In this document: piece by piece, positions 1 through 64,000 of the stretch
How the letters are laid out: each line of letters opens with the position of its first letter
Position numbering within the stretch: position 1 is the first letter of the stretch
Source of the DNA: Fodinisporobacter ferrooxydans
GTDB taxonomy: Bacteria > Bacillota > Bacilli > Tumebacillales > MYW30-H2
DNA: 64,000 nucleotides
Direction: 5' to 3'
NCBI RefSeq assembly: GCF_022818495.1
Contig: NZ_CP089291.1
Coordinates: forward strand, 2,683,501-2,747,500
The notes under the pieces: generated by a model
The model's database searches: none
Seen by the model: only the letters and a program-made list of their open reading frames with translations
What the model was told of the DNA's origin: nothing
Made by a program: the position numbers and the translations under genes

Positions 1-2
1 GC

Positions 3-108
3 TCGTCATCTATACTATCAAACGAATAGGTGGGAAGAAAAGTGAACGCTAACCCTCAAGAATCGAAGCTTTGGTTCGAAATGTATAGATAAGCAGGAAA
101 TCTGACGA
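3..108 (+). other. candidate structured RNA leader
   Basis: An 8-bp perfect inverted pair (ATCTATAC at 8-15, GTATAGAT at 83-90) is extended by TCGTC 3-7 with GACGA 104-108 and encloses a small hairpin (TCGAA 63-67, TTCGA 75-79). The stretch has no open reading frame of note and lies 80 bases before the start codon of the secreted-protein gene. I do not recognise it as any riboswitch class, and it sits at the window edge, so it could also be the 3' end of something upstream. Confidence 0.25.
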
Positions 109-187
109 AATGTTTACAATTGAGAGCAAGACATAGGAAGAAACATAATGGTGAAAACCATTGTTGCATCGAGGGGAGAGGTATACA

Positions 188-715
188 ATGAAACATTGGG
201 TCAAAGTAACAGCAATTGTCGGTCCATTGCTTGTAGCAAGTTCTGTTTACGCGTTTGCAGCAAGCGGATCAAATGGGGTCTCGTTTACACTTCACTCTGT
301 TTCCAATTCAGGAACCACAAATCAAGCCACAACACAACAAGGGACGACTGCTCCTTCCACTTCATCTGTCACGACGCAGGCGAATGCTTCCACCTCAACA
401 GGAGGTTCGGCAACGACAGGTTCTGTGAGCAATCCGTTTTTAACAAATACACAGTCACAAACGCAAACACAATCACCAACGCAACAGCAAACACAATCCC
501 AATCGCAAACTGTGAGCGCCAATCCGGCGGGAGCGAATACGATGGCGCAATCTGCCGCAAACATGGAATCAGATGACGCGAAAACGTATGCTCCAAATAA
601 AGCTGCCTATATCCATGGGAAAGTATGGAATAAAGGAAAAGGCCATTATAAAGTTGATAAAAAAGAGACGGAGCAGGAACACGACAAAAAAGATTCTGAA
701 GGCAATGACGATTAA
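188..715 (+). CDS. secreted Ser/Thr/Gln-rich protein of unknown function
   Basis: 175 residues starting at the ATG behind the strong ribosome site GGGGAGAGG (173-181). Residues 1-26 look like a signal peptide: Lys-containing start, a hydrophobic core with ITVxGPLL-like character, and an AFA-A cleavage motif. Residues about 27-120 are low-complexity and rich in Ser, Thr and Gln, ending in runs of Gln-Ser/Thr-Gln; the last 35 residues are highly charged (Lys, Asp, Glu). No catalytic domain is visible. The composition suits an extracellular or wall-associated linker-like protein, but no family is recognised. It is monocistronic: a terminator follows at 731-767. Confidence 0.75.
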   Translation: MKHWVKVTAIVGPLLVASSVYAFAASGSNGVSFTLHSVSNSGTTNQATTQQGTTAPSTSSVTTQANASTSTGGSATTGSVSNPFLTNTQSQTQTQSPTQQQTQSQSQTVSANPAGANTMAQSAANMESDDAKTYAPNKAAYIHGKVWNKGKGHYKVDKKETEQEHDKKDSEGNDD

Positions 716-730
716 ATTCATTCAAAAAAG

Positions 731-767
731 AAAAAGCAATGAGATTGCATGCTTCACTTGCTTTTTT
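731..767 (+). terminator. intrinsic terminator
   Basis: Inverted arms AAAAAGCAA and TTGCTTTTT with a 3' T-run, directly after the secreted-protein gene and before selA. Confidence 0.7.
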
Positions 768-820
768 AAAGTGAATTCCTTCATAATAAGAATCGTATAG
801 GATTATGCTGGAGGAATCGG

Positions 821-2251
821 ATGGATCAGTCCCAATTGCATGTTAAGTTACGTCATTTACCTGCCGTTCACAAAGTTTTGTCTGCAACTTCCTATCTGGA
901 AGAACAGTATCCATTTGCGTTGCGATCCGAAGTGGCGGCACAAACGATTGCGGAGATTCGAGAGCAGCTTGTGAACGGATGCATGGATGAAGTTCCAACA
1001 ATCGAACGGTTGATCGATATGGTGCAAACCCGATTGCAAGAGATACAGCAAATGCATTACCGCCCGGTCATCAATGCGACGGGCGTCATTTTGCATACAA
1101 ATCTGGGGCGTGCACCATTGGCACATGACGCTGTCCGGGCGATTGTCGATACGGCCGGCGGTTATAGCAATTTGGAGTATCGCTTGGAAGAGGGCAGACG
1201 CGGCTCGCGGTATGAGCATGTCGAGCAGTTGTTGTGCAAGCTGACAGGAGCGGAGGCGGCGTTTGTCGTGAATAATAACGCTGCTGCAGTATTTTTGGTC
1301 CTGCGGGAAATGGCGACAGATCGGGAAGTCATTATTTCACGGGGGCAAATTGTAGAAATCGGCGGATCCTTTCGCATATCCGAAGTGATGCGGGAAAGCG
1401 GCGGCAAGCTTGTGGAAGTGGGTACAACCAACAAGACGCACCTGTATGATTATGAACGTGCCATCACGCCTGAGACTGCTTTGTTGTTACGAGTACATAC
1501 GAGCAATTTTCGGATCATCGGTTTTACCGAGGAGCCGGAATTGTCAGAATTGGTGAGTCTTTCCAAGGAAAAACACATACCCTTGTATGAAGATTTGGGC
1601 AGCGGCTGTTTGATCGATTTGGCTCCCTTTGGCGTTTCATCAGAACCGACGGTGGCCGAAAGCATTCGGGCAGGTGTGGACATCGTTTCATTTAGCGGCG
1701 ACAAGCTGCTCGGCGGTGCACAAGCGGGAATTGTCGTCGGTAAAGCGGAATACATCAAACGCTTGAAAAGAAATCAATTGACACGCGCCTTGCGTGTGGA
1801 TAAATTGACGCTGGCAGCATTGGAAGCGACGCTAAAGCTGTATTTGACGCCGGAGCAGGCAGTTGACAAGATACCGACACTTTGGCTGATGAAACGTCCG
1901 GTTGCCGATATTCAAGGCATTGCTATGCAGTTGCAAGAACGTTTCCTGGAAAGCGGGATGAATGAACGGTTGGACATTCAGGTTGTGCCGATTCAATCGC
2001 AAATCGGCGGCGGCTCTTTGCCAGGTGAAGAACTGCCTTCTTATGGCTTGCAATTGGAAAGCCGCAGCATTTCACTGACCGATTTTGAATATGAGTTGCG
2101 CAACTTGCCACTGCCGATCATTGCAAGGTTTCATAAAGATGCGCTTATATTCGATTTGCGTACCGTTTTTCCCGAGCAAATTGATGCATTTGTGAAAGGA
2201 TGTGAAGATGTTTATGGAAAACTCTGTACGTTTAACTACGTTGACAGATAA
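821..2251 (+). CDS. selA: L-seryl-tRNA(Sec) selenium transferase SelA
   Basis: 476 residues, the usual length of bacterial SelA. The enzyme is a PLP-dependent transferase that converts Ser-tRNA(Sec) to Sec-tRNA(Sec) using selenophosphate. The N-terminal helical domain is followed by the fold-type I core; the motif SGDKLLGG places the PLP lysine at residue 295, the same number as the catalytic lysine of the E. coli enzyme. An AGG-type ribosome site (GGAGGA at 808-813) lies 7 bases before the ATG. The 3' end overlaps the true start of selD by 44 bases, so the two are translationally coupled; SelD supplies the selenophosphate used here. selB and the tRNA(Sec) gene selC are not in this window. 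Confidence 0.96.
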   Translation: MDQSQLHVKLRHLPAVHKVLSATSYLEEQYPFALRSEVAAQTIAEIREQLVNGCMDEVPTIERLIDMVQTRLQEIQQMHYRPVINATGVILHTNLGRAPLAHDAVRAIVDTAGGYSNLEYRLEEGRRGSRYEHVEQLLCKLTGAEAAFVVNNNAAAVFLVLREMATDREVIISRGQIVEIGGSFRISEVMRESGGKLVEVGTTNKTHLYDYERAITPETALLLRVHTSNFRIIGFTEEPELSELVSLSKEKHIPLYEDLGSGCLIDLAPFGVSSEPTVAESIRAGVDIVSFSGDKLLGGAQAGIVVGKAEYIKRLKRNQLTRALRVDKLTLAALEATLKLYLTPEQAVDKIPTLWLMKRPVADIQGIAMQLQERFLESGMNERLDIQVVPIQSQIGGGSLPGEELPSYGLQLESRSISLTDFEYELRNLPLPIIARFHKDALIFDLRTVFPEQIDAFVKGCEDVYGKLCTFNYVDR

Positions 2252-3263
2252 AGCCGGCTGAGGATGCAAAATAGGTCCGGCGGACCTTTCGGCAGTTTTG
2301 GCGAGTCTTCCCAAAAACATGGAAAACCCGAATGTGCTTGTCGGGATCGACACGTCAGATGATGCGGGCATCTATCAATTAACGGAGGATATGGCAATCG
2401 TACAGACCGTCGATTATTTTACACCGGTTGTCGATGATCCCTATCGTTTCGGTCAAATCGCAGCGGCAAACGCACTCAGCGATATTTATGCAATGGGTGG
2501 AAAGCCCATAACGGCTCTGAATGTTGTCGGTTTTCCCATTACAAAACTGGATCCGCAGATTTTATCGGAAATTTTGCGGGGCGGTGCGGATAAAATCCGG
2601 GAAGCGGGCGCCGTGATTATCGGCGGTCATTCTATCGATGACAAAGATCCGAAGTATGGAATTGCCGTTACGGGCATCGTGCATCCACAAAAATACTGGA
2701 CGAATACCGGTGCGAAACCTGGGGATGCCCTGATCCTGACAAAACCGATCGGTGTCGGTATTATTACGACAGCGATCAAACGGGCTATCGTGTCAGAGGA
2801 AGACATAGACCGGGTACAAACAGTCATGGCTGCATTAAACAAAGTGGCTGCAGAAGTGGCAAGCGCATTTACGGTTCACGGATGTACAGATGTCACCGGG
2901 TTTGGCCTTTTGGGTCATGCTTTGGAAATGGCCCGCGGCTCGCAAGTGGGGATTGAAATTGAAGCAAAGCAAGTGCCGGTATTGCCGCGCACTTATGAAT
3001 TTGCCGAGCAGGGAGCAGTTCCCGGCGGTTCAAAGAAAAATATGGCATGGCTGGCAGACAACATCGATTTTGCCGATTCGATTGATGCGATTACGCGGAC
3101 TGTATTTTGCGATGCGATCACATCTGGCGGACTTTTGCTGTCCGTGCCGGCGGATCAGGCGGATGCGCTTGTGGAGAAGCTCCGGCAAGAGGGTGTGGAA
3201 GCTGCTACAGTGATCGGCCGGGTCATCAAAGACAATATCGGGCGGATTGCCGTTCGATCATAA
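2208..3263 (+). CDS. selD: selenide, water dikinase SelD, itself a selenoprotein (in-frame UGA)
   Basis: Makes selenophosphate from selenide and ATP. Read from the ATG at 2208 (AAAGGA at 2195-2200, 7 bases upstream), codon 18 is TGA (2259-2261), inside the motif G-U-G-C-K-I, where E. coli SelD has catalytic Cys17 in GCGCK. Reading through gives 351 residues in perfect frame with the rest of SelD (GIDTSDDAG, TALNVVGFP, IIGGHSIDD, TGFGLLGHALEM). A conventional gene call would start at the TTG at 2298 or later and lose the catalytic residue and the Gly-rich loop. A hairpin of bacterial SECIS type follows the TGA. Family knowledge: Sec-containing SelD occurs in several bacteria and archaea. High confidence in the assignment; UGA decoding itself is inferred. 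Confidence 0.93.
2259..2287 (+). promoter_or_regulatory. candidate bacterial SECIS element for selD
   Basis: The TGA at 2259-2261 is followed, after an 11-base spacer, by a perfect 6-bp stem AGGTCC (2273-2278) / GGACCT (2282-2287) with loop GGC (2279-2281). The G-containing apical loop begins 17 bases after the UGA, the arrangement expected for SelB-dependent recoding in bacteria. The hairpin lies within coding sequence that also has to encode C-K-I-G-P-A-D-L. Confidence 0.7.
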
Positions 3264-3293
3264 GAATAATAAGATGAGAATAACGAGATGAAA

Positions 3294-3365
3294 GAACAGC
3301 AATAAGAACAGCAATAAGAACAGCAATAAGGGCAGCAATAAGGGCAGCAATAAGAACAGCGGTAA
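3294..3365 (+). repeat. six tandem copies of a 12-bp repeat
   Basis: Unit GAACAGCAATAA: three exact copies (3294-3329), two as GGGCAGCAATAA, one as GAACAGCGGTAA. It is preceded by a degenerate A/G-rich stretch with several ATAAGA-like words and lies between the selD stop and the shared terminator. The repeat carries stop codons in one frame and no start-linked frame spans it, so it is probably non-coding. Confidence 0.85.
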
Positions 3366-3372
3366 GAATGGC

Positions 3373-3414
3373 AAAAGGGTGTCTGGGCATAAAGCGGCTC
3401 AGCACCCTTTTTAT
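3373..3414. terminator. bidirectional terminator between selD and the amidase gene
   Basis: Arms AAAGGGTG and CACCCTTT with A-run before and T-run after, so it can end both the rightward selA-selD transcript and the leftward amidase transcript. Confidence 0.75.
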
Positions 3415-3420
3415 CTTTAT

Positions 3421-5025
3421 TTATCGTGTCGTCGACTGGCCGGATTGCCGGTCTTGAAAATATTTCAGTACGCCTTTCAGAATACCGTCAGCAATGCGTT
3501 CCTGAAAATCAGTAGACTCCGCCAGCAGTTCGTCGGAAGCATTGGATAAAAACGCACATTCCACGAGTACAGCCAATTGCGGATTCTGACGGAGCACATA
3601 GTAATCGCCAAATTGTGTTCCGAGATCCGGATGCGCCACTCCGCCGTCAATCGACTGTTCGATATCCTCTGCAAGTTTCGCATCCTGGCCTTTTGCATTG
3701 TAATAATACGTAATCGTACCGGCGATGTCCGGATTGGAATTGGTATTTTCATGGATGCTGATAAATGCATCCGCATGTGCTGCAATGGAATCATCGACTC
3801 GTTGCTTCAATGAAACATACGTATCGTTCGTACGTGTCATAATCACATGCGCACCTGTCGCTTGCAATTTGTTATAGAGGATTTTGGCTGTTGCAAGCGC
3901 CATGTCTTTTTCATATAAACCAGTCGTCGTGCCGATGGCACCAACATCGATACCGCCATGTCCGGGATCGATGACGATTGTTTTGCCGCGCAGGGATTGA
4001 TCTGCAAAAGGCTTGGCGCTGCCGCTTTGCGCCTTGGAATTTTGCACCTGATTTGCCTGCACTACCCATGAGGCAATCCATGCTGTCTTGCCCGACTGCA
4101 GTTGAATGTTCCACCACTTTCCGGATTGTCCGACAACCGGATATGCGGTTTGCGGATCCGCTATGCCGAGAATGGCATCATTCTGACTCGGACCCATGCG
4201 GATATTGATTCCTGATCCCATAGGCTGAACGGTTCCGGCTGTTGATTGACCGGAAGCTATCGCGATAGGCCCAGGCAAAAGGGGCGTGGTTTGGTTCGCA
4301 GTCTGCACATAATTGGATGCTACCCAACCGGTTTGCTTGTCCACTTGTATTTTTGTCCAATCCTTTTGCTGTTCAATGACTTGAACAATCGTTCCAGGCT
4401 GTAGATGTGCCAGTACTTTCCCTTGCAAACTTGCCGAATCGTGCAAATTTACATCCGAAGCTGTGATCGTTCCTTGCGACAGTTCCGAGTGCGCGGCTTG
4501 CTGTGAGCTTTGATCCGAAAGTTTTACCACCCATTTGGCCACCCATCCGCTCCGTTCATTCGGCAAGCGGATCTGAATCCAGTCGCCGCTGATTTGGGAA
4601 ACCAAATACGCAGTTCCAGGATCAATCGTTGCGACGATTGGATAGGTTGTACTGGGACCGGATCGGACATGCGTATCTTTCTCCAAGGCAGAAGCTGTCT
4701 GTGTTACGTTTCCTTGCCCTGTGGACAGCGTGGAAGTTGTCAACCATCCTGCAATCCAGCCGCTCCCGCCATTTGGCAAACGCACTTCAAACCATCCCTG
4801 ATCCTGTGAGATGACAGAATAATGAGCGCCGTAGCTGGTTTGTCCGACAATCGGATAGTCTGTTCCCGCGCCGCTGCGAATATGGACATCGTATGCGTTC
4901 ACTACGACTTCGTTTTGATTTTGTTGGTCTGGCTGGTTCGCCGCATGAGCAAATGGCTTGCCCATGAATAGCTCCAGCGTCAATACAATCGTTACTGCAA
5001 CGGGGAGCCATCGATTTTTCTGCAT
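3421..5025 (-). CDS. N-acetylmuramoyl-L-alanine amidase with four bacterial SH3 domains
   Basis: 534 residues; a peptidoglycan hydrolase that cuts the MurNAc-L-Ala amide bond outside the cell. Residues 1-29 form a signal peptide ending AHA-A. Four SH3b wall-binding repeats follow (about 40-103, 108-170, 184-243, 262-322), each with the NIR/HVRSGPS-type start and GWIA/GWVA end. The catalytic Amidase_3 domain (about 346-526) shows the zinc ligands DPGHGG, the Glu in LYEKD, SIHEN and the catalytic VECAFLSN. Ribosome site GGAAAGGTG lies 8 bases before the ATG on the minus strand. It resembles CwlC/LytC-type amidases; whether it acts in vegetative growth or mother-cell lysis cannot be told here. 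It is a single-gene unit convergent with selD. Confidence 0.93.
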   Translation of the reverse strand: MQKNRWLPVAVTIVLTLELFMGKPFAHAANQPDQQNQNEVVVNAYDVHIRSGAGTDYPIVGQTSYGAHYSVISQDQGWFEVRLPNGGSGWIAGWLTTSTLSTGQGNVTQTASALEKDTHVRSGPSTTYPIVATIDPGTAYLVSQISGDWIQIRLPNERSGWVAKWVVKLSDQSSQQAAHSELSQGTITASDVNLHDSASLQGKVLAHLQPGTIVQVIEQQKDWTKIQVDKQTGWVASNYVQTANQTTPLLPGPIAIASGQSTAGTVQPMGSGINIRMGPSQNDAILGIADPQTAYPVVGQSGKWWNIQLQSGKTAWIASWVVQANQVQNSKAQSGSAKPFADQSLRGKTIVIDPGHGGIDVGAIGTTTGLYEKDMALATAKILYNKLQATGAHVIMTRTNDTYVSLKQRVDDSIAAHADAFISIHENTNSNPDIAGTITYYYNAKGQDAKLAEDIEQSIDGGVAHPDLGTQFGDYYVLRQNPQLAVLVECAFLSNASDELLAESTDFQERIADGILKGVLKYFQDRQSGQSTTR

Positions 5026-5307
5026 AAAACGTTACACCTTTCCAAATAAGGCCAAATAGATGAACATCCGTCCTGTTCCATCACAAACAATACATGTGAA
5101 CCATTGTCGGTTGTTTTTTGGAAAATTATTCTTTGCACGCAAATTTTCTTTAAATATGGGAATTTTCAGATAAAAACCTGTGTTCTCTGATGTTTTTATT
5201 ATGTTTGAGGGTTTTTGAAGTGCATGCAAATGGTCGATCAGGCAACACTATGTATAACTCTATGCTTGTGAGCGAGTGGGTAAAAAAAGGGAAGAAGGGA
5301 AACTTCC

Positions 5308-5490
5308 ATGCATTCACATACAAAACAACAGATCGCGCAGATGGCGAATAGTCGTTTGATGCAGTTGGACTTTCATGATTTTTTGGAAAAATCGATGGTT
5401 ATGCAGGATGTGGAATTGTCTGATGACCTTGGCCTTACAGTAGATGAAGTGCGGCTATTGAAGCAAAAGTGGTCACAGTCGAAACGTTGA
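5308..5490 (+). CDS. small protein of unknown function (60 aa)
   Basis: 60 residues, ATG preceded by AGGGAAGAAGGG (5289-5300). Mostly helical and polar; the C-terminal stretch DDLGLTVDEVRLLKQKW resembles the recognition-helix end of a helix-turn-helix, without enough length for a full domain. No Cys, no membrane segment. It lies 57 bases before hemZ on the same strand and may be cotranscribed with it. Not recognised as a named family. Confidence 0.65.
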   Translation: MHSHTKQQIAQMANSRLMQLDFHDFLEKSMVMQDVELSDDLGLTVDEVRLLKQKWSQSKR

Positions 5491-5547
5491 CGCCGTTCCT
5501 AACGTTCCGCTACACTAGGAGCGTATGAATGGAGGTTTCCTAACTTT

Positions 5548-7095
5548 ATGAAAGTGCAAATCCGGACGGACGGATGTCCCTATTACGACGAAATGGAACG
5601 CTTCCTTTCCTTGTTTTTGCCGGATGCTGAAATCATATTTCAGGATCACTCCGCAGGAACAGGGGAATCGGAACCGTTTGATTGTATCATACAATTACAG
5701 GCTTCCCAGCGTGTGGATGCTATTCATGTGCAGGGTGAGCTTCGCATCTCGGAACAGGTATTTCAGGCACAGCATGCCAAAGCAATCCCGGCACATGTAG
5801 AGCATGCTGCCTGGCGGAAGCGCGGGAAACAAGCGGTTCTGCATGTATTGCATCAACTGTTGGAGAAGCTGACAGGCGAGCACCAGCCTTGGGGGATCTT
5901 GACGGGCGTGCGTCCGCTCAAGCTTGTTCATCAGATGGTTGAGCAGGGATTGCCGGCGGAACGGATTCGCCAACAACTGCTGCAAGAATACCTGCTATCT
6001 CCGGAACGTGCGGAATTGCTGCTGGAGATCGCGGATATCCAATTGCAAGTGGTGCCGGATTTATACCGCCTGGATCGGGAAGTCAGCATTTATATCGGAA
6101 TTCCCTTCTGTCCGACACATTGCGCGTATTGTACATTTCCAGCCTACTCGATGACGGAAAAAGCTACGTATGTGGATGATTTTTTACAGGCGATGGATTT
6201 GGAGCTTGTCCATCTTGGGCGTTTATTGCGGGACTATCGTATTCCCGTCACGAGTGTCTATGTCGGTGGCGGCACGCCGACGAGCTTGAAAGCGCCGGAA
6301 ATGGAACGGATGATGGAATCGATCTATCGGGAAATTCCCAATCCCGGGCAATGGCGGGAATTTACGGTGGAAGCCGGGCGTCCCGACACGATCACGCCGG
6401 ATCGGGTGGCTGTCATGCGGAAATATGGCGTGAATCGCGTCAGTGTCAATCCACAGACATACAAAGCAAGCACGCTGAAAGAAATTGGCCGCGGACATTC
6501 ACCGGCGATTATCGACAAACGTTTTTATCTTGTCAGAGAAGCGGGATTTGAAAATATCAACATGGATATGATCCTCGGATTGCCGGGGGAAACGCTGGAT
6601 GATGTGCGGTATACGATGGAGCGGATCGAAGCGCTTGCGCCGGAATCGGTGACTGTTCACACGATGTCTTTCAAGCGATCGGCTGTCGTGAAAAACGAAC
6701 GGGAGCGCTTTGCCATCCCTCATTCCCAATTGGTGCGCCGGATGATGGCAGAAGCAAGTCAATGGGCCAAGGGGCTTGGCTATCATCCCTATTATGTGTA
6801 TCGGCAAAAAGATATCCTCGGCAATATGGAAAATGTCGGTTTTGCAAAACCTGGCAAAGACAGCATCTATAACATCTGCATCATGGAGGAAAGGCAAACC
6901 ATAGTCGGCATTGGCGGCGGCGCCGTATCCAAGTGTATCGGAGCGGGCGGCAGGCATATGGGACGCTTTGCCAATCCCCGGGAGCCAAAAGCATATGTGG
7001 AGACAGTCGATGATTTTCTTGCCAGAAAAGATCAAAAACTGCGGCCTGTATTCGAATCGATCGAAAATGCCAATGTGACTCATATGCAATCCTAA
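5548..7095 (+). CDS. hemZ: oxygen-independent coproporphyrinogen III dehydrogenase-like radical SAM protein HemZ
   Basis: 515 residues, matching the Bacillus HemZ length. After a roughly 170-residue N-terminal extension typical of HemZ, the radical SAM motif CPTHCAYC (Cys188, Cys192, Cys195) binds a [4Fe-4S] cluster and SAM. Further family motifs are VGGGTPTSL, TVEAGRPDT and MILGLPGET. The family forms protoporphyrinogen-type tetrapyrroles in anaerobic heme synthesis; in B. subtilis HemZ works beside HemN with partial redundancy. The start is an ATG with GGAGG 12 bases upstream, a rather long spacing. The gene probably forms a unit with the small gene before it. Confidence 0.92.
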   Translation: MKVQIRTDGCPYYDEMERFLSLFLPDAEIIFQDHSAGTGESEPFDCIIQLQASQRVDAIHVQGELRISEQVFQAQHAKAIPAHVEHAAWRKRGKQAVLHVLHQLLEKLTGEHQPWGILTGVRPLKLVHQMVEQGLPAERIRQQLLQEYLLSPERAELLLEIADIQLQVVPDLYRLDREVSIYIGIPFCPTHCAYCTFPAYSMTEKATYVDDFLQAMDLELVHLGRLLRDYRIPVTSVYVGGGTPTSLKAPEMERMMESIYREIPNPGQWREFTVEAGRPDTITPDRVAVMRKYGVNRVSVNPQTYKASTLKEIGRGHSPAIIDKRFYLVREAGFENINMDMILGLPGETLDDVRYTMERIEALAPESVTVHTMSFKRSAVVKNERERFAIPHSQLVRRMMAEASQWAKGLGYHPYYVYRQKDILGNMENVGFAKPGKDSIYNICIMEERQTIVGIGGGAVSKCIGAGGRHMGRFANPREPKAYVETVDDFLARKDQKLRPVFESIENANVTHMQS

Positions 7096-7164
7096 GCGTC
7101 GCGCATACGTGTGCGGGGAATCCTGCTTGACAAAACATGTACAAATTTGTATCGTTTTAGAATA

Positions 7165-7480
7165 TATGAAGATCGCTGATATTTGATGATAGGGAAAGTA
7201 CCTGGCGCATTCACTAGCCAGAGAGGAAATGACGAGGCTGTAATCATTTCTCTAGTGGAAACAGGGAAAGACACCCTGGAGAATCTTTTGCGAACCTGTC
7301 ATTTGCTGACTGCTTTGAAGCGGGTTTACAGTCGGCAAGGTACAATCGTAGCAGAAGACGTGGCGCCGGACGTTATTTCGGCAAAAGCGGGACAAATATG
7401 TCCAATTAGGGTGGTACCGCGGGAGACAGATATCTCTCGTCCCTGACAATTGCAGTCGGGGGCGGGGGATTTTTTATTTG
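7165..7480 (+). promoter_or_regulatory. T-box leader of hisS-aspS, overlapping Asp/His specifier
   Basis: Stem I carries the AGTA turn (7198-7201) and the AGAGAGG bulge motif near 7222; the T-box AGGGTGGTACCGCG lies at about 7408-7421, followed by a terminator hairpin (CCCTGAC ... GTCGGGG) and a T-run ending near 7480. In the specifier loop the sequence GACAC (7270-7274) contains GAC (Asp) at 7270-7272 followed by A, and CAC (His) at 7272-7274. Uncharged tRNA binding prevents termination and switches on the synthetases. A TTGACA -35-like hexamer stands at 7127-7132, with no clear -10. Confidence 0.92.
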
Positions 7481-7537
7481 CAGGGCTGTTTTTTTACTAT
7501 TATTCTGGTTTTTTACTATTTTTCCTGAAGAAAGGCA

Positions 7538-8821
7538 GTGAAAAGTGTGGCTATGAATCGTCCACGGGGCACAGCGGATATTCTGCCCGGCGAAGTTGAA
7601 AAATGGCAGTTCGTGGAACGAACGGTGCGGGATGTTTTCGGTCGCTTCCATTATCAAGAAGTGCGAACACCGATTTTTGAGCATACGGAATTGTTCCAGC
7701 GGGGCGTCGGTGAAACCACCGATATCGTGGAAAAAGAGATGTATACGTTTGAGGATCGCGGCAATCGCAGCCTGACGCTTAGGCCGGAAGGAACCGCATC
7801 TGTCGTTCGGGCGTATGTAGAGAACAAACTATACGGCGGACCGCAGCCGTCGAAGCTTTTTTACATCGGTCCCATGTTTCGGTATGAACGTCCGCAAGCG
7901 GGGAGACAGCGGCAATTTCACCAATACGGCGTTGAAGTGATCGGCTCCGATGATCCGGCTGTAGATGCGGAAGTCATCATGATGGCAGTTGCGTTTTTAC
8001 AGGAAATCGGACTGAAACAACTGCAAGTGGAAATCAACAGCGTGGGCTGTTCCGTATGCCGGGCAGCCCATCGGGAACACATGATGGAGCATTTGGCAGG
8101 CGTGCGGGAGCAGTTGTGCAAGGACTGCCAAGGCAGATTCGAACGCAATCCGCTGCGGATTCTCGATTGTAAAAACGAATCTTGCAAAGCTCTGACAAAA
8201 GATGCGCCGACAGTATTGGACCATTTGTGCGAGTCGTGCTCCACGCATTTTGCAAAAGTCCGGACTTTCCTGGATGCCTGTGGAATCTCTTACGTTGTTA
8301 ACCCGCGCATGGTTCGAGGGTTGGACTATTATACAAAAACCGCCTTTGAAATTATCGAGACTGGAATTGGCGCGCAAAGCACCATCATCGGCGGCGGGCG
8401 GTACAACAAGCTCGTGTCGGAAGTCGGTGGACCGGATACGCCGGGGATTGGTTTTGCCGGCGGTATGGAAAGAGCCATTTTAGCGATGCAGGCGCAAAGC
8501 GTATCCTTGACATTTGCCGACCAAGTCGATCTATACGTGATTGGACTCGGCCCCAAAGCAGAGACGCAGGCCGTTCAATTGCTGCAATCGCTGCGCACAG
8601 AAGGCTTTCGTGCCGACAAGGATTATGCGGGACGGGGCATGAAGGCGCAGTTGAAAACAGCAGATCGCCTGCAGGCGAAATTTACTGTTGTGATCGGTGA
8701 AGAAGAATTGCAGAAAGGCGCTGCCGTTGTCAAGACAATGGCGTCAGGGGAGCAACAGCATGTGCCGTTTGCCGATATTGGTTCCTATTGCAAAAAACAT
8801 CTAGGAGGAGAAATAAAATGA
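7538..8821 (+). CDS. hisS: histidyl-tRNA synthetase
   Basis: 427 residues, class II synthetase that charges tRNA(His). Motifs: N-terminal [10 protein letters not shown], motif 2 region [18 protein letters not shown], histidine loop [11 protein letters not shown] and motif 3 GGGRYNKL, then the anticodon-binding alpha/beta domain (about 330-420). The start is uncertain: GTG 7538, GTG 7547 and ATG 7553 are in frame behind GAAGAAAGG (7527-7535); spacing favours 7547. The stop overlaps the aspS start as ATGA, so the two genes are coupled and share the T-box leader. Confidence 0.95.
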
Positions 8822-10629
8822 GTACTGCCACACCATTACAAGTAAAGAAACATACATTGATCCGCAATCGTCAAGCCGGATCGATTCGTTTGGACGATGT
8901 CGGACAGGAAGTTGTACTCAGCGGTTGGGTCAGCCGCCGCCGGGATTTGGGCAGCGTGATCTTTATTGACTTGCGCGACAGAAGCGGCATCGTGCAGATC
9001 GTTTTCAGCCCGGAAATCGATGCGGAAGCGCTGCAATCCGCAGAGCGGCTGCGCAATGAATATGTGATTTCCGTCTCTGGTGCTGTTGTCAAACGCAGCA
9101 CTGATACGGTAAATCCAAAGATTGCAACAGGAGAAATTGAAATCTACGTCAAGCAGCTGGAAATTTTAAACGCCGCAAAAACGCCGCCCTTTCCCATTGA
9201 AGAAGATGCGGATGTGGACGAATCCGTGCGCTTGAAATATCGCTACCTGGATTTGCGCCGGCCGGAACTGCAAAAAACAATCATCATGCGTCATGAAATC
9301 ACGAAAACGTTCCGGAATTTTCTCGACCAGCACGGATTTTTGGAGATCGAAACGCCGATGCTGACGAAAAGCACTCCGGAAGGCGCCCGCGACTATCTTG
9401 TGCCGAGCCGCGTCCATCCGGGAGAGTTTTTTGCATTGCCGCAGTCGCCGCAATTGTTCAAACAGTTGTTGATGGTGTCCGGTTATGAACGCTATTTCCA
9501 AATTGTCCGTTGTTTCCGCGACGAGGATTTGCGCGCAGACAGGCAGCCGGAATTTACGCAAGTCGATATCGAAATGTCGTTTATGAGTCTGGAAGAGTTT
9601 CATGCGTTAATTGAAGAAATGGTATCCAAGGTGGTGCAGACAGCTATCGGGCGCACCGTTTCCTATCCGTTTCAACGCATGACGTATCGGGAGGCGATGG
9701 AACGCTACGGTTCGGACAAGCCGGACTTGCGCTTCGGCCTGGAATTGGTCGATCTGACGGATCTCATGGTGGACAGCAATTTTAAAGTGTTTGCAAGCGC
9801 AGCAAAAAGCGGCGGGCAGGTCAAAGCGATTAACGCAGTCGGCTGTGCATCCTATAGCCGGAAAGATATTGATTTGCTCGGAGAGTTCGCGGCGCGCTAT
9901 GGCGCAAAAGGTCTTGCGTGGATGGCGTTTACGGAGGAAGGGCTAAAGTCTGCCATTGCAAAATTCTTCACGGAAGAAGAAATCGCACAAATCAAAGAGC
10001 GGGCAAACGTGCAAGAAGGAGATTTGCTTTTATTCGTGGCAGACAAGCCGAAGATCGTTGCGGATGCTTTGGGCAATCTGCGGTTAAAACTCGGCCGCGA
10101 TTTGCAGCTGATCGACGAGTCCCAGTTCAAATTCCTGTGGGTGACAGAGTTCCCATTGCTGGAGTATGACGAAGAAGAAAAACGGTATGCAGCCATGCAC
10201 CATCCGTTTACCATGCCGATGTGGGAAGATCTTGATCTATTGGCAACAGATCCGGGAAAAGTCCGCGCGCAAGCATATGATATCGTCCTCAACGGTTACG
10301 AAATCGGCGGCGGCAGCATGCGGATCTATAAGCGGGAAATCCAGGAAGCGATGTTCAAAGCGCTTGGCTTTAGCAAAGAAGAAGCCTATCAGAAGTTTGG
10401 ATTCCTGCTGGATGCTTTCGAATACGGCACACCTCCGCATGGCGGACTTGCCCTAGGTCTGGATCGGATCGTCATGATTCTCGCCGGCAGACAGTCATTG
10501 CGGGATTGTATCGCATTTCCAAAAACGGCGAGCGCGACAGATCTCATGACACAAGCACCTTCCGAAGTGGCTGACAGGCAGTGGAACGAACTGCACATCC
10601 AGCCGAAAAAGAAACCGGACAACAAATGA
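8818..10629 (+). CDS. aspS: aspartyl-tRNA synthetase
   Basis: 603 residues, bacterial-type class IIb synthetase. Domains: N-terminal OB-fold anticodon-binding domain (about 20-115, [10 protein letters not shown]), catalytic core with motif 2 [16 protein letters not shown], the bacterial GAD insertion (about 300-420), and motif 3 [11 protein letters not shown]. The ATG overlaps the hisS stop and has the ribosome site CTAGGAGGAG 7 bases upstream. Whether it charges only tRNA(Asp) or also tRNA(Asn) cannot be read from the sequence. Confidence 0.96.
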
Positions 10630-10658
10630 AAATGAAACAAGACAACAACGAATAAAGG

Positions 10659-10708
10659 AAAACAGCCTGCCATTTTCTCTTGCACATACCATGGCGGGCT
10701 GTTTTTTT
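10659..10708 (+). terminator. terminator of hisS-aspS
   Basis: Arms AACAGCCTGCCAT and ATGGCGGGCTGTT followed by seven T; a strong intrinsic terminator 30 bases after aspS. Confidence 0.85.
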
Positions 10709-10716
10709 GTAGAGGA

Positions 10717-10770
10717 TGTTCAAAAAGCAGTCAAAACTCCACGGCGGATTGCTTTACCACTTTTTGAACA
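10717..10770. repeat. 11-bp perfect inverted repeat
   Basis: TGTTCAAAAAG (10717-10727) and CTTTTTGAACA (10760-10770) around a 32-base loop. The word TGTTCAAAAAG recurs at about 13493. It could be a small palindromic unit or a weak terminator; no coding content. Confidence 0.6.
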
Positions 10771-10780
10771 CGATTTGTAT

Positions 10781-10863
10781 AAAAAAATAGACGTGAATGT
10801 TCACGTCTTTCGAAAAAGTCTATATGTGAAAAAGGGGGTCAAATGTTATGTCTGTATAGTATC
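10781..10863 (-). other. conserved intergenic element, copy A (core plus minus-strand terminator)
   Basis: A 35-base core (10829-10863) matches copy B (26079-26113) at 34 of 35 positions. On the minus strand the core is followed about 21 bases later by the hairpin GACGTGAA (10790-10797) / TTCACGTC (10800-10807) and a seven-T run, i.e. an intrinsic terminator for leftward transcription. Copy B has the same order, a different stem sequence and the same seven-T run. The core also holds the start of a plus-strand micro-ORF. It may be the 3' end of the leftward transcript, a separate small RNA, or a leader for the micro-ORF. Confidence 0.6.
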
Positions 10864-10908
10864 ACGCCAATATTGCAGTCTGGTTACAAACCGTTTAAAA
10901 CTCTGTGA
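10843..10908 (+). CDS. candidate 21-residue micro-ORF, paralogue of the one at 26093
   Basis: ATG with AAAAAGGGGG four bases upstream, 21 codons, TGA stop. It begins MLCLYSI, exactly like the 21-codon frame at 26093-26158; both have the same length and no indels between them. Matches beyond residue 7 include Ile10, Tyr15, Lys19 and Leu21. Against translation, the 17 base differences after the core fall evenly on the three codon positions (6, 5, 6), so there is no sign of protein-level selection, and the terminator nearby faces the minus strand. Confidence 0.3.
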   Translation: MLCLYSITPILQSGYKPFKTL

Positions 10909-10917
10909 CAAAAAATT

Positions 10918-10943
10918 CAATTGCATGCAGCAATTGCATGCAG
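10918..10943 (+). repeat. 13-bp tandem duplication
   Basis: Two exact adjacent copies of CAATTGCATGCAG, also able to fold as CAATTGC/GCAATTG. It lies in the roughly 375-base gap between the aspS terminator and the nucleotidyltransferase gene; the rest of that gap (10944-11084) is A+T-rich with nothing further recognised. Confidence 0.8.
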
Positions 10944-11084
10944 GTTGTTTTTCATCCGATCGTTTTTGATCAGGTTGTTATTGGTTCAGTTTACCACACT
11001 ATTTCATGGAATATTGCTTATTTACAAAATAACAAAACATTTTCCATTTTTTGCAGTTGATTTTGAACGTGTAGACTTTGCTGC

Positions 11085-11801
11085 TTACAGATCAAGTTCC
11101 TGAGACAATTGATTTGCTTGAAACAACGCTTCGTGTGTTCCTGCATCAATCCACCATCCCTGCAGGATATCGAATGTCAGTTCGTTTTGGCGAATATAAG
11201 CGTTGTTGACGTCCGTAATTTCAAACTCGTTGCGGGTAGACGGTTTTAATGTGTGAATGATGTCAAATACCTGGCAGTCATACATATAGATCCCGGTAAC
11301 AGCGAAGTTGCTTTTAGGGTTCGACGGCTTTTCTTCAATACGTATAATTTTATTTTCTTCCATTTCTGCCACTCCATAGCGTTTCGGATCTTGCACTTGT
11401 TTCAATAATAGCTTGGCGCCTTTCCCTTGTTTTTGAAATGCTCTGACATAAGGGGCGAGTTCATCGGCAAATACATTGTCTCCAAGCAGCACTGTCATCA
11501 GCTGGCCGTTTGCAAAGTCCCTTGCCAGCCCCAACGCCTGTGCGATTCCTCCCGGCTGGTCCTGGACTTTATAACTGAAATTGACATCAAATTCATTTCC
11601 GCTTCCCAATAGCGTGACTATATCTCCCATATGTTCGCGGCCGGTTACGATCAAAATATCCCGAATATCCGCTTTCCGCAATTTATGAATCGCATAATAG
11701 ATCATTGGATATTTCCCGACAGGCAACAGATGTTTGTTCGTGATCTTTGTCAACGGATAGAGGCGGGACCCTGCGCCGCCAGCCAAAATAATTCCTTTCA
11801 T
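11085..11801 (-). CDS. sugar-phosphate nucleotidyltransferase (glucose-1-phosphate thymidylyltransferase type)
   Basis: 238 residues. The N-terminal GIILAGGAGSRLYPLT is the nucleotide-binding signature of the RmlA group, followed by NKHLLPVGKYPMIYY, QDQPGGIAQAL, LLGDNVF and the EEKPSNPKS motif. The family couples a sugar-1-phosphate to dTTP or UTP for cell-surface glycans. At about 240 residues it is the short form without the C-terminal dimer extension, as in spore-coat SpsI-like proteins. The start is the ATG at 11801, supported by CGGGAGG 8 bases upstream; an in-frame ATG 21 codons earlier lacks such a site. It is last in a leftward set with the two surface-protein genes. Confidence 0.85.
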   Translation of the reverse strand: MKGIILAGGAGSRLYPLTKITNKHLLPVGKYPMIYYAIHKLRKADIRDILIVTGREHMGDIVTLLGSGNEFDVNFSYKVQDQPGGIAQALGLARDFANGQLMTVLLGDNVFADELAPYVRAFQKQGKGAKLLLKQVQDPKRYGVAEMEENKIIRIEEKPSNPKSNFAVTGIYMYDCQVFDIIHTLKPSTRNEFEITDVNNAYIRQNELTFDILQGWWIDAGTHEALFQANQLSQELDL

Positions 11802-11933
11802 TCTATATGCCTCCCGTTGGAATTCTGCGGTTTCAGGCGAAGCGGTTTTATGATGGGACTTCAATCATTCATAGATGATGGCAGTATTGATATATGAATC
11901 CTGCTGTTGCATGGTGCGGGCGGTTGTAAGGAA

Positions 11934-12710
11934 TCAGCCGGATTGTGCCTGGTAATACACATCAAAAGATGCATGTTTTCCCGACTCGGCCGAGAGGTAT
12001 GCGATTCTCGAATATTTTAGAAAGCGCAAAGGCGTCAAGATCTTCATTGTTTGCCCGTCGATCGTCATTTCAGAATCCACTGTATAATCCGTATCGTTCG
12101 GACTGATTTCCAGTTGAACAAGCACCGGATTCGGTGAACGATTGATGATGGCATACGAGAATGTGGTTTGGATTGACACATCTTGAGACGGTAAAAGCTG
12201 GGGGAGATCTTCAGACAGCAATCCGGTAAAAACATTTTGTGTAAATGTAACCGGCGGAAATTTGACCTCTCCGGAGAAGATCAGCCGGCCTTCGTCGTCG
12301 GTCATGACAGGCAATTCCGGATTCGATCCAAAAATCGTGATTCCATCCTCGGAGGGATTCAACGGTCTGATATCGACCTGTTGTTCAATCTTTTTCACCT
12401 TTACCTGTTGTTCAATTTTCTTTACCGTAATCGGCTGTTCAATTTTTTTGACTGTAACCGGTTTGGAGATGGATCGCAATGTTCCCGTGTGAGGGGAAGG
12501 TGCGAGAAAAACAGCCAGGATAGAAGGGGTCTTTTTCCTCTTGTTCGGCTCTTTGTTAGATTCTTTATTCGATTCTCTATTCGACTCTTTGCGGCAGCGG
12601 GATTTGCCGCTTGCAGTTTCTTGCTTGCGCCCCTTTGTATGGCTCGTCACCTCATTATGTAGAGGGTGGCGCATCGGCCGTCCTTTGGATCCTTTCAATT
12701 TTTCGGTCAT
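11934..12710 (-). CDS. Lys/Glu-repeat protein with C-terminal domain shared with the 12748-13458 product (DUF6385-like)
   Basis: 258 residues, no signal peptide. Order: a basic N-terminus; four-residue repeats of ESNK type (42-57); three nine-residue repeats of the form V-T-V-K-K-I-E-Q-P/Q (85-111); then a globular beta-rich C-terminal domain (about 118-258). Its last 80 residues align by eye with the C-terminus of the neighbouring repeat protein: SxDxTxxxVD, FxKYxxIxYxA and a terminal Y-Y/T-Q-A. I associate this domain with the Firmicutes family DUF6385, from memory. Strong ribosome site GGGGGTGG. Likely a spore or cell surface protein, given the neighbouring glycosyltransferases; function unknown. 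Confidence 0.75.
   Translation of the reverse strand: MTEKLKGSKGRPMRHPLHNEVTSHTKGRKQETASGKSRCRKESNRESNKESNKEPNKRKKTPSILAVFLAPSPHTGTLRSISKPVTVKKIEQPITVKKIEQQVKVKKIEQQVDIRPLNPSEDGITIFGSNPELPVMTDDEGRLIFSGEVKFPPVTFTQNVFTGLLSEDLPQLLPSQDVSIQTTFSYAIINRSPNPVLVQLEISPNDTDYTVDSEMTIDGQTMKILTPLRFLKYSRIAYLSAESGKHASFDVYYQAQSG
12378..12458 (-). repeat. 27-bp coding repeat, three copies
   Basis: Encodes VTVKKIEQP, ITVKKIEQQ and VKVKKIEQQ in the protein at 11934-12710. An adjacent 12-bp coding repeat (12540-12587) encodes four ESNK-type units. Confidence 0.8.
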
Positions 12711-12747
12711 GATTCCACCCCCGGTAAAAAATTAAAACATTAAGACA

Positions 12748-13458
12748 TTATACGTGTGCTTGCGTGTAAATGGTGAGTGCTGCCGTAATCGCTGCTGTCT
12801 GTGCGGCGTACATAATCTGCATATATTTGACAAAATGCCCCGGTGCAAAGAAGTATTGGCCTCCTGCCGCGATCGTCTGTGTCGTGGAAGTCGGATCGAC
12901 GGAGAAGTTCGTACCGTCTGCGCTTAAATAAAGCGTAGCCTGGGCACCGGCTGTTGAACTCGCGTTGTGGACAGTAAAGGTGACCTCACTCAAAGAAATG
13001 GCTGTCAAAATACTGCCGGCGGTGAATGTTGTGCTGCCTGTACTGACTGTTTGCGATGCGTCGACAACCGTTCTGTCGCCAAGTGTTGTCAACAGGCTGG
13101 CAGCCGTCAAGTTCTGCACCTGTGTCAACAGGCTGGCGGCTGTCAGGTTTGACGGCTGAACCAACAAGCTCGCGGCTGTCAGGTTTGATGGCTGCATGAC
13201 AAGACTGGCCGCAGTCAGGTTTTGCGGCTGGACCAGCATGCTGGCGGCTGTCAGGTTTTGCGGCTGGACCAGCATGCTGGCAGCCGTCAGGTTTTGCGGT
13301 TGGACGAGCATGCTGGCGGCTGTCAGGTTTGACGGCTGCATGACAAGGCTGGCCGCAGTCAGGTTTTGCACGGTGGACAATAAGGAAGCGGCATTTGTTT
13401 GCGACACCTGTGTCAATAACTGTGAAGGCACTTCTGAAAAGACTTTAAAATTGGCCAT
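12748..13458 (-). CDS. 12-residue tandem-repeat surface protein with DUF6385-like C-terminal domain
   Basis: 236 residues. After a 19-residue start (MANFKVFSEVPSQ...) comes one degenerate and eight full copies of a 12-residue unit NLTAASxLVQPx (residues 20-127), then a globular domain (about 135-236) paralogous to the C-terminus of the next gene. Every repeat carries an Asn-Leu-Thr sequon and an Ala-Ala-Ser; the regular spacing of small and hydrophobic residues suggests a beta-solenoid or stacked fibre. The layout (short start, repeat stalk, globular end) recalls collagen-like exosporium proteins such as BclA, but there is no Gly-X-Y. No signal peptide, as is usual for spore coat proteins made in the mother cell. 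Ribosome site GAGGGAGG. Role inferred only. Confidence 0.82.
   Translation of the reverse strand: MANFKVFSEVPSQLLTQVSQTNAASLLSTVQNLTAASLVMQPSNLTAASMLVQPQNLTAASMLVQPQNLTAASMLVQPQNLTAASLVMQPSNLTAASLLVQPSNLTAASLLTQVQNLTAASLLTTLGDRTVVDASQTVSTGSTTFTAGSILTAISLSEVTFTVHNASSTAGAQATLYLSADGTNFSVDPTSTTQTIAAGGQYFFAPGHFVKYMQIMYAAQTAAITAALTIYTQAHV
13078..13365 (-). repeat. eight 36-bp coding repeats (NLTAAS units)
   Basis: Eight in-frame 36-bp units encode residues 32-127 of the protein at 12748-13458; a ninth, degenerate unit precedes them. Three central units are identical at protein level (NLTAASMLVQPQ), which suggests recent copy-number change. Confidence 0.92.
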
Positions 13459-13646
13459 AAAAAGACCTCCCTCTAAAATACGGCAAGAATCTGTTCAAAA
13501 AGGTGGACAAGCAGAGTTGGCGCCTTTTCTCTGTCGAACGCTTTTAAACAGCTTCTACTAAAGAAGATATTCAGGAAGGCTTTGCCAGCACATTGATGAT
13601 TGCCTATTTTTGGCAATGCATTTGCCCCTCAAGACACTTGCCTAAA

Positions 13647-13673
13647 ACGAAATATGTGTTTTGGCATAAAATA
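13647..13673 (+). promoter_or_regulatory. candidate sigma-K-type promoter of the glycosyltransferase operon
   Basis: AC at 13647-13648, a 16-base spacer, and CATAAAATA at 13665-13673, which fits the sigma-K pattern AC-N16/17-CATAnnnTA (late mother-cell sigma factor). It lies 30 bases before the first glycosyltransferase ATG. The motif is short, so chance occurrence in A+T-rich DNA is possible. Confidence 0.5.
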
Positions 13674-13702
13674 CAAAATAGCCAAAGAGAGGGGGAGAGG
13701 AT

Positions 13703-15175
13703 ATGCCGTCTGTTTCGCTGTGCATGATTGTCCGGAATGAAGCAGATTGTTTGCGCGATTGTCTGGAAAGTGTCCAGTCGGTGGTTGATGAGATCATTGT
13801 CGTCGACACCGGATCTACCGATCAGACGTTGGAGATCGCCCGCCAATATGGAGCCTGTTGTTTCCAGGCAGAATGGCAAAACGATTTTGCCAAGATGCGG
13901 AACAGGAGCCTGGAGCATGCGACCAAAGACTACATCCTTGTCCTGGATGCCGATGAACGATTGCTTCCGGAAAGCCGGGAAGAGCTTCGTAAATGTCTCG
14001 AAACGTTTCCAATGGCAGACGGTTTTTTCGTGCACATTTTGAATCAAACGGATGGCGAAGGGATTGAGGAAATGGAAGTATCGCTGAATGTGCGGCTGTT
14101 TCGCAACGAGCCCCGCTACCGTTTTTCCGCCGCCCTGCACGAGCAAATCGCCGAATCGATTCTGCGCGGCCAACCGCCGGGAACGATCTTTGATTCCAAG
14201 ATCCGTATTCTTCACTCGGGCTATTTAAAAAAGAATGTGCAGCAAAAACAAAAAGCGCAGAGAAATTTGGCGATCGCTCTGGAGGAATGCAAGCGCCATC
14301 CCGGTGACGCATTCCGCGCTTTTAATCTGGGGATTGAATACATGCGCCTGCAGCAACTGCCACAAGCCATCGAAGCTTTCGAATTCGCCCGTCAGTGGTG
14401 CAAGCGCGATGCTCTCTGGGTCTCCCGATTTTTCAAGATCTATATTTCTACCTTGATGCAATGTGGAAACTGGGAGCAAGCGAATGTTCTCTTGACGGAA
14501 GCGTTGGCCATCTTTCCGGATTATACGGATTTATATTATCTGCAGGGCGTGTATCATTTTCAACATGGCCAGTGGAATGAAGCGCTGCAAAATTTTGGCC
14601 ATTGCATCCAAATCGGCGATCCGCCGATCCCTCCTTATACTGTCGAAAAGGGGATTTCGACATACCGGCCGTATTTCGCCATGGGGCAAGTATTCCAAAG
14701 CAGCGGGCGGAAGGTAGAAGCGATCGTCGCTTACCGTGAAGCGTTTCAGTTGAATCCCCGTTTTGCGCAGGCGTTTGTGCGCTTCGCCGTGCTGTTGTTG
14801 GCGGAATCAGCCGATGCCGGAACGCTTGCTTATATGGAACAAGTGGCTGCGGCCGCCGGGGAGAATCGCCATGCATGGATCGGGATGGCGCTTGCCGCGG
14901 CGAACCATTTTGTCAAGGCGAAGGAATATTTGGAATCCGTTCCCGATCCGCAACGTGTGGCGGAACAGTTGGCAGTGGTGTATGCATGTCTGAATGAACA
15001 GGAAAAGTTGTTCCGTCTGCTGCAGGACTGCGATCCGCATGGCGCGATCCGGATGCAGGTGCGCAAACATCTGTTAGAGACGGGACAGCGGATTTTGGAA
15101 ACAGGGCTGCAGCGGTTTCCCGAATCAGAAGCCTTGCAGACATTATCTTTGGAATATAAGAAGATGCTGCCATGA
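13703..15175 (+). CDS. family 2 glycosyltransferase with TPR-like C-terminal region (1)
   Basis: 490 residues. The GT-A domain (1-about 190) starts SLCMIVRNEADCLRDCLES and has VDTGSTDQT and the metal-binding LVLDADE. Residues about 200-490 are helical repeats of TPR character (e.g. AFNLGIEYMRLQQLPQAIEAFEFA). The enzymes transfer a sugar from a nucleotide donor; the TPR part probably binds the acceptor protein or a partner. Ribosome site AGAGGGGGAGAGG. It is first of three similar genes joined by ATGA overlaps, consistent with stoichiometric synthesis. Context suggests glycosylation of the repeat proteins encoded divergently. Confidence 0.88.
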   Translation: MPSVSLCMIVRNEADCLRDCLESVQSVVDEIIVVDTGSTDQTLEIARQYGACCFQAEWQNDFAKMRNRSLEHATKDYILVLDADERLLPESREELRKCLETFPMADGFFVHILNQTDGEGIEEMEVSLNVRLFRNEPRYRFSAALHEQIAESILRGQPPGTIFDSKIRILHSGYLKKNVQQKQKAQRNLAIALEECKRHPGDAFRAFNLGIEYMRLQQLPQAIEAFEFARQWCKRDALWVSRFFKIYISTLMQCGNWEQANVLLTEALAIFPDYTDLYYLQGVYHFQHGQWNEALQNFGHCIQIGDPPIPPYTVEKGISTYRPYFAMGQVFQSSGRKVEAIVAYREAFQLNPRFAQAFVRFAVLLLAESADAGTLAYMEQVAAAAGENRHAWIGMALAAANHFVKAKEYLESVPDPQRVAEQLAVVYACLNEQEKLFRLLQDCDPHGAIRMQVRKHLLETGQRILETGLQRFPESEALQTLSLEYKKMLP

Positions 15176-16590
15176 ACAGAATCAGTCTATGCATGATCGT
15201 GCGCAATGAGGCCAAGACGATTGCAGCATGTCTGGAAAGTGCGCGGAAGGCTGTCGATGAAATCATCATCGTCGATACTGGTTCGACTGACGGCACCGTA
15301 GAGCTTTGCCGTTCCTTTGAAGCGGACATTTACCACTATGACTGGTGCGATGATTTTGCCAAGGCGCGCAACTACGGGTTGGAACGTGCGACAGGCGACT
15401 GGATTCTCATGCTGGATGCCGATGATGAACTGAATGTCCAGGATCGCCAAACCATTCGCCTGCTGACGGAGGGTGAGCAAACCGATGCATATTTCTTTCT
15501 GACCGAAAATTGGGTCGGTGACAGCAGCGATCCGTCCATTTTAAACTACGCGCAACTGCGTTTGTTTCGCAACCGCCCGGATTTCCGCTATCAAGGCGCC
15601 ATTCATGAAATGATTCCGGCTATTTCGAACGCTCGCTGCAAGTATGTGCCGATCAAGATCATCCACCGCGGGTATTTGGATACGCTTGTGCAAGAGCGGC
15701 AAAAGATAAGCCGGAATGTGGCGATATTGCGAAAAGAATTGGCTTGCTGTCCGGATGATCCGGCGCTCCTGTACTATTTGGGCAATGAGATGCTGAGGAT
15801 GGGCCAGATGGAGGAAGCCGCCGACTTTTATGAACAAGCGCTCAAGCAGTCTCGGTGTGACGGCGAGCAGCGACGCTGCTTTCTGCCCGAATTGCCGACG
15901 AAATATGCGTACTGCCTGTGGAAGCGGGAGCAAGGGGAAAAAGCGCTGCAAGTGCTGCAGGAAGCGCAGGCGCATGCTCCAAAACACACAGATTTATGGT
16001 TTTTGCTAGGCAATATTTTGTTCGAAAACGGTGATCTGGAAGGAGCATGTACGGCTTTTGCAACGTGTCTCTCAATGGGCGAGGCGCCGCCGGAATATCC
16101 GTCACAGGCCGGGTGCGGTTCCTTTCAGGCGGCATTCTTCTTGGGACTCATTGCCCTTGAACAAAGAAATATGGAATTGGCGCAGCGGCATTTCCAGGCG
16201 GCCCTCCGGATGAATCCACAGCATCTTCCGTCCATTACCCAACTCTGTACATGCTTTTGGATTCAGGGGAAATATGATCAAGTACGAGGCATGTTGGATC
16301 GCGTATCATCGCCGGTTAAAGATATGGATTGGACCCGATTTCTTGCGATACTGAACCAAGTGATCGACTCCGGGCGGGTCGATCCGGAAGTCTGCACCCA
16401 ATCAAACGTACCAGCTTTTTTCAATTGTATGGCTGCATTGGCTGCCTTTCATAAAACCGATACCGTTGCCGCACTGCTTTGCCAGCTTCCGCACCGGTTG
16501 TTGGATGTGGCCATGCAAGAACAGTGGTTTTATGAGGCAATGGGAAGATATTGGCTCCGTGCGGCTGTGTGTTTGGAGAGATCAAAATGA
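15172..16590 (+). CDS. family 2 glycosyltransferase with TPR-like C-terminal region (2)
   Basis: 472 residues, paralogue of the preceding product: NRISLCMIVRNEAKT start, VDTGSTDGT, and the acidic DAxD-type motif LMLDADDE, then TPR-like helices from about residue 195 (LYYLGNEMLRMGQMEEAADFYEQAL; LWFLLGNILFENGDLEGA). It starts inside the previous stop (ATGA at 15172) and its own stop overlaps the third gene. The donor and acceptor sugars cannot be told from sequence. Confidence 0.88.
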   Translation: MNRISLCMIVRNEAKTIAACLESARKAVDEIIIVDTGSTDGTVELCRSFEADIYHYDWCDDFAKARNYGLERATGDWILMLDADDELNVQDRQTIRLLTEGEQTDAYFFLTENWVGDSSDPSILNYAQLRLFRNRPDFRYQGAIHEMIPAISNARCKYVPIKIIHRGYLDTLVQERQKISRNVAILRKELACCPDDPALLYYLGNEMLRMGQMEEAADFYEQALKQSRCDGEQRRCFLPELPTKYAYCLWKREQGEKALQVLQEAQAHAPKHTDLWFLLGNILFENGDLEGACTAFATCLSMGEAPPEYPSQAGCGSFQAAFFLGLIALEQRNMELAQRHFQAALRMNPQHLPSITQLCTCFWIQGKYDQVRGMLDRVSSPVKDMDWTRFLAILNQVIDSGRVDPEVCTQSNVPAFFNCMAALAAFHKTDTVAALLCQLPHRLLDVAMQEQWFYEAMGRYWLRAAVCLERSK

Positions 16591-17588
16591 CGGTAACAGC
16601 TTGTTTGATTGTCCGGGATGAAGCCGAGTTGTTGGAGGTGTGTATCAGAAGCATTCATGGATTCACAAAGGACGTGGTGGTTGTCGACACCGGTTCGCTT
16701 GACGACAGTCCGGATATTGCGAAGCGGCTGGGCTGCACGGTGTTTCATTTGCCGTGGCAGGATGATTTCAGCGCAGCCCGCAATTTCGCAATCGAACATG
16801 CGACTGGAGAATGGGTGTTGTGTATCGACGCTGATGAACGGATCGAGCTTGCGTGCAGCCGTGATGATGTACACCGGATGCTTGAAACGACCACCTGCCA
16901 GGCGTTTACAGCCGAAGTCCACAGCTATCTCGGTCAGCGCCGGAATTCGGACTTCGTATTTCAAGATCAGCGAGTGGTGTTATTTCGCAGGGATCCCTTG
17001 GTGCGCTTTCGGCGCAGAGTCCACGAAGACGTGACGGAAAGCCTTTCTCTCCGTTATGGAGAGAGCCTTGCGATTGGCAAACTTCCGCTCGTCGTTTGCC
17101 ACTTGGGTTATCTGGATACGATCGTCGAAAAACGGCAAAAACGGGAGCGCAATATACGGCTTTTGCAGATGGAGATCGCGGAACATGGATCGTCGCCATG
17201 GATCGAGTACTGTCTGGGTACGGAACGGGCGGGAAATGAACAATGGGATCAAGCGCTCCCCCTCTTGGAACACGTCGTTTACAGCGGAACCGGAGAGGAA
17301 CGGTTCTGGCTGCCGGCAGCCTATGCGCTGGCATGTTGTTACTTGAAACTGGAAAGAGGGGAAGATTGCAGTACCATTTGCAGCATGGCGATTGTGCATG
17401 ATCATGACATGCACTTTCATTTTTCTCTTCTTCAATCGGAGGCCCGTTTCGCGAATAAAAATTCCCTCGCTGCGTTGCTGGATGGGGAAGTCTGTCATTC
17501 GTTGCAGTCGGAGCAAGACGTTTTCGCCTTTTCCGCCCGTTATCTGGTTTTGTTCCGACAGCTTTGGCAGAAGAGCGGATCGACATGA
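16587..17588 (+). CDS. family 2 glycosyltransferase, shorter paralogue (3)
   Basis: 333 residues from the ATG overlapping the previous stop; GGAGAG lies 6 bases upstream. The GT-A core has TACLIVRDEAELLEVC, VDTGSLDDSP and CIDADERIEL; the helical C-terminal region (about 195-333) is shorter than in the two preceding paralogues. Same presumed role in protein or glycan glycosylation; acts in the cytoplasm, with no membrane segment. Confidence 0.87.
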   Translation: MTVTACLIVRDEAELLEVCIRSIHGFTKDVVVVDTGSLDDSPDIAKRLGCTVFHLPWQDDFSAARNFAIEHATGEWVLCIDADERIELACSRDDVHRMLETTTCQAFTAEVHSYLGQRRNSDFVFQDQRVVLFRRDPLVRFRRRVHEDVTESLSLRYGESLAIGKLPLVVCHLGYLDTIVEKRQKRERNIRLLQMEIAEHGSSPWIEYCLGTERAGNEQWDQALPLLEHVVYSGTGEERFWLPAAYALACCYLKLERGEDCSTICSMAIVHDHDMHFHFSLLQSEARFANKNSLAALLDGEVCHSLQSEQDVFAFSARYLVLFRQLWQKSGST

Positions 17589-17998
17589 CGAATCGAATCG
17601 TAACGGATATCCTGTTCATTCGGCTGCAAGCAAGTCTTTTCTGCAGAAACATTCAAAACGAAGCTGACGGACTATCATTCATTGGCCTGTTATCGCAAAT
17701 GGAACGGCAGCATCCAACCCCGTTCTATATCGTGCATGAATGGCTTTGTTCAAGGAATCAACCGATTGTTTGCCGTGAAGAGATTCAACTGGTGAATCCG
17801 GATGGGCGGGTGGAAGCACATGTGCAGATGTCACCCTTTACGCTGGGAACATGTTTTTGGGACAGAATTCGCATCTACTGGGAGGTAACCGATTTTCATC
17901 CGGACTGTACGGGGATCTTCGAGATTCGTACACGTCTGTTCGAAGTTGAAACAGAAAAGTTGTTGTACTTTCAGACAGATCCGCTTTGGGTCGTATAG
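17585..17998 (+). CDS. unknown 137-residue protein in the glycosyltransferase operon
   Basis: Starts within the previous stop (ATGA at 17585). The sequence alternates short hydrophobic and polar strands (TDILFIRLQASLFC, FYIVHEWLCS, FEIRTRLFEV) and looks all-beta, without signal peptide or membrane segment. A Trp-rich centre (FWDRIRIYWEVTDF) is notable. I do not recognise the family; the tight coupling to three glycosyltransferases suggests a role in the same process. Confidence 0.75.
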   Translation: MTNRIVTDILFIRLQASLFCRNIQNEADGLSFIGLLSQMERQHPTPFYIVHEWLCSRNQPIVCREEIQLVNPDGRVEAHVQMSPFTLGTCFWDRIRIYWEVTDFHPDCTGIFEIRTRLFEVETEKLLYFQTDPLWVV

Positions 17999-18017
17999 TC
18001 AGGAGGGGATCAGGCGG

Positions 18018-19418
18018 ATGGCCACAGGGCGGATCACCGGCAAAAAAGCAAGCTTGACCAGCATCATTATTCCAACATGCAACAAATGGGAGTATACAAA
18101 GCAATGTCTGGAAAGCATCCGACAATTTACCGATGCCCCTTATGAGCTGATTGTCGTCGACAATGGATCACAGGATGTGACAGTACAAGAATTGCGCCGC
18201 ATGGAGGATGTTTTCCTGATTGAAAATAACGCCAATTTGGGATTCCCGCGGGCATGCAATCAAGGGATGGCCCAAGCAAAAGGCGACCAATTGCTCATCC
18301 TGAACAATGATATTGTGGTCAGCCGTCAGTGGTTGTCCAACATGCTCCATTGTTTAAATGGCGATCCCCGCAACGGTGCAGTCGGACCGGTGACCAACTA
18401 TATATCGGGTGTGCAGGCGCGACCTGTCGGCTACAGTTCCCTTGCGGAGTATTTCGAATTTGTCAAGGATTATAACCATTCCGATCCTGCGAAGTGGTTT
18501 TGCACACTCAGGCTGGTTGGATTTTGCTTGCTCATCCGGCGGGACGTTTACGAAAAGGTGGGCGGATTTGACGAACGGTTCGGGAAAGGAAACTTTGAGG
18601 ATGACGATTACTGCATGCGCATGCGGCGCGCGGGCTACCGTCTGGTTGTAGCCGCAGACACGTATATACATCATTACGGCAGTGTCACGAACCGCATGGA
18701 TCCGGAATATGCCCAGCTGTTGGAAACCAATCGCCTGCAATTTGTAAGCAAATGGGGTATCGATCCATTGCAAATGTTACAGTATCATGACGCTCTCGCC
18801 GCATTTCTTCCACCGGCGGATCGGATACTGGACGCCGCCTGCGGGGGTGGAGGCCTTGGCTTGAATTTGAAAAATAAAGGCATGCCGTTCGTTGCCGGAA
18901 TCGAAAGCGATGCGTTGTTGGCAGTCGATGCACGTACGGTTCTCGATGAAGTATGGGTTGGTGATGCGGAAACGATTCGGCTGCCATATCCGGGCGGATG
19001 GTTTGATGCCATACTCCTGGCAGATGCGCTTTTGCATTTTGCCAATCCTAAAGCGGCGCTGGCACATTTGGCGACATATCTAAAACAAGGCGGATATGTG
19101 GTCGCATCCATTTCCAATGCCACCTATGTCGGCGTGATCAAGAAACTGTTGGAAGGAAACGGAATGCGTCTGGAGCTTGGCAGGCAATACAACGGCAACT
19201 CAGCGCTCCTTTCTCTGGATGAGATCATATGGCTGTTCGAACAGGCCGGATTGCAAATCGAGACCATCGGCGGGATGCAAGAAATGGATGACAAATTGGA
19301 AATCATGGTTCATGAATTGCTGCAGCTTCGAGAACGCCTGGGGCTTGGGGAGTTGGTTCCTTCGGCGCTGGATCAATGGAAGACGAAGCAATATTATATT
19401 CGTGCGATTAAGAGATAA
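18018..19418 (+). CDS. fusion of family 2 glycosyltransferase and SAM-dependent methyltransferase
   Basis: 466 residues. The N-terminal GT-A domain (about 10-250) has TSIIIPTCNKWEYTKQCL, VDNGSQD, LILNNDIVV and the GGFDERFGKGNFEDDDYC acceptor-site motif typical of rhamnosyl-type transferases. The C-terminal domain (about 265-460) is a class I methyltransferase: ILDAACGGGGLGLNLK binds SAM, then ILLADALLHFANP. The bifunctional layout suggests addition of a sugar and methylation of the glycan. Start chosen at the ATG with AGGAGGGG 9 bases upstream. Confidence 0.88.
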   Translation: MATGRITGKKASLTSIIIPTCNKWEYTKQCLESIRQFTDAPYELIVVDNGSQDVTVQELRRMEDVFLIENNANLGFPRACNQGMAQAKGDQLLILNNDIVVSRQWLSNMLHCLNGDPRNGAVGPVTNYISGVQARPVGYSSLAEYFEFVKDYNHSDPAKWFCTLRLVGFCLLIRRDVYEKVGGFDERFGKGNFEDDDYCMRMRRAGYRLVVAADTYIHHYGSVTNRMDPEYAQLLETNRLQFVSKWGIDPLQMLQYHDALAAFLPPADRILDAACGGGGLGLNLKNKGMPFVAGIESDALLAVDARTVLDEVWVGDAETIRLPYPGGWFDAILLADALLHFANPKAALAHLATYLKQGGYVVASISNATYVGVIKKLLEGNGMRLELGRQYNGNSALLSLDEIIWLFEQAGLQIETIGGMQEMDDKLEIMVHELLQLRERLGLGELVPSALDQWKTKQYYIRAIKR

Positions 19419-19562
19419 GGCACCGCTTAAGAAGCCTTGTGAGAGTCACATTTGACATGTACACCGTATATATTGCACAGATGGGATAATCCAAAGAAAC
19501 GGGAGCTCGAAGGATTGCAAAATGTTGCTGCATCCTGTAAGAAGTTTAAAGGAGACCGTCGG

Positions 19563-21266
19563 ATGGACGAACATAAAGTTCTGTTTGTTACATGTGTCAA
19601 TAATGAGGAAATGTATCGAAATTGTATGAACCATTTGCGCGGGTTAATGATTCCCGAAGGCTTCAAAGTGGACGTATTGCCGATCCGGGATGCCGAAAGC
19701 ATGACAAAAGCATATAACACAGCCATGCGGTCGTCAGATGCCAAATATAAAGTTTACCTGCACCAGGATACTTTTATCATCCATAAATTCTTTATCCATG
19801 ATGTCATTGCATTGTTTCAGAATGAGCCGGCGCTTGGCCTTTTAGGTATGGTTGGCTGCAAAAAACTTCCCCCAAATGGTGTTTGGTGGGAAGGCAAGAA
19901 CTTGGTGGGCAAGGTTATCGAGCATCGCAATACGTATCGTGTATTAAAATTTGAGGATGCCGACGAACCCTTCAGTTCCGTCGAAGCGATCGACGGCCTG
20001 TTAATGGCTGCACAGTATGATGTTCCATGGCGTGAAGATCTGTTTCAAGGATTTCATTTTTATGATACTTCGCAATCGCTGGAATTCCACAAACATGGCT
20101 GCTTGGTTGGGGTTCCTGCACAAGCCGAAGCTTGGTGTATCCACGATTGCGGCAATGAATTCGATGTAAATCGTTATCAGCACGATCGGAGTGTCTTTAT
20201 TAAAAACTATACGCAGGTATCGGATTCTACCCGATCATCCGACGATATTGCAACATCGATCCCAACTGTTTCCAATGAAGCGGATGATGAACCAATCAAG
20301 GACGAACAACCGCCGAATCAGCCGGGAGATGCGAAACAGGAAGATCCGATTCTGATTTATGAGTCCCCTTTGGTCAGCGTGTTAATACCAACATATAACA
20401 GACCGCACTATTTGGAACTTGCAGTACAAAGCGTTCTTATGCAAACGTACAAAAAGATTGAAATCATTATTACCGACAATAGCACGAATCTTGAGTCACA
20501 GGCAAGACTTGCCCCATACTTGGAAAAACACCCGCAAATCAAGTATGTCAAAAATGAGCGGGATCTCGGTTACGTGGAGAACTGTCAGCGGGGGTTTGCA
20601 TTAGCATCCGGAGACTACATCAATTATCTTATGGACGATGATCTCTTTTGCAGAGAAAAAATAGAAAAAATGCTGTCATTTTATTTGCAGCATGCTGATA
20701 TCACACTTGTAACATCGTATCGACAATTGATGGACGAAGCCGGAAATCCGCTTGCGCCAATCGCTGCAACCAGGAAATTATTTGAAGAAACGGCAATGCT
20801 GGATGGAAAGGTGTTAGGGAACTTCGTACTTTCGAACTGTCTGAATGTGATTGGCGAACCGACAACAGTACTGTTTAGAAGAAAAGACCTCGAAAGGTTT
20901 GGAGCTTACAAAGGAAAATCATACAAAATGCTGATCGATGTCGCTTCCTGGATGTCCCTCTTATCGAAAGGCAATGCCGTTTATATTTCGGAAACCTTAA
21001 GCCAATTCAGACTTCATTCGAATCAAAGTCAAAAGTCAATTTCCACGAGTGTATCCGCGATCCAGGAATGGCTGGATCTAATCAGAGATGCCAGAGCTGA
21101 AGGTTTTCTGGATCATGATACAGCATATAAAACGGCCCTCAATCAATATTTGACACATTGCAGCCAAATCATCCAACAGGCGATTCATTCCAATGACTGC
21201 AGCATTTTAAAAACAAACCGGGTCGGCGAAATTCTAGGCAGTTGTATTGCCGAGATTGTCGGGTGA
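19563..21266 (+). CDS. two-domain glycosyltransferase (StrF-like domain plus GT2)
   Basis: 567 residues. Residues 1-about 215 resemble the Glyco_tranf_2_5 / StrF group ([42 protein letters not shown]); an acidic, Pro-rich linker (about 225-265) joins a second, canonical GT2 domain ([36 protein letters not shown]). Start at ATG 19563, where AAAGGAG sits 8 bases upstream; an earlier in-frame ATG at 19452 lacks a site. Two catalytic domains suggest addition of two residues in sequence. The TGATG junction couples it to rfbH. Confidence 0.85.
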
Positions 21267-22597
21267 TGAACATGAACAGAACCGCAATGGAGATTCGGCA
21301 AAAAATTCTGGAACTTGCACGTCAATATTATCGCGAAAACTGGCCAAAACGTTCCTTTCGTCCTGGAACAGACCACATTCCTGTAAGCGGGAAAGTGTTT
21401 GATGATGATGAGGTGGCCCACCTTGTAGAAGCATCTCTTGATTTTTGGCTGACGACCGGACGGTATGCGGATGAATTTGAAAAAGAGTTTGCACGTTTTA
21501 TGGGCAGACGTTACGCGATTTTGACCAATTCCGGATCCAGCGCCAATTTACTTGCCCTTAGCGCCCTTACATCTGAACAATTAGGAAAACGAAGATTGCT
21601 GCCGGGTGATGAGGTGATTACGGTCGCAGCGGGATTTCCGACTACAGTAAACCCGATTCTGCAAAATCAACTGGTTCCCGTTTTTTTGGATGTCAAGATC
21701 CCAACTTACAACATTGACACAAGTGTATTGGAAACGGCGGTTGGCGAGCGCACAAAGGCGATCATGCTCGCTCACACGCTGGGCAATCCTTTTCATCTGG
21801 ATGAAGTAAAACGCGTCGCGGAGAAATACCATTTATGGTTGATCGAAGACACGTGTGATGCTGTCGGCGCCAAATACCGTGGACAAATGGCCGGTACCTT
21901 TGGCGATCTGGCCACCGTGAGTTTTTATCCCGCACATCATATCACAATGGGTGAAGGAGGAGCCGTACTTACTTCCCATCCGCTCTTGAAACGGATCGTA
22001 GAGTCTTTCCGCGATTGGGGACGTGATTGCTGGTGCGAACCCGGCAAAGATAATACATGCGGAAAACGATTCGGCTGGCAGTTGGGTGATTTGCCGTATG
22101 GATATGACCACAAATATACGTATAGCCATATTGGCTATAATCTCAAATTGACGGATATGCAAGCGGCGGTAGGAGTGGCTCAACTCAAGAAACTTCCTGC
22201 ATTTGTTACAAAGCGTCGGGAAAATTACATGTTTTTGCGTAAGGCGCTGATTCAACTGGAAGATGTCTTGATCTTGCCGGAAGATACGCCCGATAGTGAA
22301 CCGAGTTACTTCGGATTTCCAGTTACTTTGCGCGAAGCTGCTCCAATTTCCCGAAATCAGCTTGTACAACGATTGGATCAGCATAAAATCGGAACGCGCC
22401 TTCTTTTCGGAGGAAATCTTTTGCGTCAACCTGCCTACAAAAATATTCCGCACCGCGTTGTGGGCGAACTGTCCAATACAGACCGGATCATGAATCAGAC
22501 GTTTTGGATCGGCATCTATCCCGGTTTGACGCGCGACATGCTTCAGTATATGGCCGGTATTCTATATCAGATTTTTGGGAGAGAGGGTCGCTTATGA
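21266..22597 (+). CDS. rfbH: CDP-4-keto-6-deoxy-D-glucose-3-dehydrase RfbH (E1)
   Basis: 443 residues, the family length. This PMP- and [2Fe-2S]-dependent enzyme removes the C3 hydroxyl in 3,6-dideoxyhexose synthesis. The aminotransferase fold is visible ([27 protein letters not shown]), but the usual PLP lysine is replaced by His in [14 protein letters not shown], the hallmark of this dehydrase. Cysteines [12 protein letters not shown] form the iron-sulfur site. It needs an electron-transferring reductase (E3, AscD/DdhD type), which is not encoded in the window. The start is one of two ATGs (21266 or 21272) at the previous stop. Confidence 0.93.
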
Positions 22598-23388
22598 AAG
22601 TGGTAATCCTCGCCGGTGGATTTGGAACAAGAATCAGTGAAGAATCCCACCTGAAGCCAAAGCCAATGATCGAAATCGGTGAAAACCCTATTTTGTGGCA
22701 TATTATGAAGATCTATTCTCATTATGGATTCCATGATTTCATCATTTGTTTGGGATATAAAGGAAATGTTATTAAGGAATATTTTTCAAATTATTACCTG
22801 CATGCAGCAGATGTTACCTTCAATTTTCAAAAACCGGATAAAAGAATGATCCATCACTATTCGGCCGAACCTTGGAGTGTTACATTGGCAGATACCGGGA
22901 AAGAGACCATGACAGGCGGCCGTGTGAAACAGATTCGAAAGTATGTAGGAAATGAGCCGTTTATGCTTACTTATGGAGATGGAGTAGCGGATGTCAATAT
23001 ACTAGAATTGGCCGAATACCATCGCTCTCACGGGAAACTTGCCACAATCACGGCTGCACAACCGCCCGGACGCTTTGGAGCGTTGCGTATAACTGAAGAT
23101 AGCAGGGTGGAGAAATTTGAGGAAAAGGTAAAAGGTGACGGCGGGTGGGTAAATGCTGGGTTCTTCGTATTCCAGCCGGAGATTTTTGACTATATCGAGG
23201 GAAGCGGCACAATTTTAGAAAAAGAGCCTTTGGAAAACCTTGCGAATCACGGACAACTGATTGCCTATAAACATTCCGGCTTTTGGCAGCCCATGGATAC
23301 ACTGCGCGACAAAATATACCTGGAAGAATTGTGGAAAACAGGAAAAGCGCCTTGGAAAAAATGGGAGGAAAAAATGATTCACGAGTAA
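22594..23388 (+). CDS. rfbF: glucose-1-phosphate cytidylyltransferase
   Basis: 264 residues. Makes CDP-glucose from CTP and glucose-1-phosphate, the entry step of CDP-dideoxysugar synthesis. Signature [46 protein letters not shown] and [11 protein letters not shown] identify the RfbF/AscA/DdhA group. ATG overlaps the rfbH stop (ATGA), with GGGAGAGAGGG just upstream. The downstream gene follows after 17 bases. Confidence 0.95.
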
Positions 23389-23405
23389 GGAAGAGATGAT
23401 CAACC

Positions 23406-24497
23406 ATGTTGGACGTTGATTTCTGGAAAAATAAAAATGTATTGGTTACAGGCCACACAGGGTTCAAGGGTTCGTGGTTGTGTTTATGGCTCCATGCTTT
23501 AGGTGCGAAAGTCACAGGTTATGCGCTATCTCCACCATCCCGCCCAAATGTATTCCAGTTATGTGAAATTGGCGATCTCGTCACTTCTGTGATTGACGAT
23601 ATAAGAAATAAACAGAGATTGCAAGCAATCGTATCGGAAAAGAGTCCGGAAATTATCATTCATCTGGCAGCACAGCCACTCGTCCAGGAATCCTATCACG
23701 ATCCCGCAGAAACATACGAAATTAATGCCATGGGCACAGTGTATTTGTTTGAGGCAATCAGACATTCAGCAAGGGAAGGAAAAGGTGCAAAAGCGGTAGT
23801 GAATGTCACAAGCGACAAATGCTACAAAGACCAAGAGTGGATTTGGGGTTACCGGGAAAATGACCCGCTCGGTGGATTTGATCCGTATTCGAACAGCAAA
23901 GCCTGTTCAGAGTTGATAACCGCTTCCTATCGAAACTCTTTCTTTCACCACGATGATTTTGCCGTACATGGCGTGGCGCTTGCTTCTGCCAGAGCGGGAA
24001 ATGTGATCGGCGGCGGGGACTTTGCCGCATTGCGTTTGGTTCCGGATTGCATGCGTTCGCTCTTAAAGCACGAACCCATTACGATTCGAAATCCTGCAGC
24101 TGTAAGGCCCTGGCAACATGTGCTTGAGCCGCTTGGCGGGTACCTGATGCTGGCGCAAAAGTTATATGAGTGCGGCACCCAATTTGCGGAAGAATGGAAT
24201 TTTGGGCCAAATGACAATGATGCCAGAACGGTTGAATGGGTAGTCGGGAAAATATGCGAAAAATGGGGTTCTGATGCGATCTATGAAATCGACCAGAATC
24301 AGCATCCGCATGAGACACATTACTTGACATTGGATTGTTCAAAGGCAAAAACGAAATTGGGTTGGCACCCTGTATGGAATCTGGAGCAAGCCATCGATAA
24401 AGTGATCGAGTGGACACGAGCATATCGTGAAAATCACAATATCAGACATGTATGTTTAAAACAAATGGAGGATTACATGAACTGTTTTGACCAATAG
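23406..24497 (+). CDS. rfbG: CDP-glucose 4,6-dehydratase
   Basis: 363 residues, an extended short-chain dehydrogenase/reductase that forms CDP-4-keto-6-deoxyglucose. The NAD-binding start VLVTGHTGFKGSWL is the version typical of RfbG; the active site has the TSDKCYKDQEWIWGYREND stretch and YSNSKAC (YxxxK). GNVIGGGDFA and VRPWQHVLEP are family motifs. It works between RfbF and RfbH. Confidence 0.95.
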   Translation: MLDVDFWKNKNVLVTGHTGFKGSWLCLWLHALGAKVTGYALSPPSRPNVFQLCEIGDLVTSVIDDIRNKQRLQAIVSEKSPEIIIHLAAQPLVQESYHDPAETYEINAMGTVYLFEAIRHSAREGKGAKAVVNVTSDKCYKDQEWIWGYRENDPLGGFDPYSNSKACSELITASYRNSFFHHDDFAVHGVALASARAGNVIGGGDFAALRLVPDCMRSLLKHEPITIRNPAAVRPWQHVLEPLGGYLMLAQKLYECGTQFAEEWNFGPNDNDARTVEWVVGKICEKWGSDAIYEIDQNQHPHETHYLTLDCSKAKTKLGWHPVWNLEQAIDKVIEWTRAYRENHNIRHVCLKQMEDYMNCFDQ

Positions 24498-24552
24498 GAA
24501 AATGTTTCATACAGTAAGATGCAGGGATTCATCGTGAAGGGGCAGTGTCGTC

Positions 24553-25116
24553 ATGCAATTGCATAAAACCCGAATTCCCGGCTGTTTTACAATACAACCG
24601 TTGCTGTTTAAAGATGAACGAGGCGTCTTCGTCAAAACATTTCGTTCCGATGTTTTTGCGGAAAATCATTTGGAAACCCATTTTCCGGAGCAATATTATT
24701 CAATTTCCCGGCAAGGAGTTTTGCGAGGATTGCATTTTCAGATTCCTCCCAGAGAGCATACAAAGCTCGTGTATTGTGTATCCGGCAAAGTCATGGATGT
24801 CATCGTGGATCTGCGAAGGGGTTCACCAGCGTTTGGAAATTTTGAGGTGTTTGAGTTATCTGCAGAAGAAGGCAATATGATTTATATCCCTCCAGGATTG
24901 GCACACGGTTTTTATGTAACAAGCGAGCGCGCGATTTTAGTCTACAACGTTTCCTCTTTGTACTCTCCGGAACACGATTGCGGGATTCATTGGCGTTCGA
25001 TCGATTTGCCATGGCCGAATCAAAACCCTATTCTTTCGGAAAGAGATGGCGCCTTTCCACATGTATCGAATTTTTCCAGTCCATTTTCATTCGAGGGTGG
25101 TGAAAAAGGAAAATGA
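24553..25116 (+). CDS. dTDP-4-dehydrorhamnose 3,5-epimerase family protein (probable CDP-sugar epimerase)
   Basis: 187 residues, cupin fold of the RmlC family: RDERGVFVKTFR-like start, GVLRGLHFQIPP, KLVYCVSGKVMDVIVDLRRGSPAFG and PPGLAHGFYV. In a CDP-dideoxysugar operon the matching role is the C5 epimerase of ascarylose synthesis (AscE type), which gives the L-configuration; pathways to abequose, paratose or tyvelose do not need it. GAAGGGG lies 11 bases before the ATG. The stop overlaps the reductase start. The substrate is inferred from context. Confidence 0.85.
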   Translation: MQLHKTRIPGCFTIQPLLFKDERGVFVKTFRSDVFAENHLETHFPEQYYSISRQGVLRGLHFQIPPREHTKLVYCVSGKVMDVIVDLRRGSPAFGNFEVFELSAEEGNMIYIPPGLAHGFYVTSERAILVYNVSSLYSPEHDCGIHWRSIDLPWPNQNPILSERDGAFPHVSNFSSPFSFEGGEKGK

Positions 25117-26012
25117 TGCCGCCGACAGCGATCGTTACAGGTGGGACCGGCTTTGTCGGGTCATATTTGGTGAGGCGTTTGGTTGCTGACGGGTGGAATG
25201 TACATAGCATCGTCCGCCCGGAGTCAAAACTTTTGCTTTTGCAAGACATATTGGATCGTATAACTCTGCACGTTCACGACGGCTCGACAAATCACATGCT
25301 TCAAATTTTAAAAATGGCGAAACCTGCGGTTGTTTTTCATTTGGCATCCTTATTTCTTGCTCAACACGAGCCAAAGGATATTGAACCGATGATGCAAAGC
25401 AATCTTATGTTTGGCACGCAACTTGTTGAAGCCATGGTCGCAAATGGTGTGTCCCGGTTGATTAATACCGGAACCTCGTGGCAACATTACGAAAATAAAG
25501 AGTATAGTCCGGTTTGTCTCTATGCTGCAACAAAGCAGGCGTTTCAAAACATTTTACAATTCTATACAGAAGCGACTCCTTTAAAAGTCATTACGTTAAA
25601 ATTGTTTGATACGTATGGTGCTGGGGATCCGAGACCCAAATTGTTTTCCGTCTTGCGAAAACATTCCAAGCAACTTGAACCATTGTCCATGTCGCCTGGG
25701 GAACAGTTCATGGATCTTGTCTATATTGATGATGTCGTGACAGCTTTTATTTTAGCTGCCCGGCGTATACAAAATGAGGATGGCAAAGCAAATGAAGAGT
25801 TTGCGGTGTCTTCCGGCCATAGGATTCAGTTAAAGCATTTGGTCGAAACGTATCGTCGTGTCGTGGGAAAACCATTGCAAATCCAATGGGGTGTACGTCC
25901 TTACCGCTTTCGTGAGGTTATGGCGCCTTGGAATACAGGGCAGCGGTTGCCCGGCTGGGAACCAATGATGCAACTGGAAGAGGGCATTCGAAGAATGGAA
26001 GGAATGGAATAA
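25113..26012 (+). CDS. NAD-dependent epimerase/dehydratase, probable final 4-reductase
   Basis: 299 residues, extended SDR: AIVTGGTGFVGSYL for NAD(P) binding, and YAATKQA (YxxxK) as catalytic pair. As last gene of the CDP-sugar set it most likely reduces the 4-keto group (AscF/RfbJ role) to give the finished CDP-3,6-dideoxyhexose. The ATG overlaps the epimerase stop. A transferase specific for the product should be among the upstream glycosyltransferases. Confidence 0.83.
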   Translation: MMPPTAIVTGGTGFVGSYLVRRLVADGWNVHSIVRPESKLLLLQDILDRITLHVHDGSTNHMLQILKMAKPAVVFHLASLFLAQHEPKDIEPMMQSNLMFGTQLVEAMVANGVSRLINTGTSWQHYENKEYSPVCLYAATKQAFQNILQFYTEATPLKVITLKLFDTYGAGDPRPKLFSVLRKHSKQLEPLSMSPGEQFMDLVYIDDVVTAFILAARRIQNEDGKANEEFAVSSGHRIQLKHLVETYRRVVGKPLQIQWGVRPYRFREVMAPWNTGQRLPGWEPMMQLEEGIRRMEGME

Positions 26013-26031
26013 ATGGATTTGTTTCACTCAC

Positions 26032-26113
26032 AAAAAAATGGCGTGAATCTCTTCACGCCGTTTCCAAACTATATATTTAAAAAGGGGGTCAAATGTTATG
26101 TCTCTATAGTATC
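26032..26113 (-). other. conserved intergenic element, copy B (core plus minus-strand terminator)
   Basis: Core at 26079-26113, 34 of 35 bases identical to copy A. The hairpin GGCGTGAA (26040-26047) / TTCACGCC (26052-26059) followed on the minus strand by a seven-T run (26038-26032) ends leftward transcription, here coming from glyS 70 bases away. The stem differs from copy A by compensating bases (GGC/GCC versus GAC/GTC), so the structure is kept while the sequence changed. Confidence 0.62.
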
Positions 26114-26158
26114 GCCAAAATATTTCATACATATTACATGCAGATGAAAAGTTTGTGA
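26093..26158 (+). CDS. candidate 21-residue micro-ORF, paralogue of the one at 10843
   Basis: ATG behind AAAAAGGGGG, 21 codons beginning MLCLYSI, TGA stop. Same length and start context as the frame at 10843. It lies between the end of the CDP-sugar operon and glyS. As argued for the other copy, the even spread of substitutions across codon positions is against a selected peptide, so this is offered as an alternative reading of the conserved element. Confidence 0.3.
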   Translation: MLCLYSIAKIFHTYYMQMKSL

Positions 26159-26179
26159 TAAATGGACACTTGAATCTCT

Positions 26180-27580
26180 TTAAAATTGAATCTTTTCGGA
26201 AATATACGCTTTTAATTCGGCAATCGGCATGCGCACTTGCTGCATGGAGTCCCGCTCTCTGACGGTGACTTGACCGTCTGTCTGCGAGTCAAAGTCATAG
26301 GTAATGCAGAATGGCGTGCCGATTTCATCCTGGCGGCGATAGCGTTTCCCGATCGAACCTGTCTCATCGAAGTCGCAATAAAAATCTTTGGCCAAATCTT
26401 CGAAAATGTTGCGGGCGCCGTCCGACAGTTTTTTGGATAATGGGAGTATGGCCGCTTTAATCGGCGCCAAGGCAGGATGGAAACGCATGACTGTGCGCGT
26501 ATCTCCTTCGCCAAGGTGTTCCTCCGCATATGCATCGATCAGGAATGCGAGTGTCACGCGATCCGCACCGAGTGATGGTTCGATACAATAGGGCACATAT
26601 TTTTCATTTGTATCCGGGTCGAGATAATGGAAATCTTCACCGGAATGTTCCATATGCCGTTTGAGATCGAAGTCGGTGCGGTCGGCAACGCCCCAAAGCT
26701 CGCCCCAGCCGAATGGGAAGCGGTATTCGATATCTGTGGTCGCATTGCTGTAATGGGACAATTCATCTTTGGAATGATCCCTAAGGCGCAGGTTGTCTGT
26801 TGTCATCCCGAGACGAAGCAGCCATTGATGACAAAATTCCCGCCAGTATGCAAACCATTTCAAGTCTTCTCCCGGTTGACAGAAGAATTCCAGTTCCATT
26901 TGTTCAAATTCCCGCGTACGGAATGTGAAGTTGCCTGGCGTGATCTCATTGCGGAAACTTTTTCCGATTTGTCCAATGCCGAAAGGAAGCTTCTTGCGCA
27001 TGGTACGCTGGACATTTTTGTAATTGACAAAAATCCCTTGGGCTGTTTCCGGGCGCAGATAAATTTGGTTCGCGGAAGATTCCGTGACACCTTGAAACGT
27101 TTTGAACATCAAATTAAATTGGCGAATATCCGTAAAATCTTTTGCGCCGCAATCGGGACACGCAATATCGTGTTCTGTGATCAGATCCTGCATTTGTGCA
27201 AAAGATAATCCGTCGACGATCATTTCGATGTCCTTTTGCGAGAGGGCGTTTTCGATCAGCTTGTCGGCGCGATGGCGCGCCTTGCACTGTTTGCAGTCGA
27301 TCATCGGATCGTTAAAATTGCCGACATGGCCGGATGCCACCCATGTCTGCGGGTTCATCAAGATGGCGGCGTCAAGACCGACATTGTACGGGGACTCTTG
27401 AATAAACTTTTTCCACCAGGCTTTTTTCACATTGTTTTTCAGTTCGACGCCTAACGGGCCGTAATCCCAAGTATTGGCAAGTCCGCCGTAAATTTCTGAT
27501 CCCGGGAAAATAAAGCCGCGATGCTTTGCCAATGCGACGACTTGATCCATTGTTACGGTTTGATCGGTTGTACTGCTCAT
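26180..27580 (-). CDS. glyS: glycyl-tRNA synthetase (alpha2 dimer type)
   Basis: 466 residues, single-chain class II GlyRS as in many Bacillales and eukaryotes, not the alpha2beta2 type. Motifs: [13 protein letters not shown], the zinc-like C-xx-C pairs ([18 protein letters not shown]), motif 2 [24 protein letters not shown], and motif 3 [10 protein letters not shown], with a C-terminal anticodon-binding domain (about 365-460). The gene is alone behind a glycine T-box and its own promoter; an AGGAGCTCGAG-type site precedes the ATG. Charges tRNA(Gly). Confidence 0.95.
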
Positions 27581-27636
27581 ATGTCTCGAGCTCCTTCATT
27601 GCGTTTTTTGATATTCGTTTTTTGATATGAAAGATG

Positions 27637-27866
27637 AAAAAATAAAAACCCCCGCCCCCTGTATAAACAAGGGACGAGAGTTGATCTCCCGCGGTTCCAC
27701 CCTAGTTGACGCGATCCATCCTGTCAGATTGGAAAATAAGCGTCCACTTTTAAGAATCAAGGCTCCAGACTGCCGTTCATGAACCGTCCAAACCGGGCTT
27801 CCACCATCCCCGGCTCGCTTGTTGGCAATCGTTCATTACTCCTGTCTGTCACTGCCGTGCAACTAT
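27637..27866 (-). promoter_or_regulatory. T-box leader of glyS, glycine specifier GGC
   Basis: Read on the minus strand: AGTAA turn, GCGAGCCGGGGA/GAAGCCCGG distal stem I, specifier GGC (plus positions 27772-27774) in the context GAAC-GGC-A, the T-box AGGGTGGAACCGCGG (about 27693-27707), then terminator CCCTTGT/ACAGGGG and a T-run to 27637. Specifier matches the regulated gene. Confidence 0.93.
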
Positions 27867-27880
27867 AGGATTTTGAAAAA

Positions 27881-27909
27881 ATACTAGCAAAGTATAGTTG
27901 GAAAGTCAA
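27881..27909 (-). promoter_or_regulatory. sigma-A-type promoter of glyS
   Basis: Minus strand TTGACT (27909-27904), 17-base spacer, TAGTAT (27886-27881), about 10-15 bases before the T-box leader. Confidence 0.75.
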
Positions 27910-27928
27910 TGTGGAAAGGGACAATTAT

Positions 27929-27962
27929 CAAAAAGCCGAAACCATCATTTTGGATTGCCGGC
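27929..27962 (-). terminator. probable terminator of the glutamate-synthase-like gene
   Basis: On the minus strand an imperfect hairpin (CCGGCAATCC ... GGTTTCGG) is followed by CTTTTTG, directly after the stop at 27969. Confidence 0.5.
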
Positions 27963-27968
27963 GAATGA

Positions 27969-29546
27969 CTAACGAAAAAGGGCGGACCATCTCTTTTTCA
28001 TCGTTATTTTAACGGTTTCTTTTGGACGGCTTTCGGATTTTTGACTTTCCGCATGAAGGATCTGCCCAGAATCATGGTCCGGATTTGACAACCGTTCCTC
28101 GTCGGAGACATGAACCATTTGTTGATCGTTCTGATCTGGCAATGAAAAGGGTTCATAAGCGCAAGGAATCTTGGTCACCCGGCTTGTCCATTCATCCAGC
28201 GCCGTCAAATCGTCGCGGCTTACTTCTTGTAACGACGTTTTCCCCAATGCCCGAATGCCTACTTTTATTTCTTCGACAAACGAATGGAAAAAGTTTTTCA
28301 AGTGATCGGCTGCAGCATCCGCATCAAATTGTTCCGTGCGGGAACCCGGATAAAATACCAATTCGGTTGGGGGCTCCCAAGGAATTGTTTTTGTGACTTG
28401 ATCATGTGTCATCGCCCACAGGACTGCTGTTCCCATAAAAATTCCGTCCGCACCTAAAGCAAGCGCTTTGAGACATTCTCCGGGATTATTAAATCCGCCG
28501 CCGATCAATACACTGATTTGTCCTTTCACGTCTCGTTTTTTGAAATATGCAACAGCCCGGGATAAAGCAAAGATGGTGGGAAGTCCAAAATCATCTTCCA
28601 AAATGGGCGGACCCCCTTTTGTTCCTGCTTGTCCTCCATCAATGCTGATAAAATCGACAGCAGCCTGAATGGCGGCTTCCAAATCGGCTTCCAGCTTTGC
28701 GCTGGCGCAAATTTTGACGCCAATCGGTACGCCGCCGGTGATTTGGCGCAGATTTGCAACGAGTGTTTGCAAATCTTGAACACTTTGGATTTCCTTATGG
28801 CGGGAAGGAATGACAACTGTTTCACCATCCGGAACCTGCAAAATCTCGCGGGCTTTGCCTTGCATATATTCCGGCGGAATGAAGCTGGCAGAACCGGCGC
28901 TTGCTCCTTGTCCGATATGGATTTCAATCGCATCCGCCTGTTTCAGGATCGCTGGGTCTTTATTCCAGGCAGCCGAGTTGTACTGAAGAATATAGTACTT
29001 TGCATTTGCCCGGTCTTCCGGCAGAAACCCTCCCTCTCCGGAATTTGTCGCCGTTCCGACAGCAGCAGTTCCTTTCGCGACGGCCAACCGGACTTTTTCC
29101 GTGACACCGATGCCATATCCCATCGCCCCTGCCAGGATCGGGATATCTAACGCCAACGGTTTTCTTGATTTTGGTCCGATGGTAATTTTGACATCCACCG
29201 GCGCGTTTTCCTGTGCCGGCAATGTAGCAAGTTGTGCCGGCGAGAAAATAAGACCGTCAAAATTAAGAAACTTGCGCGGACTGCCAAACGGCCTTTCGAT
29301 AATGTTTCCGGATTGTGCCCGCAAACTGTTTTCCACAACCATTTGGGGAGATGTTCTCGTCATAGCCGTTACCATTTCCCAAATATTTTCCGGATAGCGA
29401 TCTGACATCAAACGCCGGATCCATCGTCCCAATATCCATTGAATCAAGGGTCTTGCAAAAAGAATCATGAGAATCACTGCAAACAAAAAAGCAAGTATTG
29501 CCCCTGAGAGGGAAGCAAGGAAAAGCATCAGCCCGTTGTTCTCCAT
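27969..29546 (-). CDS. membrane-anchored FMN-binding glutamate synthase family protein
   Basis: 525 residues. A hydrophobic segment (about 8-32, LASLSGAILAFLFAVILMILFA) anchors the N-terminus; the rest is the TIM-barrel FMN domain of the glutamate synthase large subunit (PF01645): ILAGAMGYG, ISIDGGQAGTKGGPP, ISVLIGGGFNNPGE and ALALGADGIFMGTA. The amidotransferase domain, the central domain and the GXGXG domain of true GltB are absent, so it is a stand-alone member whose reaction is unknown; the last 60 residues are polar. Start at ATG 29546 with GGAAG upstream; an ATG 39 codons earlier would run through the 11-bp repeats and is unlikely. Confidence 0.82.
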   Translation of the reverse strand: MENNGLMLFLASLSGAILAFLFAVILMILFARPLIQWILGRWIRRLMSDRYPENIWEMVTAMTRTSPQMVVENSLRAQSGNIIERPFGSPRKFLNFDGLIFSPAQLATLPAQENAPVDVKITIGPKSRKPLALDIPILAGAMGYGIGVTEKVRLAVAKGTAAVGTATNSGEGGFLPEDRANAKYYILQYNSAAWNKDPAILKQADAIEIHIGQGASAGSASFIPPEYMQGKAREILQVPDGETVVIPSRHKEIQSVQDLQTLVANLRQITGGVPIGVKICASAKLEADLEAAIQAAVDFISIDGGQAGTKGGPPILEDDFGLPTIFALSRAVAYFKKRDVKGQISVLIGGGFNNPGECLKALALGADGIFMGTAVLWAMTHDQVTKTIPWEPPTELVFYPGSRTEQFDADAAADHLKNFFHSFVEEIKVGIRALGKTSLQEVSRDDLTALDEWTSRVTKIPCAYEPFSLPDQNDQQMVHVSDEERLSNPDHDSGQILHAESQKSESRPKETVKITMKKRWSALFR

Positions 29547-29610
29547 AACATTCTTCCGATATGAGTATTTTATAGTGCCTTTACAACCGAATCCGGCCGT
29601 GGAAACTTTG

Positions 29611-29665
29611 TTCATGAATTGTTCATGATTTGTTCCTGTTTGATTCATGGTTCGTTCATGCACAT
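29611..29665. repeat. five phased 11-bp repeats upstream of the glutamate-synthase-like gene
   Basis: TTCATG words start at 29611, 29622, 29644 and 29655, with TTCCTG at 29633: five units exactly 11 bases apart, i.e. about one helical turn. They lie 65-120 bases upstream of the ATG at 29546. The spacing is not a multiple of three, so a coding origin is unlikely; a cooperative regulator site is possible. Confidence 0.7.
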
Positions 29666-29766
29666 AAATCGTCGTGTTCGTTTGGTATATACCATAAGTT
29701 TTCCATGGCTTCCGATTTTATGTACAGCTCTTATCTATGACCTGACCGGGAAGAGATTTCGTGCAT

Positions 29767-30860
29767 TTAGTGTATATGGAAACGTTTTTGAATGACGGCC
29801 ACGAGCAGCATCAGCAAGGGAATCCCGACTTGAAAAGGAAGATGGAGATAATATGGCACATATTTTAGTCCGATCTCCAGATGCCGGGGAAGATTGCCCG
29901 CGATTTGCATGGAAGCCGACAAGACAATCAGGCTCAGCGGAACGATGATGTACAAAGGTTTCCGGATTCGGAAAACATCTGCAATCCCGAGGACCGCCCC
30001 ATAGAAAAACAGCGTAATTTTAAAGAATCCTCCCAAAATTAACGTTGCAATGCTGATGATATCCATCCGCACGATAATATTTGCGATATTGACCTTATCG
30101 ATCGTCGTCAACAATGGGAATACTTGATTGCTTGCCTGGACGCCCAATACAGCGATATCGATAGCGATTGTCAGACTGAGGATGAGTCCGCTTGCCAAAA
30201 TCCCGTACAATCCCGTTTTCATTACCTGCGTCGATGGATTCGCATACGGGAATACCATGGTAAAGACGATCAACTCACCGAAGGGAAATGTCAATGTCAG
30301 CGGAAATGCCGTGGATAAAACAGGCTTCCAGCCGTTTTCCAATACGGGGAGAAAATTTTCTGTTTTGATCAGCCCTGAACCGGCCACGAGCATGATTCCC
30401 AGCATGCCGAGCAGCAATAATACGACAAAAAAATTTGCCCTGCCCTTGCAATCGCTTCGATCCCCAACATGCTGGCATATCCGATCAGGCAAATCATGAT
30501 GGTATGGATGGCAAGCATCGGCGTTTCAGGAAATGCCGAAGTCAAGAGCAATTCACCAAAGTCCCGCAACACTCTTGCAGCAATGTATAGAAAATACAAA
30601 ATATAAAAAATGGCAATGGGATAACCGATATAGGGACCCAAGACTTTTGGAAGATAGCTTGTTAAAGGAAGATCCGGGTATTGTCGTACGAGGTATTGGT
30701 TGATCATAAATACACAAATTCCACCAAGCATGCCAAGAAGAATCGCGATCCATGCATCCTGTTTGGCCTGCATGCCTAGTCCCACGACAACCGCACTTCC
30801 AAGTTCAAACAGAAACAGTAATGAAAACAGTTGAGATGGACTGATTTTCCCGTTCTCCAC
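29767..30860 (-). pseudogene. second spore germination permease (GerAB-type), split by a frameshift
   Basis: Two overlapping frames together give one complete GerB-family permease of about 363 residues. The first frame (from ATG 30860) runs KISPSQLFSLLFLFELGS... to IARAGQIF; the second carries FFVVLLLLGMLGIML... to KRFHIH. The switch (-1) falls at a run of seven T on the minus strand (about 30428-30434). Either one T was lost (pseudogene or sequencing error) or a -1 slip at the T7 run restores the product. About ten membrane helices are expected. It follows the intact permease gene after 19 bases at the end of the receptor operon. Confidence 0.75.
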
Positions 30861-30879
30861 TCTGATACATTCCCTTCTT

Positions 30880-31986
30880 CTACTGATTCATTTTTTTGGC
30901 GCGTTTTCGGTTCCATGTATTCACTGCCAACAATACCAGTGGCAGAACAAGCCCAAACGTCAGGGAATAGGGTGTCCATATTTTCGCAACGAACGTATTA
31001 AAATAGATGATATTGGGGCTGCCTACAATGGAAAAAGCCATGGCAATCATTCCGAGCGGAAATGTCAGGCAGCGATAGTCTTTCAGTTTCAATATTTGCG
31101 CAAGGCCCAATGCCACTGCATAAAAACAAAGTGTCAACTTAAAGTAAATGGTGAGAAACCAGATTCCTGCCATCACCGCTTCGATCCGCTCCAAAAAGTG
31201 GCCGATGCTGATTTTTTTCACGATCACATAGCTAGGGTAGATTTGCAGGGCGGTCAGATCGGCGCCAATCACAAGAATCGACAAAAGGACTACAATAATT
31301 AACATGACCCCTGCTATGATGGTTCCGATCCCGAATGCCTTTCCGATCTTTTCCGGCCGATTGATATAAGGAAAGATCATCAAAAATACGCAAAGTTCCA
31401 TGTATGGCAGTCCAAGGGCGGGGAAGGCAGCACGCAGCACCGGTTTGAATCCCTCTCCCAACAGCGGCTGCATGTTGTCAAATTTGATTTGTGGAGAAAT
31501 AAAGACGACCATGACGAGAAACAGAAAGATGACCCACGGGAGAAAAATTTCTCCGGCCCGAACCAGTGGCTCCAGTCCAAGTCTTGCACCCATGATGACA
31601 ATGATTAAAAAAATGACATGGACAGCCTGGATGGGAGTTTCCGGCATGATTTGCGTCGTCAAAAAATCGCCGATTTCCCGCAGCAATAATGATGCAAGGA
31701 CAAAGTAATAGGAGAGAAACAGCAGGGCAACCGCACGCCCCGGCCACTTGCCCAGAATTTCCTGGCAGTATTCCGCCAGCGTCAGATTCGGAAACCGCTT
31801 GCCCAGCGTATTGTACAACCAGACAAGCAGCAGTCCCAGCGCCAGTGCAAGGATCTCCGCCATCCATCCATCCTGTTTTCCTTCCTGGGCGAGTCCTGAT
31901 GGAGCTACCAAAATCGAGCTGCCGATCGTAAACAGAATGACGAACACGATAAACTGCCGCAATCCTATCTTGCCTTTCTCTAACAA
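30880..31986 (-). CDS. spore germination receptor B subunit (GerAB family permease)
   Basis: 368 residues, an APC-superfamily membrane protein with about ten hydrophobic segments: IGLRQFIVFVILFTIGSSILVAPSG start, GDFLTTQIMPETPIQAVH, and RAGEIFLPWVIFLFLVMVVF, all typical of GerAB/GerKB. The B subunit sits in the spore inner membrane and binds the small-molecule germinant. Fourth gene in the order gerA-gerC-small D-gerB. The germinant cannot be predicted. Confidence 0.92.
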   Translation of the reverse strand: MLEKGKIGLRQFIVFVILFTIGSSILVAPSGLAQEGKQDGWMAEILALALGLLLVWLYNTLGKRFPNLTLAEYCQEILGKWPGRAVALLFLSYYFVLASLLLREIGDFLTTQIMPETPIQAVHVIFLIIVIMGARLGLEPLVRAGEIFLPWVIFLFLVMVVFISPQIKFDNMQPLLGEGFKPVLRAAFPALGLPYMELCVFLMIFPYINRPEKIGKAFGIGTIIAGVMLIIVVLLSILVIGADLTALQIYPSYVIVKKISIGHFLERIEAVMAGIWFLTIYFKLTLCFYAVALGLAQILKLKDYRCLTFPLGMIAMAFSIVGSPNIIYFNTFVAKIWTPYSLTFGLVLPLVLLAVNTWNRKRAKKMNQ

Positions 31987-32046
31987 CGCATGTCACCTGC
32001 CCTCGCCTTGAAATCCAACAACGAAATTCAATAAAAACCAATCGCT

Positions 32047-32280
32047 TCACTTAAGCATCCCGGATATGGCGTCATTAACCGGTTGATAGATGATTGTAAG
32101 CCAATCAAGAGGATTCGGAATCTTGATCTGCAAACTTTCCATGATATTGAGTCCCGTTCCAAAGAAAAGCAGCAGCAAAAACACCCAGAGTTCCTTTTTC
32201 CATTGGTTTTTCAGAAATTTTGGAACTTCGATCACAACAATGATGGCAACGACTAGCAGGATTCCTGCACTCATCAGCAT
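32047..32280 (-). CDS. small two-helix membrane protein of the germination operon (D-subunit-like)
   Basis: 77 residues with two hydrophobic stretches (about 3-18 and 31-44) separated by a short basic loop (KFLKNQWKKE). Small genes of this size and topology accompany some Bacillus germinant-receptor operons and have been called D subunits, which modulate receptor output; this is unrelated to lipoprotein GerD. It is placed between gerC (6-base gap) and gerB. Confidence 0.75.
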   Translation of the reverse strand: MLMSAGILLVVAIIVVIEVPKFLKNQWKKELWVFLLLLFFGTGLNIMESLQIKIPNPLDWLTIIYQPVNDAISGMLK

Positions 32281-32286
32281 GGTGCG

Positions 32287-33486
32287 TTACTCCATTTCTT
32301 TGAGAAAGGAATTGTTTACCGTTCCGACTCGCCGGATTTTGACATTGGCGTGTACAGTGACAGCCGCTTTTGCGAATTCCTGCTTTTCCCAATGGTTTTT
32401 GATTTGTTTCCACGTCTTCGGATCGGTACGATGAATCACTTCACCAAAGCCAAAGATATCCGCTTTATACGCTTTTGCTTTCTTTATTGCTCGTTCCACT
32501 TTATCCACAATGTCCTGTTCTGCCTTTTTTTGAATGTCTTCAATCGTTTTTGTTTTTGTCATATCCACATCCGATTGTACTTCCCCAATGTTTCCTTCCG
32601 CTTGAATGTCTATATCGAATTGTGGTTTTCCATGTTTGATCATGCCTTTCGTCTGCGTTTTGGTTCGAACGATTTCGACGCCAATGAGTGCATGTTTGGG
32701 CGCAGGGACATTAAACACTGTACTGTGTGTATGTCCACTTTGTGTCCAGTTGTATCCTATGCTTTCTTTTTCATTTAACCAGCCGATGAGCTTGTCCCGC
32801 CGAAAAACTGCCATATGCGTATATTTCAACTTGGCCGGAGGATTTGCGAACTGTACATTTTTTTGCGTACCGCCGATGCTTTGATTTCCGATGACCTGGA
32901 TCCCTGTTAACACGGGTTCTTTTCCTTTGCTCATCAAGTTGGACATCATTTCATCCAATTTGATCGTGCCTGTTGCCGCCCAAACTTTATCTGAATTTTC
33001 CAATTTGGAAAAAAGATTTTGCGACGGTATTTTTTCTACAGGTGTCAATATGTTCAGAATATCTTCAGCCCTCTGGCTTTTCGCTACTGCAATATAAAAA
33101 TCGGTGCGCAACTCATGATCCCGGGACAAGAAGTCTAACGTTTTTCCTACACCATTTTTTGCCAATTCTTCGCCGATGATCAGCATTTGCAGATGGGAGT
33201 AATAGCTTTTTCGCGGGGCAATCGTAGACATTCTGCGAATAGCTTGTTCAATGGTGCTTCCCTGGTCCTGGTATGTTGTGATCGCCGCACGATTTGCTCC
33301 GCCTTTCTGGGTGGCGACTTCTCCTGGATTTACGAATTGAATGGTAACCAGATATTGATTCCCCAGCTTGTCGATCCCCATCGCCGAAACAATTCCGATC
33401 TGATTCAATTCTCGCCGATTCCAACAGCCTGCAAGCGTAAACGAAAGGATGAAACAAATCAGGAACAGCATCCAGTTTCGTTTCAT
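32287..33486 (-). CDS. spore germination receptor C subunit (Ger(x)C lipoprotein)
   Basis: 399 residues. Signal peptide with lipobox LAGC (Cys21), then WNRRELNQIGIVSAMGID, the hallmark of GerAC/GerKC proteins; later motifs include PRKSYYSHLQMLIIGEELAKNG. It is anchored to the outer face of the spore inner membrane and needed for receptor function. Preceded by gerA with a 48-base gap and followed closely by the small membrane gene. Confidence 0.93.
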   Translation of the reverse strand: MKRNWMLFLICFILSFTLAGCWNRRELNQIGIVSAMGIDKLGNQYLVTIQFVNPGEVATQKGGANRAAITTYQDQGSTIEQAIRRMSTIAPRKSYYSHLQMLIIGEELAKNGVGKTLDFLSRDHELRTDFYIAVAKSQRAEDILNILTPVEKIPSQNLFSKLENSDKVWAATGTIKLDEMMSNLMSKGKEPVLTGIQVIGNQSIGGTQKNVQFANPPAKLKYTHMAVFRRDKLIGWLNEKESIGYNWTQSGHTHSTVFNVPAPKHALIGVEIVRTKTQTKGMIKHGKPQFDIDIQAEGNIGEVQSDVDMTKTKTIEDIQKKAEQDIVDKVERAIKKAKAYKADIFGFGEVIHRTDPKTWKQIKNHWEKQEFAKAAVTVHANVKIRRVGTVNNSFLKEME

Positions 33487-33534
33487 GTATGCTCTACACC
33501 CCTCCTGAACGGTTCTCCTATAGTATTATTGGCC

Positions 33535-35121
33535 CTACTCGGGTTCCGGCTTGTTTGACGGCGGATTTTGCTCGCGCTGCACATTTTTCTGATTGATCAA
33601 ACGGGGCCTGGAAAAGAGTCCCCACCATGGTACACGGAAGATCGCATCCTTTTGATCATCGGGAATGAACGGAGCAAACGGCGACATATAGGGAACCCCG
33701 AAGGAGCGCAGGCTGCACAAGTGGAGCACCATGGCGATCAAACCGACGGTAATCCCAAATAAGCCAAAAGAAGCCGCTAATGACATCATCGCAAATCGCA
33801 AGATCCGGATGGAGATTGCCATATCAAATGCCGGAAAGGAAAAATTCGCAATGGCAGTAATCGATACGACAATCACCATAACAGCCGATACGACTCCCGC
33901 CTGCACCGCCGCCTCCCCGATGACTAGCGCTCCTACAATGGATACCGCTTGTCCGACTGCCCGCGGCATTCTGACTCCGGCTTCCCGCAAGATTTCAAAG
34001 GTAGCTTCCATCATGAGCGCTTCGATAAAAGCGGGGAACGGCACACCTTCCCGTTGCGACGCTATACTGACGAGAAGCGTAGTCGGCAGCATTTCCTGAT
34101 GAAAGGTGGTGATCGCGATATATAAAGACGGCCCGAGCAATGCAATAAATAAGGCAAGATAGCGGAGGATGCGAATAATTCCAAAGTCAGCCCGATGATA
34201 ATAGTCTTCTGCCGACTGAAAATACTGGGCGAATAACGCGGGCACCAATAGCACAAACGGAGTGCCGTCGACCAGAATGGCAATGCGCCCTTCCAAAAGT
34301 CCTGCTGCGATCACATCCGGCCGCTCCGAATTATAGATGGTCGGAAAAGGAGAGTATGTCTCATCTTGAATCAATTCCTCAATATAACCGCTTTCCAGGA
34401 TTCCGTCGATCTCAATCCGGTCCAAGCGCTGGCGGACTTCCTCGACAATTTTGTCATTCGCAATTCCTTTTATATACATGATTGCTGTGAAAGTTTTCGT
34501 GACTCTGCCGATTTGCCTGCCTTCCAGCCATAGATTGGGATCTTTGATTCTCCTGCGAATGAGCGTTGTATTTGTGCGAATATTTTCAGTAAAGCCCTCG
34601 CGTGAGCCACGAACGACCGTCGTCGAAGCAGGCTCTTCCACACTGCGCGTCTCAAACCCTTTCATGCCGACGGCAAAACATTGTGTATAGCCGTCGAGTA
34701 CAATCACGACATCGCCGGACAAGATAGCGGTATAGATGGTTTCAAAGTCCGCTACGTCTTTGATTTCTCCAACCGCAAGCGCAGAATTTTTCAGAAGCTG
34801 TAATGTCGTTTGCCGGTCATCGATGGTTTGCTCCGATTCTGGCTTCTGAATATCCAGCATAAGAAGTTCCAAAATAAAATGATTCACCGATTTGGAATCC
34901 GCCAGTCCATCCATATACAAAACAGCCGCTTGAATACGTGCGGTTTCCCCAATGCAAATTTCCCGAATGATCAGATCCGAACTATTTCCCAGTGTTTCTT
35001 TGATCGTTTGGATATTTTTATTAAGATTTGCGTTCAGGGCTCTGGAATCGTTGGAACGATTGTTTTCGGCGCTTTTGGCAAACGAAGAAGGAGAAGTGCG
35101 TTTCTTTTTGATGAAGATCAT
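33535..35121 (-). CDS. spore germination receptor A subunit (GerA family)
   Basis: 528 residues from ATG 35121 (538 if the upstream TTG is used; a GTG at 35136 has the best ribosome site, AGGAAAAGGAA). The hydrophilic N-terminal half (to about 290) shows GSSDLIIREICIGE-like and VVRGSREGFTENIRTNTTLIRRRI, LPTIYNSERPDVIAAGLLEGRIAILVDGTPF, all GerAA signatures; the C-terminal part has about five membrane helices. GerA subunits assemble with B and C and are proposed to form an ion channel on germinant binding. A weak forespore-type -10 (TATATTA, plus 35164-35170 reversed) precedes it. Confidence 0.94.
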   Translation of the reverse strand: MIFIKKKRTSPSSFAKSAENNRSNDSRALNANLNKNIQTIKETLGNSSDLIIREICIGETARIQAAVLYMDGLADSKSVNHFILELLMLDIQKPESEQTIDDRQTTLQLLKNSALAVGEIKDVADFETIYTAILSGDVVIVLDGYTQCFAVGMKGFETRSVEEPASTTVVRGSREGFTENIRTNTTLIRRRIKDPNLWLEGRQIGRVTKTFTAIMYIKGIANDKIVEEVRQRLDRIEIDGILESGYIEELIQDETYSPFPTIYNSERPDVIAAGLLEGRIAILVDGTPFVLLVPALFAQYFQSAEDYYHRADFGIIRILRYLALFIALLGPSLYIAITTFHQEMLPTTLLVSIASQREGVPFPAFIEALMMEATFEILREAGVRMPRAVGQAVSIVGALVIGEAAVQAGVVSAVMVIVVSITAIANFSFPAFDMAISIRILRFAMMSLAASFGLFGITVGLIAMVLHLCSLRSFGVPYMSPFAPFIPDDQKDAIFRVPWWGLFSRPRLINQKNVQREQNPPSNKPEPE

Positions 35122-35249
35122 AAACTGTGAACCCACTTCCTTTTCCTGCAATCAGTCATGCCTTAATATACGCAAAATGGATAATTTATACTCGATAGAC
35201 TTTTTTATTTTTTGCTTTATCAGCAATAAAAAATGATTTGGAAAGAGAA

Positions 35250-35630
35250 TTATTTTTCAAATTCTTTCGTTATCGAGTTCTCAAGAATCTCTAATATCCG
35301 TTCTGTATGAACGGAAGGTCCATCATCAAATGTCAATGTTACAAAGCCGGCTTCTGTAGTAAAGACTGGCTCGGACATTTCTTCATAGTGTATTTCGGGG
35401 TTCAAAAGAGCAAGTTCAGTCGAAGTCAGCAAAAGTTTTTTTTGCGTGATGAGTTGATACGTGTCGCCTGGAAGCACCATATATTTGAGCGGGAAGGTCA
35501 GAACCCGTCCTTCATGGATATCCTCTTCTGTTTGAACGAAAGAATTATAATACTTGATTGCATCATATGGGATATCAAATTTGTTCATGATATCCGAGAT
35601 TTTTTCTTTCTTTTGAACCACGTAATGCAT
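35250..35630 (-). pseudogene. truncated LysM-polysaccharide deacetylase
   Basis: 126 residues. Residues 1-about 45 are a LysM-like module (YVVQKKEKISDIMNKFDI) and 46-80 a second weak one (MVLPGDTYQLI). At 96 the NodB deacetylase fold begins with VTLTFDDGP, but after the first helix (HTERILEILE) the frame ends in a short unrelated tail and a stop; no KATFF-type continuation was seen in the next 100 bases in the other frames. So the catalytic domain is almost wholly missing. The ribosome site GGAGGAG is still intact, so the two LysM modules may be made. It lies just upstream of gerA on the same strand. Confidence 0.6.
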
Positions 35631-35886
35631 GTATATCTCCTCCGCGTGTTTGATCGATACACATCATACGTTTTCTATTAGGCTTTCGTGCTTGTTTTTG
35701 AAATTATTCAAATCTCCCCTTGCAAGTGGGTATCCTTTATATATGTAAATAGTCTTAAATTGGATAGAAAAGCATCCATTTTCTCTCCATCGATAGACCG
35801 TTTGTTCGAAATTGTTTATAATGAAATAACAGAGTAAACTTGTCGGAAATAAAATGAGATGGGGCGCAATGGTAAGGGTGAAAGAT

Positions 35887-37209
35887 ATGGATTTATTTTC
35901 AATACAGGATGATCAGAAGCGAAAACCTCTGGCTGAACGAATGCGTCCACGCAATCTTGACGAAATCGTCGGACAAAAGGAATTGGTCGGGGAAGGGAAG
36001 CTGTTGCGAAAAGCGATTGAAACAGATCAAATTTCTTCTTTGATTTTGTATGGCCCTCCGGGAACGGGCAAGACCACTTTGGCGAAAGTGATCGCCAATC
36101 ATACGGCTGCCCGTTTTGAAACAGTAAATGCCGTTGCGGCAGGTGTCTCTGACATTCGCAAGCTGGTTGAGGAAGCAAAACATGCGCGCGATTTTTACCA
36201 AGTGAAAACGATCGTTTTTATTGACGAGATTCACCGATTTAACAAATCCCAACAGGATGCTTTGCTCCCGCATGTGGAAGAAGGGCTTTTGACATTGATT
36301 GGCGCTACGACAGAAAATCCTTTTTTCGAGGTCAATGCCGCACTTTTATCCCGTTCCTTGATTTTTCAGGTGCAATCGCTGTCTCATGAAGATTTGCGGC
36401 GATTGGCGCAACAGGCACTGGCAGATGAAGAACGGGGCCTCGGACGTTATCCTGTCGATGTTCAGGAAGAGGCGCTGCAGCATTTGATCGACTATGCAGA
36501 CGGCGATGCGAGGAAATTGTTAAATGCCTTGGAACTTGCCGTGATCTCGACGCCGAAACATGCTGCCGGCAGGATTGTCATTGATCTGTCCATTGCAGAG
36601 GAAAGCATTCAAAGGAGAACGATCCGTTACGACAAATCCGGTGATCAACACTATGACACGATTAGCGCATTTATCAAATCGATTCGCGGTTCGGATCCGG
36701 ATGCAGCCTTGTATTGGCTGGCGCGCATGTTGGAAGCGGGAGAAGATCCCAAATTTATCTGCCGCCGGATGATCATCCAGGCTTCCGAAGATATCGGAAA
36801 TGCAGACCCGCGGGCGCTCCAAGTGGCCATTGCCGCATTTCAAGCGTATGAGATACTTGGTTTGCCGGAAGGGAGGATTCCAATGGCGCAAGCAGTTGCG
36901 TATCTGGCAACGGCCCCGAAATCGAATGCCAGCTATATGGCGATCAATCGGGCCCAGCAGGCAGTAAAGGAACAGAAAGAAATCATTCAGGTACCGATCC
37001 ATTTACGGGATGCCCACTATAAAGGCGCGAAACGGCTGGGGCACGGAGAAGGATATCGATATCCGCATCATTTTCCGGGAAATTATGTGCCGCAGTTGTA
37101 TGTGCCTGAAAGTTTACTGGAATACTTTCCATTGTATGAACCGACAGAAAACGGCTATGAACGTGTCATATCGGAGCGTTTGCGTCTTTGGCACAACCAA
37201 AATGAATAG
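35887..37209 (+). CDS. rarA: replication-associated recombination protein RarA (MgsA)
   Basis: 440 residues, AAA+ ATPase acting at stalled replication forks. Walker [14 protein letters not shown], Walker [20 protein letters not shown], sensor 1 GATTENPF, then the C-terminal tetramer domain with [19 protein letters not shown]. Start at ATG 35887 with AAGGGTG 6 bases upstream. Its neighbour cymR-iscS follows on the same strand, the usual Bacillales order. Confidence 0.95.
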
Positions 37210-37254
37210 TCAAACAATAGATGGTCGAAAAACCTTTAGAAAGCAGGTGTTTGT

Positions 37255-37662
37255 ATGAAATTTTCTACACGGGGACGGTATGGGGTTGTATTAATGGTAG
37301 ACTTGGCGATGTCCAATGGAGATGCACCGATATCATTAAAATCCATTGCAGAACGTCAAAATCTCTCTGAACATTATTTGGAACAATTGGTGGCTCCTCT
37401 TCGAAATTCAGGACTTGTACGCAGTATTCGCGGAGCATATGGCGGCTATACACTGGCAAAGCAGGCTTCCGAAATAACAGTAGGCGATGTGATTCGCATT
37501 TTGGAAGGTCCGATCACAGTTGTCGATGAGCCGGATGAATTGTTGGATGATCTGTGGGAAAAAGTTCGTATACAGATTAACAAAGTATTAGATGAGACGA
37601 CAATTGAACAACTGGCGGAGAAAAAGAGAGAAAACGATCAGAATTTGATGTTTTATATTTGA
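37255..37662 (+). CDS. cymR: Rrf2 family transcriptional regulator, CymR-like
   Basis: 135 residues, winged helix-turn-helix: KFSTRGRYGVVLMVDLA, LKSIAERQNLSEHYLEQLVAPLR and the wing GLVRSIRGAYGGYTLA. It has no Cys cluster, so it is of the cysteine-sensing CymR type rather than the Fe-S IscR type. CymR represses cysteine and sulfur uptake genes together with CysK. AAAGCAGG lies 8 bases before the ATG. Its stop is 10 bases before the cysteine desulfurase start, a widespread pair. Confidence 0.9.
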   Translation: MKFSTRGRYGVVLMVDLAMSNGDAPISLKSIAERQNLSEHYLEQLVAPLRNSGLVRSIRGAYGGYTLAKQASEITVGDVIRILEGPITVVDEPDELLDDLWEKVRIQINKVLDETTIEQLAEKKRENDQNLMFYI

Positions 37663-37672
37663 GGTGTGTGAT

Positions 37673-38815
37673 ATGAAAGAAGTATATCTCGACCATGCTG
37701 CCACAACTTTCATACGACCGGAAGTTGCGGCAGCCATGGAGCCTTTTTTACGGCAGTTTTTTGGCAATCCGTCCAGCACCCATCGTTTCGGACGAGTGGT
37801 TCGCGGCGCTGTGGAGAAGGCGCGTGAGCAAGTGGCTGCATTGCTGCATGCCAATTCAAAGGAAATTGTATTTACAAGCGGCGGTACAGAGGCAGACAAT
37901 GCAGCCATTCTGTCTGCAGCGGGAACGGATCCAGGAAAAAAACATATCGTAACAACAGCAATGGAACATCATGCAGTATTGCATACTTGCGAATGTTTAG
38001 AGAAATTAGGAGTTGAAGTTACATATCTTCGCCCGGATGCGAACGGGATGATTCAGGTCAGACAAGTCCTTGATGCGATACGACCAGACACTTGCCTGAT
38101 TTCCATCATGTATGTGAACAACGAAACTGGCGCGATTCAACCGATTCAAGAAATGGTACAAGCAGTTCGGGAACGTTCCGATGTATCTCCCCTGATTCAT
38201 ACAGATGCCGTACAAGCTGCGGGGATCATCGATTGTGATGTTCAAGAGTTGGGCGTGGACTACTTATCTCTTTCCGCTCACAAGTTTGGCGGTGCAAAAG
38301 GAGCGGGCGCTCTATTTATCCGTCAGGGCGCTCCTTTCCAATCCTTTGTACATGGCGGCGCCCAGGAACGCGGACGGCGCGCGGGCACGGAACATGTGGC
38401 AGGAATTGTCGGCATGGGCATTGCCGCTGAGAAAGCAGTTGAAGAACGTGTGGCTGGATATTTGCATCTGCACGGCCTGAAACAATCGATGTTGCAGCGT
38501 TTGCATGAAGGTATTGAAGATCTTCAGATCAATTCGCCTGAACATAGTGTCCCTTCCATTTTAAATCTGGCGATTCCAGGCGTATCAGCAGAAGCTTTGT
38601 TGATTCGGCTGGACATGTTTGGCATTGCGGCATCGAGCGGGTCTGCTTGTACATCCGGTTCCCTGCAGCCGTCTCATGTCTTGACATCGATGGGATTGCC
38701 TTTAGACAGAGTCAAATCGTCCATACGTTTTAGTTTTTCGAAAGCGACGACAATGGATGAAGTGCTCTATGCTGCTGAAAAAATGATTCAGTCGGCAAGT
38801 CAGCAGCGACAATGA
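37673..38815 (+). CDS. iscS: cysteine desulfurase (IscS/NifS family)
   Basis: 380 residues, PLP enzyme that takes sulfur from cysteine for Fe-S clusters and thiolated tRNA. Start motif VYLDHAATT, FTSGGTEADNAAI, PLP lysine in SLSAHKFGGAKG, and the mobile-loop active Cys in SSGSACTSG. In many Firmicutes the next gene is mnmA (tRNA 2-thiouridylase); it is not present here. Whether this copy also yields selenium for SelD is an open possibility given the selenium genes in the window. Confidence 0.94.
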   Translation: MKEVYLDHAATTFIRPEVAAAMEPFLRQFFGNPSSTHRFGRVVRGAVEKAREQVAALLHANSKEIVFTSGGTEADNAAILSAAGTDPGKKHIVTTAMEHHAVLHTCECLEKLGVEVTYLRPDANGMIQVRQVLDAIRPDTCLISIMYVNNETGAIQPIQEMVQAVRERSDVSPLIHTDAVQAAGIIDCDVQELGVDYLSLSAHKFGGAKGAGALFIRQGAPFQSFVHGGAQERGRRAGTEHVAGIVGMGIAAEKAVEERVAGYLHLHGLKQSMLQRLHEGIEDLQINSPEHSVPSILNLAIPGVSAEALLIRLDMFGIAASSGSACTSGSLQPSHVLTSMGLPLDRVKSSIRFSFSKATTMDEVLYAAEKMIQSASQQRQ

Positions 38816-38944
38816 TCAAGAGGATGATAGACATTTGCATTGCTCCTGTCTACATCTGCAATACAATGGAATGGATAGGTTTAGGAAATGGCGAATCGGT
38901 GAATACTACCAGTCAGGTATAACAAATAGAAAGGCTGGTTTTTT

Positions 38945-39112
38945 ATGACAAGATGTCCAAATTGCAATTGTCGGGATATTGGTAAAATTGGCAGCAATCA
39001 ATACTACTGTTGGGGATGCTTTTTGGAGTTCAATGTTTCAGGTGATGAAGTGAAAATTTTTCAGGTGGAAGAAGATGGGACATTAATCGCATTTGCGGAA
39101 GATGCGATGTGA
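38945..39112 (+). CDS. 55-residue zinc-ribbon protein
   Basis: Short gene with GAAAGG 9 bases before the ATG. CPNC at residues 4-7 and CWGC at 22-25 form a zinc ribbon (TRCPNCNCRDIGKIGSNQY), followed by about 25 residues predicted as strand (EVKIFQVEEDGTLIAF). Small proteins of this form are often encoded near alaS in Bacillales, but I cannot name the family. Possible regulator or RNA-binding factor. Confidence 0.75.
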   Translation: MTRCPNCNCRDIGKIGSNQYYCWGCFLEFNVSGDEVKIFQVEEDGTLIAFAEDAM

Positions 39113-39261
39113 AAATCGGCCGTCTGCCGATCTGTGACCGCCAAAGCATGAAACGGACGTGTCTGTATACAAAGAAAAGATGTGCAAAGGACAGGAAGGA
39201 AAGCATGTTCGAGGCAACTGTCTGCGTATACTGATACTGTACGGGCATAGGGAGGGGCGTT

Positions 39262-40332
39262 ATGGATCGCTTTCTGAACACAAACAGACTTTTGCGTTAT
39301 GCATTGCTTATTTTGGTTATTTTAGGTTGTTTGTATTTAATTGGACAAATGCGCTCGTTTTTTGCGGATATTTGGATGGTATTGAAAGCGATATTGGCGC
39401 CTTTGCTCATATCGATTATTTTCGCTTATGTGTTGAAGCCGATTGTCGAACTTTTGGTACGGCGCAATGTGCCGCGCAGTGTTGCCATCATCATGATTTA
39501 TGTCTTCTTTTTATTGATTGTGGCGATTGTTCTCATCAACATTATCCCCATGTTTATCGCACAGGCAAAAGACTTGATGCAGTCACTGCCTTCGATCATT
39601 GCCCAATTCGATCATTGGCTGGATCAACTGACAGAGCGGACAAAATACTTGCCGGATTCTGTCCGGCAAGGGATTGAAAAAAACCTCAATGCTGCAGAAC
39701 AGTCGACTACTTCGGCCATTTCAAAATTGCTTGGCTATATCGGCAGTACATTGGGGCAATTGTTAAGCGCATTGGCAATCCCATTTCTCGTATACTATCT
39801 GCTAAAAGATATGAAGATGATTGAACGTATGCTGATTCATTGTTTTCCCAAGCGCAGCCGTACGGAAGTTGTCGCATGCCTGCAAGGAATTGATGAAGCG
39901 TTGGGGAGTTATGTGCGGGGACAGTTTTTTGTCATGTTTCTTGTCGGCACTCTTACATTCATTGGTCTTTTGATCGTACATATGCCATTTGCGTTTTTAT
40001 TGAGTTTTATTGTATCGATTACCAATATTATCCCATATGTAGGGCCGCTGATCGGCATGGCTCCGGGGCTCATTCTGGCGATTACCATTTCACCGGCGAT
40101 GGCGTTCAAAGTATTGATTGTAAATTTGATTGTACAGCAATTGGAAGGGAATGTAATCTCGCCGATGATTGTCGGGCGATCTTTGCATATCCATCCGATG
40201 GTGATCATGCTCGCATTGTTATTGGCGGGAGAGATTGCGGGTGTGGCCGGCCTGGTATTTGCAGTTCCGATCGTGGCTGTACTGAAAGTGATCATCGAAC
40301 ATATCCGAATGTATTACCATGCGAAATCATAA
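39262..40332 (+). CDS. AI-2E family transporter
   Basis: 356 residues with about eight hydrophobic segments in the family pattern: two near the N-terminus, two flanking a long polar loop (about 100-170), and four at the C-terminal half with the conserved GLLIVHMPFAFLLSFIVSITNIIPYVGPLIGMAPG and the NVISPMIVGRSLHIHPM motif. Relatives export autoinducer-2 (TqsA), or act as Na+/Li+/H+ antiporters, so the substrate is open. ATAGGGAGGGGCGTT precedes the ATG. Upstream of alaS, a common place for this family. Confidence 0.9.
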   Translation: MDRFLNTNRLLRYALLILVILGCLYLIGQMRSFFADIWMVLKAILAPLLISIIFAYVLKPIVELLVRRNVPRSVAIIMIYVFFLLIVAIVLINIIPMFIAQAKDLMQSLPSIIAQFDHWLDQLTERTKYLPDSVRQGIEKNLNAAEQSTTSAISKLLGYIGSTLGQLLSALAIPFLVYYLLKDMKMIERMLIHCFPKRSRTEVVACLQGIDEALGSYVRGQFFVMFLVGTLTFIGLLIVHMPFAFLLSFIVSITNIIPYVGPLIGMAPGLILAITISPAMAFKVLIVNLIVQQLEGNVISPMIVGRSLHIHPMVIMLALLLAGEIAGVAGLVFAVPIVAVLKVIIEHIRMYYHAKS

Positions 40333-40385
40333 AAAACGAAAATTATACATCATAAGTCATATAAGTCACAACGGAAGAAACCTGT

Positions 40386-40415
40386 TTGACAGATTTCAGC
40401 AGGATTCCTTATAAT
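40386..40415 (+). promoter_or_regulatory. sigma-A promoter of alaS
   Basis: TTGACA (40386-40391), 18-base spacer, TATAAT (40410-40415): both consensus hexamers, upstream of the alanine T-box. Confidence 0.88.
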
Positions 40416-40499
40416 AGGAATGTTTTAAATACATGAATTTGTTGAACACATGAATTTTCAAACACATGAATCGCAAGGATCGATACAAGAGCTTTTTAC

Positions 40500-40755
40500 A
40501 TACTCATAATTGATTTTGTGGAATGCAAAGATCAGTACGATGTACCACACGGCCAGAGAGGGTGTTTCACGGCTGAAAAAACACCTGCGTGGTAGGCATT
40601 GGAAGCTACTTTGTGCAAAGAAATTCCACCGGCAGCGACCGATACTCGTATGGAAAGCGACTACAGCCAGACGATGCAGCGGGCTTTGTCTGTAGTAAAC
40701 AGGGTGGTACCACGTGAGTTTGCCTCTCGTCCCTGATGGGATGAGGGGTTATTTT
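40500..40755 (+). promoter_or_regulatory. T-box leader of alaS, alanine specifier GCT
   Basis: Stem I with AGTAC turn and CCAGAGAGGGTG bulge, specifier GCT (40605-40607) in GGAA-GCT-A, T-box AGGGTGGTACCACG (about 40702-40715) and a terminator with the CCCTGATGGGATGAGGGG region and a T-rich tail. Specifier agrees with the downstream gene. Confidence 0.93.
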
Positions 40756-40788
40756 TATTTTTTGAGCATAACAGTAGGAGGATTTTCG

Positions 40789-43407
40789 ATGAAGTCAAGT
40801 GAAGTTCGCCGTAAATTTTTAGAGTTTTTCGGATCAAAGGGACATGACATTTTGCCCAGCGCGAGCCTCGTTCCACATGATGATCCGTCATTATTGTGGA
40901 TCAATGCAGGAATGGCGCCGTTAAAAAAATATTTTGACGGCCGGGAAATACCAAAAAATCCGCGGATGACCAATTCACAAAAATGTATCCGCACAAATGA
41001 CATTGAAAATGTAGGGAAAACTGCACGCCATCAGACATTTTTTGAAATGCTCGGCAATTTCTCCATTGGCGATTATTTCAAAAAAGAGGCAATCGAGTGG
41101 GCATGGGAATTTTTAACCAAAGAAATTGGATTTGATCCGGAACGATTGTCTGTGACCATTCACCACGAGGATGAAGAAGCGTTTGAAATTTGGCATACAA
41201 GTGTAGGGATTCCGGAAGAGCGGATTGTCCGATTGGATGACGAAAACTTTTGGGACATCGGCGAAGGTCCATGCGGTCCTTGTTCCGAGATTTATTATGA
41301 TCGGCAATTGACCGGGTGCACCAGCCCTGATTGTAAAGCCGGCGCCTGTGAGTGTGACCGCTATCTGGAAATATGGAATCTGGTTTTTTCCCAGTACAAT
41401 CATAATCCGGACGGCAGCTACACACCTTTGCCGAAGAAAAATATCGACACAGGCATGGGGTTGGAGCGGATGTGTTCGCTCTTGCAGGATGTGGAAACAA
41501 ACTTTGACACCGATCTGTTCCGTCCGATCATCGACCGTACCTGCGGACTTGCCAATGTCACATATCCGGCGGATACGGATACGAATGTCGCATTAAAAGT
41601 CATTGCGGACCATGTCAGGACAGTCGCTTTTTCCATCGGTGACGGCGTCCTCCCTTCCAACGAAGGCCGTGGGTATGTGATTCGCCGTTTATTGCGCCGC
41701 GCTGTTCGCTATGGAAAAGTATTAGGAATTGAAAAGCCGTTTCTTTATGAATTGGTATCGATTGTCGGACAGATTATGGGCGAATTTTATCCGGCGGTTG
41801 TGGAAAAAGCAGGTTTTATCGTTCGAGTGATCCGCTCCGAAGAAGAGCGCTTCCACGAAACGTTATCTGCCGGAGAAAATCGGCTGTCTGACTTGATTGC
41901 GTCACGAAAAGCGGTTGGCGAGCAGACAATCTCCGGTCATGACGCGTTTATGCTGTATGATACATACGGATTTCCGATTGATTTGACGGAAGATATTGCG
42001 GCAGAACAGGGAATGACGGTAGATCGCGGCGCATTTGAACAAGCCCTCGATGAGCAGAGGGTACGCGCACGGGCGGCGCGGCAGGAAATCGACAGCATGC
42101 AAAGCGTTCGCACGGCGGTCAGTCAACTGACGGTAGAGAGCCGATTTGTCGGATATCAGGAATATGTAACGATGGCAAGCGTTGCTGCACTTGTAAAAGA
42201 TGGGGAGTTTGTCGAACGTGTCCACGAAGGCGATGTGTGTGACGTGGTTTTGGATCGTACGCCGTTTTATGCAGAAAGCGGCGGACAAGTCAGCGATCGC
42301 GGGATGATCACATGCGGGCAGACGCAATTGCAGGTGACAGCAGTCTATAAAGCGCCGCTCGGGCAACATGTGATGAGCTGTGAAGTTGTCAAAGGCGAGC
42401 TTTCCGTTGGCGATCTGGCGGAAGCGGCGATCGATGTCGCGTACCGGAAGGATATTGTCAAGAACCATACAGGCACGCACCTTTTGCACAAAGCGTTGCG
42501 TGAAGTGCTTGGCGAACATGTGGCGCAAGCAGGTTCATTAGTGGAAGATGAGCGTTTGCGCTTTGACTTCTCGCACTTTGGAGCGGTGACAAAAGAAGAA
42601 TTGCAAGACATTGAGCAGCGTGTCAATCATCAAATTTGGCTGGATGAGGCAGTCGACGTTCGGGAAATGCCGATTGATGAAGCAAAAGCTTTGGGTGCGA
42701 TGGCACTGTTTGGGGAAAAATACGGGGAAGTCGTCCGGGTGGTCAAAGCCGGCGACTATAGCACAGAATTATGCGGCGGCTGTCACGTGGCACGTACAGG
42801 AGAAATCGGCATTTTCAAAATTGTTTCAGAAGCGGGAATTGGTGCGGGTGTTCGACGGATTGAAGCAGTAACCGGCCGCTTTGCGTATCAGTATGGAAAT
42901 GATCGGGAGAAACTCTTGGAACAGGCGGCGAAACTCTTGAAGACGAACGGTTCCGAAGTACCGCAGCGGATTGAAGGTCTGTTGGGCGCGCTGAAAGATC
43001 TGAATCGGGAAATCGAGTCATTAAAAGGGAAAGTAAGCGCCATTGAAGCAGAGTCTCTGGAAAAACAGGCGGTTCTCGTCGATGATGTGCAGGTGCTTGC
43101 AGCAGCTGTCAAAGGCATGGATATGGATGCATTACGCGCAACCGTTGACGGCTTAAAGGCGAAATTGTCGAATTCGGTGATCGTTCTTGGTTCCACGGCG
43201 GAAGGAAAAGTGAATTTTGTGGCATCCGTGTCAAAAGATTTGCATAGTCGGGGATTGCATGCGGGCAAAATCATTAAAGAAGTAGCATCAATTGCCGGCG
43301 GCAGCGGCGGCGGACGTCCGGACATGGCCCAAGCAGGAGGAAAATCTCCGGAAAAACTGCAGGAAGCGATTGGAAATGTAATGGAAATCGTTAAAAATTT
43401 CTTGTAA
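40789..43407 (+). CDS. alaS: alanyl-tRNA synthetase
   Basis: 872 residues, full-length. Catalytic domain (1-about 240) with [14 protein letters not shown] and [25 protein letters not shown]; tRNA-recognition domain to about 460; editing domain with zinc ligands HTGTH and CGGCH (about 565-670), which clears Ser- and Gly-tRNA(Ala); C-terminal C-Ala domain ending [18 protein letters not shown] with GTAGGAGG 7 bases upstream. It heads the conserved run alaS-ireB-ruvX-DUF1292. Confidence 0.97.
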
Positions 43408-43463
43408 ACTTTACATATTGGAAGGAGTTCCCCCATATATCGAGAATACAAGTATAATACGCG

Positions 43464-43493
43464 GATTCAGAACACTTAGATTCAGAACACTTA
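43464..43493 (+). repeat. 15-bp tandem duplication
   Basis: Two exact adjacent copies of GATTCAGAACACTTA between alaS and ireB; an isolated TATAAT (43453-43458) lies just before them. Confidence 0.8.
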
Positions 43494-43510
43494 AAAGAGG
43501 TGTTGCTCAG

Positions 43511-43771
43511 ATGAATCAACATCTTGACAAAACAATGAAATTTAACGTGCGCACAGAGGAAGTGAATTTGGCCCAGGAAGCCATTTTGACAGCGTACCAT
43601 GCACTGAAAGAAAAAGGTTACAATCCCATCGATCAGATTGTCGGATATTTAATTTCCGGGGATCCGGCCTATATCACCAGCCACAACGATGCCCGCAATG
43701 CGATGCGCCGGGTGGAGCGGGACGACTTGATCGAGGAATTGGTACGCGCCTATTTGGCCTCTCGGGTATAA
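43511..43771 (+). CDS. ireB: IreB family regulatory protein (UPF0297)
   Basis: 86 residues: [32 protein letters not shown] and [18 protein letters not shown], the family's conserved blocks. In Enterococcus IreB is phosphorylated by the kinase IreK and adjusts cephalosporin resistance; in Bacillales (YrzL) the function is less clear. Start at ATG 43511 with AAAAGAGG upstream. Three bases separate it from ruvX. Confidence 0.92.
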
Positions 43772-43774
43772 ACG

Positions 43775-44203
43775 ATGCGAATTTTGGGAATTGATTACGG
43801 AGATGCGCGCATTGGACTCGCAATCAGCGATGAGCTTGGCTGGACTGCACAAGGTTTGGAAGTCATTCAACGCCGACATTTGTCGGATGACATGGGCAGG
43901 ATTGCTGCAGTTATCAATCAATACAATGTTGAAAAAATCGTTCTTGGATTTCCGAAAAATATGAACGGGACAATTGGACCACGGGGAGAAATCACACAAG
44001 AGTTTGCTTCCATGTTGGAAAGGGAATTTCGTGTTCCTGTCATACTTTGGGATGAACGATTGTCAACGGTTGCCGCGGAGCGAGTCCTTCTGCAAGCGGA
44101 TATGAGCCGAAAGAAACGCAAAGGCGTAATTGATAAAGTTGCCGCACAGATGATTTTGCAGACATACTTGGATTCACATACCGGGCATAAACCGCTTTTG
44201 TAG
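43775..44203 (+). CDS. ruvX: Holliday junction resolvase-like protein RuvX (YqgF)
   Basis: 142 residues, RNase H fold: [33 protein letters not shown], and [14 protein letters not shown]. Family members process the 5' end of pre-16S rRNA and have been linked to recombination. The ATG follows the ireB stop by 3 bases, with a weak ribosome site, so it likely depends on coupling. Confidence 0.92.
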
Positions 44204-44337
44204 CCTGTATATAGTATGTAAGGAATGCATATGTGGGATCTGCCGAGTGGAAAATGTTCGTTACGCAAGAGCATGGAACAAAAGCAGCACGTAGAACTGC
44301 GCAAGATCAATCATGCAAGGGAAAAGGAGTGTGCAGA

Positions 44338-44610
44338 ATGAGCGAACTGGAAAATGATTTGGTCGTGTTGACGGATGAAGACGGCGGTGAACACGAGTTT
44401 CGGGTATTGGAAATTATTGAAGTGGAAGGAAATAACTACGCGATTTTGCAACCGGCTGCGACAGAGGACGATGAAGCGATTATTCTTCGCATCGAAGAAG
44501 ATGAAGATGGCAATGAAGTTCTTGTAGACATTGACGACGACGATGAGTGGGAAAAAGTTGCCGAAACATACGATACATTGTTATTTGACGAATTGGACGA
44601 AGACAAGTAA
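44338..44610 (+). CDS. DUF1292 family protein (YrzB)
   Basis: 90 residues, very acidic: LVVLTDEDGGEHEFRVLEIIEVEGNNYAIL, then EEDEDGNEVLVDIDDDDEWEKV. Function unknown; a constant neighbour of ireB and ruvX. Ribosome site AAAAGGAG 9 bases before the ATG. Confidence 0.9.
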   Translation: MSELENDLVVLTDEDGGEHEFRVLEIIEVEGNNYAILQPAATEDDEAIILRIEEDEDGNEVLVDIDDDDEWEKVAETYDTLLFDELDEDK

Positions 44611-44651
44611 TTGTCATCATTCCGATGCAAAACAAATGATGGAATGGAGAA

Positions 44652-44680
44652 GACCGGTCTCAGGATAGGCCGGTTTTTTT
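44652..44680 (+). terminator. terminator of the alaS-DUF1292 run
   Basis: Arms ACCGGTC and GGCCGGT and seven T, 40 bases after the DUF1292 stop. Confidence 0.8.
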
Positions 44681-44765
44681 CTTTTTTCAGTTGTACAGAT
44701 GCCAAGAAGTTGTACCAGATGCCAAGCACAAGTATAATAGACACGTTATGACAGGAGATGATAAC

Positions 44766-45845
44766 GTGTCGAAACACCCAACTTATACTTCTTCATTGAG
44801 GAAAAAAACAAAATTCCTGCTGGGCATCTGCCTTTTGCTTATTATTGGGATTGCATTTTGGTTATACTGGATGATGCAGCCGGTCCAGGGTCAGACGGAA
44901 CGGTCGATTGACATACCAAGTGGTGCAAGCAGTCAGCAAATTGGCAATATATTGTATACAAATAGACTCATCCACAGCCCAATCGCATTTCGCATCTATT
45001 TGACGTTTTTAGGCGATGAGGGAAAATTGCAAGCGGGACATTATCATTTGAAACAAGGCCAAACTCTTGGGCAAATGATCCATACGATGGTTAGCGGCGA
45101 TAAATCGGCCGGAACGATACGATTCACGGTTCCCGAAGGCTATACAATCGATCAGATTGCCGACTTGTTGCAAAAAGACGGAATCGTATCGGCCCAAGCA
45201 TTTCTGAATGAAGCGGATCATGGCACATTTACAGAGCCGTTTGTCAAGGAGATCCCGGCCAATTCTGCATATCATCATAGACTTGAAGGATATTTGTTCC
45301 CTGATACATATGAAATCTTCAAAGGATCAACGGCACATGAAATTATTGATAAAATGTTGCAACGCATGCAGCAGGAATTTACGAGCCGGATGATTGCAGA
45401 TGTGAAAAACAGTGGGTATACTGTGCACCAAGTGCTGACGATCGCATCCATGGTGGAGCGGGAGGCCAAGGTCGACAAGGAGCGTCCGATCATTGCCGGC
45501 GTCATGTATAACCGGCTGCATCAAAAGCCGCCAATGCCTTTGCAAATTGACGCGACAATCGAGTACGTATTGAACAATAAATTCCCATTGACCGGTCGGG
45601 ACTTGGAAGTCGACAGTCCCTATAATACGTATTTGCATACCGGCCTGCCGCCTGGGCCGATCGCTTCGCCCGGCATCAAATCGATTATGGCCGCCATTCA
45701 TCCGGACCACAATGATTATTTATACTATGTCACGCGGAATGACGGTTCAGGAACCCATTACTTTTCAAAAACGTATGCCGAACAATTGCAAAACGAACAG
45801 AAAAGTGAGAGGAACGCTGCACAGGCGCCATCTGCAGCACATTGA
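44766..45845 (+). CDS. mltG: endolytic peptidoglycan transglycosylase MltG (YceG-like)
   Basis: 359 residues from GTG 44766, favoured because AGGAG lies 9 bases upstream; an ATG six codons earlier overlaps that site. One membrane anchor (about 20-40, LLGICLLLIIGIAFWLYWM), a LysM-like region, then the YceG domain with the catalytic Glu in SMVEREAKVDKERPIIAGV, plus LQIDATIEYVL and SPYNTYLHTGLPPGPIASPG. It cuts nascent glycan strands in the periplasm-equivalent space and may set strand length. Start of the next gene overlaps the stop. Confidence 0.92.
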   Translation: MSKHPTYTSSLRKKTKFLLGICLLLIIGIAFWLYWMMQPVQGQTERSIDIPSGASSQQIGNILYTNRLIHSPIAFRIYLTFLGDEGKLQAGHYHLKQGQTLGQMIHTMVSGDKSAGTIRFTVPEGYTIDQIADLLQKDGIVSAQAFLNEADHGTFTEPFVKEIPANSAYHHRLEGYLFPDTYEIFKGSTAHEIIDKMLQRMQQEFTSRMIADVKNSGYTVHQVLTIASMVEREAKVDKERPIIAGVMYNRLHQKPPMPLQIDATIEYVLNNKFPLTGRDLEVDSPYNTYLHTGLPPGPIASPGIKSIMAAIHPDHNDYLYYVTRNDGSGTHYFSKTYAEQLQNEQKSERNAAQAPSAAH

Positions 45846-46588
45846 GTATAGGAGTTGTAGGAAAGTTGCAGCAGAATCAAATAGTACATGCACAGCTATT
45901 GGATGAACGGCTGACCGGCTATTTGCGGGAACTTGTTCCGGCAAGATCGGAATTGTTAGAGCAAATGGAAGGTATGGCAAAAAAGGAGTTCATTCCGATT
46001 TTGGATTTGGAAGCAACGACTTTTTTACGTCTTTTATTGCGATTGGGGAATCCGAAACGAATTTTGGAAATTGGCACAGCCATTGGATATTCTGCCGTTT
46101 TTATGGCACAGAATGCGCCGGATGCCAGAATTTTGACGATGGAACGGGATGAAATGCGAGTGCGAACGGCGCGTTCGTGGATTCGCAAAGCCGACTTGGA
46201 AACGCGCATTTCCATTTGGGAAGGAGATGCATTTGAACTTCTGAAACAATTGAAAGAAACTGCAAATGAATGGCAGGGACAGGCGTTTGACCTTATTTTC
46301 CTGGATGCGGCAAAAGGACAGTATGCAAAATTTTTGGAAGAGGTCTTGCCGCTATTGGCGAAAGGCGGCATTTTGCTGTCTGACAATGTTTTGTTTCAAG
46401 GCTATGTCATGCAGGAAGGGCAAGTGAAACATAAACTGCGGACGATGGTCAATCGTTTGCGAGAGTACAATTGGCTCCTGGCACATCATTCGGAACTGGA
46501 TACCACATTTTTGCCATTGGGAGATGGCATGGCTGTGAGTATGAGGAAAAATAAATGTCTTTACGGAAATATCAGTCACACGTTATGA
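45842..46588 (+). CDS. O-methyltransferase (YrrM family)
   Basis: 248 residues if the TTG at 45842 that overlaps the mltG stop is used; a TTG at 45866 is a reasonable alternative (GGAG 11 bases upstream). SAM-binding motif RILEIGTAIGYSAVFMA, acidic loop EGDAFELL, and FDLIFLDAAKGQY, all class I COMT-like. In B. subtilis YrrM methylates the 5-hydroxyuridine of tRNA (TrmR); that role fits this position next to mltG. Confidence 0.87.
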   Translation: MSIGVVGKLQQNQIVHAQLLDERLTGYLRELVPARSELLEQMEGMAKKEFIPILDLEATTFLRLLLRLGNPKRILEIGTAIGYSAVFMAQNAPDARILTMERDEMRVRTARSWIRKADLETRISIWEGDAFELLKQLKETANEWQGQAFDLIFLDAAKGQYAKFLEEVLPLLAKGGILLSDNVLFQGYVMQEGQVKHKLRTMVNRLREYNWLLAHHSELDTTFLPLGDGMAVSMRKNKCLYGNISHTL

Positions 46589-46609
46589 TGGAGTTGAGGG
46601 GAGGTTTGC

Positions 46610-46927
46610 ATGATGGAGGCAAAACTATTCGAATATTTACAAAAGGCGAAAGATGATTTTGATCGTACTGTGTTGTGCAAACATACGGAGTTTGATGATT
46701 TGTATCCATATATGATGGAACACCAGCAATTTTTCTGGTACAAACGTCATGCAGCATGGTCGGCGCTTTTGACAGTCGTCAAAATTGCAGGTGATCTCGG
46801 GGTGGAATGGAGACAGATTTTCACACCTGAGCAACTGACAATGATCGAACGCCGGGTTTTGGATAAGCGCGTTTTGGATGAGTGGTTTGGAATTGACGTG
46901 AAGGACGGTCAAATGACAGAAGCGTGA
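46610..46927 (+). CDS. unknown 105-residue protein
   Basis: ATG with GAGGGGAGG 7 bases upstream. Helical, slightly acidic, rich in aromatic residues (HQQFFWYKRHAAWSALLTVV), no signal peptide or metal motif. It follows the methyltransferase by 21 bases and is probably cotranscribed. Not recognised. Confidence 0.72.
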   Translation: MMEAKLFEYLQKAKDDFDRTVLCKHTEFDDLYPYMMEHQQFFWYKRHAAWSALLTVVKIAGDLGVEWRQIFTPEQLTMIERRVLDKRVLDEWFGIDVKDGQMTEA

Positions 46928-47112
46928 TGCAAAGCGAGAATCAACGGTCTATAAGCACGAGTGGTCAAGTTTGATCGCCGTGTTTTCTTTTATATGATGT
47001 TTTCTTTCTTGCAAGGAATGATTTAGGGGATTGTGTTCATAAGGAATGGCATATTTGGTTTTATTTTCAAATGTTTTGCACAGAAAAGGCAATTCGAGTT
47101 CGAGGTGTTGGA

Positions 47113-47640
47113 ATGAATCATATGTTTAAAAATAAGATTCGCGGATTTGCCAGATCGTTAAAACTTCAATATATTAAATTGTTGCGGTCGCCAGGCGGAG
47201 CGCGAAAAGTCGCAACCGGTTTTGCCATCGGGTTTGGGCTTGAGATGTTGGTTCTTTCCACAGCCATGGTTGTTTACGTGTTTTTGTATCCGATTGTGCG
47301 GATTATGCGCGGTTCCTTATCGGCAGCGATCATTGGGAACTTGATTTGCAAAGCGACGTTTTTGCCAGTGCTGATGCTGCCGGTTGCAATGGAAGTCGGG
47401 CGATTTCTGACGCCGTTTAAGCCGCATGGGATACCAAGAACGGTATTTTATTACTTGCACACACTGCTCGGAATGTCACTGTTCGCCGGCGTTTTTGGGT
47501 TTCTCTCATTTTTCCCCGTCTATTATCTGTATGAAGCAAGGCGCAAACACAGGGAAAACAAGCGTCGTGAAAAACGGCAACTGTGCCCGATGGAAGAAAA
47601 ACACCCCAACGTCAATCCGCAGACTGTCGATGGGGAGTAG
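47113..47640 (+). CDS. DUF2062 membrane protein
   Basis: 175 residues from ATG 47113 (CGAGGTG 7 bases upstream). DUF2062 signature: the motif SPGGARKVATGFAIGFGLEML then three hydrophobic segments (about 50-75, 82-105, 120-145) and a basic C-terminus. Function unknown; related segments occur fused to glycosyltransferases. No close partner gene; converges with thiE. Confidence 0.82.
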   Translation: MNHMFKNKIRGFARSLKLQYIKLLRSPGGARKVATGFAIGFGLEMLVLSTAMVVYVFLYPIVRIMRGSLSAAIIGNLICKATFLPVLMLPVAMEVGRFLTPFKPHGIPRTVFYYLHTLLGMSLFAGVFGFLSFFPVYYLYEARRKHRENKRREKRQLCPMEEKHPNVNPQTVDGE

Positions 47641-47660
47641 TGTTATCATGCCGTTTCGTG

Positions 47661-48332
47661 TCACGGATGAACGGAACGGTGAATTCGTGTCAGCAAATCT
47701 TTTGCTGCTGCTTCCGGGTCTTTGGCACTCATGACAGCCGATACGACGGCAATTCCGGCAGCACCTGTTCCCATGGTTTCCTGGACTTGTTCTTTGCCGA
47801 TCCCGCCAATTCCGACGACGGGAATTTGCACGGCGGATGCAATGGCACGCAAGCCGGCAATTCCGGTATAGCCGGCATCCGGTTTGGAGTTTGTCGCATA
47901 TACCGCCCCGACGCCGAGATAATCAGCCCCGTCTTTTTCCGCTTGAACAGCTTCTGCAATCGTATCGGCAGAAACACCGATCAGCTTGTCCGGGAGCAGT
48001 CTCCGGGCATCTTTGCAGGAAATATCATCTTGTCCGATATGGACGCCGTCGGCATCGACAAGCATCGCCACATCGACCCGATCGTTTACAAAAAATAATA
48101 CCCCGTATTCTTTTGTCATGTTCCGGATCTCCCGGCCCAATTCGACGAATTTTCTGCCCAATTCTTGTTTGCGCCGCAGCTGAACGGCAGTTGCGCCGCC
48201 ATGCATGGCGGAACGGATGATCGGCAGCAGCTCATCTCCGTTTGTGCGTTCGTCTGTTACTACATAGAGTTGCAGTTGTTTGCGCAGCTGCAGTTGTTTG
48301 TGCGAGGATTCATTCGATCGATTGTTTTTCAT
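47661..48332 (-). CDS. thiE: thiamine-phosphate synthase
   Basis: 223 residues, TIM barrel that joins HMP-PP and thiazole phosphate to thiamine monophosphate. Motifs LYVVTDERTN, GGATAVQLRRK, NDRVDVAMLVDADGVHIGQDD, GVSADTIAEA, GVGAVYATNSK and VVGIGGI. The first 18 residues are a Gln/Ser-rich extension. No TPP riboswitch was seen upstream; the gene is alone. Confidence 0.93.
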   Translation of the reverse strand: MKNNRSNESSHKQLQLRKQLQLYVVTDERTNGDELLPIIRSAMHGGATAVQLRRKQELGRKFVELGREIRNMTKEYGVLFFVNDRVDVAMLVDADGVHIGQDDISCKDARRLLPDKLIGVSADTIAEAVQAEKDGADYLGVGAVYATNSKPDAGYTGIAGLRAIASAVQIPVVGIGGIGKEQVQETMGTGAAGIAVVSAVMSAKDPEAAAKDLLTRIHRSVHP

Positions 48333-48468
48333 TTCTATCTACCATTCCCTTTTACGCATCATTTTGCCGCTTTTTGCAAACGTGCCAATCGTCACATGCA
48401 GTGACAATCCTTTACAGCAATAATCTTTTGCAGTCCAAATCATAGTGGCTCATGCAACAGATACAAGG

Positions 48469-48474
48469 TATAAT
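48469..48474 (+). promoter_or_regulatory. candidate -10 of ispG
   Basis: TATAAT at 48469-48474, 62 bases before the ispG ATG; the hexamer 17 bases upstream (TGGCTC) is a poor -35, so activation or an extended element may be needed. Confidence 0.4.
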
Positions 48475-48535
48475 GATGAAGGATCGATTCTATTTGATTG
48501 TACTATATATTTTACCTAGATGGGAGTCAGTCTCG

Positions 48536-49621
48536 ATGTTTCACCGAACACAAACACGTTCTGTCAAAGTTGGCAATTTACTGATCGGCGGCAATGATCA
48601 AGTTCTTATACAAAGTATGACAATGACAAAAACTGCAGATGTCAAAGCTACGGTTGAGCAAATTCACCGCTTGGAAGAAGCAGGCTGCGAATTGGTGCGG
48701 GTAACGGTGAACTCACCGGAAGCGGCTGATGCCATCAAGGACATTAAGCGGCAGATTCATATTCCTCTTGTGGCCGATATTCATTTTGATTATCGCCTGG
48801 CGCTCAAAGCGATCGAGAACGGCATCGATAAAGTAAGAATTAATCCGGGCAATATCGGCAAAAGAGAACGGGTCGAAGCGGTTGTAAAAGCCTGTAAGGA
48901 ACGTGGAGTGCCGATTCGGATCGGCGTCAATGCAGGTTCGCTGGAGCGGCATATCTTGGAGAAATACGGCTATCCGACGGCAGACGGCATGCTGGAAAGC
49001 GCACTGCACCATATCCGGATTTTGGAGGAACTGGATTTTCATGATATTATTGTTTCCATGAAGGCTTCGGATGTGCCGTTGGCGATTGCGGCATATAAGA
49101 AGGCGGCAGAAGCGTTTGATTATCCTCTTCACTTGGGAATTACCGAATCCGGCACGTTATTTTCCGGCACGGTCAAAAGTGCAGCCGGACTCGGCACGCT
49201 GCTGTCGATGGGACTTGGCAATACCATCCGGATCTCGTTAAGTGCGGATCCAGTGGAAGAGATCAAAGTCGCGCGGGAGCTGCTGAAGACTTTCGGGGTG
49301 ATTTCGAACGCGGTGACATTGGTTTCTTGTCCGACATGCGGCCGGATTGATATCGATCTCATCAGCATCGCCAATGAAATCGAAGAGTATGTGGCAAACA
49401 TCAAGGCGCCGATTAAAGTTTCTGTTCTCGGTTGTGCCGTCAATGGACCAGGGGAAGCGAAAGAAGCGGATATCGGCATCGCCGGTGCCCGTGGGGAAGG
49501 TTTGCTGTTCCGATATGGCGAAGTCGTACGCAAAATTCCGGAGCAAGACCTTGTCTCCGAATTGAAAAAGGAAATTGATGCACTTGCCGAAAAGTATTAT
49601 AAGACAGGCTCCATACGCTAA
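48536..49621 (+). CDS. ispG: 4-hydroxy-3-methylbut-2-enyl diphosphate synthase
   Basis: 361 residues. Penultimate enzyme of the MEP isoprenoid pathway, a [4Fe-4S] reductase. [23 protein letters not shown] start, [21 protein letters not shown], and the cluster ligands in SCPTCGR and [16 protein letters not shown]. Start at ATG 48536 with GGGAG upstream; an in-frame ATG 28 codons earlier would lie before the promoter. Followed by a terminator. Confidence 0.95.
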
Positions 49622-49640
49622 TTCATGTAATCATTCCTGC

Positions 49641-49706
49641 AACCGGGAAATCCTTTCAAACTGCTTGTTGAATAGGCAGGCAATTTGAAACGAACCCGGT
49701 TTTTTT
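49641..49706 (+). terminator. terminator of ispG
   Basis: Long two-part hairpin: AACCGGG/CCCGGTT outer arms and TTTCAAACTGC/GCAATTTGAAA inner arms, then seven T. Confidence 0.85.
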
Positions 49707-49852
49707 ATTCTCAAGATATATTCTTGTATGTTTACAAAACATTTGGTAAATTGAAATGGATTCTGTGTAATAAAATGGTCTGATACGTAAAAAGATACAA
49801 CAAAGATCGACTGGCTTTGTTAATGAAAGTAGAAAATATTGGAGGGATTTTT

Positions 49853-51865
49853 GTGAGTGGAGAAAACCAGGCAAGATCGATTGACCAATTGTCGATCGAC
49901 ACCATTCGTATGCTGTCGATTGAGATGGTCGAAAAAGCGAATTCCGGTCATCCCGGCATGCCGATGGGGGCAGCCCCGATGGCGTATACACTGTGGAGCC
50001 GTTTTTTAAAGCATAACCCCGCAAACCCCAAGTGGTTCGACCGTGACCGCTTTGTATTGTCGGCAGGTCATGGATCTGCATTGCTGTACAGCCTTTTGCA
50101 TCTCAGCGGTTATGATGTGCCAATGGAAGAGTTGAAAAATTTTCGCCAATGGGGAAGTCTTACGCCCGGACACCCGGAGTATGGCCACACGCCGGGTGTC
50201 GATGCGACGACAGGTCCCCTTGGACAAGGCATTTCCATGGCAGTCGGCATGGCGATGGCGGAAGCGCATATGGCGGCTGTGTACAATACGGGCGACAAAA
50301 AAGTAGTGGATCATTATACATATGTAATTTGCGGCGACGGCGACTTGATGGAGGGCGTTTCCGCTGAGGCTTCGTCAATGGCCGGGCACTTGCAGCTTGG
50401 CAAACTGATCGTATTGTACGATTCCAATGACATATCGTTGGATGGACAATTAAATTTTGCATTTTCCGAACATGTCATGAACCGTTATGAATCCTACGGC
50501 TGGCAAGTGTTGCGGGTCGAGGACGGCAATGATGTGGAAGCCATTGCAAATGCGATTGAAGAAGCGCGGGCGGATGCGAAACGTCCGACACTGATCGAAG
50601 TGAAAACGACAATCGGCTTTGGCAGTCCGAATAAAGGCGGGAAGTCGGCAGCGCATGGTTCCCCGCTCGGTGCGGATGAGATCGAATTGGTCAGACAAGC
50701 ATATGGCTGGGGGCAAGAACCGTTTTATGTGCCGAAAGAAGTACGCGACCATTTTGCCCAATTGAAAGCGGAGGGCGAAGCGAAGGAGCAATCCTGGAAC
50801 GCCCTTGTCCAATCCTTTGAACATGACGACAAGGAGCTTGGAACACAGTTTCGCCTGGCGATTGATGAGCAACTGCCGGAAGGATGGGATCGCGATCTGC
50901 CTGTCTATTCCGTGGGAGACAAAAAACTTGCCACACGCCAAGCGTCCGGGAATGCTTTAAATGCGATTGCGAAAATCGTTCCGTCCCTGATTGGCGGATC
51001 GGCTGATTTGCAGTCTTCCAACAATACGAATATGAAGGGATTTGGCGTTTTCCATGGAGAAGACTTCAGCGGACGGAATATCTGGTTTGGCGTTCGCGAA
51101 CATGGAATGGGCGCCGCAATGAACGGTATCGCTTTGCATGGGGGATTGCGGATTTTTGGCGCTACGTTCTTTGTTTTCTCAGATTATTTGCGCCCGGCGA
51201 TTCGCTTGGCGGCGCTGATGGGAGTTCCGGTCATTTATGTTTTCACACATGACAGCATTGCCGTCGGAGAAGATGGGCCCACGCACGAACCGGTGGAACA
51301 ATTGCCCGCTTTGCGGGTGATTCCAGGGCTTACGGTACTTCGTCCGGCAGATGCCAATGAAACCACGTATGCCTGGAAATACGCCGTACAAAACAAAAAA
51401 GGCCCGGTGGCATTGATTTTGACACGCCAAGCTCTCCCGATTTTGCCGAATACAGATACACTGGCAAAAGAGAACCTGGAAAAGGGTGCTTATGTTTTGG
51501 CTGACTCCGCCAAAGCACCGGATGTATTGCTGCTGGCGACTGGCTCAGAAGTGAGCCTTGTCATGGAAGCGAAGAAACAATTGGAGGCGGAAGGAATCGC
51601 TGCACGCGTTGTCAGCATGCCAAGTTGGGAACTTTTTGAAAAACAATCACAGGCTTACAAAGATTCTGTGCTTCCACCTGCAGTGAAAACTCGCCTGGCA
51701 GTGGAAATGGCATATCCATTGGGATGGGAACGGTATGTGGGAGATCGCGGTTCCGTCATTGGCATCGAGAAATTCGGCGCCTCCGCACCTGGCGACCTCG
51801 TCTTGAAAGAATACGGATTTAGCGTCGAACATGTGGTGGCGGAAGTCAAACACTTGTTGAGTTAA
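49853..51865 (+). CDS. tkt: transketolase
   Basis: 670 residues from GTG 49853 (TGGAGGG 7 bases upstream; an ATG 12 codons earlier has no site). ThDP enzyme of the pentose phosphate pathway. Motifs: [55 protein letters not shown] with the ThDP/Mg site, and [22 protein letters not shown]. The C-terminal domain ends [14 protein letters not shown] tandem repeat and terminator follow. Confidence 0.96.
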
Positions 51866-51886
51866 GAATTTCCGGAAAACAAACAT

Positions 51887-51926
51887 TCACGTGCAACAAA
51901 AAATAGTCACGTGCAACAAAAAATAG
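51887..51926 (+). repeat. 20-bp tandem duplication
   Basis: Two exact adjacent copies of TCACGTGCAACAAAAAATAG between tkt and its terminator. Confidence 0.85.
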
Positions 51927-51932
51927 TAGGGA

Positions 51933-51968
51933 AACCGGCTGTGCAGCAATTTGTACAGCCGGTTTTTT
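51933..51968 (+). terminator. terminator of tkt
   Basis: AACCGGCTGT / ACAGCCGGTT with a T-run. The rest of the 340-base gap (51969-52118) shows nothing recognised. Confidence 0.87.
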
Positions 51969-52118
51969 AACATGAACCTGATTTGGATTTTTGTCCAGTT
52001 GAATTTACGGCGCACGAGTCAAAGTACAGGTGGCGTAAACGTCCCATATAGATTTCAGCGAAATGGAAGCGTTCGATCATTTAAGCCGCAAAGGATTCTA
52101 AAATATTTTTGATAAAGT

Positions 52119-52147
52119 GGAAACCTTTTTCGAAACCCTGACGTATA
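52119..52147 (+). promoter_or_regulatory. candidate ECF-sigma promoter
   Basis: GGAAAC (52119-52124), 17-base spacer, CGTATA (52142-52147): matches the GAAAC-N16/17-CGTA form used by cell-envelope stress sigma factors of the sigma-W/sigma-M type. It lies 60 bases before the next gene. Confidence 0.5.
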
Positions 52148-52206
52148 CCATTATGTGAGGGAGAAAGTCGTCCGTCATGGAATGAAATAAGAGGTGGGAG
52201 TCGAAA

Positions 52207-52671
52207 ATGAAACGCGTATCCAAAGCAGTTATGATGGTAATCCTAGCTTTTGCCTTAATGCTGGGCAACACAGGAGTGACATGGGCAAAATCATACAGTG
52301 GCGGCAGTCATGTAAGCACATATAGTTCAAGCGGCCACAGTGGAAGTTATGGCGGCAGTTACAGCGGCAGTACCGGAAGAAGCAGCAGCAGTTCCGGAAC
52401 GTACAATTCCGGTTATAGAAAACCATCGTCCAACGTATCCGGTTACGGTTCTACCGGCGGATCTACCTATGGACAACCGCGGACAAGCGGATGGGGCCGC
52501 TTTTTTGGCGGATTTGCTACGGGGATGATTGCATCAAGCATATTCAGCAGTATCTTTCATCCGTTCGGCTATTCCGGATATCCCCATTTTTCCATCTTTG
52601 GATTTTTGATTGATGTATTCATCTTATGGATTGTCTTCCGGATTGTAAAAGGTTTGTTCTTTAGGAGGTAA
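52207..52671 (+). CDS. Gly/Ser-rich exported membrane protein
   Basis: 154 residues. Signal peptide (1-27, cleavage after TWA), a low-complexity Ser/Gly/Tyr stretch (28-90, SGSYGGSYSGSTGRSSSS), then two hydrophobic segments (about 98-114 GRFFGGFATGMIASSIFSSI and 127-146 FSIFGFLIDVFILWIVFRIV) and a basic end. It resembles short Tim44-like or stress-membrane proteins in outline, without a firm assignment. Ribosome site AAGAGGTGGG. The next gene overlaps its context closely (AGGAGG lies in the end of this gene). Confidence 0.75.
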   Translation: MKRVSKAVMMVILAFALMLGNTGVTWAKSYSGGSHVSTYSSSGHSGSYGGSYSGSTGRSSSSSGTYNSGYRKPSSNVSGYGSTGGSTYGQPRTSGWGRFFGGFATGMIASSIFSSIFHPFGYSGYPHFSIFGFLIDVFILWIVFRIVKGLFFRR

Positions 52672-52677
52672 ATGGAG

Positions 52678-52995
52678 ATGAAGATCTTTTTTGACGAACA
52701 AGATGTGATTGATTCTGCATGTGTGATGCTCGCCAACCGTTATCGTATGCGACCGGAAGATTTTGATGTGAATTTGCGTTTTAATCGGGAAGAAGGTTTT
52801 TCAGCCAATGCCATTCACCAAGGAGGATGGCGTTCCGGTGATCAACAATACTATTTATCGGAACAGGATTTGATTGATGGAATTGCGGTCTACTTGGCCG
52901 ACTTTCACCAGTTCAATCCGCAACGGTTGGAAATTGACTTGTCCTTTTCGGAAAGAGACGGGTTCGGCGCAACGATTTTGTCGGGTATGCGCTGA
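52678..52995 (+). CDS. YxcD-like DUF2653 protein
   Basis: 105 residues: FFDEQDVIDSACVMLANRYRMRPEDFDVNLRF and YYLSEQDLIDGIAVYLADFHQFNP, two related halves, as in B. subtilis YxcD. Function unknown. Start at ATG 52678, 9 bases after AGGAGG; the ATG at 52672 is too close. Likely cotranscribed with the Gly/Ser-rich protein. Confidence 0.8.
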   Translation: MKIFFDEQDVIDSACVMLANRYRMRPEDFDVNLRFNREEGFSANAIHQGGWRSGDQQYYLSEQDLIDGIAVYLADFHQFNPQRLEIDLSFSERDGFGATILSGMR

Positions 52996-53059
52996 TTGTA
53001 TAGCTGCAGTCGATTTCCGACTGTATTCAGATACTTTGTTTCAGGTACTTTCTTTCCGG

Positions 53060-53100
53060 GCAATACGGGGATACTACTTCCTGTATTGCTCTATTTTTTT
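53060..53100 (+). terminator. terminator of the YxcD-like gene
   Basis: GCAATACGGG / CCTGTATTGC (one G-T pair) followed by a T-run. Confidence 0.82.
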
Positions 53101-53160
53101 AAAATATGTAAAACAAACGGTGCAAAAGTTCGCAAAATGACCGTATGGAAAGATCATACA

Positions 53161-53189
53161 TTGTTAGATAAAGCTATATTCGTTAAAAT
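53161..53189 (+). promoter_or_regulatory. sigma-A-type promoter of the HD-domain gene
   Basis: TTGTTA, 17-base spacer, TAAAAT; 70 bases before the start codon. Confidence 0.55.
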
Positions 53190-53258
53190 AATGCTAGCAT
53201 TAGGCACATACAAATGTGTAATGGATGAAAGTGCAAAGGACGAGCAGGGGGATTGGCC

Positions 53259-54254
53259 ATGAGACTTATCAAGATATCCGACTACGATCAACTTACTATG
53301 CAATTGGCAAAGCCGATTTATGATGGCAAAGGTCGCGTCCTCCTCGCAGCAGGCAATACGATTCACCCAAAATATCTGACAAAACTAAAAGAATTGGGAA
53401 TTCGGTACTTAATTGTTGAGGATCAAGCATCGACTGGGATTACGCTGGAAGAGATGCTGGAAATGCCCACTTGGATGGGAGCCATTCAAGTATTGCAAGA
53501 TACATACGAAACCATATTGAAAAAACAGCAGTTCCCTTTGATACATGTGCAAAAAGTCGTTGGACAGCTCCTGTATGAAGTGAAACGCCGCCGGGCGATT
53601 CTATTAATACCGACGACATCGTTAGCTGAGGAAATGCGTCCATATGGACATGCCATTAATGTTACATTATTAGCGCTGCAAATTGGAAAATATTTAAAAT
53701 ATACGGATTTACAATTGCGAGATCTGGCACTAGGATGTATGCTGCACGATATTGGCAAAGTAAAAGATCCGAGCGAATTCGGACATCCGACGGCAGGATT
53801 TGAAATTTTGCGGCATATCCGTGAATTGAGTTTGCTTTCTGCTCATGTGGCGTTTCAACATCATGAGACTTTGGATGGCAAGGGATTTCCGCGCGAACTA
53901 AAGGGAGACAGCATATTAGAATTTGCACAAATTTGCGGGGTTGCAAATTTTTATGAAAATCATATCTCAAAAAATAATTTGCCGCCGCATGAAGTAATGG
54001 AGATACTTATGACCATGTACGGCACAAAATATCTGGAACATGTGGTTGAAGCGCTTATTAAAGGGATTCCGGGTTATCCGCCGGGCACAATGATCCGCAT
54101 TCAGGACAATCAGGAGGCGATCGTCATTCGAATTGACGATCATATGCAGCGCCCTGTGGTTCGTTTATTGGATACTGGACAAGTGCTTTCTTTATCCAGT
54201 CACCCGACCGTCATGATTACGGGAATTGTAGAGTCAGAGGAGTATCAGGAATAA
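53259..54254 (+). CDS. HD-GYP-type phosphodiesterase-like protein
   Basis: 331 residues. An N-terminal DUF3391-like region (LAKPIYDGKGRVLLAAGNTIHPKYLTKLKELGI), then an HD domain with HDIGK (about 164-168) and HHETLDGKGFP, which is the HHExxDGxGYP motif with Phe for Tyr. These proteins hydrolyse cyclic di-GMP or bind it. A beta-rich tail (about 275-331) follows. AGGGGG lies 7 bases before the ATG at 53259. Monocistronic, ended by a perfect terminator. Confidence 0.87.
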   Translation: MRLIKISDYDQLTMQLAKPIYDGKGRVLLAAGNTIHPKYLTKLKELGIRYLIVEDQASTGITLEEMLEMPTWMGAIQVLQDTYETILKKQQFPLIHVQKVVGQLLYEVKRRRAILLIPTTSLAEEMRPYGHAINVTLLALQIGKYLKYTDLQLRDLALGCMLHDIGKVKDPSEFGHPTAGFEILRHIRELSLLSAHVAFQHHETLDGKGFPRELKGDSILEFAQICGVANFYENHISKNNLPPHEVMEILMTMYGTKYLEHVVEALIKGIPGYPPGTMIRIQDNQEAIVIRIDDHMQRPVVRLLDTGQVLSLSSHPTVMITGIVESEEYQE

Positions 54255-54306
54255 GCATCCTTTTTCAATAGGAAGAAATCTTTCCTTGCCCATACAGTAT
54301 GTTCAT

Positions 54307-54342
54307 AAATACTCCCGCTTGCAGAAGCGGGAGTATTTATTT
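54307..54342 (+). terminator. terminator of the HD-domain gene
   Basis: Perfect 14-bp stem AAATACTCCCGCTT / AAGCGGGAGTATTT, loop GCAG, then ATTT. Confidence 0.88.
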
Positions 54343-54401
54343 GCGGTTAGCTATCGGATCCATGAACAATGGATAATTTTTCAGTATTACACGATATAGC
54401 G

Positions 54402-54429
54402 TTGACTTATGTTATTTTTATGTTAGAAT
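54402..54429 (+). promoter_or_regulatory. promoter upstream of the 53-residue protein gene
   Basis: TTGACT (54402-54407), 16-base spacer, TAGAAT (54424-54429). Its -10 lies inside the GlnR/TnrA-type box. Confidence 0.65.
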
Positions 54430-54437
54430 AAATAACA
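54421..54437. promoter_or_regulatory. GlnR/TnrA-type box 1
   Basis: TGTTAGAATAAATAACA fits TGTNA-N7-TNACA with no mismatch. It overlaps the -10 hexamer, the position used for repression by GlnR in nitrogen-rich conditions. Confidence 0.75.
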
Positions 54438-54484
54438 TAGTTGTTAGTTGTTACTCTCATTGGTTCTGTATCATTCCCCACTTG

Positions 54485-54514
54485 GGCGGCATTTATAAAA
54501 TGTCGCCATTTTTT
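54485..54514 (+). terminator. terminator-like hairpin in the leader of the 53-residue gene
   Basis: GGCGGCATTT / AAATGTCGCC (10 pairs, one G-T) with a 3-base loop, followed by ATTTTTT. It lies about 50 bases after the expected transcription start and 60 before the ATG, so it would yield a short RNA of roughly 75 bases unless read through. Confidence 0.7.
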
Positions 54515-54572
54515 ATACGCTGCAACGATGTGTTTTAAAACGGTTGACTTTGAACTTTGGGAGGCGGGGTTT

Positions 54573-54734
54573 ATGGGTTTGTTGTATGATTTTGCAAAGA
54601 AAATCTGGGGTGGCGCTCAAAACGGGGAAAGTCAAATGCAAAAACCTATCACGGAAAATAAACAAGGAAACTCGGAAGGGTGGGGCGAAGGGGAGGGAGA
54701 AGGCCATGATGTTTACGATGTTTCTAAATTATAG
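54573..54734 (+). CDS. unknown 53-residue protein between the two GlnR boxes
   Basis: ATG with GGGAGG and GCGGGG 5-15 bases upstream. Residues 1-14 ([14 protein letters not shown]) could form an amphipathic helix; the C-terminal half is Gly/Glu-rich ([11 protein letters not shown]). No family recognised. Its position between two nitrogen-control boxes and ahead of the urea operon suggests a nitrogen-responsive small protein. Confidence 0.6.
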
Positions 54735-54765
54735 AAAAAAATTTGTTGTTTCAATGTAATGTATA

Positions 54766-54782
54766 TGTTAATATATATAACA
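54766..54782. promoter_or_regulatory. GlnR/TnrA-type box 2, upstream of urtA
   Basis: TGTTAATATATATAACA, a perfect TGTNA-N7-TNACA palindrome. It overlaps a possible promoter TTGTTT (54746-54751)-N17-TAATAT (54769-54774), 39 bases before the urtA ATG. Again the overlap with -10 fits repression. Confidence 0.78.
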
Positions 54783-54820
54783 TATTGAAAAGGGATCATG
54801 ACGAATATGGGGGTTATGTT

Positions 54821-56056
54821 ATGAAATATTACATTAAATGTATTTCCGTACTCAGCGCTTTAACAGTTTTGGTTGGTTGCAGTACGCAAAGCGCTGCACC
54901 TTCATCCGGAAGTGCACAACAAACGGCAGATAAAGGACCGATTGAAGTAGGTGTTTTGCACTCTCTCAGCGGCACGATGTCGATTAGTGAAGTGCCGGTC
55001 AAAGATGCGGAATTGATGGCAATCGATGAAATAAACAAAGCGGGCGGAGTGCTCGGAAGACAGATCAAGCCGGTGATAGAAGATGGGGCGTCCGATTGGC
55101 CGACATTTGCTGAAAAAGCGAAGCAGCTCTTGCTGCAAGATCATGTGGCAGCGATTTTTGGCGGTTGGACTTCCGCGAGCCGCAAAGCTATGTTGCCGGT
55201 TGTACAGCAATATAAAGGCCTGTTGTTTTATCCGGTTCAATACGAAGGGATGGAAGCGTCGCCGAATATTGTATACACAGGCGCAGCGCCTAACCAGCAA
55301 ATCGTACCGGCGGTTGATTGGCTGTTGAAGCAAGGGAAGAAGAAATTTTACCTGTTGGGGTCCGATTACGTGTTTCCGAGAACGGCCAATAAAATTATTA
55401 AAGCACAGTTAAAAGCGGAGGGCGGAGAAGTCGCAGGAGAGGAATATACACCGCTTGGCCATACGGATTACAGTACGGTGATCAATCATATCAAACAAGC
55501 AAAACCGGATGTCATCTTCAATACATTAAATGGTGACAGCAATGTGGCATTTTTTAAACAGCTAAAAAATGCAGGCATTACCCCGATAGACATTCCCGTT
55601 ATGTCTGTCAGCGTAGCGGAACAAGAAGTGAAAGGGATCGGGCCGCAACTTGTCGCAGGTGATTATGTCGCATGGAACTATTATGAAACCACGAATACAC
55701 CGGAAAATAAAACATTCGTCAAAGACTACCAAGCCAAATATGGGGCAAATCGGGTGACAGACGATCCGATTGAAGCTGCATATGACGCCGTACATCTATG
55801 GGCTGAGGCTGTGCAGAAAGCCGGCAGCACGAACGTAGACAAAGTAAAAGCCGCACTGGCGGATATTCAATATAAAGCTCCGGAAGGAACCGTAAAAATT
55901 GATCCGACAAATCAACATATGTGGAAAATCGCACGAATCGGAGAAATTGAAGCAAATGGACAAATCAAGGAAGTGTGGGATTCGAAAAAACCGATTGAAC
56001 CGGACCCGTTCTTGAAGGGATATACATGGGCAAAAGGGTTGTCTGCAGGTCAATAA
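54821..56056 (+). CDS. urtA: urea ABC transporter substrate-binding lipoprotein UrtA
   Basis: 411 residues. Signal peptide with lipobox LVGC (Cys18), then a Ser-rich linker and the type I periplasmic-binding fold: [69 protein letters not shown] and [12 protein letters not shown], all characteristic of UrtA (FmdD) rather than amino acid LivJ. It delivers urea to UrtBC. GGGGGT 7 bases upstream of the ATG; a hairpin follows the stop. Confidence 0.94.
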
Positions 56057-56063
56057 ATCGTAG

Positions 56064-56096
56064 GGGTCCGCTTCTGCCAGTTCGCGCTGCGGACCC
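56064..56096 (+). other. hairpin between urtA and urtB
   Basis: GGGTCCGC / GCGGACCC, 8 perfect pairs, no immediate T-run (TGACTTTTC follows). Such stems after a binding-protein gene often stabilise the upstream message or lower downstream expression. Confidence 0.6.
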
Positions 56097-56139
56097 TGAC
56101 TTTTCACAATTCCGTGCTGGGAAAGCGAGGTGGAGCCAA

Positions 56140-57045
56140 ATGGCGATCGATTTGTCAGAATTATTTAATGGGATCAGCGTGAGTTCCATTCTGTTGTTAA
56201 TGGCTTTAGGACTGGCGATCACATTCGGGCTCATGAAAATTATCAATATGGCCCATGGGGAACTGATGATGATCGGCTCATATGTCACATATGTCACGCA
56301 AAAATGGTTCACAGAGCCTTGGTTGGCGCATTATCAGGGCATATATCTGTTTGTCGCAATCGTGTTTGCCTTTATCGTTTCCGGATTGGTTGGCTATGGA
56401 ATGGAAGTTGTTTTGATCCGCCGTCTCTACCAGCGGCCTCTTGATAGTTTATTGGCAACATGGGGTGTAAGTCTTATTTTGCAGCAATTGGCCAGAAATA
56501 TTTTTGGCGCTCCCAATGTTGCTGTGGTGGCTCCCCAATGGCTGGAAGGCGGAGTGACTGTAATGCCGGGATTGGTGCTGCCATATAGCCGTATTTTTAT
56601 TATCGCACTTGTTTGCCTATGTTTTATCGGATTGGTGTTTTATTTTGGATTTACAAGGCAAGGCAGACGCATGCGCGCGGTGATGCAAAATCGGCAAATG
56701 GCTGCGTGTTTGGGAATCTCGACGCGGCGAATGGATGCATGGACGTTTGCTCTAGGTTCCGGGCTTGCCGGAATTGCCGGCAGTGCGTTGACGCTGTTGG
56801 GGCCCATTGGTCCATCGATCGGCACACACTATATAGTAGATGCGTTTATGGTTGTTGTGGCAGGCGGAGTTGGAACACTGATCGGAACGATTGCAGGTGC
56901 CCTTGGCATTGGAATGTCCAATACGCTGCTGGAGTTTTTTACAAATCCATCCATTGGAAAAGTATTGGTCTTCACATTGGTGATTGTATTTCTACAGTGG
57001 AAGCCGGCCGGTTTGTTCGACTTAAAGACGAGATCATTGGATTAG
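56140..57045 (+). CDS. urtB: urea ABC transporter permease UrtB
   Basis: 301 residues, LivH-type inner-membrane permease with about eight hydrophobic segments; ALGLAITFGLMKIINMAHGELMMIGSY, RPLDSLLATWGVSLILQQ and VVAGGVGTLIGTIAGAL are the UrtB marks. Start at ATG 56140 after GAGGTGGAG. urtC follows after 13 bases. Confidence 0.94.
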   Translation: MAIDLSELFNGISVSSILLLMALGLAITFGLMKIINMAHGELMMIGSYVTYVTQKWFTEPWLAHYQGIYLFVAIVFAFIVSGLVGYGMEVVLIRRLYQRPLDSLLATWGVSLILQQLARNIFGAPNVAVVAPQWLEGGVTVMPGLVLPYSRIFIIALVCLCFIGLVFYFGFTRQGRRMRAVMQNRQMAACLGISTRRMDAWTFALGSGLAGIAGSALTLLGPIGPSIGTHYIVDAFMVVVAGGVGTLIGTIAGALGIGMSNTLLEFFTNPSIGKVLVFTLVIVFLQWKPAGLFDLKTRSLD

Positions 57046-57058
57046 GGGGGTATGCAGG

Positions 57059-58135
57059 ATGGGAGGCAAAACCCGAATCATCCTGTTCGCGGGTTACGGT
57101 GTATTGTTTCTGGCGCCGCTTATAACAAATCAGTTTCAAATCAATCTGCTCGGCCGTTTTCTTGCTTATGGAATTCTCGCTTTGGGTATCGATTTGATCT
57201 GGGGATATACAGGAATCTTAAGTCTCGGCCATGGGGTTTATTTTGGGCTGGGCGCCTATTGCATGGCGATGTATTTGAAACTGGAAGCGGCAGGGACGCG
57301 CTTGCCGGACTTTATGGAATGGAGCGGAGTGACACACATGCCGGCGTTCTGGCAACCGTTTCATAGTTTTCTCTTCGCGTTTCTGAGTTCTGTGCTTCTG
57401 CCGTTGTTGCTGGCGGCAGTGGTCGGGTATCTATCCTTTCGCAGCCGGATTCGCAATGTGTATTTTTCCATTTTGTCGCAAGCTCTGGTCATCATCGTTA
57501 CAACATTGCTCATCGGAGAACAGGGATATACGGGCGGAACCAACGGTTTGACCGATTTTGCCACAGTATTTGGCCAGTCGCTCTCCAGCCCTTGGACACA
57601 GACGATTCTCTATGTCATTACTTTGCTCGTGCTCGGCCTTGTATACGTACTTTCCGCGTGCATTGTTTCCAGTCGTTTGGGGAGAGTGCTTGTTTCCATT
57701 CGAGACGGGGAAAACCGCCTGCGTTTTCTCGGATATGATCCCGTTCGCTATAAGACATTTGTTTACGCCTTTTCTGGAGGAATTGCCGGGCTGGCGGGAG
57801 CGCTGTGTGTGCTGCAGGTCGGTATTATTAGTCCGGGCATGATGGATATCGTTCCATCTGTCGAGATGGTGTTGTGGGTGGCCCTTGGCGGTAGAGGAAC
57901 GTTGTATGGAGCGGTGATCGGCGCTCTGCTTATGAACATTGCAAAAAGTACATTTAGCGACGCGTTTCCGGATATTTGGCTGTTTTTCCTGGGCGGATTG
58001 TTTGTAGCAGTGGTCGCATTCATGCAGGACGGAATCGTTGGTGTCGTCAAACGTTCTTTCATTTTTTTCGAAAATCGGTTCGGAGGTGTGGCCCGTGAGC
58101 GCAGACGTCTTGCAAATCAACAGCATCAAAGTTGA
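57059..58135 (+). CDS. urtC: urea ABC transporter permease UrtC
   Basis: 358 residues, LivM-type permease: GIDLIWGYTGILSLGHGVYFGLGAYCMAMYLKL, GGTNGLTDF, and SPGMMDIVPSVEMVLWVALGGRGTLYGAVIGA, which identify UrtC. GGGGGG stands before the ATG. The C-terminus overlaps the urtD start by 41 bases. Confidence 0.94.
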   Translation: MGGKTRIILFAGYGVLFLAPLITNQFQINLLGRFLAYGILALGIDLIWGYTGILSLGHGVYFGLGAYCMAMYLKLEAAGTRLPDFMEWSGVTHMPAFWQPFHSFLFAFLSSVLLPLLLAAVVGYLSFRSRIRNVYFSILSQALVIIVTTLLIGEQGYTGGTNGLTDFATVFGQSLSSPWTQTILYVITLLVLGLVYVLSACIVSSRLGRVLVSIRDGENRLRFLGYDPVRYKTFVYAFSGGIAGLAGALCVLQVGIISPGMMDIVPSVEMVLWVALGGRGTLYGAVIGALLMNIAKSTFSDAFPDIWLFFLGGLFVAVVAFMQDGIVGVVKRSFIFFENRFGGVARERRRLANQQHQS

Positions 58136-58862
58136 GTTTGAACGGTTTATAGCCATCCAGGATTTTTCCATGGCCATACAGAGCCGCCAGTTGTTGTTTT
58201 TAATTGGCCCAAATGGCGCCGGAAAGACGACTTTGCTCGATGTGATTTGCGGGAAAGTCAAACCGGTCAGCGGGGAAGTTGTTTTAAACGACACTTACAA
58301 TCTTGTGAAATATAAGGAACATCAAATCGTGGAACTGGGAATTGGCAGAAAATTTCAGGCCCCGTCTGTTTTTGAGCAGTTGACAGTGCAGGAAAATATG
58401 GAAATCGCTTTGAAACAATCCCGCCGGCTCTGGAGACTTTTGCGAACGAGGCGTGCAAAGGAGGAACAGGAAACGATCGCCGATCGTTTGGCGCAAATGA
58501 GCCTTTATGAGAAAAAACAGCAGCAGGCGAAAGCATTATCACACGGGGAAAAGCAATGGCTTGAAATCGCAATGGTTTTGGCATTGGAGCCGCATCTGAT
58601 TTTATTGGATGAACCGGTTGCCGGCATGAGCAAAGGGGAAACAGAAAAAACGGGACAATTGCTGAAAGACATCGCGACGGAAAAGACGGTTGTCGTTGTC
58701 GAACATGATATGCACTTTGTGCGTTCCTTTGCCGATCGAGTGACTGTGATGCATGAAGGCCGAATGTTGTGCGATGGTTCTGTAGAAGAAATACAGAACA
58801 ACCCGATCGTACAACAAGTATATCTTGGGCAAAGGAGGGAAAGGATGCATGCTGCAGGTTGA
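58095..58862 (+). CDS. urtD: urea ABC transporter ATPase UrtD
   Basis: 255 residues from GTG 58095, with GGAGGTG 8 bases upstream. LivG-type ATPase: Walker A GPNGAGKTT, GRKFQAPSVFEQLTVQENMEIAL, signature LSHGEKQWLEIAM and Walker B LILLDEPVAGM. It pairs with UrtE to energise uptake. The 3' end overlaps urtE. Confidence 0.93.
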   Translation: MSADVLQINSIKVEFERFIAIQDFSMAIQSRQLLFLIGPNGAGKTTLLDVICGKVKPVSGEVVLNDTYNLVKYKEHQIVELGIGRKFQAPSVFEQLTVQENMEIALKQSRRLWRLLRTRRAKEEQETIADRLAQMSLYEKKQQQAKALSHGEKQWLEIAMVLALEPHLILLDEPVAGMSKGETEKTGQLLKDIATEKTVVVVEHDMHFVRSFADRVTVMHEGRMLCDGSVEEIQNNPIVQQVYLGQRRERMHAAG

Positions 58863-59559
58863 GAACTTGGAAGTTTGCTATGGGCAAAGTGCAGTCTTGC
58901 GAGATGTCAGCATGTCTGTTGCCAAAGGAGCCGTCACATGTCTTTTGGGCCGCAACGGCGTAGGAAAAACTACGCTGATCAAGACAATTATGGGTCTTTT
59001 AAAAGCGCGGCGCGGGAATATTTTTTGGAATGAACGGGAAATCAATCGCTTGCTTCCTGAGGAACGTGCTAGAATGGGAATTGGATATGTTCCACAAGGA
59101 AGGGAGATTTTTCCCTTTTTGACAGTAGAGGAAAATTTATTATTGGGTCTAGAGGTTTTAAAACACAGCAAAGAGCGAAAAAACAACAAATCGATTCCGG
59201 ATTTTATTTACGAGCTGTTCCCTGTACTCAGACAAATGTTGAGTCGCAAAGGCGGATCATTAAGCGGCGGGCAGCAGCAGCAATTGGCAATCGCCCGCGC
59301 CCTCGTCGGAAATCCTTCCCTTTTGTTGTTGGATGAGCCGCGGGAGGGAGTACAACCTTCGATCGTGCTGGAAATCGAACAAGCGATCCGAATTGTCAAA
59401 CAACAGAAGGAAACCGGTATAGTATTAGTGGAGCAAAGTGTTGAATTTGCAATGGAAGTGGCCGATTCGTATTTTGTATTGGAGAAGGGGGAAATGATCG
59501 AAAGCGGAACAACAGAGGACATGAATCTTGCCACATTACAGGAGTACATAGCCATTTGA
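58849..59559 (+). CDS. urtE: urea ABC transporter ATPase UrtE
   Basis: 236 residues from ATG 58849, 9 bases after AAAGGAGGG. LivF-type ATPase: [15 protein letters not shown], Walker [29 protein letters not shown], signature [16 protein letters not shown] and Walker [16 protein letters not shown], the last stretch being specific for UrtE. Followed after 13 bases by ureA, joining import to hydrolysis. Confidence 0.94.
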
Positions 59560-59572
59560 AAGGAGTACTTCC

Positions 59573-59887
59573 ATGCATTTGACGGAACGGGAAAAAGAAA
59601 AGTTGTTGATTGTGGTTGCCGCGGATCTTGCCCGGCGCAGACAACGGCGCGGTTTAAAACTAAACTATCCGGAAGCGATCGCCATTCTCACGTATGAAAT
59701 TCTGGAAGGCGCGCGGGATGGCAAGACAGTTGCCGAATTGATGCAGTATGGAAAGACGATTTTAAGCGAACAGGACGTGATGGAAGGTGTTGCTTCCATG
59801 ATTGAGGAAGTGCAAGTGGAAGCTACATTTCCGGATGGCACGAAGCTTGTGACGATCCATGAACCGATTCGTTCAGTCGTTTCGTAA
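59573..59887 (+). CDS. ureA: urease subunit gamma
   Basis: 104 residues, the usual 100-residue gamma subunit: [68 protein letters not shown]. It is a separate protein here, not fused to beta. AAAGGAG 9 bases before the ATG. Confidence 0.95.
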
Positions 59888-59958
59888 GGATTGTTTGATT
59901 GCCTGTAGCAATCTATCTATACGGCAATTTTGCGGAATGCGGAAAGGAAGCGCAGGAT

Positions 59959-62040
59959 ATGGAGGAAATGAAACCTGGCGAATACCGATTGGCACAAGGG
60001 GATGTTCGACTGAATGCCGGACGAAAAACCACCGAGATCCTTGTGATCAATCGCGGCGATCGTCCGATTCAAGTAGGATCCCACTATCATTTTTATGAAG
60101 TCAATCCGGCTCTTGATTTTCCACGGGAACGGACAAAAGGCATGCGCTTGCATATTCCCGCCGGAACAGCTGTCCGCTTTGAACCGGGGGAAGAGAAACG
60201 TGTCTTGCTTACCGCAATCGCAGGCCTTCAACATGTCTATGGACATCAGGGAATGGTCTCCGGCGATGTAAGCTCGGCAGTTGCGGCATATGAAACAGGC
60301 AAACCGGAATCCGCCGGAAAGGAAGCGGCTTGTATTTCCAGAGAAGCATACGCCAGCATGTACGGTCCGACAACAGGAGATAAAGTACGTCTGGCGGATA
60401 CAAATTTGTGGATCGAAGTGGAGCGGGACGCTACCGTTTATGGAGATGAGTGCAAATTTGGCGGGGGAAAAGTATTGCGGGACGGCATGGGGCAGTCCTC
60501 CATCGCAGTGCGGGACGAAGGTGTGCTGGATCTTGTGATTACGAATGCACTGATTCTCGATCATTGGGGAATTGTAAAAGCGGATATCGGCATAAAAGAT
60601 GGAAAAATCGCCGGCATCGGCAAAGCAGGAAATCCTCATACCATGGCTGGCGTTGCGCCACATATGGTGGTTGGTGCGGCAACAGAAGTGATTGCAGGGG
60701 AAGGGAAAATCATTACTGCCGGCGGCGTTGATTCACATATCCACTTTATTTGTCCGCAACAAATCGAAGCAGCTTTATCCTCAGGGATTACGACGATGAT
60801 CGGCGGCGGCACAGGCCCCGCTACCGGTACGAACGCAACGACGTGCACGCCTGGCGCCTGGAACATTCATCGCATGCTTGAGGCTGCGGAAGAGTTTTCG
60901 ATGAATCTCGGATTTCTCGGCAAAGGAAATGCGTCGGGAGAAGCAGCGTTGGAAGAGCAGATTGAAGCGGGGGCCATCGGTTTAAAATTGCACGAAGACT
61001 GGGGTACGACGCCAAAGGCTATCGATACATGTCTCAATGTGGCAGATCGCTATGATGTGCAGGTAGCCATTCATACGGATACGTTAAATGAGGCGGGATT
61101 TGTGGAAGACACGATCCGCGCCATCGGCGGACGAACGATTCATACATACCACACAGAAGGCGCAGGCGGAGGACATGCGCCGGATATTATTCGTTTGGCA
61201 GGTGAAACAAATGTCATTCCATCCTCTACGAATCCTACCCGTCCATTTACGATCAATACGATTGAAGAACATCTCGATATGTTGATGGTGTGCCATCATT
61301 TGGACAGCAGGATTCCGGAGGACGTGGCATTCGCCGATTCCCGCATCCGGCCGGAAACGATTGCGGCAGAAGATATTCTGCACGATCTCGGTGTATTGAG
61401 CATTATCAGTTCTGATTCCCAAGCAATGGGGAGAGTGGGTGAAGTGATCCTGCGCACCTGGCAGACGGCTGACAAGATGAAGCAACAACGCGGATCTTTG
61501 CCTGAGGAATCCGGCGAAAATGACAATGTGCGCGTCAAACGTTATGTCGCAAAATATACGATCAATCCGGCGATCGCACACGGAGTGAGCGACTATGTAG
61601 GATCGGTGGAAGTTGGAAAATGGGCGGATCTAGTCGTCTGGAAACCGGCATTTTTTGGGGTCAAGCCGGAACTCATCCTGAAAGGCGGCATGATCGCACA
61701 TGCGGCGATGGGAGACGCGAATGCTTCGATTCCTACACCGCAGCCGGTTTTTGGCCGACCCATGTTTGCCGCATTCGGCAAAACCAAACATGCCTGTTCG
61801 ATCACGTTTGTATCAAAGGCGGCATTGAATCTGGGCATCCCGGAGCAACTGGGGCTGCAAAAGACGATTTTGCCGGTGAAACGCTGTCGTACGATTGGAA
61901 AAAAGGACATGCAACACAATCACTATACACCGTCGATTGCAGTCGATCCGGAAACATACCAGGTGAAAGTCGATGGCGAATGGATCACCTGTGAACCTTC
62001 CGAACGGCTCCCGATGGCGCAGCGATATTTTTTGTTCTGA
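59959..62040 (+). CDS. ureC: fused urease beta-alpha subunit (UreB-UreC)
   Basis: 693 residues from ATG 59959 (AAAGGAAG 9 bases upstream); an in-frame TTG at 59899 would add 20. Residues about 4-105 are a complete UreB ([51 protein letters not shown]); a 20-residue linker leads without a stop into a complete UreC (about 126-693). Active-site elements: HIHFICPQQ nickel His, carbamylated Lys in [31 protein letters not shown], and the flap Cys in VCHHLD. It hydrolyses urea to ammonia and carbamate. Fusion of beta to alpha, with gamma free, is not the common bacterial layout (three proteins) nor the Helicobacter one (gamma-beta). Confidence 0.93.
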
Positions 62041-62052
62041 GTGGTGAGCAGG

Positions 62053-62754
62053 ATGATGTCATTACCGTTGTTGCAATTGTTGGACTCTGCTTGTCCAACA
62101 GGCGCTTTTTCACACTCATTTGGCATGGAAACGGCGATTCAGGAAGGATCGATTGTCAATTCGGATGGGTTGCTCGAATGGTTGACCGTATATTTGCAGC
62201 AAGGCCTTGCAATGACTGACGGTATCGCTCTGTCCCTGGCATATTCGTATGCAGATGCAATCCTGGAGAATACAACGATTTGGCAAAACATAGCTGCACT
62301 CGATCGTCGCCTCTATATCTCCAAGTTGGCAAGAGAATCACGGGACGGCAGTGTCAAAATCGGGAAACGCTATTTGGATTTGGTTTTGCAGTTGTATCCG
62401 GAAATCCCGTTGCAACACTATCGAGAGCAGATTCGCCAACACATTTGTACAGGTAATTCTTGCATTGTGCATGCATTTGTCTGTGTATTTTTAAAGGAGA
62501 CATTGGAAAGTACGATTTCCAGCTATTTTTATACAAGCGTCAACAGTCTTGTACAAAACGCGATCCGCTCCATGAGTCTCGGACAAACGGAAGGGCAAAA
62601 AGTGCTGCGGCGAATGCTGCCTGTCATTGCGGATACGGCAAATGGAATCGCATGGAAAAAGCCCTCCATCGATGGATGGCACAGCAATCATATCTTTCAG
62701 GAAATTGCCTCCATGCGCCATGAACATCTGTATTCCCGATTGTTTATGTCATAA
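62053..62754 (+). CDS. ureF: urease accessory protein UreF
   Basis: 233 residues. All-helical chaperone that, with UreD and UreG, delivers nickel. LLQLLDSACPTGAFSHSFGMETAIQEG is the family signature; later VNSLVQNAIRSMSLGQTEGQKVL. The start is set at ATG 62053 with GGTGAGCAGG upstream; GTG codons at 62041 and 62044 are alternatives. ureE is not found between ureC and ureF. Confidence 0.9.
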   Translation: MMSLPLLQLLDSACPTGAFSHSFGMETAIQEGSIVNSDGLLEWLTVYLQQGLAMTDGIALSLAYSYADAILENTTIWQNIAALDRRLYISKLARESRDGSVKIGKRYLDLVLQLYPEIPLQHYREQIRQHICTGNSCIVHAFVCVFLKETLESTISSYFYTSVNSLVQNAIRSMSLGQTEGQKVLRRMLPVIADTANGIAWKKPSIDGWHSNHIFQEIASMRHEHLYSRLFMS

Positions 62755-62860
62755 GTCTGTAAAGTCTGTAAGTTCAGGAAAGTTGGTACCCGATCTTTGA
62801 TTCAGAAAATCGGCAGGCGTATCGCCGCAATCTATTTCGAACATTGAAGGAGGCATCTGT

Positions 62861-63547
62861 ATGTGTCAAGGACAAGGACATTCCCATCATCATGCGGAAT
62901 GGAATGCACGAGGGTTTCAAGGCGGCAGGCCTTTGCGCGTGGGCATCGGCGGCCCTGTAGGGTCGGGAAAAACGGCACTTGTGGAAAAATTGTCGGAACA
63001 TTTGAAACAATCCTTTAGCATCGGTGTCATTACGAATGATATCTATACAAAAGAAGATGCGGAAATTTTAGTTCGTACTGGCGTCTTGCCGACGGAACGG
63101 ATCATCGGTGTGGAGACGGGGGGCTGCCCTCATACGGCGATTCGGGAAGATGCTTCGATGAATTTTGATGCGATTGAAGAACTGGAACGTCGCTTCCCGG
63201 ATCTCGATCTGATATTTATTGAAAGCGGCGGAGATAATCTGGCGGCAGCTTTCAGCCCGGAATTGGTAGATGTATTTATTTACATTATCGATGTGGCGCA
63301 AGGGGAGAAAATTCCCAGAAAAGGCGGCCCTGGCATTATGCGATCCGATTTGTTGGTGATCAATAAAATTGATCTGGCAACATATGTCCGCGCAAGTCTG
63401 GAAGTGATGGAGCGGGATGCAAGACAGATGCGCGGCGACAAGCCTTTTGTGTTTACCAATTTGCATGATTTGATCGGCGTTCCCGAGATTGCTCATTGGT
63501 TGTCACATCAATATCAAGACAATCATCCAATCGAAATTTCCCGATGA
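62861..63547 (+). CDS. ureG: urease accessory GTPase UreG
   Basis: 228 residues. SIMIBI GTPase: G1 [15 protein letters not shown], nickel CPH in [32 protein letters not shown], and G4 INKIDLA. The N-terminus HSHHHAEW is a short His-rich nickel-binding stretch, which may partly replace UreE. GAAGGAGG 8 bases before the ATG. The stop overlaps ureD. Confidence 0.95.
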
Positions 63548-64000
63548 TGAACCATGGGGTATGGCGGGGACGGTTTCAAGCAGTCGTTGGCGGCAAAAGT
63601 CGTCTTGTCGATTCCTATCACCGGGCACCGCTCAAAATAGCCAAGCCGTTTTATGGAGACAGTGGAGAAATCATCTTGTATATGATGGATACATCTCCCG
63701 GAATATTTAACGGCGACACGCAAGAAATCGATTGTACGCTGGAGCAGGGAGTCCATTTGTTGTTGACAAACCAATCTTCCTGCAAATTGCAGCCTTCTGT
63801 AAAACAAGCGGAAAGTCGGCAAACGGTACGGTTTCGCATAGGAGCCAATGCTGTGTTGGAATATTTTCCGGAACCGGTCGTGCCGTTTTGTGGTTCTGAT
63901 TTCCAATCCAGAACGCAAATCGAAATGGAACAAGGCGGCCAGCTGTTTTTCTCCGAAATTCTTACGCCAGGCCGGGCAGGGAAAGGGGAAGTGTTTGAAT
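63544..64000 (+). CDS. ureD: urease accessory protein UreD/UreH (cut by window end)
   Basis: First 152 residues only. Start ATGATG overlaps the ureG stop. [62 protein letters not shown] and [25 protein letters not shown] are UreD motifs. Forms the UreD-F-G complex on apo-urease. Confidence 0.92.

What the first reader, a model, noticed from the sequence alone, without database searches (positions are those of the whole stretch)
12748..13458. NLTAAS 12-residue repeat protein, a possible new spore or cell surface fibre
Eight near-identical 12-residue units each with an Asn-Leu-Thr sequon and Ala-Ala-Ser form a stalk before a globular domain shared with the adjacent gene. Divergent glycosyltransferases and a sugar-nucleotide pathway are beside it. 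The layout resembles collagen-like exosporium proteins but with a different repeat, and the sequons could be glycosylation sites.
Basis: partly seen in the sequence, partly recalled or inferred. Interest (0 to 1): 0.68.

Follow-up and report, generated by a model that had tools for sequence, protein, structure and literature searches.

The report
Glycosylated repeat-stalk spore fibre pair
The gene encodes a 12-residue-repeat stalk with a beta-sandwich head of unknown function, found in the genomes sampled only in spore-formers and usually beside protein-sugar-adding enzymes, so it is probably one half of a two-part sugar-coated fibre on the bacterial spore surface.

Summary
In detail: the ORF at 12748-13458 (minus) has exactly eight NLTAAS 12-mers followed by a head domain, Pfam DUF6385, also present in the adjacent gene. 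DUF6385 has no assigned function and no paper in the held library names it. It usually comes as two paralogues per genome: a repeat-stalk protein and a basic-tailed partner. All 47 DUF6385-bearing genomes in a 399-genome class sample are SpoIVA-positive. In 29 of 36 loci the genes lie beside GT2+TPR enzymes whose nearest solved relatives are protein glycosyltransferases (GmaR, SunS). Three of the four such enzymes in this genome sit here. The C. difficile pair SgtA/BclA3 is a published precedent. O-glycosylation is the better reading. Models of two divergent heads place four solved S-/L-type endospore-appendage (Ena) entries among the top PDB matches, tied with other jelly rolls. Best explanation: an O-glycosylated spore-surface fibre, BclA-like or ENA-like in logic but in neither family. 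Location, trimerisation and polymerisation are inferred, not shown.

The parts
12748..13458 (-). repeat-stalk DUF6385 protein (REP), 236 aa, no Cys; no signal peptide or membrane segment by eye
13423..13458 (-). conserved N-terminal segment MANFKVFSEVPS (K-V-F invariant in 13 of 13 12-mer-type homologues); candidate anchor or hook
   Evidence: alignment A2
13078..13365 (-). eight 12-residue repeats NLTAASxxxQPx; in register with [ST]xx[ST]xL in homologues
12751..13071 (-). globular beta-sandwich head, residues 130-236 (Pfam DUF6385 match at 155-235)
11934..12710 (-). partner DUF6385 protein (PART), 258 aa: basic N-terminus, 9-residue VxVKKIEQP-type repeats, IFGSxx..TDxxG motif, DUF6385 head
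13703..15175 (+). GT2+TPR glycosyltransferase; nearest solved relative GmaR (E 3e-33), then SunS
15172..16590 (+). GT2+TPR glycosyltransferase; nearest solved relative GmaR (E 6e-38), then SunS
16584..17588 (+). third GT2 of the same subfamily, no TPR found by Pfam; nearest solved relative GmaR (E 1e-32)
13647..13673 (+). sigma-K-like site AC-N16-CATAAAATA upstream of the GT operon
   Evidence: 4 of 75 GT upstream regions against 0.4 expected; none in 34 REP upstream regions
17946..19418 (+). GT2 fused to a methyltransferase
19452..21266 (+). double GT2 glycosyltransferase
21242..26012 (+). CDP-sugar genes: RfbH, glucose-1-phosphate cytidylyltransferase, CDP-glucose 4,6-dehydratase, RmlC-like epimerase, SDR (3,6-dideoxyhexose-type pathway)
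11085..11864 (-). RmlA-like glucose-1-phosphate thymidylyltransferase (below the equivalog cut-off)

Best explanation
The gene is the stalk subunit of a two-gene DUF6385 spore-surface fibre system. Shown by computation: the tandem repeats, the DUF6385 head, the conserved REP+PART pairing, the linkage to GT2+TPR genes, and the restriction to spore-formers in the sample. Inferred: the protein is made in the mother-cell cytoplasm; the neighbouring GmaR/SgtA-like enzymes put O-linked sugars on the Ser/Thr ([ST]xx[ST]) positions of the repeats there, later GTs extend them with the CDP-sugar made by the adjacent pathway, and the protein then joins the spore surface as a stalk (probably an oligomer, with repeat number setting the length) crowned by a jelly-roll head. 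The partner, with the same head on a basic tail, is the likely anchor or base. Step likelihoods: O-glycosylation by the adjacent GTs about 0.75; spore-surface location about 0.7; oligomeric fibrous stalk about 0.55; head-to-tail polymerisation into a pilus about 0.3.
For: Spore link: 47 of 47 DUF6385-bearing genomes are SpoIVA-positive, against 266 of 399 overall (Fisher p 1e-9 by genome, 0.008 by genus); relatedness inflates the first figure. GT link: GT2+TPR neighbours in 29 of 36 loci (18 of 20, 11 of 16); only four members of this GT subfamily in the whole genome, three of them here; top solved relatives are the protein glycosyltransferases GmaR and SunS. Precedent: SgtA, GT-A plus TPR, encoded next to bclA3, adds beta-O-GlcNAc to Thr in spore-surface collagen-repeat peptides in vitro (PMC7157674); GmaR glycosylates flagellin (PMC9638930). 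Pair: head tree shows 2 changes between REP and PART types against a shuffled mean of 22. Length variation: 3, 5, 6, 8, 8, 11 and 14 NLTAxS units in this gene and its complete close relatives. Register [ST]xx[ST]xL kept across relatives while the sequon is not. Head fold: Ena1B, Ena2A, Ena3A and Ena1C in the top lists for two divergent heads, Z 8.8-11.2 (Foldseek).
Against: No proteomic, microscopic or expression evidence. No sigma-K site enrichment upstream of REP genes (0 full sites in 34). The repeat region has pLDDT below 50 in the monomer model, so a folded stalk is not shown. Jelly rolls unrelated to spores (PirA, XepA, GOLD domains) score as high as Ena. Seven of 36 loci lack a GT2+TPR neighbour (L036, L044, L072, L073, L074, L075, L078; L072 ends at the contig edge). 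The GT2+TPR substrate could be another protein.
Confidence: 0.6

Rival explanations
1. ENA-like pilus: REP subunits polymerise head-to-tail, the N-terminal KVF segment docking on the head of the next subunit, and the partner is the anchor that presents the first head, as in F-ENA/F-Anchor.
For: Two paralogues sharing one head domain parallel F-ENA (short) plus F-Anchor (long), which also sit as adjacent pairs (PMC11952670). N-terminus conserved across all 12-mer types. Variable neck length is a known F-ENA trait. Head fold resembles Ena.
Against: No sequence relation to DUF4183 (hhalign probability 0.2%) and only a weak one to Enas (7.7%). The N-terminus does not follow the F-ENA hook motif. 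No Cys, so no ENA-type disulfides. Multimers could not be modelled.
Confidence: 0.3
2. Vegetative cell-surface or S-layer-associated glycoprotein, not spore specific.
For: Surface glycoproteins with repeats are common, and the fourth GT2+TPR of this genome lies in a region with predicted secreted proteins.
Against: No signal peptide, SLH, sortase or membrane segment recognisable in REP; found only in SpoIVA-positive genomes in the sample.
Confidence: 0.15
3. The first reader's N-glycosylated sequon fibre.
For: Eight NLT sequons exist and are kept in the closest NLTAAS relatives.
Against: No STT3 oligosaccharyltransferase and no GT41 in the complete genome (controls rang in known carriers). Homologues with the same repeat register lack the sequon.
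Confidence: 0.04
4. Prophage tail fibre or exported phage-derived protein.
For: The head shares the jelly-roll fold with predicted phage proteins.
Against: No match in 50,697 phage records, none confirmed in IMG/VR by pattern search, and no phage genes seen beside it; neighbours are housekeeping and sugar genes.
Confidence: 0.03

Closest known systems
DUF6385 (Pfam PF19912)
   Same: Both window genes are members above the gathering cut-off.
   Different: It is the family itself. It has no assigned function, no solved structure was found by sequence, and no paper in the held library names it.
BclA-type collagen-like exosporium glycoproteins, including C. difficile BclA3 with SgtA
   Same: Tandem-repeat stalk, and a neighbouring GT-A plus TPR glycosyltransferase (BclA3); N-terminal segment and C-terminal jelly-roll head (BclA).
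   Different: Repeat is a 12-mer NLTAASxxxQPx, not GXY; head is DUF6385, not BclA-C; no exosporium leader family hit.
F-ENA endospore appendages (DUF4183 with F-Anchor)
   Same: Adjacent pair sharing one head domain; conserved N-terminal segment; neck of variable length; putative O-glycan density reported on F-ENA-4.
   Different: DUF4183 absent from this genome and unrelated to DUF6385 by profile; hook motif differs; stalk is repetitive.
S-/L-ENA (Ena1-3, PF13157)
   Same: Predicted head fold matches Ena1B/2A/3A/1C.
   Different: No Pfam match, no CC connector, no Cys at all; profile similarity weak.
GmaR / SunS / SgtA protein glycosyltransferases
   Same: The three adjacent GTs are sequence relatives of GmaR and SunS; two have GT2 then TPR.
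   Different: Substrate and sugar donor unknown; GmaR also has an antirepressor domain.

Membership tests
DUF6385 (PF19912) | match above the curated cut-off | tested here: met
   54.7 and 94.4 bits against 26.8
BclA-type collagen-like exosporium proteins | GXY collagen repeats | tested here: not met
   repeat is NLTAASxxxQPx; no Pfam collagen match
BclA-type collagen-like exosporium proteins | BclA-C/C1q head domain | tested here: not met
   Pfam head is DUF6385 only
BclA-type collagen-like exosporium proteins | exosporium leader peptide | tested here: not met
   no NCBIfam leader match
BclA-type collagen-like exosporium proteins | trimer on the spore surface | not testable with these tools
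   no multimer modelling, no proteomics
F-ENA | DUF4183 domain | tested here: not met
F-ENA | hook motif M-P-psi-psi-polar-P-aromatic | tested here: not met
   N-terminus is MANFKVF; motif
F-ENA | C3 polymer | not testable with these tools
   needs EM
S-/L-ENA (PF13157) | Enas domain by sequence | tested here: not met
   no Pfam hit; hhalign 7.7%
S-/L-ENA (PF13157) | cysteine N-terminal connector | tested here: not met
   zero Cys in REP
S-/L-ENA (PF13157) | Ena jelly-roll fold | tested here: inconclusive
   four Ena entries in the top lists for both models, but tied with unrelated jelly rolls
GmaR/SgtA-type protein O-glycosyltransferases (13703, 15172) | N-terminal GT2 related to GmaR followed by TPRs | tested here: met
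GmaR/SgtA-type protein O-glycosyltransferases (13703, 15172) | transfers a sugar to Ser/Thr of a protein | not testable with these tools
   needs an in vitro assay

The most novel reading that the evidence does not exclude
DUF6385 pairs build a further class of endospore appendage, beside S-, L- and F-ENA: an O-glycosylated fibre made of ENA-fold heads on lineage-specific repeat stalks whose length evolves by unit gain and loss, with a head-sharing anchor and its own GT2+TPR glycosylation enzymes, widespread in Bacilli.
Probability: 0.3. Interest if true: 0.75.

Novelty: new variant of a known kind. Interest (0 to 1): 0.55.

Why it matters
It gives a testable function to an uncharacterised Pfam family found in about one in eight genomes of the class sample (47 of 399), and suggests that some spore-formers without the known ENA domains dress their spores with a different glycosylated repeat fibre. 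The conserved linkage of substrate and GmaR/SgtA-like enzymes would also extend dedicated spore-surface O-glycosylation well beyond C. difficile, and the variable repeat number offers a natural length polymorphism that can be tied to spore adhesion.

Tried and rejected
N-glycosylation. Phage origin: no relative in phage records or IMG/VR. Homology to F-ENA DUF4183 by profile: none. Homology to Enas by profile: weak, not claimed. Solved homologue by sequence: none. A sigma-K promoter for REP: a first count of -10-like sites with uncorrected starts looked enriched (11 against 4), but with corrected starts it was not (0 full sites in 34); only the GT operon has a good site. A monomer model of the repeats gave no confident fold, nor did a GTIT-type relative, so no stalk structure is claimed. 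Record annotation near the Paenibacillus cellulosilyticus DUF6385 hit was empty. The antisense ORF 13196-13561 (+) looks like a by-product of the repeat and was not treated as a gene.

Full report
Observation. The ORF at 12748-13458 (minus) encodes 236 residues with eight NLTAAS units at exact 12-residue spacing, confirmed by Tandem Repeats Finder and far beyond shuffled sequence (73 period-12 matches against a shuffle maximum of 24). Units differ at DNA level (mean identity 71%). The repeats hold no charged residue and the protein no Cys. Reading the sequence, I see no signal peptide or membrane segment; no predictor was available.

What the head is. Pfam assigns DUF6385 to this protein and to the adjacent 258-aa protein. 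NCBIfam has no significant hit for either. No paper in the held library contains the word DUF6385 and no solved structure matches by sequence.

A two-part system. The genome has just these two DUF6385 genes, and most positive genomes in larger samples also have two, usually close together. One is a repeat-stalk type (REP) and one carries a basic N-terminus (PART). A tree of the head domains keeps the two types apart with 2 changes against 22 in shuffles, so the pair is old and maintained. Repeats differ by lineage: 12-mers in this group, GTITSVLGATITAGTL-like units elsewhere.

Repeat evolution. The closest relatives, in Sulfoacidibacillus, an Alicyclobacillaceae isolate and metagenome bins (titles), carry NLTAAS arrays of 3 to 14 units with unit variants largely homogenised within a gene (the within- versus between-gene difference is modest, 0.79 against 0.73). 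In more distant 12-mer relatives the register [ST]xx[ST]xL is kept, but the Asn sequon is absent in L051, L052, L073, L074, L075 and L076 (L076 has only two recognisable units); L050 keeps an unrelated N-Q-S sequon.

Glycosyltransferases. Directly divergent from REP lie two GT2+TPR genes and a third GT2. Their top solved relatives are GmaR, which glycosylates flagellin (PMC9638930), and SunS, a peptide glycosyltransferase. Only four such genes were found in this genome, three of them here. The same linkage is seen in 18 of 20 loci and 11 of 16, and in the nearest relatives the gene order is the same. The published precedent is C. difficile SgtA, GT-A followed by four TPRs, encoded next to bclA3 and shown in vitro to add beta-O-GlcNAc to Thr of collagen-repeat peptides (PMC7157674). 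Downstream genes form a CDP-sugar pathway of the 3,6-dideoxyhexose type. The step from linkage to modification of REP is inference.

Why not N-glycosylation. No STT3 and no GT41 were found in the complete genome, while both searches rang in control genomes that carry them.

Spore link. All 47 DUF6385-positive genomes in the class sample are among the 266 SpoIVA-positive of 399. Fisher p is 1e-9 per genome, but relatedness inflates this; the per-genus figure is 0.008. A sigma-K-like site stands before the GT operon (13647-13673) and such sites are over-represented before GT genes (4 against 0.4 expected in 75), but none was found before 34 REP genes. The spore location is therefore likely, not shown.

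Fold. AlphaFold2 gives a confident beta-sandwich head at residues 130-236 and no confidence for the repeats. For this head and for that of a divergent GTIT-type relative, four solved S-/L-type Ena entries (Ena1B, Ena2A, Ena3A, Ena1C) are among the top PDB matches, Z 8.8 to 11.2. PirA, XepA and GOLD domains score equally, so this shows a jelly roll of Ena type, not kinship. Profile comparison with Enas is weak and with DUF4183 absent; DUF4183 is not in this genome, nor are Enas.

Mechanism. Two readings remain. In the BclA-like one, the N-terminus fixes a glycosylated stalk to the spore and the head faces out. In the ENA-like one, the N-terminal segment docks on the next head and the partner is the base; that the partner has the same head, as F-Anchor has the F-ENA head (PMC11952670), favours this reading somewhat but does not establish it.

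Verdict. Real, a member of an uncharacterised but widespread family, probably an O-glycosylated spore-surface fibre of a variant kind.

Noticed in passing
window 2190-2420 (+): The selD gene (listed ORF 2298-3263) appears to start upstream and read through an in-frame TGA in the motif AGUGCKIGP, next to selA (821-2251), so SelD is probably a selenoprotein here.
   Followed up: partly
window 30880-35151 (-): A GerA/GerB/GerC-type spore germination receptor operon lies a few kb beyond the sugar cluster.
   Followed up: partly
window 12376-12463: The partner gene has its own 27-bp repeat encoding VxVKKIEQP-like 9-residue units, a second stalk-like repeat in the pair.
   Followed up: partly
L149 9005-10480 and 15055-17475: The fourth GT2+TPR gene of the genome lies in a region with predicted secreted proteins, among them an 806-aa protein with a copper amine oxidase N-terminal domain; it may glycosylate a different surface protein.
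   Followed up: partly
window 7177-7447 (+): T-box leader upstream of the histidyl-tRNA synthetase-like gene at 7538.
   Followed up: no
window 60475-60772 (-): 5' ureB sRNA family match antisense to the urease gene at 59899-62040.
   Followed up: no
L033, L037, L038: In one group the partner is reduced to about 102 aa, little more than the head (MFR...), and is encoded divergently from REP.
   Followed up: no
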